64,000 bases of DNA. Source: a virus. The DNA lies in the IMG/VR virus record IMGVR_UViG_3300032213_001988, positions 62,001 through 126,000 of that record. One strand, given 5' to 3'. Position numbers and translations under genes: made by a program. The first letter of the stretch is position 1; every line of letters begins with the position of its first letter. Below, piece after piece: positions 1-64,000 of the stretch. The notes under the pieces were generated by a model that saw only the letters and a program-made list of their open reading frames with translations, made no database searches and had not been told where the DNA came from.

Positions 1-11
1 ATTTAATAAAA

Positions 12-60
12 ACAGGCGGTGTACCTGTGTATACCTATTACACATCGGCACACCGCCTGC
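12..60 (-). terminator. terminator after tail-tube gene
   Basis: On the minus strand a perfect 10-bp stem (CAGGCGGTGT at 13-22 pairing with ACACCGCCTG at 50-59) is followed by a T-rich run (TTTTTATTAAAT). It lies just downstream of the stop codon at 71, so it should end the leftward virion transcript or separate it from the next unit outside the window. Confidence 0.8.
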
Positions 61-70
61 TGTACTTAAA

Positions 71-1117
71 TTACGCTGTTGGATCCTCGTTTGAAGCAAT
101 GATAAAGTCGATTGGTAGATCGGCGTTGTAGTCATTGTTTCCTGGGATGTTGTACGCAGACGTTGATCCCTGGCTTGTGAAGTCAGAAACTGCGCGGCTG
201 TTTGTTGGTACGGTTGCTGCGCCTACAGGTGATACTGCTGTTGAGGCAACGTCTCCTGTTGTCTTAGCGTAGCGGAACTGTGTAGTGCTTGGCACTGCGG
301 TAATTGTGTAGGTACCGTTTAGTGTTGCATCTACTCCAGTAACTACGACGCTGTCACCAATCTCAAATCCGTGAGCAGCTGATGTCGTAAGTGTTGCAAC
401 GTTAGTTGTAACTGCCTTATTTGACACAGCAGCCACAAGAGTAGGGTGCCATCTGTAGAAACCATTACGTCCTGTTGGTGCCCATGTTGAACGTGCGTAT
501 GAGTACGGACGCTCTGTGGCAACTGGGTACTCCCAGCGAGAATCAAGTCCTTCTCCGAACAAAGAGTTTCCAAGGCCGTAACCTTCAAATGTATTTGCAA
601 GCAAACCATTCTCAATTACACGGTCACCAGATTGGCGAACCTTTACGTATGGGAAGACCCAGTGGAAGTAAGGCAATGTAGATGACTTCTTGCCATCCTT
701 GATTGCGTGTGACCAGCACTCGATTGCGACACCAGTTGCTGCAGGATCATCTCCTACTGCTGGTGAAGACCAACCGATTGACTTACGGTTTGGTGCTGCG
801 AATGTTCCGAGGTTCTTGCGAAGCAAGAGACCGCCGGACAAAAGTTGTGTTAGTTCAGGATCTGGCTCACAAATTGCCAGTTCCATTGTGATACGCTTTA
901 GCGTATCTGGAGACTTGTAAACTACACAGACGGTGCCATCGGCAGCCTTCTCTGTGATTTCGTCTCCTTCTTCATATTCAGGCGTAAACGAAACGCGGAT
1001 GAAAGCTGACGTAGTGTAGCTGTCTCCTGGTGTGTTCAGAAGATTACCGGCCGCATCGAGGCGAGTAACCCGAATGGACACGCCTTGAATACTTGCGGCG
1101 TAATCTTGAGTTGCCAT
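71..1117 (-). CDS. major tail (tube) protein
   Basis: This 348-aa protein begins with an ATG preceded by AAGGAGAAAG. It is likely the tail-tube subunit: it follows the capsid genes as in actinophage virion modules, and has the mixed beta composition of tail-tube proteins. Around residues 230-290 it carries a separate beta module containing HGFEIGDSVVVTGV and TQFRYAKTTGDV, an Ig-like or decoration insertion that recurs in phage structural proteins. I infer a surface-exposed insert in an otherwise ordinary tube protein. It could instead be a head-tail joining or fibre protein; the downstream tail genes are outside the window. Confidence 0.65.
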   Translation of the reverse strand: MATQDYAASIQGVSIRVTRLDAAGNLLNTPGDSYTTSAFIRVSFTPEYEEGDEITEKAADGTVCVVYKSPDTLKRITMELAICEPDPELTQLLSGGLLLRKNLGTFAAPNRKSIGWSSPAVGDDPAATGVAIECWSHAIKDGKKSSTLPYFHWVFPYVKVRQSGDRVIENGLLANTFEGYGLGNSLFGEGLDSRWEYPVATERPYSYARSTWAPTGRNGFYRWHPTLVAAVSNKAVTTNVATLTTSAAHGFEIGDSVVVTGVDATLNGTYTITAVPSTTQFRYAKTTGDVASTAVSPVGAATVPTNSRAVSDFTSQGSTSAYNIPGNNDYNADLPIDFIIASNEDPTA

Positions 1118-1157
1118 GTGTTTCTTTCTCCTTATTTAGCTATCAACGTAGATAATT

Positions 1158-2024
1158 CTACGCTGTTAGATCGATTCTTACTGCGAGGTGAATGGTCGTA
1201 TCAAAATAAACAGCCGCTGGGCGGATTGCCTTGATACGCATATCATTTTGGTTCCCTGCCACGTCGTAGCCTTGAGCTAGCGTGTCAGTAACGACATCGA
1301 CGTCGCCAAGAATTGTCCTGACTTCACCGGTGCCGTACATCCATTTGTTTGTCGCTGACGCCGTTGCGCCTGTCTGTCCTGTAGGCCCGTTTCCACTGTA
1401 GCCAGAACCAAGAATGATCTTAGTTCCGCTGACTGTCTGAAGGTGGCCTTTTTCTTTATTATCAAAGATCATGTAGTTAGCTGATAGAAGACCAGCAACG
1501 TCCTTTGTCATGTGAATGACACCATTTTCTCCACAAGGAGAGGTATCTGCTAGTTCATAGTCAAGTAGGGCAAGCGCACGTACAGCTGACAGCGCTGTGG
1601 TGCCGTTAAGAAGTGTCGCAGTTGAGTCACTAAGTGCTTTATTTGCGTGGCTTCTACCTTTTCTAACTCCGCCATCCCAGAGCTCGCGCTCCATTGCCTT
1701 CTGTGTTATACCGTCAAGCTGACGCTTAACTCGTTCTATGTAATCAATGCCGTTAGCATCTAGTGTTGAGCGGTAATCTTCAGCTTCAATAAAAAATGGT
1801 TTAATTTCAGTGTATCGCACAGGTGTTGCATCTGAGGCAATAGTGATAAGCGTTGTGTCTGTGTCGTCGATATTCTTTGCAGAATAGATGTCAGTGTTCC
1901 ACTCCTGTGAGAATCCTCTGATCCATTGATCCTCGCTTGAACGAGTGTCAGGCTTTGCTACGGTGAATAGACCGAACTCCGAAGGTGTAATCTTCGGTGC
2001 TTCGAAAACTCCTCTAAAAGCCAT
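1158..2024 (-). CDS. second capsid-like structural protein
   Basis: This 288-aa protein starts at ATG with GGAAG upstream. It lies between the capsid gene and the tail-tube gene. Its sequence (TEIKPFFIEAEDYRS, then a region on RVKRQLDGITQKAMERELWDG, then a C-terminal ILGDVDVVTDTLAQGYD and IKAIRPAAVYFD) looks like a HK97-type capsid or encapsulin-like protein with an E-loop/spine-helix layout; that call is inference. It may be a minor capsid protein, a decoration protein or a head completion protein. A weak hairpin separates it from the capsid gene upstream. Confidence 0.5.
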   Translation of the reverse strand: MAFRGVFEAPKITPSEFGLFTVAKPDTRSSEDQWIRGFSQEWNTDIYSAKNIDDTDTTLITIASDATPVRYTEIKPFFIEAEDYRSTLDANGIDYIERVKRQLDGITQKAMERELWDGGVRKGRSHANKALSDSTATLLNGTTALSAVRALALLDYELADTSPCGENGVIHMTKDVAGLLSANYMIFDNKEKGHLQTVSGTKIILGSGYSGNGPTGQTGATASATNKWMYGTGEVRTILGDVDVVTDTLAQGYDVAGNQNDMRIKAIRPAAVYFDTTIHLAVRIDLTA

Positions 2025-2063
2025 CTTTACTTCCTAATCTAAAAGTTTGTTTGATTATTTGTA

Positions 2064-2093
2064 TCGGAGGGGCCCGTTTCCGAGCCCCTCCTC
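2064..2093 (-). terminator. hairpin after capsid gene
   Basis: GGAGGGGC (minus strand, 2091-2084) pairs with GCCCCTCC at 2073-2066 around a short loop; the region after it is AT-rich but has no clean T-run. It sits directly downstream of the capsid gene, where attenuating hairpins are common, and may set the ratio of capsid to downstream products. Confidence 0.55.
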
Positions 2094-2115
2094 AACATTA
2101 GTACTTGGTTACGGC

Positions 2116-4134
2116 TTAGTACTCAATCGCCGCTGCTGTTGCGCCACCTGTTGTATCACGGAGGGCTGCTGCCACGCCGTTTACGTTGATGGTGCTTGTG
2201 ATCTGAAGTGATTCTACTCCGACGAACGCGACACCTTCGAAGGTTTCAACGAACATCTTGTAGTCGTTTGTGCCAACAAGTGTTGAGTCACGAACGATAC
2301 CGAGATCCAAAGTACCGCCATCAAGGAACAAGAATGAACCTTCTGCGAATAGGTACCATGCGAATGAATCTGGGAACTCCAGCATCGCTGCTGCGCTTTG
2401 TGAACCAAACACTGTTGCATCCAGAGAAGTACATAGGTTTACGCCGCGTGATGCTGCGTAGCCGTCGATTTCTGCGTATGCGTTAAGTGTGTTGTCGCCA
2501 GGCATTGCGATGGTTAGATCTGCTGCCATTGCGTCCTTGACCCAGCCAGGAATGATTGCGCGAAGTGGCGCATCAGTCTCTAGACGGTGACGTGAACGGT
2601 AAGCTGCTGCTGCGCGGCCCATTTGAACCAAGAAGTCGCGACCAAATCCGATTAAGGATGTTGATGTGATTGCTGTTGAAGCAGCACCGATCTTGCTCAT
2701 TAGGTATTGCTCAGCTTCGCGTGCGTGCTGGATTAGACCAAGCTCGTTGTGACGAGCGATCAATTCAGGGTATGCACGTGTTGCAAGGTTACCGAACTGC
2801 ATTTGTAGAGTTACAGCGTCAGTTGCGACGGTAGTCTCTGCTGCTGCAGCAACTGTCAAGCTAAGCTTGGTGTCAGTTCCTGGGTTTGTGTCAACTGCGT
2901 TTGTCCAAACACCAACAGCGTTAGCATATGAGCTAAGTACTGGTGGGGTTACGAAGCGGATACCGCCACGGTTAGCTTGGAACTTAGGTAGGCAGTCACG
3001 TACTGGACGAGCGGTTGTTCCGATACCAAAGATATCGTACTTAACTTCGAATGGCGCTGCGTGTCCACCTGAAGCAACAAGTGCTTCTGGGCTTGTTACA
3101 GCGTTGATTTTTGCCCAGTTTGATTCTGCATCATTTGTTAATGTGCGCTCTTCTGGGAAAGTGGTAGAGAATGAGGCAACAATGTGTTGCTCTCCGTTTC
3201 CACCGTTTACGTTACGGAATCCATGAAGACGCTTTGCCATAAGGCCAGCTACTTCTGTCATGTCCTTAATTTCGCTGCCGGCTGAGTAGCCAGGAATGTC
3301 AGCACCCGCTGTGATTGCCACGGCGGCTACTGAAGCCTGAGCTACTGGGCGACGGTCAGCTGGAACTTCAATGTTTGAAGTTTCTTCTGATGATACTGCG
3401 GCGGTCACTGGTGCCTCCTGCTCCTTCTGCTCAATAACTTGAGCTGTTTCTGTTGTTGTTGATGCTTCAGCCTCAGGAGTAGCTTCAACTACAGCCTCGG
3501 CAACTGGTGCCTCGTCTGCTGCTGCAGTTACAGCAGGAGCTTCTTCAGCAACTGCTTCTACCTTAGCTTCTTCGGCAGCGAATTCCGCAGGTGCGGCTTC
3601 TTCTGCCTTAACTTCTGTTACGGCTGCTTCTGCTACAGGTTCTGTTGCAGGTGCAGCTTCTACAGCTACCTCGGTAGCTGGTGTTGCTTCGACTACTGTC
3701 TCAGCGATTGTGTCGTCGGTCGATAGTTCCGAACCAGTTTCCACAGCAGTTGACGCTTCAGCCATCGGCTCTTTGTCTGCTGGCTTTTCCTCTTCCATAG
3801 CAGGAACAGCAGGAGCTTCTTCAGCTTCTTTGTCCTCTTCCATAGGTTCGGCTTCGCCTTCAGCCTTTGGAGCATCTTCAGCTTCACCCTTGACGCGCAT
3901 TGCAGCCTCTGCGGCACGTGCAGCAAGTTCTTCAACCTGTGCTTCGCGACGCTTTGCTTCATTGCGTACTGTGTCAAGCATGTCAGCTAGTGATGTCATC
4001 GCATCTACTGTCTGGGGAGTTGGATCTTCCTTTTCAACCGTCTCAAATTCGCCGACAATAGCACTTTGAAGCTCAGCGAGTTGATCCTCGTTAAGCTCAG
4101 TTAGTGTATCTAGCATTTCTTTAATACGGTCCAC
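2116..4134 (-). CDS. major capsid protein with acidic N-terminal domain
   Basis: This 672-aa protein starts at GTG (TAGTG overlap with a small upstream frame) after GGAGGAGGGAC. Residues 1 to about 260 are a Glu/Ala/Pro-rich low-complexity region beginning with a helical segment (RIKEMLDTLTELNEDQLAEL), resembling a scaffolding (delta) domain fused to the capsid. From about 275 the sequence is HK97-fold capsid-like (GIRFVTPPVLSSYANAVGVW, EAEQYLMSKIG, FLFLDGGTLDLGIVRD). Established biology of HK97-type phages: the N-terminal delta domain acts as scaffold and is removed by the prohead protease; the neighbouring maturation protease gene supports this. The acidic stretch is unusually long compared with the roughly 100-residue delta domain of HK97. 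Confidence 0.8.
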   Translation of the reverse strand: MDRIKEMLDTLTELNEDQLAELQSAIVGEFETVEKEDPTPQTVDAMTSLADMLDTVRNEAKRREAQVEELAARAAEAAMRVKGEAEDAPKAEGEAEPMEEDKEAEEAPAVPAMEEEKPADKEPMAEASTAVETGSELSTDDTIAETVVEATPATEVAVEAAPATEPVAEAAVTEVKAEEAAPAEFAAEEAKVEAVAEEAPAVTAAADEAPVAEAVVEATPEAEASTTTETAQVIEQKEQEAPVTAAVSSEETSNIEVPADRRPVAQASVAAVAITAGADIPGYSAGSEIKDMTEVAGLMAKRLHGFRNVNGGNGEQHIVASFSTTFPEERTLTNDAESNWAKINAVTSPEALVASGGHAAPFEVKYDIFGIGTTARPVRDCLPKFQANRGGIRFVTPPVLSSYANAVGVWTNAVDTNPGTDTKLSLTVAAAAETTVATDAVTLQMQFGNLATRAYPELIARHNELGLIQHAREAEQYLMSKIGAASTAITSTSLIGFGRDFLVQMGRAAAAYRSRHRLETDAPLRAIIPGWVKDAMAADLTIAMPGDNTLNAYAEIDGYAASRGVNLCTSLDATVFGSQSAAAMLEFPDSFAWYLFAEGSFLFLDGGTLDLGIVRDSTLVGTNDYKMFVETFEGVAFVGVESLQITSTINVNGVAAALRDTTGGATAAAIEY

Positions 4135-4241
4135 TACTGTCCCTCCTCCGGGCCAGTCACGACGAACGAGATATTCTCATTCGTCTCGTTGATCAGTCCA
4201 AGGCTGAGGGACTCCGCTGCAATAGCGTGGAGGCACTCCAC
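4134..4241 (-). CDS. small ORF coupled to capsid gene
   Basis: A 35-codon frame starts at GTG (4241) and ends in a TAG that overlaps the capsid GTG (TAGTG). The peptide reads ECLHAIAAESLSLGLINE then TNENISFVVTGPEEGQ, which looks like protein rather than random translation, and its end carries the Shine-Dalgarno sequence of the capsid gene. No clear ribosome binding site precedes its own GTG. It may be a coupling leader peptide or a remnant. Not recognised as a family. Confidence 0.35.
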   Translation of the reverse strand: MECLHAIAAESLSLGLINETNENISFVVTGPEEGQ

Positions 4242-4267
4242 CCGAATTGAATAATATATTACTTTTA

Positions 4268-7200
4268 TTAGGTTAATAGTCGAAGCATCTTACTTAACTC
4301 AGAGCTTATTTGGCTCTGGTTAAGGAAATCTCCTCCGGCCATATAGGAGCGTAGTCCTTCGGTAGCGACGTCCGCATCCTTTTTACCGATCTTAGTCTCC
4401 ACCCTCGTAATCATGTCATCGACAAGGTCACGTAGGGCAGGAGGTAGATCGCTAAATCTTACCTTTGTAGCTTCCGCTCCAAAAGGTAAAGGTAGATTGG
4501 CGATTGTCTCGCCTAGAGCACGTGCGCTCTCACGCACGTTAGTTAGAGCCTGTGGGTTAAGAGCTCCTGAGTCAATACGGTCAATGAGTCCGATAACATC
4601 TGTTGCAGAGCGAGCAGCCTCGATGTAGTCACCGGAGTTGCCTAGTCCTTCAGCCTCATTAACCTTGTCAAGAACGTTTTGTAGACCAGAATCGCCAATA
4701 TCCTGCTTTAGTCGAGCAAGAACTGTGCGAAACTTACCTTTAGCATCACGCGGTTGAGTCTTGCCAGATACGTATTTAGCCTCTGGCTCGGCAGTCTCAA
4801 CCGCTAATGCTTTTCCCAGGTCTTGGGACTCCTCGTTGTTGTAAGAAACCTCGCTCGTATGGCACCTAGGGCACGTGCAACCTTGCATACAACCGCACGG
4901 TTGTCCTACGCACCCTGGACAGATGCAACCGAAGTCCTTGCACATTCCGCATTCATCCATTGCAGCCTCTGTTGAAGCTGTAAGTGCAGGAATACGTGAA
5001 CGAAGACCTTCAACTGCAAAGGTAATCTCGTCTGAGGACATTGCCTTCCACTTTTCAGGGATGAGATCGGCACGGTCAAGAACGCGAGCGCGCTTCATGA
5101 TGTGACGACGGATTGCAGCACGCTTTGAAGCCTTGCCACGTCCGTAGGCTTGGATTGAATCCTTTAATGAATCAATGTTGGTAATTGGATAGGATCCGTC
5201 TGGTAGAGCCTTGCCTTCCTTGGCAAGCTTCTGACGTACCTCGCGTGAGATGTATCCGAATCCATCCTCGTAGTCTTCTGTTGGAAGAACACGAGATGAA
5301 AGCTCAGTTATTTGAGCTTGAAGCTCTGACCTTCTTTTTGCACGAATATCGGCAAAACGCAGGCGAGCGTCGTCAGCTTTGATTGAAAGCTCTGTTAGTT
5401 CTAACTGCTCAAGTTTTTGTACACGAGCAGCAAGTTCTGACACAGGGTCACTCTTCATCTTAGCCAGAGTGCTTGCGCCAGCGGCAACAAGTGCCATAAC
5501 CTGTCCTGATGCGACTCGGGCACGAGCAATAGGGAACCCAGGAACATTTACCTGGCAAACCGCTACTAGCTCAAGAGCACCCTTAATTGGGCGCCAGTCT
5601 CCTGAAGGAGCTGATGCGCGAAGGGCACGGATTTGCTCCGGAGTTGCGCTAGGGCGTAGTGCTCCAGCAACCCAGATGCCATAAGCATCTTCTCCAGCGT
5701 GAACATCTGATACAGCAGATCCTGTGTCGTCATAGTGACGAGCAGCTGCTGCGGCGCTTGCCTCAAGTGATGCGTGACCACCGGCAAGTGTTAGTTGACC
5801 TACAGGAACATCGGTTCCGTCGTCAGTGCGAACTACTCCTGTGTGGAAGTAGGCGTATTTGCTCTTTGAGCGTGGTGGCTTGGTTCCATATGCTAGGCCA
5901 ATGTGATCTACATGCCATGCAGCAATGTGACCAAACACCTGACCTTCATCCGTAACTGTAAGTGGTGTTGCCTTCTTAAGTTCTGGATTTACAAACCAGC
6001 TCTTTGGTGGGGTGACGGGGATTGCTCCAGCAACGAAACCGCATGCGACTAGCGACGCTGCTTCTGCCGGATCCACATCTTCCACATAGACTCCGTCAGG
6101 AATCACATCATCCTCCTGTATCTCATTTTCTTCCTCAACGAGGAAAATCTTGCATTCTTGGAATGCAGGCTTAGGCACCATAGTAACTCCCATAACGCGT
6201 GCCTTAGTAATGTCCATTTTACCATTACCAACTTTACCTGGCTTATCTTCTCCAGCCTTTAGTTCTTCTTCTTGTGCTTCAAACATATCCATGTCGGCTG
6301 AAACTCCACGGATAAAACCTTCGCGAACTAGACGTTCGGCTTCCTTACCATATTCACCAGTATCAAACACGCCCTTTGCGTTTCCAATACCTTGCTCAAC
6401 GCGTTCCATAGTCTCAATGCGGCCTACGACTACAGAGCCCATGTGACCTTCGCCAGTCTTGATCTGCCACATCAAAGGAAGAGGTAGCTCGCGTAGGTTA
6501 ATTGAATCTTTTCTAAACTTGCGGCCATCGCCTGACTCAATTCCTTCAGGTATAACAAGAGGAATGGTAAACTTTGCGCCTGGTGTTTCGTGCCCTGTTG
6601 CAACTAGGCCCATACGAGATCGAGCCTCATTTGCACGAGCAGATAGAGCTGCTTTTTCAATCATCTCTTCAGAGCTTACAACAACATCGGTGCTAAATGA
6701 GTTGCGGCCTTTTCCTTTTCTACCATAAAGTTGACGATGTTCCTTGTCGCCTGTCCACATTCCGGTCATTTCCTTATGACGGAGTGAGCAGTATCCTTTT
6801 GCGCGTGGACCCATGTACTTTGAAAGTTGACGTACACAACGTGTCCAGTCGCCTCCAGTGTTCCAGCGAATCTTCATTCCACCCTTGCCAATAGTCCAAT
6901 AACGACGTAAGGCTTCAGCGTTTCCACGATTACGGTCAAGGCCACCAGCTGCAGTTAACGTTGGCCCCCATAGAACAGTAAGAATGTGGTCTACATCTTC
7001 AGAGACGTAGATAGACGCTGTGACCGTGTTTGTGTCAATCTGTGTTAATACGTCCTGCAGCGTCTCGCTATCAAGAGGTACAACTGGCGGAGGTGTCGCC
7101 GAGTTAAGATCTGAGATGATGCCTTCATCACGAACCCACTCTGCCTCAACTCGCTTGTAAGCCATTGGAAGATTTGATTTAGAGCTAGCAGGAACTAGTG

Positions 7201-9115
7201 CAATTAGATCCATCACAGCGCGAGGATCATCTGGAGAAACAAGAGCCATGAACAACGGCTGAACGTCAGAGTTATCCGGTGTTAGTTCAACAGCAGCGGC
7301 TGAGGACATCATTCCTGATGCTCTAGTCACTGGCTGATACCAAAGACGATTTGGATAGGTAGTCTCACCAGTTTTCTTGTTTACAATTTTTTTATTTAAC
7401 CACGACTTAAGAAGAGGGTGATCATACGCATCAAGAGTAAGCGTTTTGCCTGTCATCTTTAGGATGTCAGCGCCCTTAGTGCCAGAGATGTCAGGTGTAC
7501 CAGCTCTATCAAGAGGAGTTGCACCTGCTGGAGCCTTGGTTGGAGTCTGCGTAGATGGTTTTGGCGCTCCTGGGACTGTTGTTCCTGGTTGCGCAGTAAT
7601 AGAAGAGCCTGGAGCTACTGGCGCAGGTGTATTTAACGGCTTAAACTGATCTCGTTGCGATTTAACCCAGGCTGGCCAGTTATTAACAATCTCCGACATG
7701 TCACTTGGGCGTAGCGCAGGTAAAGTTCCAGGGATTTGAACGTTTGGACGGTCAATCGGTGTACGTGGTTGCGCAAGTATCCCTGTAGTGTCAAAAGCAG
7801 GAGTGTCAACAGTCTCTCTTGAGATCGCGCCGATGTACTTGTCAACCTTTTCAGTTGATTGCGCTGGCACATCAGCGGTTGTTCCATTATCAAATTGAAT
7901 CTTAACTGTATTAGCGTCAGGGTTAATCGCACGGATTGTTCCGACGCCATTTTGGACGTCACCTCCGACAACAACACGAGATCCTTGCGACGCAAACCGA
8001 CCTGACGCATCACGAACTTGACGCGCTGCGTTCTTAGCGCGCTCCTCGGGTGAGTACTGGCCATCTCCTTCAGCAGGAGCTGCTACAGGAGCAGGTGCTG
8101 CTACCATTGCGCTGTCAACATAATCCCAGTCGACTTCATTCATTGCACGTGCGACTAGGTGAGCCTCGTCGTAGTCAATGTCTTCAACAGAAACGTATCT
8201 GTCAGGGTTTTGCTGTAGTCGTGCTGAGATAATTATTGCAGAGTCTGGGTCAATTACAACGTGCGACTTCTCAACGTAGTCATCTACGTCATCAAGCTCA
8301 CTGTCGTATAGATAAACATCTCCGTTGTATAAGCCTAAGTCGTCCCAGCCTAAACCGTCCCAGACATAAACGCTGCTATCAAAATCAATCTTGTAAAGGC
8401 GGTCCATGCCGGTGCCGTCAAGTCGTACTCGAGCAAGAAACTCTGGTGCAGTCATTGCTGGCTTCTCTAGAGCTTCTTTAAATGCGTCTAAGTCAGAGGT
8501 GTAAAGACGCGGTGCGTCATACTCGCTAATATCCTGTTGATGACCAGGAAGAATATAGCCATCAGCAGTTAGAGATTTTTTGTTTTCGCGTTCTACGATT
8601 GCTTGCGCCCATCGCCATCCCGCGTCGCCGCCCCAGAGAGCCCACGCAATACGCCCACGAGAAGGAAAGCCCTTTTCACCTGGCTGGTATCCTTGCGCCT
8701 TCTTATCAATCTCATGACGAGGAAAATACTTCGCAATATGACGGACCTTTTCGATCCCGATCTGCCCTCCCTTAGCAAGAGTGCGCGCGGTGTTGAGCCC
8801 AACTGGTGTACCTCCTCGCTTATGTTCTTTTCTCCATTCAATACCTTTTTTAGCTTCAACCTGAACTCCGCGAGGAATCGTGTACATACGTCCTGACGCA
8901 ACGATAACCTTAATTTCTAGGTCTGCTAAAGCACCTTGTGCAAGATCAAACATTGCCTGAGGAATATCGTCAGAGCAAGGCGTCCAGCTGCTAGATGAAA
9001 ACATCTGCTCTGCGTTACCAGTCTCGATGACAAGGTTAACGTTCTTGTCTATTACGACAGCGTTATCTCCACTTTGGAATAAAACTAGTGAGTCATTAAC
9101 TCCAAGTATATTCAC
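4268..9115 (-). CDS. capsid maturation protease, large multidomain fusion
   Basis: This 1615-aa protein has a GTG start that follows the upstream TAA directly. N-terminal residues about 110-175 carry RHIAKYFPRHE and RIAWALWGGDAGW, a domain seen in actinophage head proteins. An SH3/KOW-like segment follows near 375-425, preceded by RDASGRFASQG. A GDWTRCVRQLSKY block lies near 750. The capsid maturation protease region spans about 830-1240: LPLPLMWQIKTGEGHMGSVV, GVFDTGEYGKEAERLVREGF, FGHIAAWHVDHIG, GQLTLAGGHAS and YGIWVAGALRPSATPEQIRA. A coiled segment and a Cys cluster (about 1386-1420, eleven Cys) follow. Role: cleavage of the capsid N-terminus during head maturation. The fusion is several times the usual protease length of 200-450 residues. 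Confidence 0.8.
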   Translation of the reverse strand: MNILGVNDSLVLFQSGDNAVVIDKNVNLVIETGNAEQMFSSSSWTPCSDDIPQAMFDLAQGALADLEIKVIVASGRMYTIPRGVQVEAKKGIEWRKEHKRGGTPVGLNTARTLAKGGQIGIEKVRHIAKYFPRHEIDKKAQGYQPGEKGFPSRGRIAWALWGGDAGWRWAQAIVERENKKSLTADGYILPGHQQDISEYDAPRLYTSDLDAFKEALEKPAMTAPEFLARVRLDGTGMDRLYKIDFDSSVYVWDGLGWDDLGLYNGDVYLYDSELDDVDDYVEKSHVVIDPDSAIIISARLQQNPDRYVSVEDIDYDEAHLVARAMNEVDWDYVDSAMVAAPAPVAAPAEGDGQYSPEERAKNAARQVRDASGRFASQGSRVVVGGDVQNGVGTIRAINPDANTVKIQFDNGTTADVPAQSTEKVDKYIGAISRETVDTPAFDTTGILAQPRTPIDRPNVQIPGTLPALRPSDMSEIVNNWPAWVKSQRDQFKPLNTPAPVAPGSSITAQPGTTVPGAPKPSTQTPTKAPAGATPLDRAGTPDISGTKGADILKMTGKTLTLDAYDHPLLKSWLNKKIVNKKTGETTYPNRLWYQPVTRASGMMSSAAAVELTPDNSDVQPLFMALVSPDDPRAVMDLIALVPASSKSNLPMAYKRVEAEWVRDEGIISDLNSATPPPVVPLDSETLQDVLTQIDTNTVTASIYVSEDVDHILTVLWGPTLTAAGGLDRNRGNAEALRRYWTIGKGGMKIRWNTGGDWTRCVRQLSKYMGPRAKGYCSLRHKEMTGMWTGDKEHRQLYGRKGKGRNSFSTDVVVSSEEMIEKAALSARANEARSRMGLVATGHETPGAKFTIPLVIPEGIESGDGRKFRKDSINLRELPLPLMWQIKTGEGHMGSVVVGRIETMERVEQGIGNAKGVFDTGEYGKEAERLVREGFIRGVSADMDMFEAQEEELKAGEDKPGKVGNGKMDITKARVMGVTMVPKPAFQECKIFLVEEENEIQEDDVIPDGVYVEDVDPAEAASLVACGFVAGAIPVTPPKSWFVNPELKKATPLTVTDEGQVFGHIAAWHVDHIGLAYGTKPPRSKSKYAYFHTGVVRTDDGTDVPVGQLTLAGGHASLEASAAAAARHYDDTGSAVSDVHAGEDAYGIWVAGALRPSATPEQIRALRASAPSGDWRPIKGALELVAVCQVNVPGFPIARARVASGQVMALVAAGASTLAKMKSDPVSELAARVQKLEQLELTELSIKADDARLRFADIRAKRRSELQAQITELSSRVLPTEDYEDGFGYISREVRQKLAKEGKALPDGSYPITNIDSLKDSIQAYGRGKASKRAAIRRHIMKRARVLDRADLIPEKWKAMSSDEITFAVEGLRSRIPALTASTEAAMDECGMCKDFGCICPGCVGQPCGCMQGCTCPRCHTSEVSYNNEESQDLGKALAVETAEPEAKYVSGKTQPRDAKGKFRTVLARLKQDIGDSGLQNVLDKVNEAEGLGNSGDYIEAARSATDVIGLIDRIDSGALNPQALTNVRESARALGETIANLPLPFGAEATKVRFSDLPPALRDLVDDMITRVETKIGKKDADVATEGLRSYMAGGDFLNQSQISSELSKMLRLLT

Positions 9116-10174
9116 TTACTCTTCCTCCGTAATAGGTCCACCAACAACCCACGCGTTACATGTACGAGATGCCGCACACTTGAAATCTAAAGCTTCGCAG
9201 TACCCAAGCTCTGCCGCGTCAACCGCGTCCCAGGCGTTATCACTTGAGGATCCACCTTGCTCAATACCAGTTGTAATACAGTCAAGCATCTTAGGAGTAC
9301 GAATAAACATTACACAGTTTCCACATGTGCTCTTTCGTGCCTCGTCACCAGAGACTCCCCAGCGTGTTCCTTTATCGTCCCAGAACTCATCGTTTGGCTC
9401 GTTTGGATTTAGTGGGCCGTAGCCTGCGTTCTTAATTGCATATTCACGATTTTCAAGATTAACAACAATGTCCTGTGTTGCGGGAGGGCAGTCACCATCT
9501 GCAGCTGCAGTAATAGGCTCGGACTCTTCGTCCTCGTATTGCGCGGTGTCTTCCGTGGTAAGAGTTTCATCATTACCCTCAGCCATATCGTAGATTTTTA
9601 TAAACTTAGGTGTTACCTCATGAACCTCTAGCCCGTCGATTGACTCGTCGTCTGCAGGTAGCTTAAACCATCCGCGATTTGAGCGGGTGTACATTCCAGC
9701 CTCTGATGAGTAGATTAAGTATTTAACCTCTTGAGACTCGGTGTCAACTGCTGCGTAAAGATTATCCTCTGGAGCAGGCGCGTTGGGAGTAAACGCTAGT
9801 TTTACATCTGCCATGTACATCTCCTCTAGTGCCTCAGCAGGGACGGTAGTCCGAAGGCTTGAAGCCCATCTACCATCTGTGTCTTGAAATGCTCGTACTG
9901 TATAAATCTTACCGTAACTTGAGAAAGTTATGTCGCCTCTCGACTCATTTACACGCACATCTTCAGGCCGAACAAGTGGGTAGTAACGTATGCCGTCAAT
10001 AGTTGAGGCTCCTGCGTGAGGCTTGTCGTCAATCATCTCGACGTGAACTCCGTAGACCGGTTGAAGCATGACCTGTCCATCTTCACCTTTAACTGTCATA
10101 ACCGCAGGACCGGCTAGAAAGCCTTCATCAGTCTTCCACGCTGCCTCATCTGTAAACTTCAATTTATTTATCAC
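9116..10174 (-). CDS. head-module protein with HiPIP-like Cys domain
   Basis: This 352-aa protein starts at a GTG that overlaps the upstream stop (GTGA). The N-terminal part (DEGFLAGPAVMTVKGEDG, GIRYYPLVRPEDVRV) is beta-rich and of unknown function. Residues about 280-345 contain CGNCVMF, DCITTGIEQGG, GYCEALDFKC and SRTCNAWV, a spacing like high-potential iron-sulfur proteins or another metal-binding fold. The gene is translationally coupled within the head module, so it probably joins or modifies the capsid. Metal content is inference. Confidence 0.55.
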   Translation of the reverse strand: MINKLKFTDEAAWKTDEGFLAGPAVMTVKGEDGQVMLQPVYGVHVEMIDDKPHAGASTIDGIRYYPLVRPEDVRVNESRGDITFSSYGKIYTVRAFQDTDGRWASSLRTTVPAEALEEMYMADVKLAFTPNAPAPEDNLYAAVDTESQEVKYLIYSSEAGMYTRSNRGWFKLPADDESIDGLEVHEVTPKFIKIYDMAEGNDETLTTEDTAQYEDEESEPITAAADGDCPPATQDIVVNLENREYAIKNAGYGPLNPNEPNDEFWDDKGTRWGVSGDEARKSTCGNCVMFIRTPKMLDCITTGIEQGGSSSDNAWDAVDAAELGYCEALDFKCAASRTCNAWVVGGPITEEE

Positions 10175-13100
10175 GACTTAGATGCTCCTGTTCCGGTAAT
10201 GATAACCTCCTCGATAGGACGTCCTCCGATGTAGTTAATTCCTCTAGCCTTTAGCCCCTCAATGACGCCCACATGAACTTCCTTTGAGACTACCATCACG
10301 TCAAGATCTTCCCAGGAGAGTCTTTGCTTAAACATAACCTCGTAGGCTCCAACCTGCGCAGCAGATATAACGTCCTTGTTCTTTGAGCGCTTGCCAAAGG
10401 CATCGGTGTAGTTTGCATAGAAGTCTAAACGTTGATACACCTTCTTAGGGTCAAAGTATAGTGTAGGCACCCAGTCGGTAGTTCCGTATCTCTTTCTATC
10501 AGCACTTTTTACCGGGCGAGTAAACACGTAGTCAGCGCCACCAGTTCCAATATCAGCCGCGCTTGACTGACCGTTAACTCCAATTCCTTCTGTCCAGCGT
10601 GTTGTTGTTGAGAGAAGGCCTCCCTGTGGGTTATCAATGAATCCTACTATCCAGTCTGTCATTGCCTTTACTTTTTGCTCGTCACTCATGCTGTATTCAA
10701 GAACGCCAGGATTACGAAGGCCGTGACTCATAGCCTCTGGCTTGCCAGTTGCCTCCCAGATCTTTAACGCGCCTTCCTCAGAAAGGCGATATTCAATTCT
10801 TCCTGATGGGCCTGTCGTTACGATAACGTCGTCTACAGTTAGTCCCCACTTGTCCTTTACCTTTTCAAGACTTTCTGTTCTTGCCGCACCCTTAGGGTTT
10901 GTGTTCGCATCTGTCTTAGCATCAAAGATACTCATCAAGCGATTTTCAATAAGAACCTTTGCGTCTGCTGGTGTTGCAGGACGCACCTGACTTACTCCTG
11001 CTAGAGCTAGTGCGTTAGCAATCTGATCATCGGTGGCACCTGCTGGCGCTTGAATCTGCACCGTGTTGTGAAAGGCGCGAGCCGGAGCTCCACCGTATCC
11101 TTTTGAGAATGTGTCAGACGCGTCTGGATTAGCACGATGAATATAGATAACAATTCCGTCCTTTGTAGTAATCTTATAAGTTCTTCCTGTTGGGCTTTCA
11201 TAGGCTGTCTCAGATGCAGATAGATCTCCTACTCCGTCCTTGCCTACAGTTATTCTTGGAATACGTAGCTTACTGACTTCTATACCTGCGTCTGCTCTTT
11301 CCTGCTCAGTCATGCTTGCAATATCAGCGACTTTTCTCTTACCGGCCCAGTTCGTAAGCTTAAACTTTAGTTGAATGCCATCCACGCCTTCAGCGTTACG
11401 CACGTGCATAACTCGAACATCTAGGTCTTCAATTGAGTCTGCGTCAACAGCTGCAGACGCTCCACGCATTGCAGCTTTTTTGTCACCTGTGTCAAGAGCC
11501 TTTGCTATTGCGTCTGGAAGGGCAGGTACTGTCTCAAAGTTAGATAATGACCAGTCAGCTGGGCTGTCAACAATTACTGGCTCAGCGCCAGCGCCAGTTG
11601 CCTTTGTTGTAGACTTTTTAGTTGTAGGTCCCTTAAAGTTTTCATCGAGTGTATTTGTAGATTTTAGGGTCTTTCCTGAGCGCCACTTTACTACGCCATT
11701 TCCAAAGTCTACGAAGGCGTAGTTGTCCTTATTGACTTTTAGCACGGTACCAATTACGCCGTCCTTGTCTGCAACCTTTACTCCTGCAAAGATCTGATTA
11801 CCAGTAGAATCAGCAATTGCTGTAAACCCATCAGGTACTTCAAGTTCATCAGTTGCGTCTACATCTTCTATAGGTTCTGACTCGGTACCGAAAGGCTCAG
11901 ACTTGTTTTGAGCTATCTTTTCAAGCAGCGCATCATTTTCTTCCTTGGTTGGCTGACGCCACTGAAATACCTCAATGCCGTTTCCGCCAGGCTCAAAGAA
12001 ATCAGGTTTAGAGTCAGGAGTGTAATTTGTCTTTTTCTTTGCATCAATGATGTATACAGTCTCGCCATCAGGGGTTGCAGCAATCATTCCGTCTTTCTCA
12101 TGAACTGCAAGGATCTTTCCACCCTCTGGCATTCCGTATGAGAAAAGCTTAACTAGTTCGTTTGCTGCATCATTAAGAATAGGCTCGGTTGGGAAAGGAG
12201 TACTTGGAGATGGCTTGGTTGCTGCTGGCGTTACTTTTTCTCCAGCTGCAATTTCATCGCTAATATCAACTATGCCAGGAGCGACTATGTCGGTAATTGC
12301 TGAGATGACGTCTGCGTCTTCTGCCTCAGACCAGTCAACAAGACCTTCCTCATCTATAGCATCACGTATCTGATCTGCCTTTTCCTTAGAGATCTTAGTG
12401 CCTTGAGCGTCTAGTAGATCTAGTATCATCTTTGAGTGAGCTTGGATTTTTTTATTATCGGTGTAGATGTCACCGTAGAACTCTTCAGGCACAAAGTCTT
12501 CATCAAGAACTGACTTGTACTCTTTTGCAAAGTCGTCCATCTTGTCAAGTGGTACCTCTACTGTAATTTCATCAACGCCATCAACATCTAACTTAGAATC
12601 AACTACATACGGCAAAACTTCTTCGTATCCAGCAGGTCCGTTACTATTAGGATTAAAAGGACGAGTCCCGTCGTGAACAAACGACACGCGAACTTTCTTA
12701 CCATCTTCAGTTAGTTGCGCAGTTGGTTCAAACTGACCAATGTCATCTTGCGGAGTTTCTGGTGTTGGCGCTTCTGGAGCTTCTGGCTCGGGAGCGTCCG
12801 GAGCCTCAGGGGCTTTTGGGCCTTCGCCACCACCGCCATCGCCATCAATAACTGTTAGATACTTAGTGCTAAACACCTTGGGTTTGCCACCATCTGACAT
12901 CTTAACCCAGACGTAGCCTGAGTTCTTGTCGTAGCGTGAGAGTACTCCTTCAAGAACCTCACCCTTCTTCTCATAGCGAATTTTTGCGCCTGGCTCAATA
13001 GGCGTTCCATTTTTATCCTTATAAGGATTTGTCACAGACTCAGTTGCGACTGGCTCTGGCGCTTCAGCAGGCGCTGTTGGCTCTGGCGCTGCAGGAGTGC

Positions 13101-16100
13101 TCTTATCATTATCTTCTTCAATGTAGTCTTTTAGAACGCGTAGTTGCTCATCAATATCATCTACGTTATTCATTAGACCAATATCATCTTTATCCCAGTC
13201 ATAGGTGTCAAGCATACCGCGTAGCTCTTCAAGAACTCCTGGTAGCTCTTCATCAGAGATCTCGCCGTTACGCCAGTCAACTAACGCAGTGTCGATTTGA
13301 TCTGCAACTGCTTGGAACGCCTTTCGGTATACTGCAAGTTGTTTTTCGTCATCAGCGTACTCTTGTGCCCAACCACCAGCAGTATCAAGTGCGCTGTCAA
13401 TCTCTGCTTTCTTTCCTTCGGGAGTTTGAACTGCCTCTGGGTCTGTGTCCTGCTCTTTGCTAATATCTGCGTTGTCAACTACAATAGATGTGTCCTCACT
13501 AAGGAGGTCGTATCTATCAAGAATAAACTGGCGACGAGCCTTTAGCTTATCCTTTATCTCTTGCGCTGCTTCTGTGTCTGTGACAATTCCATCAACCATT
13601 GAGTCAATGTCATCGTTTGATATGTCAAGAAGCTTGCGGGCTGACTCCTTCTGTTGCTCATCGGTCATTGAACCAAATACAGCAGCAGACTGTGGATTCA
13701 TGCTAGGGTCACGCAGCGTGTCTAGTTCATTGACATCATTGCCAAACAAGGATCCCTTAGGTTTACCCATAGCGCGGAACAAAAGCGCTCCACCTGGGTC
13801 CACACGGACTGGATTACCACTGCCATCGGACATTACGTTATCAAATCCTAAACCTGCAACGTCCCAGTTTCCAAGCCACGCATCAACTGCAAAGCCTTCC
13901 TGCAACTTAGCAAGATACTCTGGGTTGTTTAATTGTTCCTGTAGATCTTGTTTTGATCCAATAATGTCTGGAGAGAACGTCATCTTAACTCCGTCATCTC
14001 CACTGCCAATTCCAATGTCCGCTGCATCAACTTTTAGAAGTTTATAGAACGCGGCAGCAAGAACTTCGTTCTGTGCGTGCAACTCTGACTTAGGCTTCTT
14101 TACATAGAAGCGATTTCCTTCAGCGTCTTCGTAGAAGCCACCTTCATTAGAACCAAGCTGTGGGCCAACCTTCTTCCAGCCTTCCATGTCGTACTCTGTT
14201 GAAAGTTCTTCAACTATGGAGTTAACTGGGTTGTCTACACTTTGTTCTACAGGCTCGGCTTCTTCATCAGACGCCTGTGCCTCTGGGTCTGCGTTTGCAA
14301 TATCATCAAGCAACGCATTTGTGTCAACACCTTGAATCTGCAAAGCATCACGAATAAGTTCTACGGCAACAGTGACTTCTTTCTCGTCTTCCCACTCAAG
14401 AACAACCTCGCCTGAACCATCTTCAATTGCTTGTCTAAATGATTCAGCGAGAACGTCACGGTCGTAGCTGCGTGCAACAGCATCGGGCTTGTCTTCAAAA
14501 TCGTCAGGGAAATCCTGTTCTGCTCTTGATTCGTATCGAGCAGGGTCAATCTTGTGGTAGCCTTCTGGCATCTCTGGAGATGCGTTATCCTTTATCAAAA
14601 GTTCATTGTATGAAGTGTCAAGTCCTTCGAGTACGGCATCGCGCTTTGACAGCATTTCAATTTCAACCTTAAAGACTTTTCTACCACTTGAGGTAGTTGT
14701 CTCTTTAACTTCTACTATCTTAAAGTTTCCTAGCATTCTGTGCTCTTGCTCGTTAAAGGTAGATATCGTTGTTAGGTCAACTGATCTTCCTTTGTTAGGC
14801 TTTACTGTGAAGACGATTGATGTCTTATCAGTCGAATTAGAAAGCGCGCCTGCAAAGATCGAGGCGTTAATATCACTCGTTGAGAACGAACGCGCATCAA
14901 ATGCTAAAACGTCACCATTCTTAATTTTTTCTATAAGAGGGCTGTCGTTTGGCACCTGTAGGCCTCGGTGCAATGACACCTGGTTGTATCGAGAGGACTC
15001 AGTCATAAGTCTAAAGAAAGCGCCTGCAAATGATGTGTCGCTGTCAATAGATTCTCTTCCATCGATTAAAGCCTGCTTTGACTTAATAAGATCATTTATG
15101 CTTCCATTTTTGTCAAAGAACTCTTTTACCTCTGACCACTCAGCAGAGCCGTTGTACTTTTTAATTGCAGCGTAGACGCCGTTGGCTAGTCTAGTCCTTT
15201 CAACGCCATCACTAATTCCCTCATCAAGAGCAGTGATAGTTGCCCACAGAGCTTGGAATGCTTGCTTCTCTTCAGGAGTAGCGTCTGGGTTGAGCGCACC
15301 TCCGATATAGTCATCTAGTAATTTTTCAAGATCCTCTGAGATAGCAGAGTCGTTGTCATTTACAGGATTTCCCTTTGCTTTTCTAATTACATCTGCAAGT
15401 TCTACAATCTTAGGGTTTGGCTCGCCGTTTCTGTTGAGCTCCATTAGCTGTGATACAAGTGCAGATCCTGAGTCTGCAAGCGCAACATCAACGTTTGCTC
15501 TTGCGATAGCCTCTGCGTCCTCTGGGTCAATCGCGTCAAGCAATGGCGTTTCAGCTTGAACGTTCTCCTCCTTGCGAAGAGACTTAAGAAGGTCTTGGTT
15601 CTTGCTCTCGCCTAAGCCCGCGTCGTAGAGTTGCGCGAGTAAAAGGTCAGCGTCGTATCCTTGCTTCTTAAGCGCAAGATAGATTGCCTCTACTGGAACC
15701 CACTCTTCACCGTTATTAAAATCAAGAGCGCCAACACCTAGACCAACAGGTTTAGCTACTGGCTTCTTTTTCTTAGGGCCAGGCTTTCCTGGTTTCTTTT
15801 CAATAGGATCACCGTTGTCATCAACTTCTTCGTCGTCGCCATCATCCTCAAGGAGATCTAGCGCGTAATCTTTCTTACCAACGATACCTTGGATAAAACC
15901 GTCAACAAGCGCATCGGTTCCAAACTTGTTTGCAATAACTTCTGGATCATCTGAGAAGTCAGGACTCATCTCATCGTCAACGCGACCTTCAGGCTCAAAT
16001 GCCTCAGGAGCTTTTAACTTCCACGCACCTTCAGGAGGCGTAAGCTTTGAGATAACAGATGTTTCAGGTTCAGCAGCTGGAGCTGAGGGAGCTTCAGGGA

Positions 16101-17796
16101 GTTTTGCGATAACTTCGTCGTCTCCTGGACGAGGAAAGGCGATAGTTTCTTTCCACCAAGGATTTGCTGGGTCATGCAGTAAACTTTCGTGGTCACCAAC
16201 CCAGTTAACAACATCTGGGATCTTTGCTTCAGCTTCTTCCCAGGTGTCATAGCCTAGAGCGTTTCCATCCTTGTTAAACCAAGAAGCGCGATGACCAAAA
16301 TTGATCTGTCCTTTGCTGTTAACCTCAGCAATTATTTGAACTTGATTTTTTCCGTCTGCACTTGGAACAAGCTTTTGGAATGATCTAATCTCAGGAGCTC
16401 CGTCAACTGAATACTTGCTGATTGCAAGTTCCCAGCCGGCAGGAATGTCGCGGCCTTCAATGTCCTTGCCTTGTTCAAGCATAGCTTCAAACTTGTCAAC
16501 TTCCTCGTTGTGCTTTAATCTTTTTTCTTTAAAGAAAGCGTCATCGGCTGCTTTTTTGTCTTCCTGCACCTTAAGGATTTCTTTTGAGGATTCTGGCATC
16601 TTGTCATAAGGATCAACCTCAGAACCTGGAAGAACATCTGCATTTTGTGGCGCAGACATGATGCGCTTAAACTTGTCGTAGTCTTTTTCATCTGCGTTAG
16701 CAAGATCCTGTACCTGTGCCCAGTCATCAACTTGCTCGCCAACCTGTGCGCCCTTGTCACCGTTCTTGTCCTTGCGGAACAGTGTAAGCTTTCCATCAGA
16801 CTCTTCTACAATGTAGTCGTCGTCAGAACCAAATGAACCATCTTCATTTTTCTTCCAGCCGAAAGGTGCGTCCATACGCATCTTAATCATGTCTTCCTTA
16901 GAGAAGATCTGCGCTCTCTTATCAAAGATAGACGAAAGCTTTCCTGTAAGTTTTCCAGCAACACTGTCTGGCAGAAGTGCCTTATACTCCTGAGCGTTAC
17001 TTGACTCTACTGGGTAAATACCGTCTGGTAGATTTGCGTCACCCTTAACTTGAACGAGTCCACGCTTACCATCAACACCAATAAACTTTCCATTGATAGG
17101 AACGTTGTTCCCACCGATGTTAATCTTGAAGCCGATACCACGACCCATTTCAATCCAGCGACCTAAACGGTCACGCCATTGTAGATTTGCACGTGCGCTA
17201 CGAGCAGCAGATGAATTGCCGGAGCCAAAGCTAAATGCAGCAGTAAGAGCTGATAGATAGATCTCGCGAGGAACTCCTCCTGCGACAAGAACTTGTAGAG
17301 ATGCAATTGCATGTGAGTACTCTGTTGAACTTCTGTCATAGAAGTATGCTGCTGCGACAATCTCTCTTGCTTCATCGTCAACACGTGGGTCTGCTGCGAT
17401 CCAACGAGAACGAGCGTGACGCAACGCTGAGGCAGTCATCGAGTTAGCGCGAGATGCTAAAGGGTGTCCTACTGGAAGTAGATCTCTATATGATACCTGT
17501 GAGTCAGTAGATATCTCTCCGGTGCATGCAAGACTAATAAAGGATGAAACTTCCTTATAGGCAACAAACTGACGAGTCTTTGTCTCTAGGCTTGCTGTCT
17601 TTGCCAGCGAGCGCTCTGCAACTAAAAAGACAGCCTGTTGAGAAACGCGACGCTCTGCAGGTACCTTTGCGTTTTCAGCTGCTGCAAGGTTGCGTAGCGA
17701 CTGGCGAAATGACGTCTTGCTTCCACGAACGTTTGCCTTAGGAACAACCTTAGCCTTTTCTCTGTGTGAGATAAGTTCGTTAATTAGCTCGTACAT
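10171..17796 (-). CDS. giant polyvalent protein: ADP-ribosyltransferase-like and kinase-like
   Basis: This 2541-aa protein has a GDRDRLGRW-type linker motif (RDRLGRWIEM) near residue 210. Residues about 900-1050 match the ART exoenzyme layout: LHRGLQ (Arg), SFSTSD (STS) and FNEQEHRM (ExE), the R-S-E signature of arginine-specific toxins. Residues about 1205-1460 look like a HipA/phosphatidylinositol-kinase-like domain: YVKKPKSELHAQNE (ATP Lys), DAWLGNWDVAGLGFDN (catalytic loop D and N) and VRVDPGGALLF (metal-binding D). SH3/KOW-like modules lie near 1610 and 2015, and a conserved C-terminal domain near 2400-2541. Acidic, Pro-rich linkers separate them. Position beside protease and portal suggests a virion-packaged protein injected to modify host targets, as in known MuF/polyvalent proteins; that role is inference. 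Confidence 0.7.
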   Translation of the reverse strand: MYELINELISHREKAKVVPKANVRGSKTSFRQSLRNLAAAENAKVPAERRVSQQAVFLVAERSLAKTASLETKTRQFVAYKEVSSFISLACTGEISTDSQVSYRDLLPVGHPLASRANSMTASALRHARSRWIAADPRVDDEAREIVAAAYFYDRSSTEYSHAIASLQVLVAGGVPREIYLSALTAAFSFGSGNSSAARSARANLQWRDRLGRWIEMGRGIGFKINIGGNNVPINGKFIGVDGKRGLVQVKGDANLPDGIYPVESSNAQEYKALLPDSVAGKLTGKLSSIFDKRAQIFSKEDMIKMRMDAPFGWKKNEDGSFGSDDDYIVEESDGKLTLFRKDKNGDKGAQVGEQVDDWAQVQDLANADEKDYDKFKRIMSAPQNADVLPGSEVDPYDKMPESSKEILKVQEDKKAADDAFFKEKRLKHNEEVDKFEAMLEQGKDIEGRDIPAGWELAISKYSVDGAPEIRSFQKLVPSADGKNQVQIIAEVNSKGQINFGHRASWFNKDGNALGYDTWEEAEAKIPDVVNWVGDHESLLHDPANPWWKETIAFPRPGDDEVIAKLPEAPSAPAAEPETSVISKLTPPEGAWKLKAPEAFEPEGRVDDEMSPDFSDDPEVIANKFGTDALVDGFIQGIVGKKDYALDLLEDDGDDEEVDDNGDPIEKKPGKPGPKKKKPVAKPVGLGVGALDFNNGEEWVPVEAIYLALKKQGYDADLLLAQLYDAGLGESKNQDLLKSLRKEENVQAETPLLDAIDPEDAEAIARANVDVALADSGSALVSQLMELNRNGEPNPKIVELADVIRKAKGNPVNDNDSAISEDLEKLLDDYIGGALNPDATPEEKQAFQALWATITALDEGISDGVERTRLANGVYAAIKKYNGSAEWSEVKEFFDKNGSINDLIKSKQALIDGRESIDSDTSFAGAFFRLMTESSRYNQVSLHRGLQVPNDSPLIEKIKNGDVLAFDARSFSTSDINASIFAGALSNSTDKTSIVFTVKPNKGRSVDLTTISTFNEQEHRMLGNFKIVEVKETTTSSGRKVFKVEIEMLSKRDAVLEGLDTSYNELLIKDNASPEMPEGYHKIDPARYESRAEQDFPDDFEDKPDAVARSYDRDVLAESFRQAIEDGSGEVVLEWEDEKEVTVAVELIRDALQIQGVDTNALLDDIANADPEAQASDEEAEPVEQSVDNPVNSIVEELSTEYDMEGWKKVGPQLGSNEGGFYEDAEGNRFYVKKPKSELHAQNEVLAAAFYKLLKVDAADIGIGSGDDGVKMTFSPDIIGSKQDLQEQLNNPEYLAKLQEGFAVDAWLGNWDVAGLGFDNVMSDGSGNPVRVDPGGALLFRAMGKPKGSLFGNDVNELDTLRDPSMNPQSAAVFGSMTDEQQKESARKLLDISNDDIDSMVDGIVTDTEAAQEIKDKLKARRQFILDRYDLLSEDTSIVVDNADISKEQDTDPEAVQTPEGKKAEIDSALDTAGGWAQEYADDEKQLAVYRKAFQAVADQIDTALVDWRNGEISDEELPGVLEELRGMLDTYDWDKDDIGLMNNVDDIDEQLRVLKDYIEEDNDKSTPAAPEPTAPAEAPEPVATESVTNPYKDKNGTPIEPGAKIRYEKKGEVLEGVLSRYDKNSGYVWVKMSDGGKPKVFSTKYLTVIDGDGGGGEGPKAPEAPDAPEPEAPEAPTPETPQDDIGQFEPTAQLTEDGKKVRVSFVHDGTRPFNPNSNGPAGYEEVLPYVVDSKLDVDGVDEITVEVPLDKMDDFAKEYKSVLDEDFVPEEFYGDIYTDNKKIQAHSKMILDLLDAQGTKISKEKADQIRDAIDEEGLVDWSEAEDADVISAITDIVAPGIVDISDEIAAGEKVTPAATKPSPSTPFPTEPILNDAANELVKLFSYGMPEGGKILAVHEKDGMIAATPDGETVYIIDAKKKTNYTPDSKPDFFEPGGNGIEVFQWRQPTKEENDALLEKIAQNKSEPFGTESEPIEDVDATDELEVPDGFTAIADSTGNQIFAGVKVADKDGVIGTVLKVNKDNYAFVDFGNGVVKWRSGKTLKSTNTLDENFKGPTTKKSTTKATGAGAEPVIVDSPADWSLSNFETVPALPDAIAKALDTGDKKAAMRGASAAVDADSIEDLDVRVMHVRNAEGVDGIQLKFKLTNWAGKRKVADIASMTEQERADAGIEVSKLRIPRITVGKDGVGDLSASETAYESPTGRTYKITTKDGIVIYIHRANPDASDTFSKGYGGAPARAFHNTVQIQAPAGATDDQIANALALAGVSQVRPATPADAKVLIENRLMSIFDAKTDANTNPKGAARTESLEKVKDKWGLTVDDVIVTTGPSGRIEYRLSEEGALKIWEATGKPEAMSHGLRNPGVLEYSMSDEQKVKAMTDWIVGFIDNPQGGLLSTTTRWTEGIGVNGQSSAADIGTGGADYVFTRPVKSADRKRYGTTDWVPTLYFDPKKVYQRLDFYANYTDAFGKRSKNKDVISAAQVGAYEVMFKQRLSWEDLDVMVVSKEVHVGVIEGLKARGINYIGGRPIEEVIITGTGASKS

Positions 17797-18888
17797 TTAC
17801 TCGGTCTCCTTAACTGGCAAAAGGTCTGCGTCTTTTGACCCATAGAGAGCAGACGCAAGAACTGCTGCTCGATCAAATGGAGACTCGTTGTCACGTATGG
17901 CACGTAGCCAGGTTGCGCGTAGCGCTGGAACAATTTCATAACCTTGACCAGATAGCTCAGCCATCGCAAGTATGGCGTGCTCTGGTGAGTGATAATCTTC
18001 TTCATTCTGTAGTTCAACGTATAGCTCTTGGCTAGCATAGAGTGATGCAATGATTGAGGCATCACCTTTACTTGAGCGTGGATGCTTTGCTGGCAAAAGA
18101 TCATTGTCCTGCTTGTAGTTTGGATTTGCAGGACGCCCACTCTTTAATAAACGTAGGAACGCATTAACGCGAGCAAACGCCCAGCCGTCTCTTGTCATCC
18201 CTGGTCTGTGCGAGCTTGAGAACGCACCGGCGCCGCGACGATACACAGCCTTTAACATTCCAAGAGTTGCCTTACGACCTTCAGGCGCTTTCTCGTTGTG
18301 CTTCTTTACCTTCTCACGAAGAGTTGCCTCTGTTCGAGCGCTAAATACAATTTTCTTTCCACCCTTAGCAGATCCCTTAGGATTTTTCTTTGAGCCGTAG
18401 ATGCGATCTTTCTTTGGAGCAGGGCGAGATCCGGCAGCGGTAATCTGACTGTCTTCAACTTGAACAACACCATCAGGGATAACTGCAAAACGGCACTTGC
18501 CATCATCTTCAATTGGCTGTGCAATAATCTTACAAACGCCAGGGCCTTCATACAAAACGCAGTTGATGCACTTAACACCAATTTCCTTGTATTCGTTTTC
18601 TGCGGCAGGCGTGTACCCTGCCCAGATTCCTGTGCGGTCCTCGTTAAACTTTCCGTGCTTTTCAGCAATTTCTAAGAGTGCCTGAGCAAGGTCTTGCTCT
18701 TCAGCAACAATAATCCCTGCAGCTGTAAGCGAGTCTGCAAAATCCTTTGGCACACAGTTGGGAACCATGTTCCCGTTCTTGCCCTTCTTCATACCGACTT
18801 GCTTATACCCGTCCCAGCAAGGACTCTTACCGGCAGCAGTAATAGCTGCTTCTTCTTCGTCTAAGAGAGTAACCCAGTCTTGTGCCAT
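17797..18888 (-). CDS. head-module protein, DUF5824-like, with Cys cluster
   Basis: I chose the ATG at 18888 (MAQDWVTLL), two bases after the ferritin stop, over the upstream in-frame ATG that would overlap the ferritin gene. The 363-aa product has a Cys motif (VKCINCVLYEG, VCKIIAQ, CRFAVIP) near residue 105 and a basic segment AVYRRGAGAFSSSHRPGMTR near 225-245, typical of phage DUF5824-like proteins. The last third is helical (HSPEHAILAMAELSGQGYEI). It is read with the giant polyvalent gene and is probably structural or packaged. Exact role unknown. Confidence 0.6.
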   Translation of the reverse strand: MAQDWVTLLDEEEAAITAAGKSPCWDGYKQVGMKKGKNGNMVPNCVPKDFADSLTAAGIIVAEEQDLAQALLEIAEKHGKFNEDRTGIWAGYTPAAENEYKEIGVKCINCVLYEGPGVCKIIAQPIEDDGKCRFAVIPDGVVQVEDSQITAAGSRPAPKKDRIYGSKKNPKGSAKGGKKIVFSARTEATLREKVKKHNEKAPEGRKATLGMLKAVYRRGAGAFSSSHRPGMTRDGWAFARVNAFLRLLKSGRPANPNYKQDNDLLPAKHPRSSKGDASIIASLYASQELYVELQNEEDYHSPEHAILAMAELSGQGYEIVPALRATWLRAIRDNESPFDRAAVLASALYGSKDADLLPVKETE

Positions 18889-18890
18889 GT

Positions 18891-19364
18891 TTAGAAACCG
18901 TAGTCTGATTTTTCTTCTGGTGTAAGGAATGCGTTTAACTGCCAACGCCACTTCTTGTGCATGTCAATACGACCACCGATGAAGTCAATAAGCCCTTGCT
19001 CGTTACTAGCATCTGCAATATCAAAGGTCATGTTAAGAGACGCCAGCAAGATGTCATTTGCATCGTAAAGGTCCTTACACATTGCCATAGCGTTTTGTCC
19101 AACCTGCGCATCTTGAATATCTGCCGAACGAGCAAACTCAACAAGACGGTAAGGAGACGGAGAACCTAGCTTGAGAATCTCTTCTGCTGTAGGGTCAATA
19201 GCGCTATAGATGTCTTCATAGATCTCGGCAAAGAAGTCATGAAACTGAGCAAAGTCACTACCAACAACATTCCAGTGATGTCCTTGAGCCTTAAAGTACA
19301 TAACAACTTCGTTACCTAGCAGCTTCTTCAGCGCTTCAACGAGTTGTGGATTTTCTATGGCCAT
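18891..19364 (-). CDS. Dps-like ferritin-fold protein
   Basis: This 157-aa protein is about the length of Dps. It shows the Dps signature GHHWNVVGSDFAQFHDFF followed by EIYEDIYSAID, and later DLYDANDILLASLNM. Known function of the family: dodecameric ferritin that binds or oxidises iron and protects DNA. The gene is tightly packed between portal and a head protein, all sharing one transcript, so the product may enter the virion or shield packaged DNA. The metal-site residues H and D/E appear kept, but oligomerisation cannot be read from sequence. Confidence 0.8.
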   Translation of the reverse strand: MAIENPQLVEALKKLLGNEVVMYFKAQGHHWNVVGSDFAQFHDFFAEIYEDIYSAIDPTAEEILKLGSPSPYRLVEFARSADIQDAQVGQNAMAMCKDLYDANDILLASLNMTFDIADASNEQGLIDFIGGRIDMHKKWRWQLNAFLTPEEKSDYGF

Positions 19365-21110
19365 TTACTGTGCTCCTTCTTCCGTTGCTGGAGGCGGTGC
19401 TCCATTGCCTTGTGGGCCAGTTGGCGTCTCTGTCTCCGCTGCTTCTGCTGCAATCTGCTGTGGTCCCTTAAGAAGTCGTTCAACCTCTGGCGGAATTGGT
19501 GCAAGTGATGTTGCCTGTGATGCAAGACGAGTTGCCTTCATAACGTCAGGAGCAACTGCTGCAAGCATTGCCTCTGTGAGCTCAGGTGTGATTGCACCCT
19601 TCTCTCTAAGCAGACGTAGTGCAACCTCCGTAGGAGTTGGACCGTCCTGTTCTGTAAATCCGTGTGATCTGCGCCATGCATCTCCAGAGATAACTCCCCG
19701 GTCAAATCCAGCATCTGCGTCGGCGGCGCGGTCATTACGCGTAGCCACCTGTGATGGGTCATACCATACGCAGATGCGTTCTACCTGTGCTGGGTCGAAC
19801 CCATTTGCAATCAGGTAAGGACGCAGATAAACAACTGTAATAGCGTCTGCAATCAGAAGCATTAACGGTTCGATATGTGCTTTGTATAGTGACTCATCAA
19901 TTTGAAGAGCATTGGAATACTTAACGTTTGCAAGACCTGTAACGATGTCCTTTGGAACATCAAGGCCTTGTAAAATTCTTTCTAGAACACGATCTGCGCG
20001 TTGTGCAAGTGCTGGGTCAAATGAACGCTCAAACTTGAATTGTTTAATCTTGTCGCCAAGTTCTGCTGGACCACGAATAATAAGTGGAACAACCGCAGAC
20101 GCTGAATCCTCATCACGAATAGGCGTTGTCATCGCATCCATAAGTTGATCCTCGAACTCGTCAGCCGCCTCCTCAGGAGTGTAGGCTTGATTCATTGAGT
20201 CATCATCATCATACGGATAATCAGGATCTGGTGAACCTGCAACAGAAAGTCCGTCCGGAAGATACAAGGCGCCAGCATTTAGACGTGAGCGCGCTGTAGC
20301 ACGGAACGTTCTGTTGAGGAGAAGTAGTTCTGAGCAAAGATCTAACAAGCCACGTAGGCTCGAGTCTGCTTCATCGGAGTAGCGTGGGTGCGCTCGCCAG
20401 ATGCGACCGATAAACGCATTGTTTGGAAGTATAATTTGACCAGGTTGTTTTTGTCCCGTGTAGGAACCTGTTTCACGTCGAGGAATAATTGTGTAGGCAC
20501 CCTTTTGGTCAATCTGAATCTCATCGACTGAACGGATATCCCATGTCTCAGGAAGACCTTGTCCTATGCGCTCTGGAATTTGAACAAGGTAGCACTCGCC
20601 AGCTACTGCAAGGTTGAGTGCTGCATCGCGAAGAAGACCAGCCTGACCGCCGTATGCTGAGTCAAGACGCACGATTGCGCGCTCTGCCGCTGAGGCAAGA
20701 CGCTCATCGATGAGAGGACTGTTTCGAACTGGAAGTGGAGGCTCTGCAGGATTGTCAATTACTGCTGCAAAGATACGAATACGAGATATTACCGAGCCAA
20801 CTAGACTGAAGGCGTATTTAATTTCACCAATTGCATCATAGTATTCCCACGCCTCAGACTGCCAGGCGTTTGATCCTGATGTTCTGCGGCTACGGAATTG
20901 CTCGGCCTCACCTTTGTCATTAAGACGAAGTTGAGATGCTGCTGCGGTAAGTCCACGAGGAGCTGAGTACGCAACTGGCGATGCAAAACCTGGAATGGTT
21001 GCTATCGAGCTAAGGGAAAGAGCAGGCGAGTTGATTGCACGACGAGTAGCTGCAGCCGACCTAGGGCGCTGTGATCTGTTGCCGCTTGAATCGCGACTAA
21101 ATACTGCCAC
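19365..21110 (-). CDS. portal protein
   Basis: This 581-aa protein matches actinophage portals in length and features: NPAEPPLPVRNSP, AVAGECYLVQIPE, RVLERILQGLDVPKDIVTGL with KYSNALQIDESLYKAHIEPL, and a C-terminal domain ending in a Pro/Gly tail. The portal forms the dodecameric ring at the capsid vertex through which DNA is packaged by the terminase. It lies downstream of the terminase and two small genes and abuts the ferritin gene. Confidence 0.9.
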   Translation of the reverse strand: MAVFSRDSSGNRSQRPRSAAATRRAINSPALSLSSIATIPGFASPVAYSAPRGLTAAASQLRLNDKGEAEQFRSRRTSGSNAWQSEAWEYYDAIGEIKYAFSLVGSVISRIRIFAAVIDNPAEPPLPVRNSPLIDERLASAAERAIVRLDSAYGGQAGLLRDAALNLAVAGECYLVQIPERIGQGLPETWDIRSVDEIQIDQKGAYTIIPRRETGSYTGQKQPGQIILPNNAFIGRIWRAHPRYSDEADSSLRGLLDLCSELLLLNRTFRATARSRLNAGALYLPDGLSVAGSPDPDYPYDDDDSMNQAYTPEEAADEFEDQLMDAMTTPIRDEDSASAVVPLIIRGPAELGDKIKQFKFERSFDPALAQRADRVLERILQGLDVPKDIVTGLANVKYSNALQIDESLYKAHIEPLMLLIADAITVVYLRPYLIANGFDPAQVERICVWYDPSQVATRNDRAADADAGFDRGVISGDAWRRSHGFTEQDGPTPTEVALRLLREKGAITPELTEAMLAAVAPDVMKATRLASQATSLAPIPPEVERLLKGPQQIAAEAAETETPTGPQGNGAPPPATEEGAQ

Positions 21111-21148
21111 TTATTACTCCTCGTCCTTGTTAACGGAACAGCTGGGCA

Positions 21149-21442
21149 TTACTTTTCCAGCCACGCGGTTATAACTCCTGCAGCTGCTGATAGCGCAAAA
21201 ACAGCGCAAACGGCAATCGTAGGTATAGGTACTATAATATAGGAAACTATAACTAGTGATGAGATCCAAAATGACACACACCAGTAACAGGTGAGTAGAT
21301 ACCCAATTCCTCCGTCGGCTGGCTTAAACTTCTTCCAGACCTTCTTACGGAACTTGTCAAGAACTGTGTCCTCGATGATAAGGCGGCTAGCGCGGTATAC
21401 TGCAAGTGCTAATATGATGAAATTACCAAAGGCGATTTCCAT
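21149..21442 (-). CDS. DUF1360 membrane protein
   Basis: This 97-aa product starts at the ATG at 21442 (MEIAFGNF), which has AAAGGAAT upstream; the longer frame overlaps the neighbouring gene. It contains RASRLIIEDTVLDKFR and GIGYLLTCYWCVSFWISSLV, the signature of DUF1360 membrane proteins of Gram-positive bacteria and phages. Two or three hydrophobic segments are visible. Function of the family is unknown. Confidence 0.75.
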   Translation of the reverse strand: MEIAFGNFIILALAVYRASRLIIEDTVLDKFRKKVWKKFKPADGGIGYLLTCYWCVSFWISSLVIVSYIIVPIPTIAVCAVFALSAAAGVITAWLEK

Positions 21443-21453
21443 TGTTATTCCTT

Positions 21454-21822
21454 TCATTCGGTTGGATCTTGGTCTGAGTACACGTGGCGATACGGATTCC
21501 ACGAGCGTAAACGTGAACCGCAACCGCAGTTCTCGTCCTTCTTATAGGCGAGCATCTTGCCCGTATCGGTGAGGATATATGAATCCTCGGTTTTAACATT
21601 TGACTTGTGATGTTCGGTGTACCGTTCACGGAAGATAATCATTGGCCCTTCGTTTCCGTCAACCGCGACCATTACTACCTCATCGGTCACAACGATACGA
21701 GCCTTTGTTACCTGATAGGCACCGACTGTAATTGGCGCGGAGTGTAGGTCCTGTAGCGTAGGAACTAGGTCTGGCTGAGCAACTCCAACGAAAGCAGGGA
21801 ATACATCGTGAACGATCTTCAT
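21454..21822 (-). CDS. conserved actinophage hypothetical protein
   Basis: This 122-aa protein has a beta-rich body and a C-terminal Cys-Gly motif (YKKDENCGCGSRLRSW NPY) that I recognise from small proteins near actinophage terminases. Its start overlaps the upstream HTH gene by four bases (ATGA), so they are co-translated. Function unknown; a role in packaging or head completion is only suggested by position. Confidence 0.6.
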   Translation of the reverse strand: MKIVHDVFPAFVGVAQPDLVPTLQDLHSAPITVGAYQVTKARIVVTDEVVMVAVDGNEGPMIIFRERYTEHHKSNVKTEDSYILTDTGKMLAYKKDENCGCGSRLRSWNPYRHVYSDQDPTE

Positions 21823-22331
21823 TTGCCCAACCTTCTTGCCATTGCGCGATATGTAACGCCTGCCGCCTCGGCAAGCTCGCGAACTGGAACGTTTGACTCA
21901 TAAAGACGAGTGCAGATAGCTGTAAGTTCTTCATTGGCTGCCGCCTGCGGAGAGAAGCCTGTCATCTTTGAACGGTAGCGACGAGCCAGCGGAGACAACT
22001 GCTCGATACGTGCGCGTTCTGCTTCACTTATTCCTGGAGAGACTGGGCGTCGTGATACGTAACCGCGAGGTCCTGTCTTAAGCTTAGGTAGAGGAACTGG
22101 TACATCAAGAGGAGAATGCTCGTGTTTACGGGCAACCCAAAACTTAACTGTAGAACGTCTACGCGGAGGGTTACACGCGTTACCGATACTTTGAAGAGGC
22201 CAACCTGCCTCGAACAACTGTCCTACGCGGGTGTAGAACTCCTTGTGAAATAGAGTAGAGAGAAGCTCAACCTCAGACGCTGGTAGTTCCTGCTTACGTG
22301 CGGGACGACGCTTCTCTTCCATAAGGTACAC
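21819..22331 (-). CDS. HTH DNA-binding protein downstream of terminase
   Basis: This 170-aa protein ends in a helix-turn-helix (VPVRELAEAAGVTYRAMARRL). The segment before it (LSPLARRYRSKMTG, NEELTAICTRLYESN) is related in pattern to HTH proteins at 23757-24347 and 54795-55277 in this window. The GTG start at 22331 or an ATG at 22322 is possible; neither has a good ribosome binding site. It may be a terminase accessory protein or a regulator; a 14-bp sequence shared with the promoter at 24.36 kb lies over its start. Confidence 0.6.
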   Translation of the reverse strand: MYLMEEKRRPARKQELPASEVELLSTLFHKEFYTRVGQLFEAGWPLQSIGNACNPPRRRSTVKFWVARKHEHSPLDVPVPLPKLKTGPRGYVSRRPVSPGISEAERARIEQLSPLARRYRSKMTGFSPQAAANEELTAICTRLYESNVPVRELAEAAGVTYRAMARRLGK

Positions 22332-22342
22332 GATAACATGTT
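22329..22342. repeat. 14-bp element CACGATAACATGTT, copy 1
   Basis: The 14-mer occurs here on the plus strand and in reverse at 24359-24372, so the two copies face each other across the terminase genes. Each lies at the start of an HTH gene. It contains the palindrome AACATGTT. A role as operator for an HTH protein is inferred. Confidence 0.5.
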
Positions 22343-22349
22343 GTGTACA

Positions 22350-23747
22350 CTAGCGAACTTTAAAAACGCCGCCGGTTCTATCACTTGGAATCTTGCGACC
22401 TGCCATCGAGCGTGCGGTGATCTTTCCACCAACGAAGCCAGCAGGAGGTTTAATGAGGAGCGCGGTTAATGCGTGTACCAATGCGTCAACGCGGTCTGGA
22501 GACTTACCTTCGCCAGGAATCCACGAGATCATCTGTGATTCAAGGTCTGCAAGATAGTTAACGTGATGAACACGGCCTTGCTCATACGCGAGCGTAATTG
22601 GCTCTGCACGTAAAGCCTTTCCATACTTGGAGTGAACCTCTAAAACCTTAATGCTTGGATCGATAGTGTTAATTGCGTTGCGAACAAGCGCACCGCCTTG
22701 GTTAACTTCCGCGACCACAGGGCAACCCCACTTGCGCGCCATTTGAACTACCTTGTTTGCCCACACGTCAGGAGATCCATGAACGGTTGCGTCTTCTAAT
22801 ACCCACGAGTTACGCTTATACAAATCGCGCTCGCCAGTTGACGCACAAACTACAATTCCACACTCGTCGCGAGGATTCTCTGCAACAGACGGGTCAACGG
22901 CAACAACGCGCAACGGTGTTCCCATTGGTAGTTGAGACTCACGATTACGGTCAATAAGATCTGGTGTCCAGAGCGCACCCTCTACGTCCGAGAGCATCTC
23001 TCCGTATAGTTCCTGCTGTGCTAGTCGAGTTCCTTCGTACACACCCTTGATGGCGTCTAGATAGGCAGTAGACAGGTTTCCCTGGTTATCCATAGTTGAA
23101 CCACGGGTAATGATAACCTTTCCAGTTTTTTCAGCCTCAGCCATTAGTTGATAAAGAAGAGGAACTCTCTTTGGAGTTGTGGTAACAACGATCTTAGGAT
23201 TAGATCCAAGACGGGTACCAACGCGTAAGTTATCAAACGCTGTCATACCTGCTGCGTCAGGAGTTTGACGCCAGGCAGCAACCTCGTCACCCCAGGCGTG
23301 CGTAAATTGTGGACCACGAAGTGAATCCGGCTCATCTGCGGTGAAGCAAGTAGCCGTGTTTCCATTTGGCCAAGTTAATCGTCTCTTTGACGGTTCATAC
23401 AGCGGGCGCTCGCTTGGAGGCGTCACGTTGATGATTCCAGATTCACCTTCTACAATAACGTCACGAACGTCCGCGGCAGTACGAGCAACAAGCGCAAAAC
23501 GTATTTGCCCCTTGTTCGTATACTTTGCTTCTTCTCTTATCCACTCTGCGGCGGTGCGAGTCTTTCCAGCACCGCGACCTGCAAGATAAAGCCAGATGTT
23601 CCAGTCATCGCCTTCAGGGCGCTGCTGCTCGGGACGACCCCAAAACGACCAGTCCCACTGTAAGCGCTCAGGATCAAATCCTTGAAGCGCTATAGCCTTT
23701 TGCTCGGGAGATAGTTTGGCGATTCTTTCTGCCATTGACTCTGCCAT
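22350..23747 (-). CDS. terL: terminase large subunit
   Basis: This 465-aa protein has an N-terminal ATPase with Walker A LAGRGAGKTRT near residue 57 and a Walker B-like segment THAWGDEVAAW. The C-terminal nuclease shows VVAVDPSVAENP, VVAEVNQGGAL and SPDRVDALVHALTAL, with the acidic residues expected of RNase H-like terminase nucleases. It pumps DNA through the portal and cuts concatemers. AAGGTAG precedes the ATG. The HTH gene upstream is the likely small subunit. Confidence 0.95.
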   Translation of the reverse strand: MAESMAERIAKLSPEQKAIALQGFDPERLQWDWSFWGRPEQQRPEGDDWNIWLYLAGRGAGKTRTAAEWIREEAKYTNKGQIRFALVARTAADVRDVIVEGESGIINVTPPSERPLYEPSKRRLTWPNGNTATCFTADEPDSLRGPQFTHAWGDEVAAWRQTPDAAGMTAFDNLRVGTRLGSNPKIVVTTTPKRVPLLYQLMAEAEKTGKVIITRGSTMDNQGNLSTAYLDAIKGVYEGTRLAQQELYGEMLSDVEGALWTPDLIDRNRESQLPMGTPLRVVAVDPSVAENPRDECGIVVCASTGERDLYKRNSWVLEDATVHGSPDVWANKVVQMARKWGCPVVAEVNQGGALVRNAINTIDPSIKVLEVHSKYGKALRAEPITLAYEQGRVHHVNYLADLESQMISWIPGEGKSPDRVDALVHALTALLIKPPAGFVGGKITARSMAGRKIPSDRTGGVFKVR

Positions 23748-23756
23748 GTTACTACC

Positions 23757-24347
23757 TTATTCTGTAGGACGAAGGTTGATGCGATTTTCTTCTAGGATTG
23801 GAGTGTACGCCTTTGACGCACCTGAAACGGGAGCCTTATATCCGTAACGTGCAAGACGAAAACGAAGAGCGCCGTGCGTGACGCCAAGACGCTTTGCAAG
23901 ACGATACAGAGTCACACCCTCAACGGTGTGGGCATAGTTAATCAACCACGTATATTCCTCAGCCTCCTTGCGGTAAGCCTTTCCATATGAACGTACCTGT
24001 TGCGCATACGGTTGAAGCTCAAGTAGGCGCTTTAGCGTCTCCTCGGATGGTTCAACAAACTGCGGTGAAGATTTCTCAATGATCTTTGGCGGCTCAGGGA
24101 TTGGATACCCATTTGCGGCGACACGAATTGCCTCACTCATTGGAACGGCAACAGCAATCTGACGAATACGCTCACGGGTGACCCCAACTGCAATACCAAT
24201 TGAGTCGAGTGTCCAACCGCGCTCGCGAAGTGCCTTTATGTAGGCGTTGCGCTCAAGCTCGTTACTCGTGGTACGAGCGGAGAGCGAGGTGAAGGTGTCA
24301 AGTACCTCCTGTGGAAGAACGTGACCTTGCTTAGTATGTTTTGTCAT
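23757..24347 (-). CDS. HTH protein, probable terminase small subunit or regulator
   Basis: This 196-aa protein contains two HTH-like segments: RGWTLDSIGIAVGVTRERIRQ (sigma-70 region-4-like) near residue 50 and GVTLYRLAKRLGVTHGALRF near residue 150. It sits directly upstream of the large terminase, the normal place for the small subunit, but the tandem HTH also suits a transcription regulator. The ATG is exactly at the predicted transcription start, so the message is leaderless. Confidence 0.6.
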   Translation of the reverse strand: MTKHTKQGHVLPQEVLDTFTSLSARTTSNELERNAYIKALRERGWTLDSIGIAVGVTRERIRQIAVAVPMSEAIRVAANGYPIPEPPKIIEKSSPQFVEPSEETLKRLLELQPYAQQVRSYGKAYRKEAEEYTWLINYAHTVEGVTLYRLAKRLGVTHGALRFRLARYGYKAPVSGASKAYTPILEENRINLRPTE

Positions 24348-24372
24348 GTGTATATTATAACATGTTATCGTG
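24345..24372 (-). promoter_or_regulatory. leaderless promoter of virion module with palindromic operator
   Basis: TATAAT at 24359-24354 (minus strand) is followed by six bases and then ATG, so transcription should begin at or next to the start codon. The 12-bp palindrome ATAACATGTTAT (24357-24368) overlaps the -10 box, and with the 14-mer repeat forms a likely operator. This is the only clear promoter ahead of the leftward virion genes. Confidence 0.65.
24359..24372. repeat. 14-bp element CACGATAACATGTT, copy 2 (inverted)
   Basis: Exact reverse complement of the copy at 22329-22342. Here it overlaps the -10 region of the HTH gene promoter. Confidence 0.5.
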
Positions 24373-24889
24373 CGCTCTAGAACCAGGGCGGAATACTTGT
24401 GTACTGACGAGTAATAAATAGTACGTTAAGGCTAATTGCCTTGGGCGTGAGAGACCGAGGTTGTTTACTCGGGAGTAACTTAGAAGTGTCTCCAACAATT
24501 TTTTTATAAAAAGATTTTTCTACTGAGAAGTAGAAAAAACAACAGCAGGCACCTGCCTATGCCTGTCCTTCATAAGTTTTTGTAGCAAAAAGGCTGTAAA
24601 GTGACATAGATAAATAATGTGTAGATATGCCTGTCTATGCTGTCTATAAGTAGTTTAGATTTATTTTTATAGTTGTAGTGTCTATGTCTTGTGTGTAGAC
24701 AGACAGAGCTAGCGAGCTAGAGGCTAGCAGCTAGCAGACAGAACATCTGAGTGGAACTTAGATTACTTACGAGTAATGAGCAGACCTGCCAGCCTTCGTG
24801 TTGCGAGCTAGCCTACAGGCTAGGCGTCTATAGTTATAGAAATAGAAAGAGACCTGACATATAGCCAGGCCTCTTACTATTATTAACTG
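24373..24889. other. 517-bp structured non-coding region beside terminase
   Basis: No frame here looks coding. It is rich in GCTAGC-type words and small hairpins, such as ATTACTtacgAGTAAT near 24762, CTAGCCtacaGGCTAG near 24809, and an interval bounded by GAGAC and GTCTC near 24450-24490. T-runs at 24500-24520 may end plus-strand transcripts. Its place next to the terminase genes suggests a cos or pac site, an origin or an untranslated RNA; which cannot be told from sequence. Confidence 0.45.
24843..24883 (-). terminator. terminator after PG-binding gene
   Basis: On the minus strand AAGAGGCCTG pairs with CAGGTCTCTT (one wobble) around GCTATATGT, and is followed by TCTATTTC. It closes the leftward cell-wall gene unit starting near 26 kb. 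Confidence 0.75.
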
Positions 24890-25411
24890 TTATTCTGGGA
24901 CGACGACCATTACGTTTGGGTCGCCCTTGAAGATGCGCTTAAAGGTTTCAGCGTCCATGACGCCTGTTGCCTCAAGGTTGTTATCTCCTTGGTATTGCCT
25001 TACGGATTCCTTGGTTAGGTCACCGTACCAGCCATCAAGATCTGCTGAGGCATCGCCGTATCCTAGCTCCGCAAGGCGGCGCTGTAGATGATGTACGGTT
25101 AGTGACTTACGTGCATACATGTTCTTGTATACACACTGGGCAAGGAGTACCTCGTCCTTATCACCAAGGCCTACCACGTGGGCAGCCTCCGTATCCTCAA
25201 CCCGCTCCTTTGCCTTAGCCTTTGGGGCTGGTGCTGGTTCAGGTTTAGGTTCAGGTGTTGGCTCAGGCTCGATAGCCTCAACCTCTACCACAGGTTCTTC
25301 AGAGGTAAACGTTGCTGAGTTAAACTCGTACAGCGGCTCCTCTGTAGCCTTAGGCTCGTCCATAGGGACACCAGCCGCATAGGACTGGTAGTTATCTTCG
25401 TTTTCGCTCAT
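24890..25411 (-). CDS. peptidoglycan-binding domain protein
   Basis: This 173-aa protein has an acidic, Pro-rich N-terminus (EPEPTPEPKPEPAPAPKAK near 50-68) and a C-terminal PG_binding_1-like domain: HHLQRRLAELGYG, DLDGWYGDLTKESVRQYQ and TGVMDAETFKRIF. It probably anchors a partner to the cell wall. It is read right after the transglycosylase-like gene, so the two may act together in wall penetration or lysis. Confidence 0.75.
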   Translation of the reverse strand: MSENEDNYQSYAAGVPMDEPKATEEPLYEFNSATFTSEEPVVEVEAIEPEPTPEPKPEPAPAPKAKAKERVEDTEAAHVVGLGDKDEVLLAQCVYKNMYARKSLTVHHLQRRLAELGYGDASADLDGWYGDLTKESVRQYQGDNNLEATGVMDAETFKRIFKGDPNVMVVVPE

Positions 25412-25426
25412 AGGTTAAATATATCC

Positions 25427-26050
25427 TTACTCTGGTAAAGTGACCTTAACGACACCAGGGTATTCGTTAAGCCTCTTTAATGTAGACATACCCGCACCTG
25501 AACGATATGCGTTAGGACCTATGCCCCAAGAGCCAAAGTCCTTACCTCCGCCTGTCATCAGGTACATGACCTGTACATTAAGTACTGGGTCAAATAACTG
25601 CTCATTGGAAGTAAGCCCGAACTTCTTGCGACGTTCTGGTCCTAAATCGTAGATCATGTTGATTTGGTATATGCCGTATGAGCTGTCACCAGTTCTTGTA
25701 CTCTTGTTAAGAGCTAGCGGACGGGCGTTTGATTCCCGCATTGCTATACCCCAGGCAATCCGATGTGCATCGCCTTCAAAGCCCACAGCTGAAAGAAGCT
25801 CTGAGAGTTGGCCACCGGATAGAGGTATCTTGCTGTTCCGGTAGGAAGCAAATACCTCAGCTGAAGTACGAACTGATGCTGAAACTTCAGGTATGACCTT
25901 TGGTTCCAGCTTGCTATTTAGTTGTTCTGACTCGCTGGCGACTGCCTTTGAGTCAGCATTGAATTGCGACGACGCAGTCATTGCGACTGCAATCAGTGTC
26001 ACCGCGTAAGCTACTGACGTCACTGCTAATTTCATCTTCGAAACTCGCAT
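25427..26050 (-). CDS. secreted lytic transglycosylase-like protein
   Basis: This 207-aa protein starts after GGAGG. Residues about 7-27 form a signal or anchor segment (VTSVAYAVTLIAVAMTAS). The C-terminal domain has the SLT/lysozyme-like core IAWGIAMRESNARP (catalytic Glu) and DSSYGIYQINMIYD, then a helical tail. It should cleave peptidoglycan outside the membrane. Expression with a PG-binding protein supports a role in the cell wall. Confidence 0.75.
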   Translation of the reverse strand: MRVSKMKLAVTSVAYAVTLIAVAMTASSQFNADSKAVASESEQLNSKLEPKVIPEVSASVRTSAEVFASYRNSKIPLSGGQLSELLSAVGFEGDAHRIAWGIAMRESNARPLALNKSTRTGDSSYGIYQINMIYDLGPERRKKFGLTSNEQLFDPVLNVQVMYLMTGGGKDFGSWGIGPNAYRSGAGMSTLKRLNEYPGVVKVTLPE

Positions 26051-26085
26051 GCTAGTTAGCCTCCTTTGTTAGGGGACAGGGACAA

Positions 26086-26103
26086 CCAAGCCCGCAGGCT
26101 TGG
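26086..26103 (-). terminator. hairpin terminator
   Basis: CCAAGCCtgcGGGCTTGG on the minus strand, followed by TTGTCCC, lies between the 123-aa gene and the transglycosylase gene. Confidence 0.6.
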
Positions 26104-26118
26104 CGGAATGCGCTAGAG

Positions 26119-26490
26119 TTAGTTAAACCCCAACGACGATTCATATTCGCGAAGTCTTGAACGAGCTTCCTCGTCCTCAACTTCATGCATCGTCGACCAC
26201 ACGCTTCCCAACGTGTAGGCGTATTCCTTTCCTCGGGTAATGGCAACTTGGTTTTTGAAGTTGCTATATCCAAGGAAATCTATTGAGTCATTCATCCAGC
26301 TTTTGACGTCTTCCTTACTCGCCACAAGGCGGTATGGGTAGTCGGCATCTGGCGTTGACTTGATCTCGATGCTCAGCATTGTAGCTAGCGGCTCGAGTGA
26401 TTCACGGTCACGTGCACGGACCATAAGGTACTCAGGGTTTTCGCGATGCTGAACAGCAGACACGAATCCAGTCTCAGTAAATATCCACAT
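26119..26490 (-). CDS. conserved hypothetical protein (MWIFTETGFVSAVQH type)
   Basis: This 123-aa protein begins MWIFTETGFVSAVQH and contains YLMVRARDRESLEPL, a pattern I recall from many actinobacterial and actinophage proteins of unknown function. It has a mixed alpha/beta make-up with YPYRLVASKEDV in the middle. ATG follows GACGAAAGGACG. It stands alone between two hairpins. Confidence 0.65.
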   Translation of the reverse strand: MWIFTETGFVSAVQHRENPEYLMVRARDRESLEPLATMLSIEIKSTPDADYPYRLVASKEDVKSWMNDSIDFLGYSNFKNQVAITRGKEYAYTLGSVWSTMHEVEDEEARSRLREYESSLGFN

Positions 26491-26512
26491 CAGTATTACG
26501 TCCTTTCGTCAT

Positions 26513-26530
26513 GCGTCCAATAATAACATC
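26513..26530 (-). promoter_or_regulatory. variant extended -10 promoter
   Basis: CTGATGTTATTATTGGAC on the minus strand has TG one base before TATTAT (26525-26520), resembling the repeated TGATATAAT promoters further right. The leader contains ACGAAAGGA before the ATG at 26490. Confidence 0.5.
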
Positions 26531-26545
26531 AGACGCTGTTTTTTG

Positions 26546-26582
26546 GAAACAAAAAGGGACAGAAATAGAACCTTTTTGTTTC
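26546..26582 (-). terminator. 12-bp hairpin between units
   Basis: GAAACAAAAAGG (26546-26557) pairs perfectly with CCTTTTTGTTTC (26571-26582) around 13 bases. A T-run on the plus strand (26539-26544) makes it a better terminator for that strand, but its place after the gene ending at 26607 suggests use on the minus strand. Confidence 0.55.
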
Positions 26583-26606
26583 ATGTTTGTTTACGAACTA
26601 GACGCC

Positions 26607-26804
26607 TTAGGCGATGTCTAGTTCTACTCCTTCGGGTAGTTGATCCATTGCCTCAGCCTCAACCTGGTATCCCTCCTCAAAGGAATACATGTGTTTGACC
26701 TTGCGCATCTTGTCACCCGCAACGTAGAGTGTCATGTAAGTAGAGCCATCACTGTTATTGACGCTCAGCTTATAGTACTTTGCTACATCTTCCATAGGTG
26801 CCAT
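26607..26804 (-). CDS. small protein, unknown
   Basis: This 65-aa protein (MAPMEDVAKYYKLSV) starts at the ATG at 26804, after GGAAGGTAGG at the end of the preceding gene. The N-terminal half looks beta-rich (YMTLYVAGDKMRKVKHMYSF) and the end is acidic. Not recognised; coupled to the DUF6011-like gene. Confidence 0.6.
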   Translation of the reverse strand: MAPMEDVAKYYKLSVNNSDGSTYMTLYVAGDKMRKVKHMYSFEEGYQVEAEAMDQLPEGVELDIA

Positions 26805-26812
26805 AGTATCGC

Positions 26813-27394
26813 CTACCTTCCGAACTTCTTGCGGCATTCAGGCCCAAGCTGAAGATCCCTTGAAACTGGATCTGTTAGCTCGGCTCCACAGCTACCACAG
26901 CAGCTGTAGTGTTGCCCAAAGATCTTTGCGTACTTGTATGGGTCCTGGCTGATTACGTTCATAATCGTGATTGAGTCCTGTGAAGGCACACGGTGACGCG
27001 TAAATCCACCTACTGAGCCAGTTAGTCGGCGCATGTATAGGTTACCCATATATTCCTTAACCTCGATGAAAAGGAGGTCACCAGTTAATGGAGTGCCCTC
27101 AAGAGAGATGTCCAGCTCACCCGCAGGTATCGCATACTTAGATTTAGGCGCCTTCAAAAGTGCTTCCTGAAGAAGTGATTTGGTAGCTCCTGGAACCTTT
27201 GTAGCTTTCTGAGGCAGACGGAGAAGAAGATCAATCGTGCTGGAAGCTTGCTTCTTAGTCAGCGTTGGAAGCATCGAGCGGAAGCTAGAAACTTGAATCG
27301 CATCGAGCTCACGCTCGGTAAGTAGTGAATCAATGAAGGCTACCTGCTTTTCGCTAGCGGCATCCTTCACGATTGGAAGAGTCATTTGAGTCAT
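26813..27394 (-). CDS. DUF6011-like zinc protein
   Basis: This 193-aa protein ends with YSCCGSCGAELTDPVSRDL and LGPECRKKFGR, the zinc-binding C-terminus of DUF6011-type proteins. The helical N-terminal half (SEKQVAFIDSLLTERELDA) is like a region found in phage proteins of this kind. It probably binds nucleic acid or protein through the zinc site. Four bases overlap with the gene upstream. Confidence 0.7.
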   Translation of the reverse strand: MTQMTLPIVKDAASEKQVAFIDSLLTERELDAIQVSSFRSMLPTLTKKQASSTIDLLLRLPQKATKVPGATKSLLQEALLKAPKSKYAIPAGELDISLEGTPLTGDLLFIEVKEYMGNLYMRRLTGSVGGFTRHRVPSQDSITIMNVISQDPYKYAKIFGQHYSCCGSCGAELTDPVSRDLQLGPECRKKFGR

Positions 27395-27591
27395 CGCGCG
27401 TCTCTTTTCTGTTTAGCTTCTTTGTACTTTACGTCTGACCACTCAGCGAAGTCATCAATAAGCTTTGAGAAGCGAGCCTTGAACTCTGGGCTAAAGAACC
27501 CAACGTCCTTCTTAGCTTTACGGCGTGCTTTCTTTGTCATCTTAACTCCTGCGTAAAGTATCGGGCTGTCTGGTACTAATCCGTGGAACAT
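27391..27591 (-). CDS. small basic protein
   Basis: A 66-aa protein begins at the ATG at 27591 after AAAGGAG. An internal ATG at 27540 (MTKKARRKAKKDVGF) also has CAGGAG ahead, so the first 17 residues could be a leader or a separate short start. The body is Lys/Arg-rich and helical. Not recognised. It is the first gene after the promoter at 27.62 kb. Confidence 0.55.
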   Translation of the reverse strand: MFHGLVPDSPILYAGVKMTKKARRKAKKDVGFFSPEFKARFSKLIDDFAEWSDVKYKEAKQKRDAR

Positions 27592-27620
27592 GTTGGGCTC
27601 CTTTCCTGGGGTCCTCTTGA

Positions 27621-27642
27621 TAGGTTAATTATATCAGGTAGG
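27621..27642 (-). promoter_or_regulatory. extended -10 promoter, cassette series copy 1
   Basis: CTACCTGATATAATT on the minus strand, -10 at 27633-27628. First copy of the repeated promoter; it drives the gene starting at 27591 and the two genes behind it. Confidence 0.75.
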
Positions 27643-27662
27643 GCCAGGAAAGGAGCGAGAGG

Positions 27663-27833
27663 CTACGCCCTTTGAGCCAGCAGTGCCATAGTTATGCCTG
27701 CCATACCCAAGGAAACCACCTTAGAGAGGCTCTCAGGGGAAATGAGGGCTACTCCTACGGAGAGCACGGCAAATACCAAGGCCAATACCGCAGGCCATAC
27801 CAGCTCTTGGAGTCTAGTAATCCAGTTTGGCAT
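27663..27833 (-). CDS. small membrane protein
   Basis: A 56-aa frame starts at ATG after AGTAGGAATC. It has two hydrophobic segments: WPAVLALVFAVLSVGVALI and VSLGMAGITMALLA. The ribosome binding site overlaps the end of the HTH gene upstream, so the two are coupled. Holin-like in size, but no function can be assigned. Confidence 0.65.
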   Translation of the reverse strand: MPNWITRLQELVWPAVLALVFAVLSVGVALISPESLSKVVSLGMAGITMALLAQRA

Positions 27834-27838
27834 GATTC

Positions 27839-28138
27839 CTACTTGACTGGGCGTGTTCGGCCCTTGAGACGGCTGGAGCCATCCCGAATGGTAGTTCCTG
27901 ATGCGTCGATGAGCTTGCGAGCCTTACCATAGGTAATTCCTAGCTCCTTGGCTACCTCAACCACCGGCTTGCCTTGTGTGTAGAGCTGAGCTGCCGCTTG
28001 CGGCGTTGCTTCTGTCATTTCAGTACCTTTCGTCAGTGTTTCCTTTAGTTCGGCTGGAGGTTCTGCCTCTAGCCAGGCTCGGGACTTCCTGTGAAGTTCC
28101 TCGGCCTCCTTGAGTAACTGCAGCTGCGAGCTACCCAA
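27839..28138 (-). CDS. small HTH protein
   Basis: The 99-aa reading uses a TTG start one codon after the preceding TAG. The DNA-binding part VVEVAKELGITYGKARKLID is at 60-80. An internal ATG at 28018 is preceded by ACGAAAGG, the start signal used across this region, and would give a 59-aa HTH protein. The HTH resembles the second HTH of the terminase-linked protein. Likely a regulator or DNA-binding accessory. Confidence 0.6.
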   Translation of the reverse strand: MGSSQLQLLKEAEELHRKSRAWLEAEPPAELKETLTKGTEMTEATPQAAAQLYTQGKPVVEVAKELGITYGKARKLIDASGTTIRDGSSRLKGRTRPVK

Positions 28139-28140
28139 AT

Positions 28141-28455
28141 CTATTTTTCTTCCAGCTTGAGAGTCTCGATGACGGCGCGACCGGTAACGGAATCCCGAAT
28201 AAGGAATCCATCATCAGCGTGACAGCTCATACATAGATACTCGTTGCGTCGATGTGATGGGTCACGGAAAACCTTTTCTTGTTTGCCACACCTATCGCAG
28301 TAGGGTTTTAATGGATGTGAATGTGCGTATTGACGTGAGTGCTCAGCGCATAGCAGTTGCTCACCACACTCATAAACAAGTGCGTTGGTTTCCTGGCATC
28401 GTTCACATGTTCCGTAAACGTATACCTGATCTTTCTGAATCGTACCTCGCGTCAT
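28141..28455 (-). CDS. zinc-ribbon protein
   Basis: A 104-aa protein with four Cys pairs: CERCQETNALVYECGEQLLC, YCDRCGKQE and LCMSCHADD, i.e. two treble-clef or ribbon motifs. ATG follows CAGGAGGATG. Probably a nucleic-acid- or protein-binding host-takeover protein; specific function unknown. Confidence 0.65.
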   Translation of the reverse strand: MTRGTIQKDQVYVYGTCERCQETNALVYECGEQLLCAEHSRQYAHSHPLKPYCDRCGKQEKVFRDPSHRRNEYLCMSCHADDGFLIRDSVTGRAVIETLKLEEK

Positions 28456-28493
28456 TGCATCCTCCTGTAGTGGTAGAACTTTATCCTGAATCC

Positions 28494-28757
28494 TTATTCT
28501 TGTAAACCTTTATCCAAAACCATCTGGCGTCGTGGTCCATATTCACTGGAAGGTAGCCCAATGTTAATGGATACCTGACAGTCGATGTGGTCCATGTGAC
28601 GGGCAGACATCTTAAGGTTGCCCTTTGCCTTGTTGCCTAGCGGCACGAACTGAATCTCCTGAGCCACATAGATGTAGTGGCCGCAGGAGATACAGATCTC
28701 AAAACGATTGTCGTCTCTACGACGAGGGACTCTTTGGTCCTTTGCTAGAAACTTCAA
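28494..28757 (-). CDS. small protein with one CxxC motif
   Basis: An 87-aa protein starting at TTG directly after the upstream stop. It has an Arg-rich start, then ICISCGHYIYVAQEI, MSARHMDHIDC and a Gly/Pro-rich end. Cys and His could bind one metal, and the pattern recalls an HNH or FYVE-like minimal site, but I do not recognise a family. Confidence 0.5.
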   Translation of the reverse strand: MKFLAKDQRVPRRRDDNRFEICISCGHYIYVAQEIQFVPLGNKAKGNLKMSARHMDHIDCQVSINIGLPSSEYGPRRQMVLDKGLQE

Positions 28758-28758
28758 G

Positions 28759-28971
28759 TTAGATGTCTAGCTTTCGGCTGCCTGGCTTGTAGCTCTTATG
28801 AGAGGCTACGCCAAGAAGAGGTTGGATCTTTACTTCATCCTTCTTGTGCTTGTAGATCTTGCGAGCTACGAAGCCTAAGGCTACTGCTGCAATGACCCAC
28901 GAGTGTAGGTACAGCTCAATGGTGTTGGGAATGTATAGAGACACTACCCAGCTTTCAATTGTAAACTCCAT
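28759..28971 (-). CDS. small membrane protein
   Basis: A 70-aa protein with a central hydrophobic segment (SWVIAAVALGFVARKIY) and a basic C-terminus. ATG follows ACGAAAGGAAAG. Sits directly behind another membrane protein; holin or envelope function possible, unproven. Confidence 0.6.
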   Translation of the reverse strand: MEFTIESWVVSLYIPNTIELYLHSWVIAAVALGFVARKIYKHKKDEVKIQPLLGVASHKSYKPGSRKLDI

Positions 28972-29205
28972 TTACTTTCCTTTCGTTAGGTTGAACTCGT
29001 CGTCCGCAACGTTGAAGCAGTGAAGTGCAAATACTAGAAGTGGAATACATCCACCAAGTACGAGAACTGCTGCCGCAACAAGCGATAGCAAACTAGGGAA
29101 GATGAAAAACGTGTGAGCTGCGTATGGGAACCAGGCAACTGCTGCTACGATTAGTGCTGCGCCATAGCGGCGGTAACGGTATCCACGAAACTTGTTTATT
29201 TTCAT
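28972..29205 (-). CDS. small two-TM membrane protein
   Basis: A 77-aa protein with a basic N-terminus (KINKFRGYRYRRYG) and two hydrophobic helices (AALIVAAVAWFPYAA and SLLSLVAAAVLVLGGCIPLL). ATG is preceded by GACGAAAGGACTTCCCAA. First gene after the promoter at 29.25 kb. Not recognised. Confidence 0.65.
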   Translation of the reverse strand: MKINKFRGYRYRRYGAALIVAAVAWFPYAAHTFFIFPSLLSLVAAAVLVLGGCIPLLVFALHCFNVADDEFNLTKGK

Positions 29206-29244
29206 TTGGGAAGTCCTTTCGTCATTTGCCGGAGGTTCCGGCGT

Positions 29245-29266
29245 TGGGATAATTATATCAGGTAGG
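29245..29266 (-). promoter_or_regulatory. extended -10 promoter, copy 2, with leader hairpin
   Basis: CTACCTGATATAATT with -10 at 29257-29252. The leader from 29245 begins AACGCCGGaacctCCGGC, a hairpin at its 5' end. Confidence 0.75.
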
Positions 29267-29446
29267 TCAGGCAGATGGCTCCATTAGCTTGCTAATTGAA
29301 TCCATTTTTTCTTTGATGACGGCATACGCGTTGGCGCATGAGTAGCAGTATGTCTCGGTAGGAATCCCACCGAGCATGAAGGCGGCAACTCCTGAGTACA
29401 CAAGCTCTGTGTTCTCGCAGTTAGGAACCTTGCACTGGCTCGCCAT
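29267..29446 (-). CDS. small zinc-binding protein
   Basis: A 59-aa frame (MASQCKVPNCENTELVYSG) starts inside the stop codon of the preceding gene (TAATG). Cys residues CKVPNC and YCYSCANAY form a probable zinc site. It ends just upstream of promoter copy 2. Not recognised. Confidence 0.65.
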   Translation of the reverse strand: MASQCKVPNCENTELVYSGVAAFMLGGIPTETYCYSCANAYAVIKEKMDSISKLMEPSA

Positions 29447-29559
29447 TATCGGCGAGCTTTCTTCATGCGACGCTCTTGCTTAGTTGTGTCGATGATGAAT
29501 GGAGCTGCAATAAGTAGGATTGCTGCGAAGTAGATTATGAATGCTGTTGTTTCTGTCAT
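29446..29559 (-). CDS. 37-aa membrane peptide
   Basis: MTETTAFIIYFAAILLIAAP forms one membrane helix, and the tail is basic (KQERRMKKARR). ATG follows CGAAAGGTAATACAAA. It overlaps the next gene by one base. Function unknown. Confidence 0.6.
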   Translation of the reverse strand: MTETTAFIIYFAAILLIAAPFIIDTTKQERRMKKARR

Positions 29560-29587
29560 TTTGTATTACCTTTCGTAGTTGGGTTGT

Positions 29588-29609
29588 TGGAATAATTATA
29601 TCAGGTAGG
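29588..29609 (-). promoter_or_regulatory. extended -10 promoter, copy 3
   Basis: CTACCTGATATAATT with -10 at 29600-29595, ahead of the 37-aa membrane peptide gene. Confidence 0.75.
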
Positions 29610-29618
29610 TTGGGAAGA

Positions 29619-29795
29619 TTAACTCTTTGTTCCCCAGGTAACCAGCGAGATCACCTTATCCGCAAGGAAGTTGCTACGGCTGTAAGCTTCGGCCCATGAT
29701 TCCGCCTCTGCCTCTGAACGGCAGTACTGGTAAAAGGTTTGGCCATTACTCATCGTGTAGTAGTACGTGGTTTGATTTCCAGGTATATTTTTCAT
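29619..29795 (-). CDS. small aromatic-rich protein
   Basis: A 58-aa protein from the ATG at 29795 (MKNIPGNQTTYYYTMSNGQ), with EAEAESWAEAYSRSNFLADK in the middle. The ribosome binding site is inside the 12-bp palindrome TTGGAGCTCCAA directly before the ATG, which could hide it in a hairpin. Not recognised. Confidence 0.6.
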   Translation of the reverse strand: MKNIPGNQTTYYYTMSNGQTFYQYCRSEAEAESWAEAYSRSNFLADKVISLVTWGTKS

Positions 29796-29818
29796 TTGGA
29801 GCTCCAATCCCTTGTTGT

Positions 29819-29840
29819 TAGGACAATTATATCAGGTAGG
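29819..29840 (-). promoter_or_regulatory. extended -10 promoter, copy 4
   Basis: CTACCTGATATAATT, -10 at 29831-29826. The TGA of the promoter is also the stop codon of the upstream gene ending at 29832. Confidence 0.75.
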
Positions 29841-30005
29841 TTCTCCACGGCGCTTAAACTCTGGGCGTCTGCGTGAGATTTCACACTGGTCGGGTTTTAG
29901 CCCCTGGGACTTTAGCCAGCTCTTGGCGGCATCCTCATCAGTGAACTGTCCCGCCCAGACTCCGCTGGGTAGGAACACGTTCACCATTTCGTAGAGAGTA
30001 CTCAC
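29832..30005 (-). CDS. small protein, unknown
   Basis: A 57-aa frame with a GTG start overlapping the upstream stop (GTGA). The product reads VFLPSGVWAGQFTDEDAAKS then WLKSQGLKPDQCEISRRRPE, with a basic end. It resembles a small ssDNA- or protein-binding fold but is not recognised. Its TGA stop forms the TG element of promoter copy 4. Confidence 0.6.
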   Translation of the reverse strand: MSTLYEMVNVFLPSGVWAGQFTDEDAAKSWLKSQGLKPDQCEISRRRPEFKRRGEPT

Positions 30006-30106
30006 CAACGAACCTCTGGGTCGTTTTTGTTGATTTTGTGGTCGAGCTCAAGCACCGCAAACAGCAGTGCCATAGCAACGGCAACTACAATGACTACACC
30101 TATCAT
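30002..30106 (-). CDS. 34-aa membrane peptide
   Basis: MIGVVIVVAVAMALLFAVLE forms one membrane helix, followed by a charged tail. It overlaps both neighbours by a few bases (ATGA and GTGA), so three genes are translated as a coupled set. Confidence 0.6.
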   Translation of the reverse strand: MIGVVIVVAVAMALLFAVLELDHKINKNDPEVRW

Positions 30107-30321
30107 TTGTGTTCTCCAAACATCTCTGTCCAGCATGTTGGATGATAACCAGTCATTAGTTGCTCACGTAGAGACTTATCTAAGTCTGGGTAAGCATCTT
30201 GGATTGCCGCACCAAGTTGGCGAGCAAAGAATCCCACTGCTGGAACCTCAACTACTCCACCCTTGTTGCACCAAGAACAGGTTGGTGTCTCCACCACATA
30301 TGTTTCATCTATGAGTGCCAT
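30103..30321 (-). CDS. small protein with CxxC motif
   Basis: A 72-aa protein: ETPTCSWCNKGGVVEVPAVG followed by a helical part with HPTCW. One CxxC and a later Cys/His suggest a zinc site. First gene after promoter copy 5, with CTACGAAAGGACAACGT before the ATG. Confidence 0.6.
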   Translation of the reverse strand: MALIDETYVVETPTCSWCNKGGVVEVPAVGFFARQLGAAIQDAYPDLDKSLREQLMTGYHPTCWTEMFGEHK

Positions 30322-30343
30322 ACGTTGTCCTTTCGTAGTTTCT

Positions 30344-30365
30344 TAGGACAATTATATCAGGCAGG
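30344..30365 (-). promoter_or_regulatory. extended -10 promoter, copy 5
   Basis: CTGCCTGATATAATT, -10 at 30356-30351. Its TGA is the stop codon of the 49-aa gene upstream. Confidence 0.75.
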
Positions 30366-30506
30366 TGGGTATTTAGAAGCGCCAATCACGAGCTTGTAGT
30401 CGTTAATGTCCTCGCCCTTGTCATCAAGATACGTCTCAACGGCATCAACCGAACGAAATTGGCCTACCCACGTGTTGTCGGCACTATAAAGATGAATGTA
30501 GCTCAT
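30357..30506 (-). CDS. small protein, unknown
   Basis: A 49-aa frame (MSYIHLYSADNTWVGQFRSV) with a mixed beta/helical pattern and stop within promoter copy 5. Its ATG overlaps the end of the proteasome-like gene (TAAAATG region), so both are probably co-translated. Confidence 0.6.
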   Translation of the reverse strand: MSYIHLYSADNTWVGQFRSVDAVETYLDDKGEDINDYKLVIGASKYPPA

Positions 30507-31093
30507 TTTAGCTTCTTTCCGTATTGGATTCGTGTAATGATAGGAGCCTTAGTGTATACATCCCACTCACAGGCAACCGCAACTGATTTTTCAATAACCT
30601 TTTCGGCTTTCTCCGGGTTGTCCTTTAGCTTCTCGATTCCCAGGGCAACCAAAGCTCCAAGAGCTACATCACCACCTGAACCTCCGTAATAAATGTTACG
30701 TACTTCTCTGTCCCACGAGTAATCTTCAAAGATTGGATAGATAACACCGCGAACAATTACAAGTAAGTTCGAGTCTTGAAACGCCGCATCACCATCGTCC
30801 TTTGCATCGTAGCCAGCATCTTGAAATGCACTACGCAAGGAAGGTATAAAGGAGCGAGTCATAAACTTATCGAGACCATCTTGCGTTACGTTCTTTGGTG
30901 GCGTTGGTGGCGTCCAACCAAACTGCGAGATGTTTCCACCGCGTGATGCGCCGGAGACTGCAATAAGGTACTCACCATTCGCAACAACCTTTGGAGTCGC
31001 AAGATCCATTGCGCGACCACCTTCGTCACTTGCACGTGAATCACAGCCAATGACTGCCCAGCCATTTCCTTGAAAAGCAGCAAGCGTTGTCAA
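30503..31093 (-). CDS. proteasome-beta/HslV-like Ntn hydrolase
   Basis: I chose the TTG at 31093: GGGAG lies six bases upstream and the next codons are Thr-Thr, so Met removal would expose Thr1, as in HslV. The 196-aa product reads TTLAAFQGNGWAVIGCDSRA: Thr1, Asp17 and Arg19 match 20S proteasome beta subunits, with Lys at about 34 (PKVVANGEYLIAVSG). Length is close to HslV or a mature beta subunit. A longer reading from ATG 31141 would add 16 residues, as a propeptide or by mistake. Known family role: ATP-dependent proteolysis in a barrel with an AAA+ unfoldase; here the target is unknown. A hairpin upstream and TACAAT near 31120 could provide its own promoter. Confidence 0.75.
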   Translation of the reverse strand: MTTLAAFQGNGWAVIGCDSRASDEGGRAMDLATPKVVANGEYLIAVSGASRGGNISQFGWTPPTPPKNVTQDGLDKFMTRSFIPSLRSAFQDAGYDAKDDGDAAFQDSNLLVIVRGVIYPIFEDYSWDREVRNIYYGGSGGDVALGALVALGIEKLKDNPEKAEKVIEKSVAVACEWDVYTKAPIITRIQYGKKLK

Positions 31094-31123
31094 TAGAGTC
31101 TCCCAGGGTTTAGTCAATTGTAT

Positions 31124-31156
31124 CCTAAACCTACCGCACATGGCGGTAAGCTTAGG
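31124..31156 (-). terminator. hairpin between KOW-like gene and protease gene
   Basis: CCTAAGCTTACCGC and GCGGTAGGTTTAGG (minus strand) pair with a small internal loop around ATGT; this may end transcripts from the gene at 31172-31504. Confidence 0.5.
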
Positions 31157-31171
31157 AACAACCTATCAAAG

Positions 31172-31504
31172 TTATGCTGGGTCTACTATGGAGATAGGGA
31201 CTGTTATGTTGGCAGATTCAGTACCTGTCGGGGTATATCTTGCGAATCTACCCATAGGCTTTTCTAACTGAACCACAATCTTGGTTCTCTTCATACCGGT
31301 AACTCGTGCGTACTCACCCACGAGATAGCGGGTACCGCAACTGTTGTTGAATCGAACTCTGTCACCAATACCGAAATCGGTAGCTTTTTTAGTAGAACGG
31401 AGTGCCGCAAGTCGAGACTCAACCGAGGTGTTCAGTGCTCCAAGGTCATTGTCCAACTCACCACTTTCGATGGCAGCCTTAACTGCCTCTAGTGTTAGCG
31501 TCAT
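31172..31504 (-). CDS. SH3/KOW-like protein
   Basis: A 110-aa protein with a helical N-terminus (LEAVKAAIESGELDNDLGAL) and then IGDRVRFNNSCGTRYLVGEY and VTGMKRTKIVVQLEKP, a small beta-barrel of the SH3/KOW type. Read from promoter copy 6 with AAGGAGG before the ATG. Likely a nucleic-acid- or protein-binding accessory. Confidence 0.6.
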   Translation of the reverse strand: MTLTLEAVKAAIESGELDNDLGALNTSVESRLAALRSTKKATDFGIGDRVRFNNSCGTRYLVGEYARVTGMKRTKIVVQLEKPMGRFARYTPTGTESANITVPISIVDPA

Positions 31505-31529
31505 TTTGTCCCTCCTTAGGGGTTGTCGT

Positions 31530-31551
31530 TAAGCTAATTATATCAGGTAGG
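31530..31551 (-). promoter_or_regulatory. extended -10 promoter, copy 6
   Basis: CTACCTGATATAATT, -10 at 31542-31537. The TAA stop of the 154-aa gene lies inside the -10 hexamer. Confidence 0.75.
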
Positions 31552-32002
31552 TCTCGACTTCGCCTTTAGCAAACGCGGCATACGTCACACCTGTGTGGTT
31601 GTTGCTGTCATCAACGCGTAGCTCACCTACATGCGCAGGCTCGAGTTGTGAATCATGAGTTAGATAGATCTCGTACACCAGCGAGTCATTGAGCCAACCG
31701 CAGGCGCTCTCAACCCAGGCAAGGCACTCATCTTCATATCTCGCTGGAACAGTGGTAACGAACTGCCGCGCAGTGAGATCAATCACGTTCCCCCACTCGG
31801 GTTCGGTAATAAAGTATCTGCCTTTAGCATCTTCACCAATGTCTTCATAGACTGCCCAGTGTTCTCTGCGTGTGTAGCTAAGACCTGTGACTCTAATCAG
31901 ACCTAGCTTATGTTTCTCCGCATACATACTTGACTGCATCAAGCACTGACCGAAAGCTGTAGCTGGATCGGCAATACCTTTAGGCGCTAACCGCACGCTC
32001 AT
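31538..32002 (-). CDS. unknown protein, possible Cys-His-Asp fold
   Basis: This 154-aa protein contains GQCLMQSSMYAEKHK, YTRREHWAVYEDIG and VIDLTARQF, an ordered Cys, His, Asp that recalls papain-like or transglutaminase-like folds. This is a weak inference from residue order. The end is acidic. It overlaps the gene upstream by one base (ATGA-like). Confidence 0.45.
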   Translation of the reverse strand: MSVRLAPKGIADPATAFGQCLMQSSMYAEKHKLGLIRVTGLSYTRREHWAVYEDIGEDAKGRYFITEPEWGNVIDLTARQFVTTVPARYEDECLAWVESACGWLNDSLVYEIYLTHDSQLEPAHVGELRVDDSNNHTGVTYAAFAKGEVETYLI

Positions 32003-32316
32003 TAGTATTCCAAATCTGGATTTTTGTACTGTGGATACATTTTGTAGAATCCTTGCATGTCCCAGTTCATGTCAGTCTTGCAGATAGAGCATTCAGTAGG
32101 ATAGATGTCATCTAGGTTTGACATGTCAAGCTCGACAAGTTGAAGACCACACTCGCCAAAATTAAGAGCTAGACTTTCAAGTAAACCTCTACCCTCTTCC
32201 TCGGCGCTCTTACGGAACACAATGGAAAGACGTTCGGGGCCAGTCAGAGTCGACCAGGGAACTCCTGGACCGCGACACCAGATAGATGCCATCACCTTTT
32301 CTTTTTTGTCACTCAT
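32002..32316 (-). CDS. small Cys-containing protein
   Basis: The ATG at 32316 (MSDKKEKVMASIWCRG) overlaps the end of the preceding gene; longer frames run across other coding sequence. The 104-aa product has TECSICKTDMNW (CxxC) near its end. Function unknown. Confidence 0.6.
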   Translation of the reverse strand: MSDKKEKVMASIWCRGPGVPWSTLTGPERLSIVFRKSAEEEGRGLLESLALNFGECGLQLVELDMSNLDDIYPTECSICKTDMNWDMQGFYKMYPQYKNPDLEY

Positions 32317-32569
32317 CGGACCAGAGCTCATCTCTGAGAGCTTCTTCGTATTTGTCTCCGCGAAACGAGTTAGAACCAAAAGTGATGTCTTCACTTTCAA
32401 TAAGTTTATCGAGTGACAACACCGCAGTGTGTCCTTCAGCTTCAAACATGATGACGAGTTTTGTGTCGCCTTCATTTGGGTCATCGACAAGAGCAACGCG
32501 GAATGGCATTCCCGCAACTCCATTTCGGTGGTAGTCTGCGTTTACAATTTGTAAGTTAGTTAGAGTCAT
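32309..32569 (-). CDS. small acidic protein
   Basis: The ATG at 32569 (MTLTNLQIVNADYHRNG) follows AAAGGAACACAC. The 86-aa product has beta-strand pattern (FRVALVDDPNEGDTKLVIMF) and an acidic end. Not recognised. Confidence 0.6.
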   Translation of the reverse strand: MTLTNLQIVNADYHRNGVAGMPFRVALVDDPNEGDTKLVIMFEAEGHTAVLSLDKLIESEDITFGSNSFRGDKYEEALRDELWSDE

Positions 32570-32585
32570 GTGTGTTCCTTTCCAC

Positions 32586-32852
32586 TCAACCATCGTATCC
32601 ATCATCTTCGTACTCGCGCTCAAAGTCCGCGCTAGTACCGCAAGTTGGACACTTGTAAGTCCAGTACTCAAAGACCACGTTGTGGCTTCCGTACTCTTTT
32701 GTTAGAACGATTTCACGTTCCTCGAGCTTATCAAACTCAACGCACTCATCGTTTTGGCATGAAGCCTCACGATGGTCGATGTCTTCCCTTGAGTCGTAAC
32801 CCGCAATTTGGGGTTCAAATCCTGTGACGCCTGGTGGGTAGTTGCTTGCCAT
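32586..32852 (-). CDS. zinc-ribbon protein
   Basis: An 88-aa protein with SCQNDECVEFD and YKCPTCGTSAD, a four-Cys ribbon, and a very acidic tail. First gene after promoter copy 7, using AACGACGAAAGGAC. Function unknown. Confidence 0.65.
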   Translation of the reverse strand: MASNYPPGVTGFEPQIAGYDSREDIDHREASCQNDECVEFDKLEEREIVLTKEYGSHNVVFEYWTYKCPTCGTSADFEREYEDDGYDG

Positions 32853-32872
32853 GATTTGTCCTTTCGTCGTTA

Positions 32873-32894
32873 TGGGATAATTATATCAGGTAGG
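32873..32894 (-). promoter_or_regulatory. extended -10 promoter, copy 7
   Basis: CTACCTGATATAATT, -10 at 32885-32880, just downstream of the non-coding RNA terminator. Confidence 0.75.
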
Positions 32895-32897
32895 TTA

Positions 32898-33033
32898 TTG
32901 AAGAGGAGAGAGTCCCACAACTCTCTCCCCTTCCCCACCATCGCCTTAAAGTTAGATACGCGGAGCGGCGTATTGTTTCCGACCCCTGCAGGTTTCGAGT
33001 CGTTCAGGTGACCAGCGCCTGTCCTCCGCGTAT
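32898..33033 (-). ncRNA. stand-alone structured RNA (element A)
   Basis: The predicted transcript starts at 33033 exactly with one strand of a long stem: ATACGCGGAG pairs with CTCCGCGTAT about 70 bases on. The enclosed part has GGTCACCTGAACG and CGGAAACAAT, both shared with the leader at 41793-41868. A Rho-independent type hairpin follows (GGAGAGAGT with ACTCTCTCC, 32928-32905), then a T/A-rich stretch. No reading frame is preceded by a start signal, so this looks like a roughly 135-nt RNA with its own promoter and terminator. No known family is recognised. Confidence 0.65.
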
Positions 33034-33054
33034 AGGATAATTATATCAGGTTGG
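33033..33054 (-). promoter_or_regulatory. extended -10 promoter, copy 8 (RNA A)
   Basis: CAACCTGATATAATT, -10 at 33045-33040. Predicted start coincides with the first base of the RNA A closing stem. Confidence 0.75.
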
Positions 33055-33062
33055 AAATGAGA

Positions 33063-33095
33063 AACTGGAGCTCCCAGTATCCGAGAGCTCCAGTC
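33063..33095 (-). terminator. terminator after 80-aa gene
   Basis: ACTGGAGCTC and GAGCTCCAGT (minus strand) form a perfect 10-bp stem, followed by TTCTCATTTCC. Confidence 0.75.
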
Positions 33096-33106
33096 CTCAA
33101 CTTTAG

Positions 33107-33349
33107 TTAGACAGCGTAGGCTAGTTCGTAACCCTTGTCAAGCTTTTCTTGAACCTTGATGAAAGCAAGTTGACGAGCATAAGACTCTGAGTAAACTTGC
33201 TTTACTGCAGTCTGACGCTGAGTCTTCTCAGCCATTCCCCAGACTGTGATTATCTTAGTTCCATCTACGATTACCTCGTACACTTTTTGCTTGCCATTGC
33301 TGCCACGTTCACCATCACTGGTTTTTAGTAAACACCATTTCTTTTGCAT
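33107..33349 (-). CDS. WGR-like small protein
   Basis: An 80-aa protein: KKWCLLKTSDGERGSNGKQK, YEVIVDGTKIITVWGMAEKT and a helical end with ARQLAFIKVQEKLDKGY. The WG-containing strand and overall length recall a single WGR domain, known from PARP-type and DNA-binding proteins. Transcribed from promoter copy 9 through a long leader with AACGACGAAAGGA. Confidence 0.6.
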   Translation of the reverse strand: MQKKWCLLKTSDGERGSNGKQKVYEVIVDGTKIITVWGMAEKTQRQTAVKQVYSESYARQLAFIKVQEKLDKGYELAYAV

Positions 33350-33397
33350 TTGGGTTTTCCTTTCGTCGTTGCGTCGTTGGGTTCGATATTAAGTTGT

Positions 33398-33419
33398 TAG
33401 GATAATTATATCAGGTAGG
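33398..33419 (-). promoter_or_regulatory. extended -10 promoter, copy 9
   Basis: CTACCTGATATAATT, -10 at 33410-33405. Confidence 0.75.
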
Positions 33420-33431
33420 AAACTGGAGCGC

Positions 33432-33626
33432 CTATACGCTTCTATGATTTAGAAAATCTTCGATGACTTGGTGAATTGCATCATTGATGTCTTCAGCCAA
33501 TTGGTCGATTTCTTCTTTCGTGTATTCCACGAAACCTTCTTCGTCTCCATTGCCCCACATCAGTCTCAACTGATCTGTCGTTAGAGATGAGTCATAGATT
33601 ACTATGTCTTCTTTTTCTTCGGCCAT
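33432..33626 (-). CDS. small acidic helical protein
   Basis: A 64-aa acidic protein (EEIDQLAEDINDAIHQVIED), predicted mostly helical. Acidic small phage proteins often bind host enzymes or mimic DNA, but there is no specific evidence here. Preceded by ACGAAGGGAC. Confidence 0.6.
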   Translation of the reverse strand: MAEEKEDIVIYDSSLTTDQLRLMWGNGDEEGFVEYTKEEIDQLAEDINDAIHQVIEDFLNHRSV

Positions 33627-33649
33627 TTTCAGTCCCTTCGTCGTTTGGT

Positions 33650-33671
33650 AAGGCTAATTATATCAGGTAGG
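33650..33671 (-). promoter_or_regulatory. extended -10 promoter, copy 10
   Basis: CTACCTGATATAATT, -10 at 33662-33657. The upstream gene's stop TGA (33665-33663) is the TG of the promoter. Confidence 0.75.
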
Positions 33672-33905
33672 TTTTATGACGCCCGTCACCAAGTATGCAT
33701 ACGACACCATGCTGTCGTTGGGGTCGTAAATCGTAGCTGCTTGATTCGATAGAACTGACGAGTGTCTACGAGCGTGATGACCACAGAATAAAAGCATGCC
33801 CGTCAACATTGTTGCACGTACCTGTGCCTGCGAGCCACATCTGTCACATCGGTCCGTTGCCAGTAGCTGAGGCTGGGCTAATGCCGTTGTTACTTCTTCA
33901 ACCAT
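33663..33905 (-). CDS. DUF7455-like zinc protein
   Basis: The ATG at 33905 (MVEEVTTALAQPQ) is used: GGAG lies nine bases upstream, and the next ATG up would overlap the neighbour. The 80-aa product has ATDRCDRCGSQAQVRATML and LLFCGHHARRHSSVL, the signature of a small Actinobacteria/actinophage zinc protein (DUF7455-like). Supports an actinobacterial host. Confidence 0.7.
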   Translation of the reverse strand: MVEEVTTALAQPQLLATDRCDRCGSQAQVRATMLTGMLLFCGHHARRHSSVLSNQAATIYDPNDSMVSYAYLVTGVIKPT

Positions 33906-33909
33906 GCCG

Positions 33910-34104
33910 TTACGCTCCATCCCACTCCGTTATGAATACCGCCTCGAAATCTGTAAGCGGTCGACCAAGCCCAATGTGAGCCATCTGCAAATACCGTGTT
34001 ACATCAGCTTGCCGTCTTGCACGAAACCGGCTTATCTTCTCGCCCGTGTAGACATCGCGGATCTCCCAGATGCCCGCCGATGCGTTCTTCTTTTTAGTTG
34101 ACAA
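33910..34104 (-). CDS. small basic protein
   Basis: I chose the TTG at 34104 (MSTKKKNASAGIWEIRD), which overlaps the end of the DUF3846 gene; the ORF extends upstream only through overlapping coding sequence. The 64-aa product is basic with EKISRFRARRQADVTRYLQM, possibly a nucleic-acid-binding helix. Not recognised. Confidence 0.5.
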   Translation of the reverse strand: MSTKKKNASAGIWEIRDVYTGEKISRFRARRQADVTRYLQMAHIGLGRPLTDFEAVFITEWDGA

Positions 34105-34471
34105 CGTGCACCGTCGACTCTCCGGCCCGTGCACTACGAAGCCGTTCAGCAAGTTCCTCGAGCTGTGCAAGCCAAGGAAAAGGAAGTGCAATCGTCTCGC
34201 CTTCATCGTCCGTGCCACCTGTCAACACGATGTTGCCCATGATGACGTCCGTCATTGCGAAAGACTTCTCATATAGGTGCGTGCCGATGACATTTACTTC
34301 CATGCCGTTAATCAGCTTGCCTTCCTCATTACACCAAAGTGTAAGATCAGGTTTTAAGTCTACCGGCTGAATCAGTCCGCCGACCGCATCGCGCAGCTGC
34401 GCATACTCATCAGAGCTGAGATCAAGAACCTCGGTAGTAAAGTCAGTGTTGATGCGTAGCGCAGTTTTCAT
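34094..34471 (-). CDS. DUF3846 protein
   Basis: The ATG at 34471 (MKTALRINTDFTTEVLD) overlaps the upstream stop (ATGA). The 125-aa protein shows the DUF3846 pattern: DEYAQLRDAVGGLIQPVDL, DLTLWCNEEGKLINGMEVN and DVIMGNIVLTGGTDDEGE. Function of this phage/plasmid family is unknown. Confidence 0.75.
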   Translation of the reverse strand: MKTALRINTDFTTEVLDLSSDEYAQLRDAVGGLIQPVDLKPDLTLWCNEEGKLINGMEVNVIGTHLYEKSFAMTDVIMGNIVLTGGTDDEGETIALPFPWLAQLEELAERLRSARAGESTVHVVN

Positions 34472-34650
34472 ATTGCCACGTCCACATCGGGAAACCATTT
34501 AATCATTGTTTGTAGTAGGTGGTCGTAATCGCCACTTGTCATTTCTGCAGTGAATGCAGCAACTTCGTCTCCGCGTCCAAGCTTCTCTAGCTCTCGGCGT
34601 CCTGCGCCAATAATTGCAAACGCATTTCCATCTGTAAGCATAATTGCCAT
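34468..34650 (-). CDS. small protein, unknown
   Basis: A 60-aa protein: AIMLTDGNAFAIIGAGRREL followed by EVAAFTAEMTSGDYDHLLQT and WFPDVDVAI. The pattern (a strand, Gly-rich turn, helix) is common in phage proteins that precede DUF3846; I do not recall a name. Promoter copy 11 lies upstream. Confidence 0.65.
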   Translation of the reverse strand: MAIMLTDGNAFAIIGAGRRELEKLGRGDEVAAFTAEMTSGDYDHLLQTMIKWFPDVDVAI

Positions 34651-34672
34651 CGGGCTATCCCTTCGTCGTTGT

Positions 34673-34694
34673 TAGGATAATTATATCAGGTGCG
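34673..34694 (-). promoter_or_regulatory. extended -10 promoter, copy 11
   Basis: CGCACCTGATATAATT, -10 at 34685-34680. Confidence 0.75.
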
Positions 34695-34702
34695 GAAATG
34701 GA

Positions 34703-34740
34703 GAAGAGAGCCAGCGACTTCCCCAAGGCTGGCTCTCTTC
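34703..34740 (-). terminator. terminator after basic-protein gene
   Basis: GAAGAGAGCCAG pairs perfectly with CTGGCTCTCTTC (12 bp), followed on the minus strand by TCCATTTCC. Confidence 0.75.
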
Positions 34741-34750
34741 AGAAGCTAGT

Positions 34751-35047
34751 TTACGCTGCTAGCTTCTTCTTTCCGCGACGCAATTCAGACATCAATTTTG
34801 ATGCTTCCTTGGTGTTGGCTACCTGTGTCTTCATACCTGTTGAGATATCAAAGACCAAGTAGTGCGAGCGATTTGCCGCACGCAATACCGCAAGGGTCTT
34901 ACGCTTGCGGAAGTAAGCTGGTTCGTAGCCAGAGGGAAGCTTCACACCTTTAGGAAGCGTTGGTAAAGTTTCAACGCGAGTGTAAGGCTTCGTCTGGACA
35001 AGAACCTTCTTGCTAGCTGTCTTCACAGCTGTTGGTTTCTTGGACAT
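34751..35047 (-). CDS. small basic protein
   Basis: The ATG at 35047 (MSKKPTAVKTASKKV) follows ACGAAAGGACAAGTC; the six residues upstream overlap the neighbour. The 98-aa product is Lys/Arg-rich with PSGYEPAYFRKRKTLAVLRA and a basic end (SELRRGKKKLAA). Probably nucleic-acid-binding; not recognised. Confidence 0.6.
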   Translation of the reverse strand: MSKKPTAVKTASKKVLVQTKPYTRVETLPTLPKGVKLPSGYEPAYFRKRKTLAVLRAANRSHYLVFDISTGMKTQVANTKEASKLMSELRRGKKKLAA

Positions 35048-35061
35048 GACTTGTCCTTTCG

Positions 35062-35217
35062 TCATTTTGTCTCCTCAGTCGATTTGGCTGAGGCTTGATC
35101 TATTATATACACGTTCCGCCTTAGAAGTAAACCCAAGACGAACCTGGAGTAATAGCCAATGATAAAGCGGAAGGTTCCGATCTCACCTTCCGAGTAGCGT
35201 CCGGAGACGTCCATCAT
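35062..35217 (-). CDS. small protein, unknown
   Basis: The start is placed at the ATG pair 35217/35214 after AAGGGAGC. The 51-aa product has a hydrophobic middle (FRFIIGYYSRFVLGLLLRRN). Within its 3' end the DNA contains TGTATATAAT, a -10 for the next gene. Not recognised. Confidence 0.5.
   Translation of the reverse strand: MMDVSGRYSEGEIGTFRFIIGYYSRFVLGLLLRRNVYIIDQASAKSTEETK
35095..35111 (-). promoter_or_regulatory. promoter inside coding sequence
   Basis: TGTATATAATAGATC (minus strand) with TATAAT at 35107-35102; TG is two rather than one base away from the hexamer. The predicted leader starts with a CCTCAG/CTGAGG hairpin and then ACGAAAGGA before the ATG at 35047. Confidence 0.5.
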
Positions 35218-35234
35218 GCTCCCTTGAAGGAGTC

Positions 35235-35432
35235 TTACGTTATTGCGCTGGGGTCGCATGTAGGAAGAGTGTGAGTTCGCCAATCGATGAGAATTTGATC
35301 TAAAGTTTCGGAGTACTCTATCGGCAGAGACTCAGAGACTTGTTTCATCATAAGAAGCGTCGCCATGTTTGCGGCAGCTCGCTCCTTGTGCCACTCTTTT
35401 GGGGAAAGGCACACCCCGCACTTCTCTTCCAT
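35235..35432 (-). CDS. small protein with CxxC motif
   Basis: A 65-aa protein (MEEKCGVCLSPKEWHKERAA) with one CxxC and a later Cys. The ATG overlaps the preceding stop (TAATG). Not recognised. Confidence 0.6.
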   Translation of the reverse strand: MEEKCGVCLSPKEWHKERAAANMATLLMMKQVSESLPIEYSETLDQILIDWRTHTLPTCDPSAIT

Positions 35433-35752
35433 TACGAAAGAGAAACGGGAGTGTTGGCAAGTGCGTTTGTCACTTGAGAGACTGAAAGATCATTGTACCC
35501 ACCAACGTGCCATTCGTAAATCTCACTCAGGGCAGGTGCACCTTCTTCGTATCGCTTCCAGTCATAGACTGTTGCAATGATTCCATTCTCAAACTGAATT
35601 ACCCATTCTGTAGTAACCTTGTCATGCTCATCATCAGTTATGAATGTTGGCATACCAAATGTTTCAATTAGAGCGGCGCGTGTTGTAGTCACGTACCCTT
35701 GCAGGCTTGTGCCTACACCATTGTCGATTACGTCTTTAGTTGTAAACTTCAT
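35432..35752 (-). CDS. conserved phage hypothetical
   Basis: A 106-aa protein: LIETFGMPTFITDDEHDK, VTTEWVIQFENGIIATVYDW and YEWHVGGYNDLSVSQVTNAL. This beta-rich pattern occurs in small actinophage proteins of unknown function. Read from promoter copy 12 with ACAACGAAAGGAATCA before the ATG. Confidence 0.6.
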   Translation of the reverse strand: MKFTTKDVIDNGVGTSLQGYVTTTRAALIETFGMPTFITDDEHDKVTTEWVIQFENGIIATVYDWKRYEEGAPALSEIYEWHVGGYNDLSVSQVTNALANTPVSLS

Positions 35753-35772
35753 TTGATTCCTTTCGTTGTCGT

Positions 35773-35794
35773 TAGGACAATTATATCATATAAG
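35773..35794 (-). promoter_or_regulatory. extended -10 promoter, copy 12 (divergent upstream part)
   Basis: TTATATGATATAATT, -10 at 35785-35780; the usual ACC before TGA is changed to a TATA stretch. Confidence 0.65.
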
Positions 35795-35797
35795 AAA

Positions 35798-35825
35798 TGG
35801 AGCTGGGCTTTTACACCCAGCTCCA
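35798..35825 (-). terminator. hairpin terminator
   Basis: TGGAGCTGGG pairs with CCCAGCTCCA (perfect 10 bp, eight-base loop), followed by TTTCTTATAT on the minus strand. Confidence 0.75.
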
Positions 35826-36114
35826 CCTCGTGCACTTTTGAACTCGAGCTGCATACTCCGGACTGCGTCTCACTGACCGAACAAGAGGAGAGCGACTCCT
35901 CCGCTCACGTTCGGTAGGCTGTTGACCAGACCTATGCCCTTTGCACTGCGACCTGCGCCGCATACCCCAACGCCTCAATTGGCGCCAAGGAACTCTTCAT
36001 CCCAGTTGCTCTTCTTTGGAGTACTCTGCCAGTGGCAGAACCATTATGGTCGGCTGGGAATTTGTTCAATCCTCACTGTGTTGTGAGGGGAGCCTTGCGA
36101 CTCCCCTCCAACTT
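35826..36114 (-). other. 290-bp untranslated region, possible structured RNA
   Basis: No frame looks coding. A perfect 8-bp hairpin (GAGGGGAG with CTCCCCTC, 36085-36108) follows the stop at 36115. Beyond it, ACCGAAC and GTTCGGT (near 35876-35914) enclose another hairpin (GGAG/CTCC), and the whole segment is bounded by the terminator at 35.8 kb. It would be transcribed from promoter copy 13 as a long 3' region or a processed RNA. Confidence 0.4.
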
Positions 36115-36465
36115 TTACAGTGCTTTTATGAAGTCGTAAGGTGTGGAGACTAGAGTCGCCACATACGCTTCTGGCCATCCGGCTTCAAGAGCCTTCCGAT
36201 CAATTTTAGTGTTGCTGGAGTTTTGCAGTTTGAATCTTTCAACACCACGAATCATTCCGATTCCGGCAGTGCCTAGGAGTTCACGGAGGCGGGCTTCTGC
36301 CTTCTCCTTTTGTTCCTCGTGAGCTTTGATTGCTTCACGAGCAGCGATGAACTGGAACAGAACCTTTTCAGCGTCTGTTGCAGTAAGGTCGACTACGTCA
36401 ACCTTCGTAGTTGCAGTTGCCACAGTTGTGACTGTTGTGACTGCGGATGATGTCTTTGTAGACAT
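36115..36465 (-). CDS. coiled-coil protein, YqaJ-tail-like
   Basis: The ATG at 36465 (MSTKTSSAVTTVTTV) follows ACGAAGGGACATAT. The 116-aa protein has a Thr-rich start, a helical segment AREAIKAHEEQKEKAEARL and a C-terminal part (VERFKLQNSSNTKIDRKALE, YVATLVSTPYDFIKAL) that resembles the tail region of phage YqaJ/RecB-like recombinases without the nuclease. Role unknown. Confidence 0.6.
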   Translation of the reverse strand: MSTKTSSAVTTVTTVATATTKVDVVDLTATDAEKVLFQFIAAREAIKAHEEQKEKAEARLRELLGTAGIGMIRGVERFKLQNSSNTKIDRKALEAGWPEAYVATLVSTPYDFIKAL

Positions 36466-36504
36466 ATATGTCCCTTCGTCATTTACCATCGGGCGTTCCG
36501 ATGA

Positions 36505-36526
36505 TAGGATAATTATATCAGGCAGG
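36505..36526 (-). promoter_or_regulatory. extended -10 promoter, copy 13, with 5'-terminal hairpin
   Basis: CTGCCTGATATAATT, -10 at 36517-36512. From the predicted start at 36505 the leader begins ATCATCGGaacgcCCGATGGT. Confidence 0.75.
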
Positions 36527-36530
36527 AAAC

Positions 36531-36764
36531 CTATTTTGGAGCTAGACGTCTTTCAGCTTCATCAATACAGTATTGAAGACCAAACTCTTCAGCGCCTGGC
36601 GCATCCTTATCAAAGAGTCTCACTGCTTCTTCCCACACTTCTTTCGAGTACGGGTTGTCTTCGTCCATGTATTCAGCATGCTCTTTTGAGAACCACTGAA
36701 TCATGATTTCCTCGTTTGGGTCGAGTTCCATCAAGTTCTTTATTGCGTCTGCGACTGTCGTCAT
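36531..36764 (-). CDS. small acidic protein
   Basis: A 77-aa acidic protein: IKNLMELDPNEEIMIQWF, EHAEYMDEDNPYSKEVWEEA and a helical end. Matches the pattern of small phage proteins seen in many genomes but not named. Preceded by AACGACGAAAGGAACAGT. Confidence 0.6.
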   Translation of the reverse strand: MTTVADAIKNLMELDPNEEIMIQWFSKEHAEYMDEDNPYSKEVWEEAVRLFDKDAPGAEEFGLQYCIDEAERRLAPK

Positions 36765-36790
36765 ACTGTTCCTTTCGTCGTTTGGTCGTT

Positions 36791-36812
36791 AGGTGCAATT
36801 ATATCAGGTAGG
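36791..36812 (-). promoter_or_regulatory. extended -10 promoter, copy 14
   Basis: CTACCTGATATAATT, -10 at 36803-36798. The upstream gene stops at the TGA inside it. Confidence 0.75.
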
Positions 36813-37202
36813 AATCTTAGTCTCAGTTCCATACTCGAAAATCTCATCCTCGAACTTATCGCCTTCAACCTCGACGTCTCCTGGTAGCTCGTATTCGTGA
36901 AGTACGTGTACCACGTTCGAACCTTCCCACCAGTCTCCATTAGGAGATGCGAACCACGTCCTGTACTCCTTAGGCTTTACGAATTGCCCCGTCTCATCAC
37001 GGTCAAAGGGAGCTTCTAGTCTAGGGTCGTCTGACTGTATTACCAGCGGGACGAATAGCCCGTCATTATCGATGGTCAGGCCTGAGCGTATTACAACCTC
37101 GCCCGTCATCTCATCCAGCTCTATGGTGAAGCCTGCAAGCCGTTCATCAACGAATCGACCTAAGGCGCTAAGGGACAGTAGATCCTTGCCTTCAAGATTC
37201 AT
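36804..37202 (-). CDS. acidic protein, unknown
   Basis: The ATG at 37202 (MNLEGKDLLSLSALG) has AGGTAGGG upstream. The 132-aa acidic protein has beta pattern (GFTIELDEMTGEVVIRSGLT, VPLVIQSDDP) and a Trp-rich middle (TWFASPNGDWWEGSNVVHV). Not recognised. Confidence 0.6.
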   Translation of the reverse strand: MNLEGKDLLSLSALGRFVDERLAGFTIELDEMTGEVVIRSGLTIDNDGLFVPLVIQSDDPRLEAPFDRDETGQFVKPKEYRTWFASPNGDWWEGSNVVHVLHEYELPGDVEVEGDKFEDEIFEYGTETKIPT

Positions 37203-37207
37203 GCCCG

Positions 37208-37372
37208 TCACCCTACCTGTAGTAGTTCATTACAAAGATTGCAATAATAAGCGTCTCCAAGAATAGAGTCTTCATCGTACAAATGGAATACGTCAGGGCT
37301 GCCGTTGTGATAGTTTTCTCTGCAGGTGTCACACCCGTTGAGGCAATCGCCTGCGTGTATCGTGGTCGCCAT
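37208..37372 (-). CDS. small zinc-binding protein
   Basis: A 54-aa frame: GDCLNGCDTCRENYHNG and AYYCNLCNELLQVG give four to five Cys and a His, a compact zinc site. Its ATG overlaps the preceding stop (TAATG). Not recognised. Confidence 0.65.
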   Translation of the reverse strand: MATTIHAGDCLNGCDTCRENYHNGSPDVFHLYDEDSILGDAYYCNLCNELLQVG

Positions 37373-37599
37373 TATCGAATCATCTTCTCTACGAAGATGT
37401 GTCCTGGCCCGTTTCCTTCTGGGTCCTGGCTAGGTACGAAACCCAAGCCATTGTCAAGTGTGAACACCACTGGTAGCGAACCGCCACCGTGTTCCCAACC
37501 AAAATCTTCTACCTCGCCGTCCGTCATTTCACGAACGCCGGTGATGGTTCGCCCGATAAGCGAGCCCCATTCTTTTTTGATGTATGCGTCGTATGTCAT
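37372..37599 (-). CDS. small protein, unknown
   Basis: A 75-aa beta-rich protein: LIGRTITGVREMTDGEVEDF and SLPVVFTLDNGLGFVPSQDP. Leader begins with a long 5'-terminal hairpin, with ACGACGGAAGGAAACC before the ATG. Not recognised. Confidence 0.6.
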   Translation of the reverse strand: MTYDAYIKKEWGSLIGRTITGVREMTDGEVEDFGWEHGGGSLPVVFTLDNGLGFVPSQDPEGNGPGHIFVEKMIR

Positions 37600-37623
37600 T
37601 GGTTTCCTTCCGTCGTTGTTGGT

Positions 37624-37659
37624 ATCCTACCGAGCCACAGGCCCGTGACCCGGTAGGAT
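37624..37659 (-). promoter_or_regulatory. 5'-terminal leader hairpin
   Basis: The leader from promoter copy 15 begins ATCCTACCG at its first base and pairs with CGGTAGGAT at 37632-37624, enclosing GGTCACGGGCCTGTGGCT. A mature 5' end in a 9-bp stem may stabilise the message. Confidence 0.6.
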
Positions 37660-37680
37660 AGGACAATTATATCAGGTAGG
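37659..37680 (-). promoter_or_regulatory. extended -10 promoter, copy 15
   Basis: CTACCTGATATAATT, -10 at 37671-37666. Confidence 0.75.
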
Positions 37681-37682
37681 AA

Positions 37683-37922
37683 TTAGTCTTCGACGTCAGC
37701 ACGCAAGTACTGAACACCGTCATCACGCTCGTCCACTACCCAAGGGAGACGACTGCGTGACAGGTCACCCATGCTATTGGCTAGCTCAACCGCAGCCTTC
37801 TTAGCGGCGCCTAGGCTTGTCCTAGCTGCGTGACGTGACTCACCTGTGACAGCGTACTTGACTGATATTAGCCAAGCCGATTGTGGAGCTTTGTTCTTCA
37901 AGAGTGTCGCTGTGATACTCAT
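37683..37922 (-). CDS. small protein, unknown
   Basis: The ATG at 37922 (MSITATLLKNKAPQSAW) follows AACGAAAGGAACGAC. The 79-aa product looks like a small double-stranded-RNA- or DNA-binding-type alpha/beta fold (SAWLISVKYAVTGESRHAAR, AAKKAAVELANSMG) but this is only a size and pattern guess. Probably co-transcribed with the VWA gene through a large hairpin. Confidence 0.55.
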   Translation of the reverse strand: MSITATLLKNKAPQSAWLISVKYAVTGESRHAARTSLGAAKKAAVELANSMGDLSRSRLPWVVDERDDGVQYLRADVED

Positions 37923-37961
37923 GTCGTTCCTTTCGTTAGATTCCGTCATTGGAATTTTGGA

Positions 37962-38004
37962 CCGGAGCACTTGGATAATCTGACGGAAGAACCAAGCACT
38001 CCGG
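37962..38004 (-). terminator. large hairpin after VWA gene
   Basis: CCGGAGTGCTTGG and CCAAGTGCTCCGG (minus strand) pair apart from a central mismatch, with the loop carrying a second TTCCGTC/GACGGAA pairing to the flank. Partial terminator or processing site; no T-run. Confidence 0.5.
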
Positions 38005-38011
38005 ATTCTAT

Positions 38012-39799
38012 TTATGCTGCAGTTCGTGAAGTCACTTTCTCAAGTGCTTTCGCTGCTGCTCTGCCAATTTCAAGTGCTGCCTTTGCTGGATCATTTACAT
38101 CTGCAAGCATCACCGCATCAGTACCTTTGATGATATCTTCTGCGTAGTAATCTCTTGGACCCATCGGCAACCAGAGAACTGCTACTCCAGTCTCGTGGCA
38201 ACGACGTATCCAACGCTTAGCTTTCTCGATCTCTTCACCTGTGTAGCAACCATCACTCACAACTACAAGTAGGCGAGCGCCAGTGCCATGCAGAAGATTT
38301 AGAGAACCATCGAGTGCCTTGAATGCTTTGTTGAACTTTTCAGTTCCATCAGGTGCAGTGTAAACAGTTACCTCTGAAAGACTTTGCCCTGGCTTTAGTG
38401 TAGGGAACACGTCCTGACCATAGTAGACCATTGCGCAACGTGCTTGAACTCGCTTAGCAGCCTCAGACATAACCCAGGCAGTTGCTGCCATAGGTTGCAT
38501 TGCACTTGACATAGAACCTGAGATGTCAACCATCACACCTACTGTAAGTGTTGGGTCATCAGTGTGCTTACGAATAGTACGCTTCCAAGGTTCTGTCTTT
38601 GACAGAATACCCTTAGACTTTTCTGCCGCACCTTGCACCATAGCTCGAGTGCGCAACTTGCCAGGAGGAAGTTGAGAGACGATGTCGTGCTCATCACGCT
38701 CACGATACTTTGCCTTCTCAAGTAATTGAGCAACCTTAACTGCTGCTGCTCGCTCTGGACCTGTAGGCATACGTCTTTCGTGTAAACGTGATGATGTGCG
38801 TGACTCTGGGCTTGGGCCAGTGCCTTTCATAAAGACTTCCTGTGCTTCCTTCTTGTGGTCGTGGCGTTCCTTTGTTGCAGAAGACTTTGCCTGCACTTCT
38901 TCTGCCCACTCTTCAGAAGTCTGCTGATCATTTAGATCATCCTGCGCACCAATCGATGCAGACTCTGCTGCATCTTGTAGAGCGTCAAGTAGTACTCTAA
39001 TAAATTCTTGTCCTTCTTCTGACTGAGTTCCATCCTCGGGCTCGCCACGTTCTGCGGCAGCGTCCTTCACAAGCTTTGCCCATTCGCGAGCAAGTTCATA
39101 TAGAGGTTCTGGGTTTGTGTGCATCTCATGCATTTGGAATCTATTCCAGATAGAACGCAGACCCTTTAGTAGATCTTCGCCAAGGAACAACTCTAATTCT
39201 TCTGCGATGAACTCAACGTCTGATCGCTCAAGAACGTCTGCATCAATTCGTGCAAGTGTAAGTGCGGCAAGGGTTGCTGCAGATGATGTAGTTGAAAGAC
39301 CTTTGACACCTTCGAACGCATCTGCAAGTACGATGTCGATAGCGCAAGCGCGGAGGAACCCACGATTGTGTGGAAGTACTTGAACTCCTAGAGCCTCGAT
39401 GCGAGATTCCTCAAGCATCATCAGTGCATGAACCTCTTCCTTTGAAAGAACCTTTGCTGCTTCTGGAAGACTGTATAGTGAGAAGCGAGCATGCATTGCC
39501 TCGTGAAGGATTGCACCTGTTGCACGTGGCCAGTCATATTGAACTGAACGCTCTGTGATGTCACCAATCTGTTCTGGCAAGATGCCCTTGCCGAACGCGA
39601 TGGTGCAGTTGACTTCTACTTCTGAAAGTGATGGGTTGAATGCTGCAGGAGCGCCATCGCCAGCGTTAGGGCCAACGTATGCAACGATGTTGTCGCGACC
39701 GGCCAACGTATTGGTAAGGCGTCCTATCTGTGACCCAACCTTTAGCCACTCCATAGGAGTTGCCTCAGCGCGGGTTGCTGAATGCTTGATGTGTGCCAT
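38012..39799 (-). CDS. VWA-domain protein with metallopeptidase-like N-terminus
   Basis: A 595-aa protein. Residues about 90-150 have ATGAILHEAMHARFSLY (HExxH zinc motif) and a downstream EESRIEALG, typical of DUF2201-type metallopeptidase domains. A charged linker follows. Residues about 420-590 form a von Willebrand A domain with the MIDAS motif DISGSMS, then LLVVVSDGCYTGEE. It is adjacent to the MoxR ATPase, the usual partner of this type. The pair normally acts as a chaperone or activator that remodels specific complexes. Promoter copy 16 drives it separately from MoxR. Confidence 0.8.
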   Translation of the reverse strand: MAHIKHSATRAEATPMEWLKVGSQIGRLTNTLAGRDNIVAYVGPNAGDGAPAAFNPSLSEVEVNCTIAFGKGILPEQIGDITERSVQYDWPRATGAILHEAMHARFSLYSLPEAAKVLSKEEVHALMMLEESRIEALGVQVLPHNRGFLRACAIDIVLADAFEGVKGLSTTSSAATLAALTLARIDADVLERSDVEFIAEELELFLGEDLLKGLRSIWNRFQMHEMHTNPEPLYELAREWAKLVKDAAAERGEPEDGTQSEEGQEFIRVLLDALQDAAESASIGAQDDLNDQQTSEEWAEEVQAKSSATKERHDHKKEAQEVFMKGTGPSPESRTSSRLHERRMPTGPERAAAVKVAQLLEKAKYRERDEHDIVSQLPPGKLRTRAMVQGAAEKSKGILSKTEPWKRTIRKHTDDPTLTVGVMVDISGSMSSAMQPMAATAWVMSEAAKRVQARCAMVYYGQDVFPTLKPGQSLSEVTVYTAPDGTEKFNKAFKALDGSLNLLHGTGARLLVVVSDGCYTGEEIEKAKRWIRRCHETGVAVLWLPMGPRDYYAEDIIKGTDAVMLADVNDPAKAALEIGRAAAKALEKVTSRTAA

Positions 39800-39826
39800 T
39801 TGGTATCCTTCCGTCGTTTGTGCTTA

Positions 39827-39848
39827 TGGGATAATTATATCAGGTAAG
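39827..39848 (-). promoter_or_regulatory. extended -10 promoter, copy 16
   Basis: CTTACCTGATATAATT, -10 at 39839-39834, ahead of the VWA gene. Confidence 0.75.
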
Positions 39849-39859
39849 AAAGTTATGGA

Positions 39860-39888
39860 GAGGGTGGGCACCCAATGAGCCCACCCTT
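39860..39888 (-). terminator. terminator after MoxR gene
   Basis: GGGTGGGC (minus strand) pairs with GCCCACCC around TCATTGGGT, followed by TCTCCATAACTTTC. Confidence 0.7.
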
Positions 39889-39904
39889 CCGGTGCCAGGA
39901 TTGT

Positions 39905-40888
39905 TTAGATCTTGGCTGGACGGCACTCTTCGCCGAACACCCTAGTGAACACGTCCGCTACGACGGGGCGGTCGAGTTCAGGTGCTGCAGCGAGTAAGTT
40001 CGCGATTGCGAACTTTGTGCCGAAACTTTTCACAAGATCACGGAACCCAAGGAGTTCACGCATCTGTGGTGCCCAGGAGACTTCTCCTGTTTGCTGCTTC
40101 TTTGCTAGGTTTTGAGCAGCAGTGACAATTGTTGAAGGAGCGCCCAACTTGCGAGCAAGACTCCAGTCTGTTGTCATCTCGGCATGAATAGTAAATCGAG
40201 ATAGAAGCGCTTCTGAAAGTCGAACTCCAGGAGCGTTTGGGTTGGTTGCAGCGATTACATAGAACCCAGGTTTAGCTTTTACTATGCCACGCTCTGGGTT
40301 TGCAGTAACTGCGTAGGTGCCAGTGCCATCCATGAATGAATAGACAACAGACATAACCTTTGGATCAACGAGACCTACCTCATCAATTAGAAGTGGTACA
40401 CCACGCTCCGCAGCTTTTAGGAGTGGACCATCGACCCACTCGAATCCACCTGAAGGAGTTTGGATATATCCACCAATGAAGTCGGCGATCTCTGTGTCGC
40501 CTGTACCAAGAATTGTTTCGAAGTCATCGAATGATGCTTGGACAAGTGCAGTCTTACCACAACCTGGAGCGCCATAGAGAAGAATGAATTGCTTGTCCTC
40601 GCGCGCCTTGCGTAGTACTGCTACATCGTGGTGTTCGCCCCACTGACGTGTGTAGTACCACTCGCCATTTGGACGTAGATACTTCTCATCGGCAGTAAGT
40701 GAATCTGGTGAGATCATAGGAACAACTTTCTTTGTAGCAACAGTTCGGGCAGTAGCCTTACCTGGTGCCGGCATGAAAGCATCTAGCTTTGCACTCATCT
40801 CAGCATTGACGCTTGATGACGCAGCACTAGATAAGATCTCTGCAAGCCCTGGGTGGAGCTTGTCGTAATCTATCGTAAGTGTAGACAT
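39905..40888 (-). CDS. MoxR-type AAA+ ATPase
   Basis: A 327-aa protein with Walker A LLYGAPGCGKTALV near residue 113, Walker B VPLLIDEVGLVDP near 175, sensor-1 YVIAATNPNAPG and arginine-finger region SEALLSRFTIHAE. This is the MoxR/CbbQ layout. It has a VWA partner gene directly downstream. First gene after promoter copy 17, with ACGACGAAAGGACACCCA before the ATG. Confidence 0.85.
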   Translation of the reverse strand: MSTLTIDYDKLHPGLAEILSSAASSSVNAEMSAKLDAFMPAPGKATARTVATKKVVPMISPDSLTADEKYLRPNGEWYYTRQWGEHHDVAVLRKAREDKQFILLYGAPGCGKTALVQASFDDFETILGTGDTEIADFIGGYIQTPSGGFEWVDGPLLKAAERGVPLLIDEVGLVDPKVMSVVYSFMDGTGTYAVTANPERGIVKAKPGFYVIAATNPNAPGVRLSEALLSRFTIHAEMTTDWSLARKLGAPSTIVTAAQNLAKKQQTGEVSWAPQMRELLGFRDLVKSFGTKFAIANLLAAAPELDRPVVADVFTRVFGEECRPAKI

Positions 40889-40916
40889 TGGGTGTCCTTT
40901 CGTCGTTGGGTATTGC

Positions 40917-40938
40917 GTGTCTAATTATATCAGGTCAG
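40917..40938 (-). promoter_or_regulatory. extended -10 promoter, copy 17
   Basis: CTGACCTGATATAATT, -10 at 40929-40924, ahead of MoxR. The stop codon of the upstream gene lies a few bases away. Confidence 0.75.
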
Positions 40939-41393
40939 GAAACGAATAACGCTTCGCCGAACCCTAAGGTCCTACGGCAACGTGTAATTCGACCTAGAAT
41001 CTTGTATGGTGTCTTGCCTAGACGCACGTCATCGAGATCTTCTGGAGTAACCTCCACCACGATTGGTTGCTTGTAGACAACCCAGCCATTGTTGACTAGT
41101 TGGTTGAATAGGGAATCTGTGAATGAGACTTTGTCTCGTGCCACAAGGTTTGCCTGTTCAATTGAGTATTGAGCGATCTTGCCCATTGAATCACACTCTG
41201 GAGATTGGTTAGCAGATATCTGCTTCCAAGTCTTTCGAGGTTGAACCTTACTGATCCTGCGACGATAAAGCGTCAACGGGACGAGTTTGTTTGAGGTTGT
41301 GAAACCTTCAGGCGTCAATATAAGTTGAGTAGTGTAATCGCCACTGCGCAACTCTAGATATAGTGCTTTTCCTGCGACTGCTGTAGTCTGCAT
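40935..41393 (-). CDS. unknown protein upstream of MoxR
   Basis: A 152-aa protein: ALYLELRSGDYTTQLILTPE (strands), a basic middle RRRISKVQPRKTWKQI and VVEVTPEDLDDVRLGKTPYK. It is placed directly ahead of the MoxR/VWA pair but has its own promoter (copy 18), so it may be a third partner; that is inference. Not recognised. Confidence 0.6.
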   Translation of the reverse strand: MQTTAVAGKALYLELRSGDYTTQLILTPEGFTTSNKLVPLTLYRRRISKVQPRKTWKQISANQSPECDSMGKIAQYSIEQANLVARDKVSFTDSLFNQLVNNGWVVYKQPIVVEVTPEDLDDVRLGKTPYKILGRITRCRRTLGFGEALFVS

Positions 41394-41416
41394 TGGGTGT
41401 CCTTTCGTCGTTGGTA

Positions 41417-41438
41417 CTGGATAATTATATCAGGCAGG
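41417..41438 (-). promoter_or_regulatory. extended -10 promoter, copy 18
   Basis: CTGCCTGATATAATT, -10 at 41429-41424. Confidence 0.75.
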
Positions 41439-41440
41439 AT

Positions 41441-41596
41441 TTAAGAATAGAGCGGGGGCTTCTCCATAAAGTCGTTACTCACGAGTATCGAGGTAACGCG
41501 CTCGACCTTTTCATAGTCTTCTCTGTTACCTTCCATCACGTAGACTATATCTTTTAAGATAGCCTCATAGATCTCTTCCCAATTTCTGTCGTTCAT
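41441..41596 (-). CDS. small acidic protein
   Basis: A 51-aa frame: NDRNWEEIYEAILKDIVYVM and YEKVERVTSILVSNDF, helical. The ATG overlaps the preceding stop (ATGA). Not recognised. Confidence 0.6.
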   Translation of the reverse strand: MNDRNWEEIYEAILKDIVYVMEGNREDYEKVERVTSILVSNDFMEKPPLYS

Positions 41597-41763
41597 GCGT
41601 ATTCCTCTTCCATCGCATCATCAAAGTCTGCTGAGTAAACGCGATATGCAATTGGGTCACACTTGTAAAGGATGTCTGCTGCATCAAATGTTAGTCCTAG
41701 AATAACTACAGGACCACTGATGTCATTTATTGAATCATCAAATCGTTCGTTGCGTTCTATCAT
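41593..41763 (-). CDS. small acidic protein behind structured leader
   Basis: The ATG at 41763 (MIERNERFDDSIND) follows ACGAAAGGAATACCCA. The 56-aa product is acidic (YSADFDDAMEEEYA). The frame upstream of this ATG runs through the RNA element, so it is not coding. It is the gene under control of the leader RNA element B. Confidence 0.6.
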   Translation of the reverse strand: MIERNERFDDSINDISGPVVILGLTFDAADILYKCDPIAYRVYSADFDDAMEEEYA

Positions 41764-41792
41764 TGGGTATTCCTTTCGTCGTTTGATTAGGT

Positions 41793-41868
41793 ATACACAG
41801 GGCGCCGGGATTGTTTCCGTCCCGCATGCGTTACGAACGTTCAGGTGACCACCGGTCACCCTGTGTAT
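41793..41868 (-). ncRNA. structured leader RNA (element B)
   Basis: From the predicted start at 41868 the leader reads ATACACAGGG, which pairs with CCCTGTGTAT at its 3' end (41802-41793) to close the element. Inside, GTGACCggtGGTCAC and CGGGAcggaaacaaTCCCG form hairpins. GGTCACCTGAACG and CGGAAACAAT are shared with RNA A at 32898-33033. It precedes the ribosome binding site of the 56-aa gene by about 20 bases, as a riboswitch or protein-binding leader would. Not a recognised riboswitch class. Confidence 0.65.
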
Positions 41869-41889
41869 GGTCTAATTATATCAGGCAGG
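41868..41889 (-). promoter_or_regulatory. extended -10 promoter, copy 19 (RNA B)
   Basis: CTGCCTGATATAATT, -10 at 41880-41875. Predicted start is the first base of the element's closing stem. Confidence 0.75.
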
Positions 41890-41892
41890 AAG

Positions 41893-42546
41893 TTATGAAA
41901 GCAACTTCTTAAATTCTGCCAGCTTTGAGTTTGCGTCATCCAATTTCTTTTGGAGTTCCGCTGTGCGTTCAGCGACTAGCTTCTCAATCATAAAATCAAG
42001 AGCTGCCATGTCGCTAGACGGGCGAGGCGCGCCAAGTACTTCTTCGGCAGTTGCCTTTGGGTTGAATGCTTTTTTAGATGCGGCCTTTGGACGACCAGCA
42101 TGAGAGCCTTGCCCCTTTAGTGTTACGCCAGGGACTAGTTCGGCTGACTTTCGGAAAGGAACTCCGATTCCTTTACGGAAGAACATGAATGCAGGTTTGT
42201 TCATTGTTACGGGGACGCCATTCGCACGTAACTGGCGTTCCTCAAGAGACTCTTGTCGCATCAGGATATCTCCTGCTTTTACGAGAGCTTCAAGGTTGTA
42301 GCGAACTATAGCGTCGCTGTATGTCATTGAGCCGGAGAAGGCGTTGTTGATGTGAGCTGTGATCTCGAGAACTGAGAGTGGCTCGTTGTACTCATATACA
42401 GTTGCAAGTGCTAGCTCACGAACATGAGCGCCAGTGCCTAGCTCTTTGACTGTCTTATAAGTTATCGATGTTATCGATGGTTTTGCGTTTCCATTGGCAT
42501 CTTTCGTCAATGAAGTGAGTCTTGCTATTTCTTGTATTTTCGTCAT
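41893..42546 (-). CDS. winged-helix-like DNA-binding protein
   Basis: A 217-aa protein. Residues about 45-100 (HVRELALATVYEYNEPLSVL, EITAHINNAF, AIVRYNLEALVKAGDIL) look like a winged-helix domain. A linker with FMFFRKGIGVPFRKSAEL follows, and a C-terminal coiled coil (VAERTAELQKKLDDANSKLA). The ATG is at the predicted transcription start, so the message is leaderless. A candidate regulator of the cassette region, read from the first promoter in the series. Confidence 0.6.
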   Translation of the reverse strand: MTKIQEIARLTSLTKDANGNAKPSITSITYKTVKELGTGAHVRELALATVYEYNEPLSVLEITAHINNAFSGSMTYSDAIVRYNLEALVKAGDILMRQESLEERQLRANGVPVTMNKPAFMFFRKGIGVPFRKSAELVPGVTLKGQGSHAGRPKAASKKAFNPKATAEEVLGAPRPSSDMAALDFMIEKLVAERTAELQKKLDDANSKLAEFKKLLS

Positions 42547-42568
42547 GGGGCGAATTATATCAGGTGGG
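42547..42568 (-). promoter_or_regulatory. extended -10 promoter, copy 20, leaderless
   Basis: CCACCTGATATAATT, -10 at 42559-42554; only seven bases separate the hexamer from the ATG at 42546. Confidence 0.75.
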
Positions 42569-42765
42569 AAATTATAATTGAAGCAGGCTTTTGAAAGTTG
42601 ATATGGCTCATATCAACTTTGGACTTCTGCTAGCTGCGGCATCGAGCTTGTTCTTAGTAGTCTTACACGGAAGTTATAGCTACAAGCGGGCTACTGGTCC
42701 AAAATGTCCGGATTGTCCGGATTGGAAGCTGGGATGCCCCTAGATCTGAACTTCTACACGGAAGT
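42569..42765. other. 197-bp intergenic region with 12-bp perfect palindrome
   Basis: AAAGTTGATATG and CATATCAACTTT (42594-42620, three-base loop) form a perfect hairpin, a terminator or operator. ACTTCCGTGTA occurs twice further up (direct repeat near 42670 and 42755). No frame here looks coding. Confidence 0.5.
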
Positions 42766-43521
42766 CTAGCTAGCAGCAGCTGTGAACGTTCCGGTCTCAC
42801 GACCAAGCCGTTGGAGTGAATCGATGTCGGGAATCCCGTTAGCGTCGTTTCCGACGAATCCAATTATCCGTTGGTAGTGCGCGTATGCTGCTAGCATGTG
42901 TCCGTCGAACAATCCGTCCTTACCTATACGCATGCCGACACGTTGAACCAACGCCCGTTGAACCAGCTCGATCTCCCTATTACGCTTGCCAGGCCTGATG
43001 TTTCCAACGTTGATCTCAGGCAAGCCCGTCTGCCCTGTGGCAATGGGCTTATACCCAGGCCGCCCAAATCCAAGTACATCGTGTCTAGTTCGTACCCGTC
43101 TGTACACACCGTCATTAACCTTGCTGGCCCTAGGCAGGCCGCTATTAACGTTTGCCTCGATTGTCTGGATGTACCCGTCAGGCCTCCATGCCTGTGAATC
43201 GGCTACCAGGCCGACATGCAACATTCCAAAAGCTTCATCCGTCGCGAAGTTAAAGAACACAACGTCTCCAGGCTGGGGATTCTCACGCCACGCCCGTTGA
43301 CGAATAAACTCAGCCAGGCCGCTAGGAGAGTAAACGCAGGCCGGTGATTGAAAGCCTGCCTCACGAAAAACAACATCGATAAACGCGCCCGACCATGCCA
43401 GGCCGCTATAGCCAACCGTCTCTCCAAACACAGAGACATTACCAGGCCTGCATTGATAACCGAGATATTTTTCGGCAGCGGCAATTACAAGACCAGGAGC
43501 GTCGGACGTCTTTTTAAGCAT
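42766..43521 (-). CDS. CHAP-like protein with Ser in place of Cys, plus PG-binding domain
   Basis: A 251-aa protein. Residues about 30-130 have the CHAP frame: LAWSGAFIDVVFREAG, QPGDVVFFNFATDEAFGMLH and VGLVADSQAW. The nucleophile position, normally WCGAF, reads W-Ser-G-A-F; the codon is TCG. The His (LHVGLV) is kept. The C-terminal part (RALVQRVGMRIGKDGLFDGH, DIDSLQRLG) is PG_binding_1-like. It may be a non-catalytic wall-binding protein or a Ser-nucleophile enzyme. It lies in a GC-richer segment and the product is a second CHAP protein besides that at 57.9 kb. Confidence 0.65.
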   Translation of the reverse strand: MLKKTSDAPGLVIAAAEKYLGYQCRPGNVSVFGETVGYSGLAWSGAFIDVVFREAGFQSPACVYSPSGLAEFIRQRAWRENPQPGDVVFFNFATDEAFGMLHVGLVADSQAWRPDGYIQTIEANVNSGLPRASKVNDGVYRRVRTRHDVLGFGRPGYKPIATGQTGLPEINVGNIRPGKRNREIELVQRALVQRVGMRIGKDGLFDGHMLAAYAHYQRIIGFVGNDANGIPDIDSLQRLGRETGTFTAAAS

Positions 43522-43525
43522 GCCG

Positions 43526-43711
43526 TTATCCTAACGTGTCAGCCGCCGCCAAGGAAACAATATATTGATACAGATCGTTGGCAATAGTCTCAGCCTCGTT
43601 TGCCCGTGCCGTTAGGCGAACGTGTTCCTCACGTGTTGAGCATAGCTCGAGATCACTTGCCATACGGTCAGCGTGTTCGCGTGCCGCAATCATTAAATCG
43701 TCAATGTCCAC
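43526..43711 (-). CDS. small helical protein
   Basis: A 61-aa helical protein (DDLMIAAREHADRMASDLEL), read from GTG overlapping the preceding stop (TAGTG). It follows the terminase-small-like gene and may be its partner. Not recognised. Confidence 0.55.
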   Translation of the reverse strand: MDIDDLMIAAREHADRMASDLELCSTREEHVRLTARANEAETIANDLYQYIVSLAAADTLG

Positions 43712-44625
43712 TAGTCTTCCTTATCCTTTACCTCTTCAGCATCCTGGATGTCGCTAGTGTCATTTTCAACTACGCCTGCCTCTATTAAATCAAGCGCCCG
43801 TTGTCCAGCAGATGCTGCTAGACGGTCAAGCCGCTCTTGAATAATTATTGCCGCAGGCCTATCGTCTGTGACCTTAATGCTCGCGTCGAACTCTATACCG
43901 CCACGGACACCAGCGCGATCTAGAATCTCCGTTGCCGCCTTAAGTTTTACCGGCTCAGAGACTGCGTTCTCCATCATGTCCTCTAACATGTCAACCGCGT
44001 AGGGAGCCGCCTGAGTTAGCTTTTGCCGTGCCCGTTCAATATCCTCGCCTGGTCTCTTCTTTACACTCCGGAGATGTACTCGACATAGTCCGTCATCCTT
44101 TGGCCGTCCGCTGCTCCATAGCATGCAACGGATGTTGTCATCCTTGATTGTTCGACAGCGAGAGGGAAGCGCCGTTGGCTGTCTCTTTGCGGAGGCTACC
44201 GGTTCGTCCTGTTCCTTGACCCACATCCGTGTCGCTCCGATGACCCAAGGTGGAACTAGGTAGTCCGTCGCCGCCTCGGCTAAAAGATCCAGGCCGGTTA
44301 AATAATCTGAGTTAATTGAGTCTGGGTCGACCATGATGGGCTTCTTCTCTGAGAGAGAAAGCATCCGCCGTTCCTTGGCCATCTCCATAGACCGTGCCAT
44401 GATAAGACCGGTAGGCACGCCGTTGGAGGAGTAGACCGTATCCCAGCCCATCTTGCCGTTGCGAAGAAGCTTACGGTTCTCGAAGGTATCCTCACAGACA
44501 CCGCGCTCAACCTCAATGATGCCGTAGGTTGAAAGATCCGGACGCAGGTTAATTGGCTCGTCAATTTCAATGACGGGCTTTTCTTCCTCCGTGGGCTGAC
44601 CAAATAGATCTACATCTGTACTCAT
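43711..44625 (-). CDS. terminase-small-subunit-like zinc protein
   Basis: A 304-aa protein. Residues about 155-190 have SRCRTIKDDNIRCMLWSSGR and GLCRVHLRSV, a possible zinc site. The C-terminal part (TQAAPYAVDMLEDMMENAVS, LKAATEILDRAGVRGGIEF) is the helical arrangement usual in phage terminase small subunits. It could be the true small subunit, far from the large one, or a DNA-binding relative. Composition of the gene differs from its surroundings (GC-richer). Confidence 0.55.
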   Translation of the reverse strand: MSTDVDLFGQPTEEEKPVIEIDEPINLRPDLSTYGIIEVERGVCEDTFENRKLLRNGKMGWDTVYSSNGVPTGLIMARSMEMAKERRMLSLSEKKPIMVDPDSINSDYLTGLDLLAEAATDYLVPPWVIGATRMWVKEQDEPVASAKRQPTALPSRCRTIKDDNIRCMLWSSGRPKDDGLCRVHLRSVKKRPGEDIERARQKLTQAAPYAVDMLEDMMENAVSEPVKLKAATEILDRAGVRGGIEFDASIKVTDDRPAAIIIQERLDRLAASAGQRALDLIEAGVVENDTSDIQDAEEVKDKED

Positions 44626-44646
44626 AGAAAACTATAGTATCTTTAA

Positions 44647-44702
44647 ACAAAAAAGGAGACAGTCTCCGATCCGCGGGGGAGAGGACTGGGACCGGAGACT
44701 GC
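44647..44702 (-). terminator. terminator after holin gene
   Basis: CAGTCTCCG and CGGAGACTG pair (minus strand), followed by TTTTTTGTTTAAAG, a classic Rho-independent terminator. Confidence 0.85.
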
Positions 44703-44719
44703 CTCGAGCTAAACCGTCT

Positions 44720-44980
44720 TTACTTCGCTACTTTTTTCTTAGCCTTCTTAGCAACCTCGGACTGCGCCGCAGCCAGAACCTTGCCGGCGATAAGACCAAA
44801 TGCTGGATCCTTCTTGTTTAGGAAGCGAATGATGACTGGAACCACTGCTGCGATTCCGGCGTTTAGTAACATGGCAGGATCTGTTTGACCTGCTGAGTAT
44901 AGGGCTACAACCGCTGCAATAAAGGAACGTGCCCATGAAGCAAGCATTGCCTTTACCTGAGGTGTTAGTAGTTTATCCAT
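44720..44980 (-). CDS. holin-like membrane protein
   Basis: An 86-aa protein: two hydrophobic segments (ARSFIAAVVALYSAGQ and LLNAGIAAVVPVIIRFLN), and a basic tail KKAKKKVAK. The pattern and VKAMLASWARSF start are those of small actinophage holins (DNA packing of the PVxRFLNxKDPAFG type). It would form lesions in the membrane to release endolysin. The next endolysin candidate is at 57.9 kb. Confidence 0.65.
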   Translation of the reverse strand: MDKLLTPQVKAMLASWARSFIAAVVALYSAGQTDPAMLLNAGIAAVVPVIIRFLNKKDPAFGLIAGKVLAAAQSEVAKKAKKKVAK

Positions 44981-45134
44981 TAAGATATCTCCTTATGTGG
45001 ACATAGGTTGTCCAACGAGATAACTGTATCGGGAATCTCGAGAAGTATTTTTGGAGAGAGAAGAGAAAAGACCTCGCTATGGTATCCTCAGAAACAGATT
45101 ATATGAATACGAACGTGACGGGGCGTCAAACTGC

Positions 45135-45428
45135 TTAGGGAGTACCTATCGACTTATCACCGCGAAGCAAGTCCTGTACACGACGAATCCCTAAAGTATA
45201 GAAGGTTTCCTCACCTTCCATACGAGATTCCCAGTCCTTAATCATCTCAGTCAAGGCGCCGTCTGTAGACTCAAACCAGTCCTTAAGAATGCTTCGTACT
45301 GCTCGCTCGGCTAGCTCAAGCTCAACCATAGGCTGTTCACCTTCTGAAGAGACAGCCATCGTCTTCATCGCATAGGTAACCCTCTGTATGAGTTGCTCTA
45401 GCTCGATGTTGCTATCTGTAGGGGTCAT
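45135..45428 (-). CDS. small helical protein
   Basis: A 97-aa acidic, helical protein (MVELELAERAVRSILKDWFE) that overlaps the end of the zinc-ribbon gene by 17 bases. Not recognised. Confidence 0.6.
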   Translation of the reverse strand: MTPTDSNIELEQLIQRVTYAMKTMAVSSEGEQPMVELELAERAVRSILKDWFESTDGALTEMIKDWESRMEGEETFYTLGIRRVQDLLRGDKSIGTP

Positions 45429-45729
45429 ACTCGCCTGAGTCTTTCTTCCTGCTCCTGGATGTAGTTTCTAATGTCATCATAGTCACGTCAAGCTCTTCTG
45501 TAAGAACCTTAGGAAGAAGGATCGGAGGCTCAGGAGCGGGAGGAACATCTCGTATCTCTACTTCAAATAGTGGCTCACTGTCGTGAGGAGTCAGCGTCAG
45601 TACCATCTGGCCATCTCTCCAGACTACCTTCGCCGTCTTGCACGTCGGGTTTCCGCAAGTCTCCGCTTGGACTGCTAGCTTCTCCAGGTTGTCCGGGTTC
45701 TCCTGGAAGTTGCATATCTCGCACTTCAT
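45412..45729 (-). CDS. zinc-ribbon protein
   Basis: A 105-aa protein that begins KCEICNFQENPDNLEKLAV and AETCGNPTCKTAKVV: two Cys pairs form a zinc ribbon. The rest is acidic and beta-rich. Likely a small DNA- or protein-binding factor. Confidence 0.6.
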   Translation of the reverse strand: MKCEICNFQENPDNLEKLAVQAETCGNPTCKTAKVVWRDGQMVLTLTPHDSEPLFEVEIRDVPPAPEPPILLPKVLTEELDVTMMTLETTSRSRKKDSGEYDPYR

Positions 45730-46484
45730 ATAACATTCTCCTGTATCTCTTTTAAGACCCTGTCATGCATACCAGTCTCGTGAAATCTAGTATAGAGCTC
45801 TTCCATACTTTGATGAGGCTTAATGTACTTGTGCTGCAGGCAGGCGTCTATTTGATTTATTATGGTAGGTGTTAGCTTAAATGCCTTAAACACTACTTTC
45901 TTTTTAGTGTTAAACTTGATGTATGCGATAGGCTCGCCCTCTTCTATAGTCAGGCGGTTGATTCCTTCCCAGAGTTGATATATCAAGACAAATGGTCTAA
46001 ACCAGGAAGATATATCAAATCCAATTGAAGAGATAAACCCCTGAGTGGCTTGAGAAGTCTTGTGCATGTAAGGTGGAGTGATTGACACCTCAAGAGGTTC
46101 GGAAGAGAAAAACATGTAAGACATATCAAAATCTACAGAATGTGCACCTTGTATAGAAGATATGCGTTCTCTAAACCATCCTCCGTACTTCTGATTCTGT
46201 TCTATCACACCGTTTTGGTCTAGGTATATGTCGCATGGGAAGGGAGATCTCACAACAAAGGTATTTTCTACAAGAGTATGCAAAGCAGAGCATGATTGGT
46301 ACTCTCCTGGATGTGGTTGCTCATACGCGGGTGGGACGGGAGGATTGATTGCTCGTCTTTTTTGGATGTCGCCCATTAAAGACTTGGGCTGTATATCCAA
46401 CAAGATCTGCTGGTGCTGTCTATCAAGAAGAGCGTGAGGTGACCAATAGACTATTACCTCTTCTTGTTTAGTTTTATTAACCAT
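45726..46484 (-). CDS. DUF6065-like protein
   Basis: A 252-aa protein; FVVRSPFPCDIYLDQNGVIE, PLEVSITPPYMHKTSQATQG and FDISSWFRPFVLIYQLW fit the beta-sandwich layout of the DUF6065 family, as does the plus-strand protein at 56687. Sequence similarity between the two is low, so the link is inference. Function unknown. Confidence 0.5.
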   Translation of the reverse strand: MVNKTKQEEVIVYWSPHALLDRQHQQILLDIQPKSLMGDIQKRRAINPPVPPAYEQPHPGEYQSCSALHTLVENTFVVRSPFPCDIYLDQNGVIEQNQKYGGWFRERISSIQGAHSVDFDMSYMFFSSEPLEVSITPPYMHKTSQATQGFISSIGFDISSWFRPFVLIYQLWEGINRLTIEEGEPIAYIKFNTKKKVVFKAFKLTPTIINQIDACLQHKYIKPHQSMEELYTRFHETGMHDRVLKEIQENVI

Positions 46485-46704
46485 CTTGCTCTCTCCTCTT
46501 CTTTGTTTTAGTGGCTGATCCTAAATCTTGTGGTACCCAATCTTTGTTGCATTCACAACAACAGATCCAAAGCTTCTCATAGTACGGAAGCTCGTGACGA
46601 CATACCTCGTGATCTCCTGCATTGCAGAATCCACACGGATGCTTCATAACAATAGCCTCTCGTGGACCTTTGTAGTCCTGAGGCTTTTCTTCTGGTCTCG
46701 CCAT
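46477..46704 (-). CDS. Cys-rich zinc protein
   Basis: A 75-aa protein with CGFCNAGDHEVCRHE and LWICCCECNKDW: at least six Cys and two His in two clusters, possibly two zinc sites. Overlaps the DUF6065-like gene. Not recognised. Confidence 0.6.
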   Translation of the reverse strand: MARPEEKPQDYKGPREAIVMKHPCGFCNAGDHEVCRHELPYYEKLWICCCECNKDWVPQDLGSATKTKKRREQDG

Positions 46705-47387
46705 TAAATCTCATAGACTGTCTCTTTATGATGACGAACCTTTACCGTTGGGTCTAGCCAGATCTTATATCCGTTAGCCTTAGCAAGTTCGCACCAGGAG
46801 TAGTCCTCTCCCATGTTAACCCTTAGGTCGCGAGTAGGTTCCCACTGAATCTTTGCGATAAGAAACCAAGGACGAGGAAGATCTTCAAAGACTCCAGTCT
46901 TCACCGCAAGAAAACCAAACCCAACACCACCGACCTCTACAGGTTCTTCATGGAGAATAAACTCGATCTTGTTTACGCGAGTAGGAACTCCATGCTTGTT
47001 AGGGAAACCTACTGCAACAGACCCAGCAGGGTCAAGTTGATAAAGCCCAGAGACTACAGGAAGATCGGAACTGTACAACTTTATGAAGTCAACAGGCTCC
47101 CACTCAATATCGGAGTCAATCCAAAAAATCTTGTTGTACGTAAATCTACCTGAAGCAATGGAAGATACATTGTAATCGTGCACAGCTGAATCAATGGCAG
47201 TTAGCTCGCGGGCAGTCGCCACAAAGGAAGACTGGCGATTGAGAAACGTGTAGGTAATTCCTAGATCATCAAGAGTCGCGCATGTACTCACCAAGCTCTT
47301 CACGTACTCGGCCTTCATGGAAGTACCTGGAGTAGCGATAACCACATCATAGTGAGGAACGTCCTCAGCGCTACTTACCGCTGACAT
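46704..47387 (-). CDS. glycosyltransferase-like protein
   Basis: A 227-aa protein with a GT-A-like layout: ATPGTSMKAEYVKSLVSTC, the metal-binding FWIDSDIEW near residue 85 and GEDYSWCELAKANGY with VRHHKETVYEI near the end. The same arrangement (DADISF, SEDYTFC) occurs in the protein at 63005. These enzymes transfer a sugar from a nucleotide donor; a target on DNA, virion or host surface is unknown. Confidence 0.65.
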   Translation of the reverse strand: MSAVSSAEDVPHYDVVIATPGTSMKAEYVKSLVSTCATLDDLGITYTFLNRQSSFVATARELTAIDSAVHDYNVSSIASGRFTYNKIFWIDSDIEWEPVDFIKLYSSDLPVVSGLYQLDPAGSVAVGFPNKHGVPTRVNKIEFILHEEPVEVGGVGFGFLAVKTGVFEDLPRPWFLIAKIQWEPTRDLRVNMGEDYSWCELAKANGYKIWLDPTVKVRHHKETVYEI

Positions 47388-47839
47388 CAGACCTCCTGTC
47401 TACACTTCTGGCACAGCAAGGCATCAAACCCAGTCGCCTTACTTGTTGATATACCTCGTTGGGTTACAGGCACAGGGGACACTGGACCTTCAGTCCCACA
47501 ACGGTCACACTGCTTATCGACCAGCCAACGTATCTCTAGTCCCTTAGTCACCGCAGCAGCAAGTCCTCGACCCAACGCGTGCATTGGACCTGCACCTTCA
47601 GTCTTCCTTAGGAAAGGCCTCACATCGTTACACTCGATAACCGCACGGTTCTTCTTGCATGGGCATTCCATACGGGTCGGTTTACAGAACACCAGACCAT
47701 TGATAATTGTGTGACGCGACATTGGGTGCCCACACAGGCAGATCCTTCCATCACGCTCTGGCGGCTTCTGTCTTAGACGTATGTCCTCGTCAGTTGCTTC
47801 CTCAAGCGTAAAGTCCATAAACTCAAAGGGATTACTCAC
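47387..47839 (-). CDS. zinc-binding protein
   Basis: The GTG at 47839 overlaps the preceding TAG; longer frames run through the membrane-protein gene. The 150-aa protein has ICLCGHPMSRHTI, ECPCKKNRAV and, near the end, KQCDRCGTEGP and LCQKCRQ, so two zinc sites. A HALGRG motif in the middle is shared with a common actinophage protein type. Function unknown. Confidence 0.65.
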   Translation of the reverse strand: MSNPFEFMDFTLEEATDEDIRLRQKPPERDGRICLCGHPMSRHTIINGLVFCKPTRMECPCKKNRAVIECNDVRPFLRKTEGAGPMHALGRGLAAAVTKGLEIRWLVDKQCDRCGTEGPVSPVPVTQRGISTSKATGFDALLCQKCRQEV

Positions 47840-48030
47840 TATGGGTTTACGCCTGACATGCGAAGACCAAAGTACATTGCTACCGATAACATAATAAGAG
47901 CAGGCACAAGGAACTGAAACCATCTACCTGTCTTTGTCTTGCTAAACTCATCTCTACCAACGTACATGACAAACGTACCGGCCACAACTGCAATGGCTAT
48001 TGCGATCTCGGTACTCCAGTTTTCAATCAT
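47839..48030 (-). CDS. two-TM membrane protein
   Basis: A 63-aa protein with two hydrophobic helices (AIAIAVVAGTFVMYVG and FLVPALIMLSVAMYF). ATG follows AACGAAAGGATTTTT. It is the first gene of the leftward unit from the divergent control region. Not recognised. Confidence 0.65.
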   Translation of the reverse strand: MIENWSTEIAIAIAVVAGTFVMYVGRDEFSKTKTGRWFQFLVPALIMLSVAMYFGLRMSGVNP

Positions 48031-48357
48031 AAAAATCCTTTCGTTGGAGTCATAATATACTGCTTCTTACAAAATGTATACTATATTAGTTAACTTTGTG
48101 AAACTATAATTAGAGACTATTATTCTAGTTAGCCCCACTCCTAGATCACGTACACGTAAACTAAATATAATCTTAATTCATAGATACATAATATACTAGT
48201 ATCGGCATACTAAGCGCTTTTACTATTTTATTTTTACTTTTACGCTTAGTGCCACCTTCCTAATCTTCCCTCCTCTAACTTTTTATTTTCTGCTATTTCC
48301 GCTTAGTATGTTCTAGGGCGCTCGTCTTTTTACGCCCCCCTATTTTGCCTCCTGGCC
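48031..48357. promoter_or_regulatory. AT-rich divergent control region
   Basis: About 330 bases without a gene, much AT-richer than the surroundings, between leftward genes and the rightward unit. Many -10-like words occur on both strands (TATATTATG toward the left near 48055; TATACTATATTAG). An AAGCG-T/A-rich-CGCTT segment near 48211-48255 could be a hairpin. Promoters and possibly an origin; no iterons seen. Confidence 0.5.
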
Positions 48358-48379
48358 CTGTCCTGATATAATTCGTTTA
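48358..48379 (+). promoter_or_regulatory. extended -10 promoter, plus strand, leaderless
   Basis: TGTCCTGATATAATTCG: the same core as the minus-strand series, now on the plus strand, with -10 at 48367-48372 and ATG exactly seven bases after it. Confidence 0.75.
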
Positions 48380-48720
48380 TGCTACTTACGTTGTTCGCCT
48401 ACCTCATCTGGAAGGACGGTCGTGACCGTGACCGGAACCCAGATGTCGATGAGGCATGGAACCGGCTAATTATCTCCTTCCTATTTCTAATGTTTCTTTG
48501 GCCCTTTATTCTTATAAAGCTTGGCGAGCAGCTAGAGCAGGATAAGCACCGAAACGTCTGGGTAGTATCAATCACCTGTTTTACTCTTCTGCTATCTGCC
48601 TTCTCAGGAATCGGCGGATACCTGGCGTTTGGAATCTTTATTGCACTTGCAAAGGGAATCGGATACCTGTACTACGCATACAAGATTAACGCAGAATCTC
48701 AAAAAGAAACACAGGAGTAA
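48379..48720 (+). CDS. membrane protein, three TM segments
   Basis: A 113-aa protein with hydrophobic stretches at the N-terminus (LLTLFAYLIW), LIISFLFLMFLWPFILI and VWVVSITCFTLLLSAFSGIGGYLAF, and a charged tail. It is leaderless and opens the plus-strand unit. Not recognised. Confidence 0.65.
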   Translation: MLLTLFAYLIWKDGRDRDRNPDVDEAWNRLIISFLFLMFLWPFILIKLGEQLEQDKHRNVWVVSITCFTLLLSAFSGIGGYLAFGIFIALAKGIGYLYYAYKINAESQKETQE

Positions 48721-48758
48721 GCAAGTCATACCCTGCTTTATCGTGTAAAATTATCTAC

Positions 48759-49034
48759 ATGCAGGAAGATGTTATCTATAACCACCCGCTGTTTGTAGAG
48801 GCAGTTAGCCGTAACCTACAGCGCGTATCTGCATGTTCACACACTGTCGCAATGGTTCGAGAGAACCTTGTAGACCCCATTAGCTTAGAGCGCAGAGCGG
48901 ATCTTCTCATCGCGGTAGAGGATCTTGTCAACGAGGTTATGACCCTTGCATTTGACGTTCGCGCATTGACGTGGCCAGACAAAGAAGCTCACCCGTCCTA
49001 TATACCTGACTCCGACTCAGACACCCAATACTAG
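48759..49034 (+). CDS. small acidic helical protein
   Basis: A 91-aa protein (VSACSHTVAMVRENLVDPIS and ERRADLLIAVEDLVNEVMTL). TAAAAT lies seven bases before the ATG, so it may also be leaderless. Not recognised. Confidence 0.55.
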   Translation: MQEDVIYNHPLFVEAVSRNLQRVSACSHTVAMVRENLVDPISLERRADLLIAVEDLVNEVMTLAFDVRALTWPDKEAHPSYIPDSDSDTQY

Positions 49035-49048
49035 CAATAAGGAAGTAA

Positions 49049-52000
49049 ATGCAGCTCCGCCCAAAAGGCGAGGGAGAGCGCGCACTAAGTAGCAAGACCA
49101 AATTATTACTTACCGCAGGTATGGTAGGTACAGGCGTTGCCCTGTCTTCTTCATCTTCCTACGCAAATGAAAGTACCACCAGTACCCAAAACACGGATAC
49201 TAGTGGCACTTCAACAAATACTACTTCTTCTTCTCAGCAAGGGTCTTCAGCGCCATCACAGTCGCAAGAATCCCAAGGAACGCAAAGTTCGCAAGGAACC
49301 CAACAGCAAACGACATCCAGTCCATCAACATCCCTCTCTTCATCGGTTGATACTAATAGTACCACGTTAACTGCAAAAGTAGAACAAATCAACACAGTTC
49401 TATCTACCGTTACCCAACCAACCGAGACTGTCACAACAACTGTTGCAAATGCAACCACTCAGGTCACCGAGGCAGCCACAGCCCAACAAGCAACTACTAC
49501 TGCACAGGCAACCCTTGCTACTGCGACAACAAGTGTGGCTACCGCAACCCAGGAAGTCGCAACAGCAACCACACAGGTTACGACTGCGCAGGTAGCTGCA
49601 GGTGAAGCAGCCAGCACAGCCGCGACCGCTGAGGCAGCAGTAACTACTGCCACGACAACTTTCTATCAAGAGAACGCAAATCTAGGAACTGCAACCTCTA
49701 CGCTTTCTACTGCCCAGACTACAGCAGCAACTACGCAGGCGGCAGCAGACGCTTCCGCGGCACCAACAACAGTTGTTCGCACTGAGACCTTTACAGGGAA
49801 TCAGGTCAACAACACATCTGGCACAGGAGCTGTTGCAGTTGAGATAAATGGAACAACACCCGTTACCTCATCAAATCAGTCAGGAACCTTCATTGGTGGT
49901 AACCACAATCCACAGGGTGGAATTGTTTCCGGTGCAGGTCTTAACCTTCAATTCGCTTCTCAACCAGTTGTTATTCGTTTCCTTAACTCCTCAGTTCATA
50001 CTGTTGACAAGGTAGAGTTTGGCGTCTACGCGACAAACGGTGACAGCTCAGCAACTGTTACCTACACCGATGGAACAACATCTAACTTTACAATTGAAAA
50101 TAACGTTGGAACTCAAAACGGTCAGCCAAATACTACGTACACTCACATTGAGACAGTTACCGCTTCCGGTGACAAGAAGATTCACGAGATTCGTCTTAAC
50201 CCTAATACAAATGACTGGTACATCGTTGACAACATTGCCGTAACAACACAGGTAGCAGGAACACCAGATCCTCAGGCAATTGCAGCAGCCGAGGCAGCAG
50301 CCGCAGCTCTTGTTGCAGCGCAGGCAGCGTATGACGCACAACTCGCAGTTCGCGATGCATCACATGCAGCGTGGGGCGCAGCGCACGTTGCTGCCAATGC
50401 TGCCAACGCAACGCTTGCAACAGCGACTCAAGCAGTTACCTCTGCAGAGACAGTTTTATCTACTGCGCAGGCAGCTGCGTCTACTGCACAGGCACAGGTT
50501 GTTTCTGCCACCATAGAGGTAGCAGCAGCTACCGTTACTCAAAAGACTGAAGGAGATCAGGCAGCGGTTGCGGTTGCTAACGCGCAGGTTGCAGTATCAA
50601 ATGCAGTCATTCCAGTTATTACTACAACATTGAATGAGACCAAGGCAGTTGACATTACCCCAACAACAATTACAAATACTGTTGTTGCTATTGCTGAAAC
50701 AGCCATTGCGGATGCAAGTACTGCAATCGTTGCTGCGGAAACAAAGAAAACTATTGCAGATGGTTTACAGGCAGCTGCAGGTGCAACTACAACTGTTACA
50801 TCAGCTACCGAGGTTGTTGCTGACAAGACGCAGGTACTTGCAGCTGCTACTACAGCAGTTGATGCCCAAGAGGTAGTTGTTGATACTGCGCAGGCTGCAA
50901 AGGATGCGGCACAGACAGTTGTTAACGCTGCAACATCACAAGGTTTACAGGTAACCGTCTACAACGTGCAAGGACAAAACAACGCACCAATTGTTAACTC
51001 AGGTACTCCTGTTCTTCGCACGTTTACAGATACAAATGGAGTTAACGAGCAGTGGGGCAGTGGTTTAGTTGCAGGTTCATCTCGTGCAGAAGATGTTGTT
51101 GTTAAGTATGAAGGAACATGGACACCAACAGAGTCAGGAACACAGGTGTGGCACACACCAGCAGATGACGGTGTAAAACTTTTCCTTGATGGAACACAGG
51201 TTGTCTTTGACTGGTTTGATAAAGGCGGCGGAGGTTCCGTAATCAACGTGCAAGCTACCGCGGGAACATCAAAGACATTCACGATGTGGTACTACGAAAA
51301 TGGTGGTGGTGCGTTTGTTCAGCTTCTGCGTAATACAGGTTCTGGTTGGCAGGTAATCCCTGGAACTGAGTTCACAACATCATCTGCAACTCAAGAACAA
51401 AAGAATACACTTGCAGCAGCGGTTGCAGCTCTTAACACCGAGACAACTATTCTTACGTCTCTTGAGGCAACAGAAGCTCAGGCACAAACAAATCTTACAT
51501 CTGCGCAGGCAACTCTTGTTCTAGCCCAGTCCGCTGAGACTGCACGCACAGAGTACGTCTCACTTGCGCAGATAGCAATAACAGCTACCGCCGTTGCAGT
51601 TGACGCGGTACAGGACGCACAAATTGTTGTGTATCAAACAAAGGCTCAACAGGAAGCAGATCAAGCAGCTGCAGATGCAGCAGCGGCGTATGCAGCTCAA
51701 GTTGCTGCTCAGCAACAGGCAGCACAGATTGCAGCTCAACAAGCAGCATTAAGAGCTCAGGCAGACGCTCAGGCAGCAGAGGCTGCACGTCAAGCAGCGC
51801 TAGCAGAGCAGGCAAGAATTGCAGCTGAACTTGCTGAGGCACAGGCATTAGCTCAAAAGGCTGCGGCAGAAGCTGCAGAGGCTGCACAACAAGAACAAGC
51901 ACGTCAACAAGCTATTGAATTACAAAAAGCTGCAGCAGAAGAAGCAGCACGTCAACAAGCGTTAGCAGAAGCTGCTAAGGTTGCAGCGGAGGCTGCGGCG

Positions 52001-53314
52001 GCTCAAGCTGCTCTTGACGCAGAGGCGGCTGCTGTTGCAGAGGCTGCTCGTCTTGCAGCTGAGTTAGCTGCTCAGCAACAAGCTCAACAAGATGCTGATC
52101 AGTCGAACTCAAACTCAGATGCCACTGAATCCACTGATAATACGGATCCGAATACAGACTCATCTAATCAGAATCCGGATCAAGATCAAGATCCTCAAGG
52201 GCCTGACTCAGAGACCGAGCAGCCAGGTGACCAAGAAGAGCAGCCAGGAGACCAAACAGACTCGTCGCAAGAACAAACAAACCCAGACGATGACTCTTCT
52301 TCAACTGACGACTCCTCTAATCCAACGGATGAAACTGATACCAACACTGAAGATAATTCTGAAGACTCAGAAGCTGAGACTCCAGACACAGAAGATCCAG
52401 AGACAACTGATCCGACTGAGAATCCAGATGATTCAGAGTCGTCTCAAGAAGAGGATGTTCCACTAGAAGATAATAACACTTCTGAGGAAGAAGTAAACGC
52501 CGAGGTTGATGACGCTCTTGAAGACGGAAAAGTTACTGCCGACGAGGTTGAAGCTATTGCCGAGTCAATGGCAGCTGACGGAGAAGTTAGCGCGGAGGAA
52601 ACAGATCAACTCGTTGAAGCTCTATCCGAGGACGGAAAACTTACAACCAATGAGGTTGCATCTGTTCTTGACGCTCTCGCAGGAGACGGTGAAGTTTCCA
52701 AGGAGGATGTTGCGGCAATCGTTGCGCTTGTCTCCGGTGATGGCAACCTAACCAATGCTGAAAAAGATATTGTTGCAGATGCGCTCGTTGAACAGTTTGC
52801 CGGTGAAAAGGGTGTAGATGTTAACGCGGTTGCAGAGGCAGGCATTGACCTTGCAGATCTACCTCCTGATACACCTATTGAACTTAATAACGGCGTGGTA
52901 ATTACCGCCGAGGTTGGCAATGCTTTTGAGACACTTGCGAACCCTGACGAGTTACTTGGCGCAATACTCACAGACCCTGGACAGGTCCTCTTAGCCCTTG
53001 GAAGTCTGGGCGCGGATATGTCTGAGGAGGAACGTCGAGAGTCCGAGCAAGTCATTGTGGCAGCCGTTGTTGCTACAGGTATTGCCGTTCAATCAGCGGT
53101 TGCAGCGGCGGGAGCAGCAACTCAGGCAGCGGCGGCTGCAGCAACTTCTGGAGGCGGTGCTCCTTCAGGTGGAGGATCTAAGGGTGGCGGTGCAGGTGGA
53201 CCTGCTGCTCCACGTAACGATGCAGGTGGTCCTGTTGGACGTGAAGGCGGCACCAAACCTAAGAAGACAGTTAAGAAACAAAATAAAATAAGAATAAGAA
53301 GGAGACCTAAATAA
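49049..53314 (+). CDS. giant secreted or fibrous protein with PA14-like domain
   Basis: A 1421-aa protein starting after AAGGAAGTAA. The N-terminus has a signal or anchor (TKLLLTAGMVGTGVALSSSS). A Thr/Ala repeat-rich stretch follows. Residues about 245-400 form a beta domain (VAVEINGTTPVTSSNQSGTF), and about 634-775 a PA14-like domain (RTFTDTNGVNEQWGSGLV, DDGVKLFLDGTQVVFDWFDK). Then a long Ala/Gln coil, an acidic linker (about 1016-1150), five 18-residue repeats of the type DGKVTADEVEAIAESMA (about 1150-1244) and a basic tail. PA14 domains bind sugars; this may be a fibre, adhesin or host-surface protein. Product is far from the tail genes. Confidence 0.6.
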   Translation: MQLRPKGEGERALSSKTKLLLTAGMVGTGVALSSSSSYANESTTSTQNTDTSGTSTNTTSSSQQGSSAPSQSQESQGTQSSQGTQQQTTSSPSTSLSSSVDTNSTTLTAKVEQINTVLSTVTQPTETVTTTVANATTQVTEAATAQQATTTAQATLATATTSVATATQEVATATTQVTTAQVAAGEAASTAATAEAAVTTATTTFYQENANLGTATSTLSTAQTTAATTQAAADASAAPTTVVRTETFTGNQVNNTSGTGAVAVEINGTTPVTSSNQSGTFIGGNHNPQGGIVSGAGLNLQFASQPVVIRFLNSSVHTVDKVEFGVYATNGDSSATVTYTDGTTSNFTIENNVGTQNGQPNTTYTHIETVTASGDKKIHEIRLNPNTNDWYIVDNIAVTTQVAGTPDPQAIAAAEAAAAALVAAQAAYDAQLAVRDASHAAWGAAHVAANAANATLATATQAVTSAETVLSTAQAAASTAQAQVVSATIEVAAATVTQKTEGDQAAVAVANAQVAVSNAVIPVITTTLNETKAVDITPTTITNTVVAIAETAIADASTAIVAAETKKTIADGLQAAAGATTTVTSATEVVADKTQVLAAATTAVDAQEVVVDTAQAAKDAAQTVVNAATSQGLQVTVYNVQGQNNAPIVNSGTPVLRTFTDTNGVNEQWGSGLVAGSSRAEDVVVKYEGTWTPTESGTQVWHTPADDGVKLFLDGTQVVFDWFDKGGGGSVINVQATAGTSKTFTMWYYENGGGAFVQLLRNTGSGWQVIPGTEFTTSSATQEQKNTLAAAVAALNTETTILTSLEATEAQAQTNLTSAQATLVLAQSAETARTEYVSLAQIAITATAVAVDAVQDAQIVVYQTKAQQEADQAAADAAAAYAAQVAAQQQAAQIAAQQAALRAQADAQAAEAARQAALAEQARIAAELAEAQALAQKAAAEAAEAAQQEQARQQAIELQKAAAEEAARQQALAEAAKVAAEAAAAQAALDAEAAAVAEAARLAAELAAQQQAQQDADQSNSNSDATESTDNTDPNTDSSNQNPDQDQDPQGPDSETEQPGDQEEQPGDQTDSSQEQTNPDDDSSSTDDSSNPTDETDTNTEDNSEDSEAETPDTEDPETTDPTENPDDSESSQEEDVPLEDNNTSEEEVNAEVDDALEDGKVTADEVEAIAESMAADGEVSAEETDQLVEALSEDGKLTTNEVASVLDALAGDGEVSKEDVAAIVALVSGDGNLTNAEKDIVADALVEQFAGEKGVDVNAVAEAGIDLADLPPDTPIELNNGVVITAEVGNAFETLANPDELLGAILTDPGQVLLALGSLGADMSEEERRESEQVIVAAVVATGIAVQSAVAAAGAATQAAAAAATSGGGAPSGGGSKGGGAGGPAAPRNDAGGPVGREGGTKPKKTVKKQNKIRIRRRPK

Positions 53315-53493
53315 TGAAAGACTTTATCCGCGACATGCTTGACCAGACATGGACGCTACTTGGCATGTTTATTGCCTGGCTAGTTCTTGATGGATCAGCT
53401 CGCACAATTGTTGGTTACGCTATTATCTGGTCTACCTTCATCTGGGTAGCAACCTATCGTATTCGTAATCCAAAAGAAGACGACGAAGAATGA
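53314..53493 (+). CDS. small membrane protein
   Basis: A 59-aa frame: MLDQTWTLLGMFIAWLVLDG and AIIWSTFIWVATY give two membrane helices. ATG overlaps the preceding stop (TAATG). Coupled with the giant protein; possibly its membrane anchor. Not recognised. Confidence 0.65.
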   Translation: MKDFIRDMLDQTWTLLGMFIAWLVLDGSARTIVGYAIIWSTFIWVATYRIRNPKEDDEE

Positions 53494-53759
53494 AAAAGAT
53501 TTTATTCCTTGCATCTCTTCTTTTAATAACAACCTCACTCCCTGCTCAGGCTGAAAACACGCCACCTGTCTTAGTTGTTGACAAGTGCCCAGAGTTTTGT
53601 CCTCCAGGAGTTACTGTTCCAAACATTAAAGGACCAGTTAATCCGCCTAAGCGTGTGTGTGCTCAAGTTCTTATTCCTGTTCCAGGAAAAAGAGGTTGGT
53701 TTTGGACTGATTCGTGCAAGACAAAAATGGTTAACAGTAACACCGGGAAAAAGCGCTAA
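53490..53759 (+). CDS. small secreted protein
   Basis: An 89-aa protein with a signal peptide (KKILFLASLLLITTSLPAQA) followed by a mature part with VVDKCPEFCPPGVTVPNIKG and four Cys. Exported; disulfide-bonded mature form likely. Not recognised. Confidence 0.6.
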   Translation: MKKILFLASLLLITTSLPAQAENTPPVLVVDKCPEFCPPGVTVPNIKGPVNPPKRVCAQVLIPVPGKRGWFWTDSCKTKMVNSNTGKKR

Positions 53760-53791
53760 TAAAACACTAAGGGGACTAAGGGGAGAATCAC

Positions 53792-53953
53792 ATGCACGAC
53801 CACAACGTAGAGCTTGTTGCATCTTCTTCCTCAGGAATTAGCTCAATGACAGTCATGTGGATCCTTATGGGAATCATGGCTGTTCACCATCTCCTCATGT
53901 GGAGAGAGATGAAGAAGATGAAAAACAAAAAGGAGTGTGGCTGCAATGTATGA
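53792..53953 (+). CDS. small membrane protein
   Basis: A 53-aa frame: MTVMWILMGIMAVHHLLMW membrane helix, then a basic tail ending KNKKECGCNV. Overlaps the thermonuclease start. Not recognised. Confidence 0.6.
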   Translation: MHDHNVELVASSSSGISSMTVMWILMGIMAVHHLLMWREMKKMKNKKECGCNV

Positions 53954-54416
53954 GTATCACGTAAGAAAAGTAACTAAGGTAGTAGACGGGGACACCATTG
54001 ATGTTGACATTGATCTTGGTTTTGACATTTCATTTTCTTCCCGTGTTCGTCTTGCAGGTATCGACACTCCTGAGTCTCGCACCACTGACAAGATGGAAAA
54101 GGCGCTTGGCTTAGAGGTCAAGAAGAAACTTACTGATCTTATTGCTAACGCAAAAAGCATTGTTATTCGCACAGAGAAGATGGATTCAAGTGAGAAGTAT
54201 GGAAGAATCCTTGGCTGGCTTTATCTTGATGGTGAAGCCCTATCAGTGAATGAAGCTCTTGTTGCAGGTGGATACGCCTGGGGCTACCTCGGTGATACGA
54301 AGGTTAAGGACTTTGACGCTCTCTTGAACATCAGAAAGACTAACGAAATGAGAGACTCCTTAGCTTTAAAGTACCCGCCGGTTGATCCAAAAGAATCAGG
54401 CAAATCAAAGAAGTAG
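53946..54416 (+). CDS. thermonuclease (SNase-like)
   Basis: A 156-aa protein; the ATG at 53946 follows AAGGAGTGTG at ten bases (GTG at 53937 is an alternative). The SNase signature is clear: KVVDGDTIDVDIDLG, RLAGIDTPESR and YGRILGWLYLDGE, containing the metal-binding Asp and catalytic Arg/Glu residues, then ALVAGGYAWGYLG. Ca-dependent nuclease acting on DNA and RNA. Phage use is unclear; host DNA breakdown or DNA entry are options. Confidence 0.85.
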   Translation: MYEYHVRKVTKVVDGDTIDVDIDLGFDISFSSRVRLAGIDTPESRTTDKMEKALGLEVKKKLTDLIANAKSIVIRTEKMDSSEKYGRILGWLYLDGEALSVNEALVAGGYAWGYLGDTKVKDFDALLNIRKTNEMRDSLALKYPPVDPKESGKSKK

Positions 54417-54439
54417 CTTAAGTTGTATAAATCCTCCAG

Positions 54440-54469
54440 TTCACGTTATAATAAAACCACTAACGTGAA
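54440..54469 (+). promoter_or_regulatory. promoter with 9-bp inverted-repeat operator
   Basis: TATAAT at 54447-54452 lies inside the inverted repeat TTCACGTTA (54440-54448) and TAACGTGAA (54461-54469), which flanks the predicted start. This looks like an operator for a dimeric regulator; the HTH gene two frames downstream is a candidate. Confidence 0.6.
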
Positions 54470-54489
54470 TGATACAAGGAGGAATATAC

Positions 54490-54795
54490 ATGGCTGCGCT
54501 CGCGGTCGAGATAGTAAATGTAGACGAGGACGCAGCCGAGAAGGTGGCGCGTCAAGCTATAGACCTAATCTCGAAGATAGCAAAGGTAAATAGTAAGACT
54601 CTAGAAGTACAACCACACGACGATTATCGTGGTGTTTGGTTGCGAGTCGATATTGAATTACCAAGCGATGTTAATAAGTCGTATAAGACCTCCCTTGTGT
54701 CTACACTAAAAGGGATAATTGAAAATTCACTTTATCTAAACAATAAGGCTGGGATCCACGTGTCCATAGGAGAAACTACAAAGGGAGATAAATAA
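54490..54795 (+). CDS. unknown protein
   Basis: The ATG at 54490 (MAALAVEIVNVDEDAAE) follows AAGGAGGAATATAC. The 101-aa product has an alpha/beta pattern (AAEKVARQAIDLISKIAKVN, VWLRVDIELPSDVNKSYKT). It reads like a small alpha/beta domain without a named family. Coupled (one-base overlap) to the HTH gene. Confidence 0.55.
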   Translation: MAALAVEIVNVDEDAAEKVARQAIDLISKIAKVNSKTLEVQPHDDYRGVWLRVDIELPSDVNKSYKTSLVSTLKGIIENSLYLNNKAGIHVSIGETTKGDK

Positions 54796-55277
54796 TGCCG
54801 ACTGCGGCACCAGATAAACTGTTGGAAACATATTCAAAGAAGATTAAACCAATCTTGCCACTGGCAAAGAAAGCTTTCGGATCGAGAACACACATGACAC
54901 CAGAACATAAGGCTAGTCGTGAGTACACTGAATTACTTGTAGAGTACTACAAGAAGGGTGGATCTCTAGTTGCACTAGCAGAAGAACTAGGCGTTACCTA
55001 TGCAGGGTTGCGTCGTCGTGTTATTACAGCGGACATTCCCGCTGAGCCAACACGCAAACGAAGTGTGCTAACAGATGCACAAACACAAAAGGGTATTGAG
55101 AGAATCAAAAAGGCTAAGGAAAAATCACCAGACGCTTACCACGATGCGCTTGCAGCTGAGTATGACAAAGGCATCTCTCTTGCAAAGGTTGCATTAGCTC
55201 TAAACATCTCTTCATCTCAACCACTGTACTGGGGAGTACACCGTGCCAAACTTAGAGAACAATCACCTCTCGATTAA
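54795..55277 (+). CDS. HTH protein (paralogue family)
   Basis: A 160-aa protein. YTELLVEYYKKGGSLVALAE then ELGVTYAGLRRRV is the same arrangement as the two terminase-linked HTH proteins; a second HTH-like segment (DKGISLAKVALALNISSSQP) lies near residue 130. Likely a DNA-binding regulator; it may bind the operator at 54440-54469. Confidence 0.6.
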   Translation: MPTAAPDKLLETYSKKIKPILPLAKKAFGSRTHMTPEHKASREYTELLVEYYKKGGSLVALAEELGVTYAGLRRRVITADIPAEPTRKRSVLTDAQTQKGIERIKKAKEKSPDAYHDALAAEYDKGISLAKVALALNISSSQPLYWGVHRAKLREQSPLD

Positions 55278-55434
55278 GAAGACACCACATACGTATCTTA
55301 TCTGCATTGAATGCAAAGGTAAGGTTGCGTATCGTAGGACTCATCTCTGGGATGAGACTGCACAAGGACATCGGTGCCAGGACTGCTGGTATCTATTTAT
55401 TGACGGACGAGGACAGGAAAAACAAGTACAATGA
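55243..55434 (+). CDS. zinc-ribbon protein
   Basis: A 63-aa protein: YLICIECKGKVAYRRTHLWD and RCQDCWYLFIDG, a four-Cys zinc ribbon. GTG start with GGGGAG upstream; overlaps the HTH gene by 35 bases. Not recognised. Confidence 0.6.
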   Translation: MPNLENNHLSIKKTPHTYLICIECKGKVAYRRTHLWDETAQGHRCQDCWYLFIDGRGQEKQVQ

Positions 55435-55449
55435 ACAGGATGAACCGAG

Positions 55450-55824
55450 ATGAATAGAGAATCGTTTAGAAAGTACGTGAAGTACGCTAAGTCAAAGGGA
55501 ATTGACGTGAACAATCCTGACTTAGGTATTGTTACACATCACTACGAGTCTGACTACATACAGGTCATTACCGAGCAGAGTTCATATCTAATTGACCTTA
55601 AAGGTAAGCGCGCACTTCGTATTCCAGGTGATGATGCGTCTCATCAAAGCACTGATGACATCTGGTATGGATACGACACGATTTACTCGTGTTCAGTATC
55701 CTTCCCTCTGCGTATGACGTGGCAGGACGGTGATAATCTCATTATGAGAACTACCACACCAATCACAGTTGTTAATGAGCTATCAGCATCCGAGGCGCTC
55801 GCGATTGCAGGTAGACTAGAATGA
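55450..55824 (+). CDS. unknown protein
   Basis: A 124-aa protein, beta-rich middle (YIQVITEQSSYLIDLKGKR) and SVSFPLRMTWQDGDNLIMRT, with a helical end that overlaps the next gene. Not recognised. Confidence 0.6.
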   Translation: MNRESFRKYVKYAKSKGIDVNNPDLGIVTHHYESDYIQVITEQSSYLIDLKGKRALRIPGDDASHQSTDDIWYGYDTIYSCSVSFPLRMTWQDGDNLIMRTTTPITVVNELSASEALAIAGRLE

Positions 55825-56012
55825 TAACTCTGTTAGCAATAATTGTTACCTGGTATCTCTCTAAGGTTTTCTACACTAAGAAACTCTCTATTGACTTTAA
55901 CAATCTAGCCGAGCGAGGTCTCTGCCAGCTCAAGTGCTATAAATGTGCTAGAACACATGTTGTTAAAGAAGAACACAGAAGAAACCCCTTCTATTGCAAC
56001 GGCTGTAAATAA
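55821..56012 (+). CDS. membrane-anchored zinc-ribbon protein
   Basis: A 63-aa protein with an N-terminal membrane segment (MITLLAIIVTWYLSKVFY) and a C-terminal LKCYKCARTHVV and FYCNGCK. The zinc site faces one side of the membrane. Not recognised. Confidence 0.6.
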   Translation: MITLLAIIVTWYLSKVFYTKKLSIDFNNLAERGLCQLKCYKCARTHVVKEEHRRNPFYCNGCK

Positions 56013-56260
56013 TGACGCCTAAGAAAAAACAAGAGCTACCCGTCTTTGTCGTAGTTGATATGCCAGAGTGGAAGACTAAGATTCTCAACGTCATGCTTTG
56101 GCTTCTACGAATTAAAGGTCAAGCTTGGGTAATTGCGGTTGAAGGAACCGGCTTTACCTATGATGGTAATTATTACACAGACACAACAACCAACACAAAG
56201 ATATCAAGAAAGGTTCTCAATGATTCCAATAAAAGTAAAAAAGAACAAAAAGAATCCTAA
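56012..56260 (+). CDS. small protein, unknown
   Basis: An 82-aa protein: LPVFVVVDMPEWKTKILNVM and IKGQAWVIAVEGTGFTYDG, with a Lys-rich tail. One-base overlap with the preceding gene. Not recognised. Confidence 0.55.
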   Translation: MTPKKKQELPVFVVVDMPEWKTKILNVMLWLLRIKGQAWVIAVEGTGFTYDGNYYTDTTTNTKISRKVLNDSNKSKKEQKES

Positions 56261-56504
56261 ATCGATCTACTACGAGCCATCTGATGAAGAGCTTCGCGCT
56301 CGTGGTTACATGACCACAGACGAGTTTGTTGACACACTTATCCCTGGACTTAAGGATTACATGGCAAACAACTGGCGTTTTGGTGGAGAAGATAATCTTC
56401 ATCACCCTGCAGATCTAGCATCAACAGCAAGTATCTACACTGATAGTCTTTACAACATCATAGAGACGTTTGGTGTTCAACCATATAAGAGAGAAGGTTT
56501 CTAG
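56220..56504 (+). CDS. small protein, unknown
   Basis: The ATG at 56220 (MIPIKVKKNKKNPKSIY) follows AAGAAAGG. The 94-aa protein has LRARGYMTTDEFVDTLIPGL and DLASTASIYTDSLYNIIETF, helical. Not recognised. Confidence 0.6.
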   Translation: MIPIKVKKNKKNPKSIYYEPSDEELRARGYMTTDEFVDTLIPGLKDYMANNWRFGGEDNLHHPADLASTASIYTDSLYNIIETFGVQPYKREGF

Positions 56505-56680
56505 TGGATATCGCAAAGGAAAGCACAAAGAAGATTCGGCAGCTCGAGTTTGTTGTAAACGAACTTCAACAGCGTCTAGGGCAAATTGCAATGTCCTATG
56601 AGCTTGAGGTTGCAATGCTAAAGTCAAACGTAGTAGAGCTAACAAATGCGCTTAAGACTCAGGCAGAAGAGGTTGATTAG
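56504..56680 (+). CDS. coiled-coil protein
   Basis: A 58-aa frame from GTG overlapping the preceding stop (TAGTG): STKKIRQLEFVVNELQQRLG and ELEVAMLKSNVVELTNAL form one continuous coiled coil. Not recognised. Confidence 0.6.
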   Translation: MDIAKESTKKIRQLEFVVNELQQRLGQIAMSYELEVAMLKSNVVELTNALKTQAEEVD

Positions 56681-56686
56681 ATCTAA

Positions 56687-57388
56687 ATGAATCTAGAGAT
56701 CTACTACCCACAGGAGGACTACAAACCTGAGATATATCAGTCAAGTCCTAAACGTCCTTGGATGGATGCAGCAGGAGATAAGCATCCTTATAAGTGCATT
56801 CCTGTTGTGCGAGCAAACTCCCACGGTTGGGAGATGCGGCTTCCTCAAGATGTAACAGTTTGGTGGGACGGCGGAGAGCTCCCTGGTGCAGTAACATTTG
56901 ATGATAGTTCTCATGAATACGAAACAGGACACCCTCTTGTTAGTAACAACTTAGGTAGTGGAGTTCTTAGTTTTATAGTCTATGCATTAGTAAAAACACC
57001 AAAACCATACAACCTATACGTTACAGGAGCTCCTAATTCTCTTATCCGTGGCGCAGTGCCGTTGACTGGTGTAGTAGAAACGTGGTGGTCACCATACACA
57101 TTTACAATGAATTGGAAGCTTAGATATACAGATCGTCCAGTGACATTTCCAAAAGGCTTTCCATTTGTGCATTTCTTTCCAATAAACTCCGTAGAGCTTG
57201 AACAATGGGAACCAGTCTACAAGGACATAAAGGATCACGAGTACGCAGATGAATACCTAGAATGGAATACGGATAGATATCTGAATCCAACTAAAAGACA
57301 TGATTATTACAAGCATGGAACTCTTCCAAATGGCTGCCCAATAGCAGACCCAGAGTTTCACAAGTTAAAGCTAAACTTAAACGACTAG
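56687..57388 (+). CDS. DUF6065 family protein
   Basis: A 233-aa protein with KRPWMDAAGDKHPYKCIPVV, RANSHGWEMRLPQDVTVWWD and FPFVHFFPINSVELEQWEP, the features I associate with DUF6065. Unknown function; a possible relative lies at 45.7-46.5 kb. Ends convergently with the minus-strand lysis unit. Confidence 0.65.
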   Translation: MNLEIYYPQEDYKPEIYQSSPKRPWMDAAGDKHPYKCIPVVRANSHGWEMRLPQDVTVWWDGGELPGAVTFDDSSHEYETGHPLVSNNLGSGVLSFIVYALVKTPKPYNLYVTGAPNSLIRGAVPLTGVVETWWSPYTFTMNWKLRYTDRPVTFPKGFPFVHFFPINSVELEQWEPVYKDIKDHEYADEYLEWNTDRYLNPTKRHDYYKHGTLPNGCPIADPEFHKLKLNLND

Positions 57389-57486
57389 TTGTGTTTTTCT
57401 TCACACATTCTTGCTAGATCAGGAACTACCCAACGTTTTCCACATACAGAGCACGTCCACTGCTTAAGGCGTTCTGCGTCACTCAC
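57385..57486 (-). CDS. 33-aa zinc-finger peptide
   Basis: WTCSVCGKRWVVPDLARMC followed by E-K-H: Cys2-Cys/His arrangement of a single small zinc finger. GTG start with GGTGGAGC upstream, inside the end of the upstream frame. The stop overlaps the plus-strand gene's stop. Confidence 0.55.
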   Translation of the reverse strand: MSDAERLKQWTCSVCGKRWVVPDLARMCEEKHN

Positions 57487-57574
57487 GCTCCACCCACCAG
57501 AAACCAATAAGTGTAGCAACAACTAAAGTTACGATAGCCACTCCTTGGAATGTGATGTGAGTTAAGTAATACAT
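57479..57574 (-). CDS. 31-aa membrane peptide
   Basis: One hydrophobic helix (VAIVTLVVATLIGFWWV) and a charged end. Overlaps the zinc-finger peptide. ATG directly follows the preceding stop (TAAATG). Confidence 0.5.
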   Translation of the reverse strand: MYYLTHITFQGVAIVTLVVATLIGFWWVERE

Positions 57575-57853
57575 TTATCCGAATGTCTTATCCCAACCAG
57601 GGCCATCTGGTAATCCTACTATTAGTCCAGTTACAGGAGAGTGGCAATGTGGTGCAAAAATTGAGTGGTTTGCGTAGTGTGTATAATGCCAATTCCAATG
57701 TGAGCCAAGTGTAGTATCACTCATAAGAACTAAAGCAGAACATATGCCACACAAACCTACTGGCCCGACATAACCACAACTAGGGTTAGGGTTTTCAAAT
57801 ACAACTTGGCATGAAGATTTGAACGCTTCCCAATCTTCTATTAGATTACTAAT
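57575..57853 (-). CDS. Cys/His-rich protein with ATT start
   Basis: The frame is open for 92 codons and looks coding (CQVVFENPNPSCGYVGPVGL, CGICSALVLMSDTTLGSHWN, ANHSIFAPHCHSP). No ATG, GTG or TTG occurs before residue 34. The likely start is ATT at 57853, reading ISNLIEDWEAFK, after GGGAAGTGATGAACA at the end of the endolysin gene. Cys and His suggest metal binding. If ATT is not used, an unusual mechanism such as reinitiation or frameshifting is needed. Not recognised. Confidence 0.55.
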   Translation of the reverse strand: MSNLIEDWEAFKSSCQVVFENPNPSCGYVGPVGLCGICSALVLMSDTTLGSHWNWHYTHYANHSIFAPHCHSPVTGLIVGLPDGPGWDKTFG

Positions 57854-57859
57854 TGTTCA

Positions 57860-58435
57860 TCACTTCCCACAGGTAGGACACTTCGTTGTTTTTGCGGCTG
57901 AAGATTTTGCAGCAGCTGGTTTAGCAGCAGGTGCACTACCAAACTTAGGACGACCAAAGCCTACAATTGAAATCATTACTCCAGCCTTGTTCTTCTTAAA
58001 GGCACGAAGTTGCTTGCACACTTCTCCGCCATTTCTTTGGCTTCCAGATTTCTTCGATGACGTATTGCCTTCGATACACCAAACAGTCCCATCTTCATTA
58101 TCCTTTACAACTATACCTACATGTGAAATTCGGTCTACGCCGTCTGATGGGAAGTCAAAGTAAACAATGTCGCCTGGTTCTGGATCTGCAAGATCTCCGT
58201 CAATCCACTGCCCAGCTTTCTTAAACGCCTGTGCTCCACCTGGAGTGTACACAGTGTTAGGCACCTTTACTCCAGCTTCATTAGCGCACCAGTTTATAAA
58301 GCTTCCACACCAAGGTTGAAAGTTAGCCTTAGTATAAGCGCCATACTTTGTTTCATTGTCCTTAGGACCTTCAATGGTTCCAAGCTCTGCTGTAGCAACC
58401 TCAATTAAACGAGCTGCTGTACCTTGTTCTGCCAC
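57860..58435 (-). CDS. CHAP-domain endolysin
   Basis: A 191-aa protein; GTG start after GGGAGGCAAGTAAAA. The CHAP core is complete: FQPWCGSFINWCANEAG (nucleophile Cys), EPGDIVYFDFPSDGV and ISHVGIVVKDNED (His). A linker rich in Ala/Lys leads to a C-terminal KCPTCGK, a short Cys pair. It cleaves peptidoglycan amide or cross-bridge bonds. Forms a lysis set with the holin-like and lipoprotein genes upstream. Confidence 0.8.
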   Translation of the reverse strand: MAEQGTAARLIEVATAELGTIEGPKDNETKYGAYTKANFQPWCGSFINWCANEAGVKVPNTVYTPGGAQAFKKAGQWIDGDLADPEPGDIVYFDFPSDGVDRISHVGIVVKDNEDGTVWCIEGNTSSKKSGSQRNGGEVCKQLRAFKKNKAGVMISIVGFGRPKFGSAPAAKPAAAKSSAAKTTKCPTCGK

Positions 58436-58437
58436 TT

Positions 58438-58503
58438 TTACTTGCCTCCCTTAGGCTTTGGCTTTGGCTTAGGCTTTGACTTACATCCACACGTTGCGCA
58501 CAT
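58438..58503 (-). CDS. 21-aa Cys-rich micro-protein MCATCGC type
   Basis: MCATCGCKSKPKPKPKPKG: Cys triplet then a Lys-Pro tail. Micro-proteins starting MCATCGC recur next to lysis genes of actinophages and other phages, to my recollection. Read between holin-like and endolysin genes; carries the endolysin's ribosome binding site at its end. Confidence 0.6.
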   Translation of the reverse strand: MCATCGCKSKPKPKPKPKGGK

Positions 58504-58504
58504 A

Positions 58505-58912
58505 TTATTTATCCCAATCTGCATCAACTGGTTGTTCTTCTGGCATTGCGCCATCTGGCTTAGCAGCTAAACGGGCTGCGGTTGCATCAATCTCTGCCTC
58601 AAGCTTCTTATCAGCCTGGGTGTTCTTAGCGTCCATTTCCTTATTGGCAAGTTGCGCAGACATAATGTCCTTTGCGCCGGAGTTACCAATTAGTAATCCT
58701 GCAAGGGTTCCTGTAATGAATGTGGCAACGCTTCCTAGCACGTTAAAGAACATTTTGTCGTTCTCTGACTGTGCGCCAATTGGCTGCGTTACGAAGATTA
58801 GTGCGTAGAGAATTCCAAGGGTTGTAGCCAATAGAATAGTTCCAAGCGTAATACCAAGTATAAACTTAAGTCGCGCGTCTAAATCAGCTGCGGTGTATTT
58901 GTCTCTAGCCAT
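58505..58912 (-). CDS. holin-like membrane protein
   Basis: The ATG at 58912 (MARDKYTAADLDARLKF) follows GGGAGGAACAA. The 135-aa product has two TM segments (ILGITLGTILLATTLGILYA and LGSVATFITGTLAGLLIG), then a helical acidic tail. Placed between endolysin and lipoprotein, it is a holin or antiholin candidate. Confidence 0.6.
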   Translation of the reverse strand: MARDKYTAADLDARLKFILGITLGTILLATTLGILYALIFVTQPIGAQSENDKMFFNVLGSVATFITGTLAGLLIGNSGAKDIMSAQLANKEMDAKNTQADKKLEAEIDATAARLAAKPDGAMPEEQPVDADWDK

Positions 58913-59150
58913 TTGTTCCTCCCGTTGTTGAAGATGAACCATCCGTTGGAGCGGCAGGGTCAAATCCAAGTATGTCCTTCGTGCATAATCCTAACGCTAA
59001 GCACTCAGGAACTACACACTCTTTGGCCTCCCAGTTTACAGGATCTTGGCACTTATAACGATAACCGCCTTGATACCCACAACTAGAAAGTAGTAAGGCT
59101 ACTAGTGTAGCGCCTACAATTGTGGCACTCTTAATATAAACTTTTTTCAT
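58905..59150 (-). CDS. lipoprotein
   Basis: An 81-aa protein with a lipoprotein signal (TLVALLLSSCGYQGG, Cys after LSS) and a mature part with four Cys (YKCQDPVNWEAKECVVPECL, GLCTKDILGF) and a Ser/Thr/Gly tail. Small Cys-bearing lipoproteins of this kind occur in lysis cassettes of large phages, possibly as spanin-like parts. Confidence 0.7.
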   Translation of the reverse strand: MKKVYIKSATIVGATLVALLLSSCGYQGGYRYKCQDPVNWEAKECVVPECLALGLCTKDILGFDPAAPTDGSSSTTGGTNG

Positions 59151-59214
59151 ACATGCATCTCCCGGGAAGATAGTAGTTACCCTCTCCCCAGAGGTTACAT
59201 GTTTATCCTATCAC

Positions 59215-59517
59215 TTAAGAAGCAAGGCGTCTTTGTCGTCTAAGGCTTCTTCTATCCTTCTGGGTAGTTCCACCCCAGATACCAATTTCGTCGTTAGCAA
59301 CCGCCCACGAAAGGCACTCTGCCAGGTAAGGGCAGGTCTTACATATCTTCTTTGCAACTGCTACATCTTTAGGAGATCCGCTTGAGTTTCCTTTGTCTGG
59401 AAAGTATAGCTCGGGATCTACCTCTGAGCAAGGAGGGTGTCCGTTCTGCGTAAAGTCTGGGTACCGTCCAATAAAACCACGAACCTCAACTTGAGTTTTA
59501 CGGATTCTCTGTTCCAT
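59215..59517 (-). CDS. WhiB-family Fe-S regulator 1
   Basis: A 100-aa protein with the WhiB pattern: PPCSEVDPELYFPD, ICKTCPYLAECLSWAVAND, then EIGIWGGTTQKDRRSLRRQ (G-[VI]-W-G-G turn and basic helix). Four Cys hold a 4Fe-4S cluster in the family; it acts with the host sigma factor on transcription. Restricted to Actinobacteria and their phages. Confidence 0.85.
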   Translation of the reverse strand: MEQRIRKTQVEVRGFIGRYPDFTQNGHPPCSEVDPELYFPDKGNSSGSPKDVAVAKKICKTCPYLAECLSWAVANDEIGIWGGTTQKDRRSLRRQRRLAS

Positions 59518-59532
59518 TAAGCGCTTGTCTCC

Positions 59533-59712
59533 CTATCCACGCGAGCTGTAAAAACCTGACCCCTTAAAGATTACCGCTGAGCTACTATATACACGTTGTA
59601 AATTCTTTGTACATATTTCGCATGCAGATCCTACTACTGTGTCCTCCTGCGCCATCGGGCGCTCGTCAATATACACATGCTTGTTTTCACAAGTGTATTC
59701 GTACACCGCCAT
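59533..59712 (-). CDS. FmdB-type zinc-ribbon protein
   Basis: A 59-aa frame: MAVYEYTCENKHVYIDERP, ACEICTKNLQRVYSSSAVIF and KGSGFYSSRG. The N- and C-terminal motifs match FmdB family proteins (putative regulators, common in Actinobacteria). Expressed just upstream of the first WhiB gene; GGAGACAAG follows its stop. Confidence 0.7.
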   Translation of the reverse strand: MAVYEYTCENKHVYIDERPMAQEDTVVGSACEICTKNLQRVYSSSAVIFKGSGFYSSRG

Positions 59713-59714
59713 AG

Positions 59715-59870
59715 TTACGCTAGTCGTGCACTAACTGACTTATCAACTGTTGCAGTAAGTGTTGTCGTATTAACTGCAATTGCGGCTGAAAGTGCAGCCT
59801 CGTATGACGCAGCCTCAACCTCAGTCTGATAGTTCTTTGACTCCGTGATGTATACAGTATATGTTGCCAT
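59715..59870 (-). CDS. small helical protein
   Basis: A 51-aa frame (MATYTVYITESKNYQTEVEA, LTATVDKSVSARLA), helical. CTAGGAGGAACG lies before the ATG. Not recognised. Confidence 0.6.
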   Translation of the reverse strand: MATYTVYITESKNYQTEVEAASYEAALSAAIAVNTTTLTATVDKSVSARLA

Positions 59871-59878
59871 CGTTCCTC

Positions 59879-60193
59879 CTAGTTGTAGTTGCTAACTCGA
59901 ATGGTATTATGCACAATACCACTTTGTTCTATAAGTACTTGCCTTTGATCTTCAGTCATACCACCCCAGACGCCATAGACCTCTGGAATGCTGAGTGCAT
60001 GATTAAGACACGCTTGCTTAACAGGACATGTTTTGCAGACAGAAAGAGCTGTCTCTTCTTTCTCTCGCTTGGTCTTTCCTCGTGCTGATGGCTCAAGAAA
60101 GAAAGTTTCAGGGTCAACATTGTTACAAGACCCTTGGTACTGCCATTCCCAATTATCAGCAATTGGTTTTAAAGTCGTGCCTACAGCTGTCAT
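59879..60193 (-). CDS. WhiB-family Fe-S regulator 2
   Basis: A 104-aa protein: YQGSCNNVDPETFFLE, VCKTCPVKQACLNHALSIPE and YGVWGGMTEDQRQVLI, with four Cys in WhiB spacing. Two WhiB genes separated by two small genes suggest redox-dependent control of phage or host transcription. Confidence 0.85.
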   Translation of the reverse strand: MTAVGTTLKPIADNWEWQYQGSCNNVDPETFFLEPSARGKTKREKEETALSVCKTCPVKQACLNHALSIPEVYGVWGGMTEDQRQVLIEQSGIVHNTIRVSNYN

Positions 60194-60220
60194 TGTGTTC
60201 TTGTCCTTAGTTACTTGTAG

Positions 60221-62260
60221 TTACTGGTTGTCTTTAATAAGTTTGATTTCACATGCATCAGTTGTGCAGTACATTTCTCCAACAGCGTCCGCGGCCATAC
60301 CTGCGTACACACCGGCGAAGTCAATAGGGAACAGCTTCATGATTGCGTCCTCGTACTCCTCCTCGGTGATTTGAGTATAAGGCATCTGTGGGTAAACAAA
60401 GTTACCTGACGGTAAGAAGGACACAGTCTTTAACTGGCCGTCGTACATATGCAATACTGTTCCTACATGCTCAGATTCCTTCTCAGGGTCAAATGAGACG
60501 GTTACAGAGACAGAGTTGTCAGACCAGTAACGTTGTGCGGTTGCAGCAAGAGACATCTTTTCAAAGATGGTTACATCCTTCTCAGCACGTTCTGCGAGAG
60601 ACTTGATAGGGAAGAACACGACGCTTGTAGAGTCTGGTGACTCTGATGCAGGCTCAACTCGATAGTTTGCCATCTTGAATAGTGGAAGCATTGGATCTGA
60701 GTTTGCAAAGCGAATAGCACGGTTAAAGAACTTACCGCCCACTGTCCAGTGTACTCCTGGTGACTCACCAGCAAGAATTGAAACTGTTCCTGATGGCTTA
60801 ACTGTTGTCATCTTAATTGACTCACGAATACCAAGCCACTCTGAATAAGTGTTGTCGTATCCCTTGACTACTTTGTACCCTTCATCCATCCAATCACGAA
60901 GTGTAGGAAGTCCCTTACGGTCTGCAAAGTTAGCAACTCCGGAGATTGATGTTCCGATGCGGCGATTACGTTGCATGATGGCGTTTGTCTCTTCCCAGTG
61001 TGTAGGGAGCAGGGTTACGGTCTTTGCGTATAGATACGCAAACTTAAGCGTGCGCTTAAAATCATCTAGGTCATCGTGACGATTTAGATATGTCTCAACA
61101 AGCGTGCAGCACTCATATGATTCTAATGACTGCTCTGCACAAGGGTTGTATCCAGCAATACGCCAGTCCTTGTTGTTGATTGGATCTACAAGACGGCCAT
61201 ACTTACGGGATACGTCCATCCAAATAACACCAGGCTCACCATTTAATGCAATACCTGGAACAATCTTATCTAGGTCCTGACCTACGGTTGTTTCAACTGA
61301 GTTGTTTGACATCCAGCCCCAACCAGGTGCTGCAGGGTCATAGCTGTTACGCTCTGGGAACTTCTCTGCGTTCTTTAAGCTTAAGAACGTGTCATCATCT
61401 AGTCGGCCAATAAGAAGCTCTGCCGAGCGGCGAACGTTGCCCGAGACTACGCAAACACCAATAAGATTTCCAATATCAGCAATGTCCGTGCGAGTAACCT
61501 TCTCACCAGCACGACCGTTAAATACCTTACGGATATAGTTGTGCAGCTTCTCTAGCGGCTCATGTCCTGCGGCGGTTCCACCAAATGTCTTGATTGGGAC
61601 GCCAGCAGGGCGAACTTCAGAGTAGTCAAACTTCATAGTAGCTTGATCTGGCTTCAAGTATGAGTTAAGAATCATTGATAGTGACTCAACCCAGCCTTCG
61701 CGAGTATCTGGAATAACGTATGTGTTCTCTGCAGCTTGCGGTGCATAGATTGTAAAGTCCTTGTCTGCACCCTTATCATCAAAGCCAACACCAACGCCAA
61801 GCATTGATGCTTCCATTAGAAATGCAAATGGACGTGCAGGGTTTGCCTTTGTCATTTCCATTGTTGAAACAAATGCACAGTTTTGCAGTGCAGCAGAGTT
61901 GCGTTGCTTGTTTACAATGTCTGTTCCCATTACCCAAAGCCCACGGCCAGGAGGTGTCCACTTTAGATTAAATAAGCGGTCAAAGCCGTCCTTGGCAGAA
62001 GCCTGCGCCTTTGCATCGTTCCACGGAAGTCTTTGACTTTTGCAGTGATCTTTCTGAATAGAGTACATGCCATTGATGACACGCTCACAAACGTCAACCC
62101 ATGTTTCCTTGGTGCCATCTTCTTTTAGTCTAGAGTACGTGCGTAAAAAGGTAATCTCTCCGACAGAGTTTCCAGCTGCATCTGTGTAACCAAATGGTGC
62201 TTTCTTTCCTTTATATCCTGCTACGAATTCTTCATTTAGACGAAAAGAGAAAAGGCTCAC
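60221..62260 (-). CDS. nrdJ: B12-dependent class II ribonucleotide reductase
   Basis: A 679-aa protein with a GTG start after GGGAGCGTAGC. It matches the monomeric adenosylcobalamin-dependent (Lactobacillus-type) reductase: LQNCAFVSTMEMTKANPARP, ESYECCTLVETY after NPCAEQSLE (thiyl-radical Cys) and a C-terminal YCTTDACEIKL redox Cys pair. It makes deoxynucleotides from ribonucleotides for phage replication and depends on host B12. It reduces triphosphates in the family's known biochemistry. Confidence 0.9.
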   Translation of the reverse strand: MSLFSFRLNEEFVAGYKGKKAPFGYTDAAGNSVGEITFLRTYSRLKEDGTKETWVDVCERVINGMYSIQKDHCKSQRLPWNDAKAQASAKDGFDRLFNLKWTPPGRGLWVMGTDIVNKQRNSAALQNCAFVSTMEMTKANPARPFAFLMEASMLGVGVGFDDKGADKDFTIYAPQAAENTYVIPDTREGWVESLSMILNSYLKPDQATMKFDYSEVRPAGVPIKTFGGTAAGHEPLEKLHNYIRKVFNGRAGEKVTRTDIADIGNLIGVCVVSGNVRRSAELLIGRLDDDTFLSLKNAEKFPERNSYDPAAPGWGWMSNNSVETTVGQDLDKIVPGIALNGEPGVIWMDVSRKYGRLVDPINNKDWRIAGYNPCAEQSLESYECCTLVETYLNRHDDLDDFKRTLKFAYLYAKTVTLLPTHWEETNAIMQRNRRIGTSISGVANFADRKGLPTLRDWMDEGYKVVKGYDNTYSEWLGIRESIKMTTVKPSGTVSILAGESPGVHWTVGGKFFNRAIRFANSDPMLPLFKMANYRVEPASESPDSTSVVFFPIKSLAERAEKDVTIFEKMSLAATAQRYWSDNSVSVTVSFDPEKESEHVGTVLHMYDGQLKTVSFLPSGNFVYPQMPYTQITEEEYEDAIMKLFPIDFAGVYAGMAADAVGEMYCTTDACEIKLIKDNQ

Positions 62261-62346
62261 GCTACGCTCCCACTGGTTGATTTGTATGTTGATTAAAAGT
62301 TAGATTGCAAATTATACTTAGTTTGTACTAAAGTGTAAACCTTTAT

Positions 62347-62577
62347 CTAGCCTAAAAATAAAGCGTCGTATATTTCTTTACAGGTAGGACATACCTTAAA
62401 CTTCTCTGGGTCCCGAGAAGGAACCCATATCTTCCCGCAAAGAGCAATCACCGGCGTGCCATTTACATAAGCCTCGGCAATGTCTTCCTTATTTACAAAG
62501 TGCGCAAAACGGTCGTGGTCACCGTTGTCGGTGCTCACATCTGCTTGAGTCTCTTCCGAGGTGTCAATAAATCCCAT
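62347..62577 (-). CDS. DUF3039 protein
   Basis: A 76-aa protein with GDHDRFAHFVNKEDIAEAYV, GTPVIALCGKIWVPSRDPEK and KVCPTCKEIYDALF, the signature of DUF3039, an actinobacterial zinc protein family. It is leaderless: TATAAT then six bases then ATG. Shares its -10 region with the divergent gene. Confidence 0.8.
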   Translation of the reverse strand: MGFIDTSEETQADVSTDNGDHDRFAHFVNKEDIAEAYVNGTPVIALCGKIWVPSRDPEKFKVCPTCKEIYDALFLG

Positions 62578-62592
62578 AGTAGTATTATAATG
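62577..62592. promoter_or_regulatory. bidirectional promoter core TATTATAATA
   Basis: A symmetric TTATAA centre gives TATAAT on both strands (minus 62589-62584, plus 62586-62591). Leftward it yields a leaderless message for the DUF3039 gene; rightward it leaves about 31 bases before the SpeD-like start. A tight switch between the two directions is possible. Confidence 0.65.
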
Positions 62593-62628
62593 TACTCAAG
62601 ACAATACATAATACAAAGGAGAAGCCCT

Positions 62629-63012
62629 ATGGCACTGCACAACCACATACTGCTTAACGGGTATGTTACTAATCCTCCTACCAATGAGGAAGAAACAATC
62701 GCGTGGATGAAGCAACTAGTATCAGATATTGATATGAAGATAATCCAAGGTCCATACGCATCGTATGTTAACAAAGAAGGAAACCGCGGTCTTACTGCTA
62801 CAGTAATGATTGAAACCTCGCACATTGCCTTACACGTTTGGGACGAAGAACAACCTGCGCTAATCCAGTTTGATCTTTACACCTGCTCGACGTTGCCTGT
62901 GCCGACTGTCATTGATAGCATCAACAAGTACATGGGACTTGAAAAATACTGGTACATGGTAATGGAACGTCGCAACGGCTTCAATGTTGTAGAAACTCAT
63001 ACCGTTGCCTAG
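62629..63012 (+). CDS. speD: S-adenosylmethionine decarboxylase-like (SpeD)
   Basis: The ATG at 62629 (MALHNHILLNGYVTN) follows AAAGGAGAAGCCCT. The 127-aa protein contains TSHIALHVWDEEQPALIQFD and LYTCST, the Ser-His and Cys positions of SpeD (the Ser becomes the pyruvoyl group after self-cleavage). Known role: decarboxylated AdoMet for spermidine synthesis. Phages sometimes carry SpeD; polyamines help DNA packing. Confidence 0.7.
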   Translation: MALHNHILLNGYVTNPPTNEEETIAWMKQLVSDIDMKIIQGPYASYVNKEGNRGLTATVMIETSHIALHVWDEEQPALIQFDLYTCSTLPVPTVIDSINKYMGLEKYWYMVMERRNGFNVVETHTVA

Positions 63013-63856
63013 ACATAAAAGTCCTTTCTCAAAGGAAGAGCTAGCCTACCTGCGTAGTACCCACACTCTTATTGCAACTCCTTGCTACGGAGAGATGTGC
63101 TCCTCTAATTACATGCGGTCAGTAGTCTCCTTGTTCGAATTTGCGGCTGAACAAAAGATCCCTCTCGGTCTTCAAACGATAGGAAATGAAAGTCTTATCA
63201 CGCGCGCTCGTAATCAGATGGTCTTTAACTTTATGGAACTAGAACACTTAACTCATCTTATGTTTATTGACGCTGACATCTCCTTTAATCCAGCAGACGT
63301 TTTTAAGCTTCTACTTCACAAGAAAGATCTAGTTGCCGTGGCGTATCCTATGAAGGGTATTGCCTGGGACAGAGTTCTTGGCGCAAAGACAGTAGAAGAG
63401 GCAAGACGAAACTCGCTAGACTACGTAATAAATCTGCCACCAGAGATTGCAGAGTCTAAGGAAGTAAAAGAAAAAGGAACAATTGACGTTAAACTGTACA
63501 ACGGACTACTTGAGGTGTATGACGCTGGCACTGGCTTTATGCTTATTAGTCGATTCACGATACAGGCGCTTATTGATAACTACGGCGACGAGGTCTCATA
63601 CACCGCGGATCAAAAGACAAGACTAGACGATGGCACGATAGAAAGATCGACAAACAAGTTGCACGCACTTTTTGATACATCAATTGATCTTAAGACTGAT
63701 AGGTACCTTTCAGAGGACTACACCTTCTGTCGTCGTTGGCAATCGCTTGGTGGAAAGATCTGGATAGACCCAACCATAGTTCTAACGCACCACGGTTCTT
63801 ACTCCTATCAAGGATACCCGATATTTACTTCTAACAAGGATATAGATGAAGTCTAA
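63005..63856 (+). CDS. glycosyltransferase-like protein
   Basis: A 283-aa protein; TTG start overlapping the SpeD stop. It has ATPCYGEMCSSNYMRSVVSL, LMFIDADISFNPADVF (DxD-type) and LSEDYTFCRRWQSLGGKIW with THHGSYSYQGYP, as in the minus-strand protein at 46704. A GT-A fold enzyme that could modify virion or host surface; substrate unknown. Confidence 0.65.
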   Translation: MPRHKSPFSKEELAYLRSTHTLIATPCYGEMCSSNYMRSVVSLFEFAAEQKIPLGLQTIGNESLITRARNQMVFNFMELEHLTHLMFIDADISFNPADVFKLLLHKKDLVAVAYPMKGIAWDRVLGAKTVEEARRNSLDYVINLPPEIAESKEVKEKGTIDVKLYNGLLEVYDAGTGFMLISRFTIQALIDNYGDEVSYTADQKTRLDDGTIERSTNKLHALFDTSIDLKTDRYLSEDYTFCRRWQSLGGKIWIDPTIVLTHHGSYSYQGYPIFTSNKDIDEV

Positions 63857-64000
63857 CCCATATGAAAACGTTCATCCTTCGATACGCGTAGTTCTTACAG
63901 ACTTAATTGCGGCTGATGATTCGTATCACAAAGGACATGAACGTCGTATAGCTCGCACCTTACAGGTCGTAATTGACCAGTCGCCAAAAGGTAAACTCCT
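63846..64000 (+). CDS. partial protein, cut by window end
   Basis: Starts ATGAAGTCTAACCC (KSNPYENVHPSIRVVLTDLI) and runs off the window after QVVIDQSPKGKL. The ending resembles the start of a SAM-dependent methyltransferase core (a helix then SPKGKLLE), but too little is present for a firm call. Confidence 0.4.
   Translation, partial: MKSNPYENVHPSIRVVLTDLIAADDSYHKGHERRIARTLQVVIDQSPKGKL

What the first reader, a model, noticed from the sequence alone, without database searches (positions are those of the whole stretch)
32898..33033. Novel structured RNA A: free-standing transcript
Own promoter, predicted start exactly at the first base of a 10-bp closing stem, a conserved core and a terminator, with no start signal for translation. 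The core words GGTCACCTGAACG and CGGAAACAAT recur only in element B. I recognise no RNA family.
Basis: partly seen in the sequence, partly recalled or inferred. Interest (0 to 1): 0.85.

Follow-up and report, generated by a model that had tools for sequence, protein, structure and literature searches.

The report
New self-pairing phage RNA family
A short, tightly folded RNA made from its own promoter occurs, usually once per genome, in dozens of uncultured viruses related to phages of actinobacteria; it matches no known RNA family, and its tip is always able to pair with a second copy of itself, so it probably works as a pair of identical molecules.

Summary
It belongs to an RNA family absent from Rfam 15, with 67 copies in 66 virus records (43 distinct sequences; one further relative, L321, was found later and not modelled). 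Covariation is very strong: 95.6% of pair cells are paired against 27-46% for shifted controls, and 17 of 20 pairs show double changes. In 38 of 44 contexts (86%, against 0.2% at other offsets) a sigma-70-type promoter puts the predicted start at the first base of the closing stem. Nearly all records carry one copy; the window's phage has two, A and B.

The apical loop always carries a self-complementary 6-8-mer, in eight versions. Even its two central adjacent bases covary, which no hairpin can explain. Related phages switch version inside an otherwise near-identical RNA. In three pairs of related phages the next gene cassette is missing while promoter and RNA remain.

Best reading: a 5'-terminal phage RNA that self-dimerises by loop-loop kissing and acts largely independently of the next gene, probably in trans. 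A put-like antiterminator or an mRNA leader is not excluded. Corrections: CGGAAACAAT also occurs at 49922; A's 3' hairpin has no U-tract; B and most homologues are mRNA leaders.

The parts
33035..33049 (-). extended -10 promoter of RNA A (CTGATATAATTATCC; TATAAT 33045-33040)
   Evidence: 19 such sites in window, 0.04 expected; the same position relative to the RNA recurs in homologues
32956..33033 (-). RNA A: conserved element from predicted +1 (33033) to the end of closing stem P1
   Evidence: covariance-model match 76.4 bits, E 9e-22
33024..33033 (-). P1 5' strand ATACGCGGAG
   Evidence: 10 of 10 modelled P1 pairs show double changes across the family; perfect stem
32956..32965 (-). P1 3' strand CTCCGCGTAT
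33016..33019 (-). P2 5' strand GGCG (pairs with 32970-32967 CGCC)
   Evidence: covariation in helix 2
32967..32970 (-). P2 3' strand CGCC
33003..33015 (-). conserved internal loop, 5' side CUGGUCACCUGAA
   Evidence: nearly invariant in 67 copies (GGU/GGA the main change); scan anchored only on the 3' half finds one further change, GGUAACC in L321
32971..32979 (-). conserved internal loop, 3' side GAAACAAUA
   Evidence: GAAACAA invariant; scan with relaxed 3' half adds no other real form
32980..33002 (-). P3 hairpin: stem 33002-32998 / 32984-32980
   Evidence: 100% of cells paired; C-G to U-A, G-C to C-G, A-U to C-G changes
32985..32992 (-). apical self-complementary octamer CCUGCAGG (predicted kissing-dimer site)
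   Evidence: this octamer occurs only here in the window
32900..32933 (-). 14-bp hairpin 3' of RNA A; possible terminator or 3' stabiliser, no U-tract
   Evidence: related hairpin with the same TGTGGG loop in L020
32875..32889 (-). second promoter, separating RNA A from the next gene
32586..32852 (-). next gene, 88 aa; homologues directly follow the RNA in L004, L007 and L030
41870..41884 (-). promoter of element B (CTGATATAATTAGAC)
41793..41868 (-). element B: second copy of the RNA, predicted +1 at 41868
   Evidence: 67.9 bits, E 7e-19
41823..41830 (-). apical self-complementary octamer of B, CGCAUGCG (differs from A)
41593..41763 (-). 56-aa ORF led by element B (SD GAAAGGA), first of the CobS/CobT-like operon
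38012..41393 (-). rest of the B operon: 152-aa ORF (40935-41393), MoxR/CobS-like AAA ATPase (39905-40888), VWA/CobT-like protein (38012-39799)

Best explanation
RNA A and element B are two copies of a previously unrecorded family of short (about 78-nt core) phage RNAs that form the extreme 5' end of a transcript. P1 closes from the first transcribed base and holds an invariant asymmetric internal loop (CUGGUCACCUGAA / GAAACAAUA) and an apical hairpin P3. The P3 loop carries a self-complementary 6-8-mer through which two copies most likely form a kissing homodimer. The RNA acts largely independently of the gene behind it, most likely in trans, as a (dimeric) scaffold or decoy that presents the internal loop to a conserved partner, probably a host factor. 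Shown computationally: family, fold, promoter position, low copy number, loop self-complementarity, allele switching, retention when the neighbouring gene is missing. Inferred: dimerisation in solution, trans action, a binding partner.
For: Family and fold: 67 copies in 66 records, 68-99 bits against at most 19 for the best other match; 17 of 20 pairs with double changes, 95.6% of cells paired against 27-46% with partners slid. 5' end: 38 of 44 contexts have a promoter placing +1 at the first base of P1, against 0.18% at other offsets. Copy number: one per record, two in the window's phage, including records of 99-161 kb. Dimer: the loop octamers (CUCUAGAG, CUUGCAAG, CCUGCAGG, CGCAUGCG, CGCUAGCG, CUCCGGAG, ACCUAGGG, CUCUAGGG) are all self-complementary over at least 6 nt if G-U is allowed; the two central adjacent bases are UA, GC, AU or CG and never anything else (0 of 500 shuffles). 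Adjacent bases cannot pair in cis. Predicted self-duplexes are -8.6 to -14.3 kcal/mol. A and B carry different octamers. Related phages swap the hairpin inside near-identical sequence, P3 compensated (L140/L143; also L014/L160, L017/L025). Independence from the next gene: L006/L021, L039/L040 and L001/L010 differ by the presence of the following gene cassette, while promoter and RNA are intact; L040 then has RNA plus U-tract terminator. P1 is predicted to stay formed and the SD to be mostly accessible: no visible switch.
Against: No experiment, no transcript data. Most copies are followed within 20-60 nt by an SD and start codon, so a cis role is not excluded. P3 alone is thermodynamically weak in many members. 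No partner was found: genes shared by eight RNA-bearing phages but absent from DSL-LC01 include no obvious RNA-binding protein. Loop symmetry could in principle serve a dimeric DNA-binding protein, though P3 is not centred on it. Deletion pairs could be recent.
Confidence: 0.45

Rival explanations
1. put-like element: the nascent RNA binds RNA polymerase and makes it resistant to pausing or termination, so that transcription runs through the terminators of the small-gene array.
For: It starts at +1 of a transcription unit, is not tied to a particular gene, is compact with an invariant core, and has few copies per genome; HK022 putL lies just downstream of its promoter and acts with no phage protein (PMC9378689). 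Co-oriented terminators lie downstream in many records.
Against: In several mapped type II records most downstream genes have their own promoter and the RNA's own unit often ends in a terminator soon after, so read-through is not needed. The family model finds nothing in HK022, and put RNAs are two stem-loops, not one hairpin with an internal loop. Antitermination does not explain the self-complementary loop or its allele switching.
Confidence: 0.2
2. 5' leader that stabilises or regulates the mRNA it heads (5'-end protection from RNases, translation control, or a ligand- or protein-binding leader).
For: Stem from the first base; an SD and start codon 20-60 nt downstream in most contexts, SD mostly accessible; B leads the CobS/CobT-like operon, and that gene order recurs behind the RNA in other records.
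Against: The gene behind the RNA differs widely between records and can be missing with the RNA kept; only 2 of 19 matches to this promoter motif in the window carry it; no alternative fold or SD sequestration; no Rfam riboswitch match.
Confidence: 0.22
3. DNA-level element: the palindrome is an operator for a phage-specific dimeric repressor just downstream of the promoter, the RNA fold being incidental.
For: Two-fold symmetric sequence about 40 bp downstream of +1, differing between relatives as immunity operators do.
Against: P1, P2 and P3 covary as RNA helices; P3 is offset from the palindrome centre (4-5 nt on one side, 0 on the other), so its pairing is not part of an operator; no repressor gene was noticed next to it.
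Confidence: 0.05
4. Small self-cleaving ribozyme: CUGAA...GAAAC recalls the hammerhead core CUGANGA...GAAA.
For: Superficial sequence similarity either side of P3.
Against: The G8-A9 positions are absent; positions that would fill them are P3 pairs that covary; no Rfam hammerhead match.
Confidence: 0.02

Closest known systems
HK022 put RNA (PMC9378689)
   Same: short phage RNA; putL lies just downstream of an early promoter; conserved core; two copies in the phage genome
   Different: put is two stem-loops binding the beta' zinc-binding domain of RNA polymerase; here one long hairpin with an asymmetric internal loop and self-complementary apical loop; no match of the family model in HK022
OLE, ROOL and GOLLD RNAs (PMC12286853)
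   Same: bacterial or phage RNAs shown to form RNA-only homo-oligomers using kissing loops, with covarying intermolecular contacts
   Different: those are large elaborate RNAs (GOLLD often over 800 nt) and are in Rfam; this one is about 78 nt, unrelated in sequence, and its dimerisation is only predicted
Retroviral dimer initiation site (DIS) hairpin (own knowledge)
   Same: self-complementary apical 6-mer with unpaired purines on its 5' side, variable between strains but always self-complementary
   Different: DIS dimerises a viral RNA genome for packaging; this is a transcript of a double-stranded DNA phage
Phage phi29 packaging RNA (own knowledge)
   Same: phage RNA that oligomerises by loop-loop pairing
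   Different: phi29 uses two different complementary loops and a ring; here one self-complementary loop; no sequence relation known
Hammerhead ribozyme
   Same: CUGA and GAAA words flank a stem
   Different: lacks the defining GA after CUGAN; no Rfam match

Membership tests
Any Rfam 15 family | score at or above the curated gathering threshold | tested here: not met
   none in the whole window; permissive scans of A, B and two homologues gave only sub-threshold matches
HK022 put RNA | two adjacent stem-loops with put sequence | tested here: not met
   covarying fold is a single hairpin; family model has no match in HK022
HK022 put RNA | binds RNA polymerase and suppresses termination or pausing | not testable with these tools
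   needs in vitro transcription
Hammerhead ribozyme | CUGANGA ... GAAA core | tested here: not met
   core reads CUGAA then a covarying P3 pair
Riboswitch / cis-regulatory leader | association with a consistent downstream gene set | tested here: not met
   downstream genes vary; the following gene can be missing with the RNA kept
Riboswitch / cis-regulatory leader | alternative fold controlling an SD or terminator | tested here: not met
   P1 pairing probability 0.90-1.00 in all but one member (L022), SD mostly accessible; single-sequence folding only
Kissing-loop homodimer RNA | apical loop self-complementary and covarying as such | tested here: met
   three inner pairs all standard in 43 of 43 distinct sequences, adjacent central pair included
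Kissing-loop homodimer RNA | dimer forms in solution or in cells | not testable with these tools
   needs native gel, analytical ultracentrifugation or cryo-EM
Intrinsically terminated free-standing sRNA | own promoter and intrinsic terminator with U-tract, no ORF | tested here: inconclusive
   met in G038/L040; at A the hairpin lacks a U-tract; most homologues lead an ORF

The most novel reading that the evidence does not exclude
A phage RNA whose function depends on recognising its own kind: a self-kissing 5'-terminal RNA with a small set of interchangeable specificity alleles that switch between related phages, and that differ between the two copies in one phage, so that phages sense their own transcript dose or distinguish self from co-infecting relatives by RNA-RNA homodimerisation.
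Probability: 0.15. Interest if true: 0.92.

Novelty: new variant of a known kind. Interest (0 to 1): 0.74.

Why it matters
This is a clearly delimited RNA family with strong covariation evidence, absent from Rfam and found here only in uncultured viruses. Its covariation predicts an RNA-RNA contact between molecules, which is unusual for so small an RNA and can be tested with a short synthetic transcript. The allele switching within near-identical phages points to selection on self-recognition. If the internal-loop partner is found, it would show how these phages use RNA to act on a host or on co-infecting phages.

Tried and rejected
Rfam at curated and permissive thresholds: nothing. BLAST of the element against cultured phages and plasmids: only fragmentary chance matches or none. 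Pattern scan of bacterial and archaeal genomes: 11 hits, none with the fold. Cultured relatives DSL-LC01, Pumpernickel, Zooman, A3Wally, Racecar, GodonK and Forza: no match; the tool reported zero candidates for all seven, so this is firm only for DSL-LC01, whose whole sequence was also searched directly. Over-relaxed pattern gave only chance hits. Hammerhead, riboswitch and protein-coding readings rejected. Search for a phage-encoded partner by co-occurrence: only a few generic candidates, such as zinc-ribbon, transglycosylase-like, membrane and glycosyltransferase-like proteins (names judged by eye). Literature search with the core words found only unrelated miRNA papers. From memory, a 2023 survey reports over ten thousand candidate structured RNAs in viruses and phages; it was not in the library, so I could not check whether this motif is among them.

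Full report
WHAT WAS CHECKED. The element lies on the minus strand. A TATAAT -10 with an upstream TG (33045-33040) sits seven bases before 33033, and 33033 is the first base of a perfect 10-bp stem (33033-33024 with 32965-32956). The RNA folds better than shuffles (z -3.25). The 3' hairpin (32933-32900) is real but has no U-tract and the terminator scan does not report it.

IT IS A FAMILY. A pattern of the two core words hits 36 virus contigs in IMG/VR. Relaxed patterns and a covariance model raise this to 67 copies in 66 records, 43 distinct sequences, counting both copies of the window's phage. Real members score 68-99 bits and the best other match in the searched loci 19 bits, a clean gap. 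A scan anchored only on the 3' half and P2 returned 36 stretches, 35 already known and one new (L321) with a single change in the 5' core, GGUAACC for GGUCACC, so the core is conserved by nature, not only by my pattern. L321 was not added to the model.

FOLD. On the model-fitted alignment 95.6% of pair cells are standard pairs against 27-46% when partners are slid by 1-3 columns; 17 of 20 pairs have changes on both sides and no shuffle reaches the covariation score. The alignment was fitted to the structure, which favours it, but a plain MAFFT alignment also beats its controls (79.0% of cells paired against 24-52% slid). P1 (10 or more bp) varies completely in sequence; P3 is paired in every sequence, with C-G to U-A and G-C to C-G exchanges. 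Between them the internal loop CUGGUCACCUGAA / GAAACAAUA is nearly unchanged.

POSITION. In 38 of 44 distinct contexts a sigma-70-type promoter predicts a start at the first base of P1, against 0.18% at other offsets; the signal peaks at offset 0. The RNA is therefore very probably the 5' end of a transcript. Every record has one copy at the thresholds used, including records of 99-161 kb; the window's phage has two.

THE APICAL LOOP. The loop ends in an octamer that is self-complementary over at least six bases in all 43 sequences (G-U allowed), in eight versions. The two central, adjacent bases are UA, GC, AU or CG and never another combination. Adjacent bases cannot pair within a hairpin, so this pattern calls for pairing between two molecules (or, less likely, a symmetric DNA site). 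Pairs of related phages carry different octamers in otherwise near-identical RNAs: L140 and L143 match without a difference from 90 nt before the core up to the element's bulge and, apart from one compensated change beside P2, differ within the element only in the P3 hairpin, with compensated P3; L014/L160 and L017/L025 are similar cases. A and B in one phage carry CCUGCAGG and CGCAUGCG.

CONTEXT. Downstream genes are not conserved across the family. B leads an operon with a MoxR/CobS-like ATPase and a VWA/CobT-like protein. In several type II relatives the RNA occupies one unit of an array of promoter-gene-terminator units. In three pairs of related phages (L006/L021, L039/L040, L001/L010) the gene cassette right after the RNA is present in one and missing in the other, the promoter and RNA being intact in both; in L040 the RNA is then followed directly by a U-tract terminator. 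Window A and L020 are also free-standing in form. The phages belong near Actinomycetia phage DSL-LC01 and Microbacterium, Arthrobacter and Gordonia phages by terminase and portal, and near DSL-LC01 by ribonucleotide reductase. DSL-LC01 itself has no copy. For six more cultured relatives the search reported no candidates at all, which I treat as weak evidence of absence.

INTERPRETATION. Variable neighbours, retention without the next gene, low copy number, 5'-terminal fold and invariant core favour an RNA with its own function, most likely acting in trans as a homodimer; this is inference. A put-like antiterminator and an mRNA leader remain open, and together are about as likely as the best reading. 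Dimerisation, transcription and the partner of the internal loop are untested.

Noticed in passing
window 27623-42563, minus strand: 19 matches (up to 2 mismatches) of an extended -10 promoter CTGATATAATTATCC, 0.04 expected, apparently heading small genes; only two carry the RNA.
   Followed up: partly
window 38012-41393: MoxR/CobS-like AAA ATPase and VWA/CobT-like protein operon behind element B, conserved in several relatives; function in the phage unknown.
   Followed up: partly
window 60221-62260: Class II (B12-dependent) ribonucleotide reductase, 81% identical to that of phage DSL-LC01.
   Followed up: no
L024 and L036, just 3' of the RNA: The RNA sits directly against a small gene that seems to have lost its 5' end; in L024 an ATG inside the RNA (CAATG) is in frame with the remainder.
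   Followed up: partly
30 loci, e.g. L106 +2494, L113 -768: A gene that looks like a proteasome beta subunit or HslV (Ntn hydrolase) lies near the RNA, upstream in some records and downstream in others; named by eye, no profile search.
   Followed up: no
L005 and L015, first gene after the RNA: Encodes a secreted protein resembling a subtilisin-type protease (MKRLI...TIAVIDSGVN); named by eye.
   Followed up: no
window 32900-32933 and L020: Hairpin after the free-standing copies keeps the loop TGTGGG while the stem sequence changes.
   Followed up: partly
window 49922-49931: Third exact CGGAAACAAT, within the stretch of the 1421-aa ORF 49049-53314, opposite strand; looks like chance.
   Followed up: no
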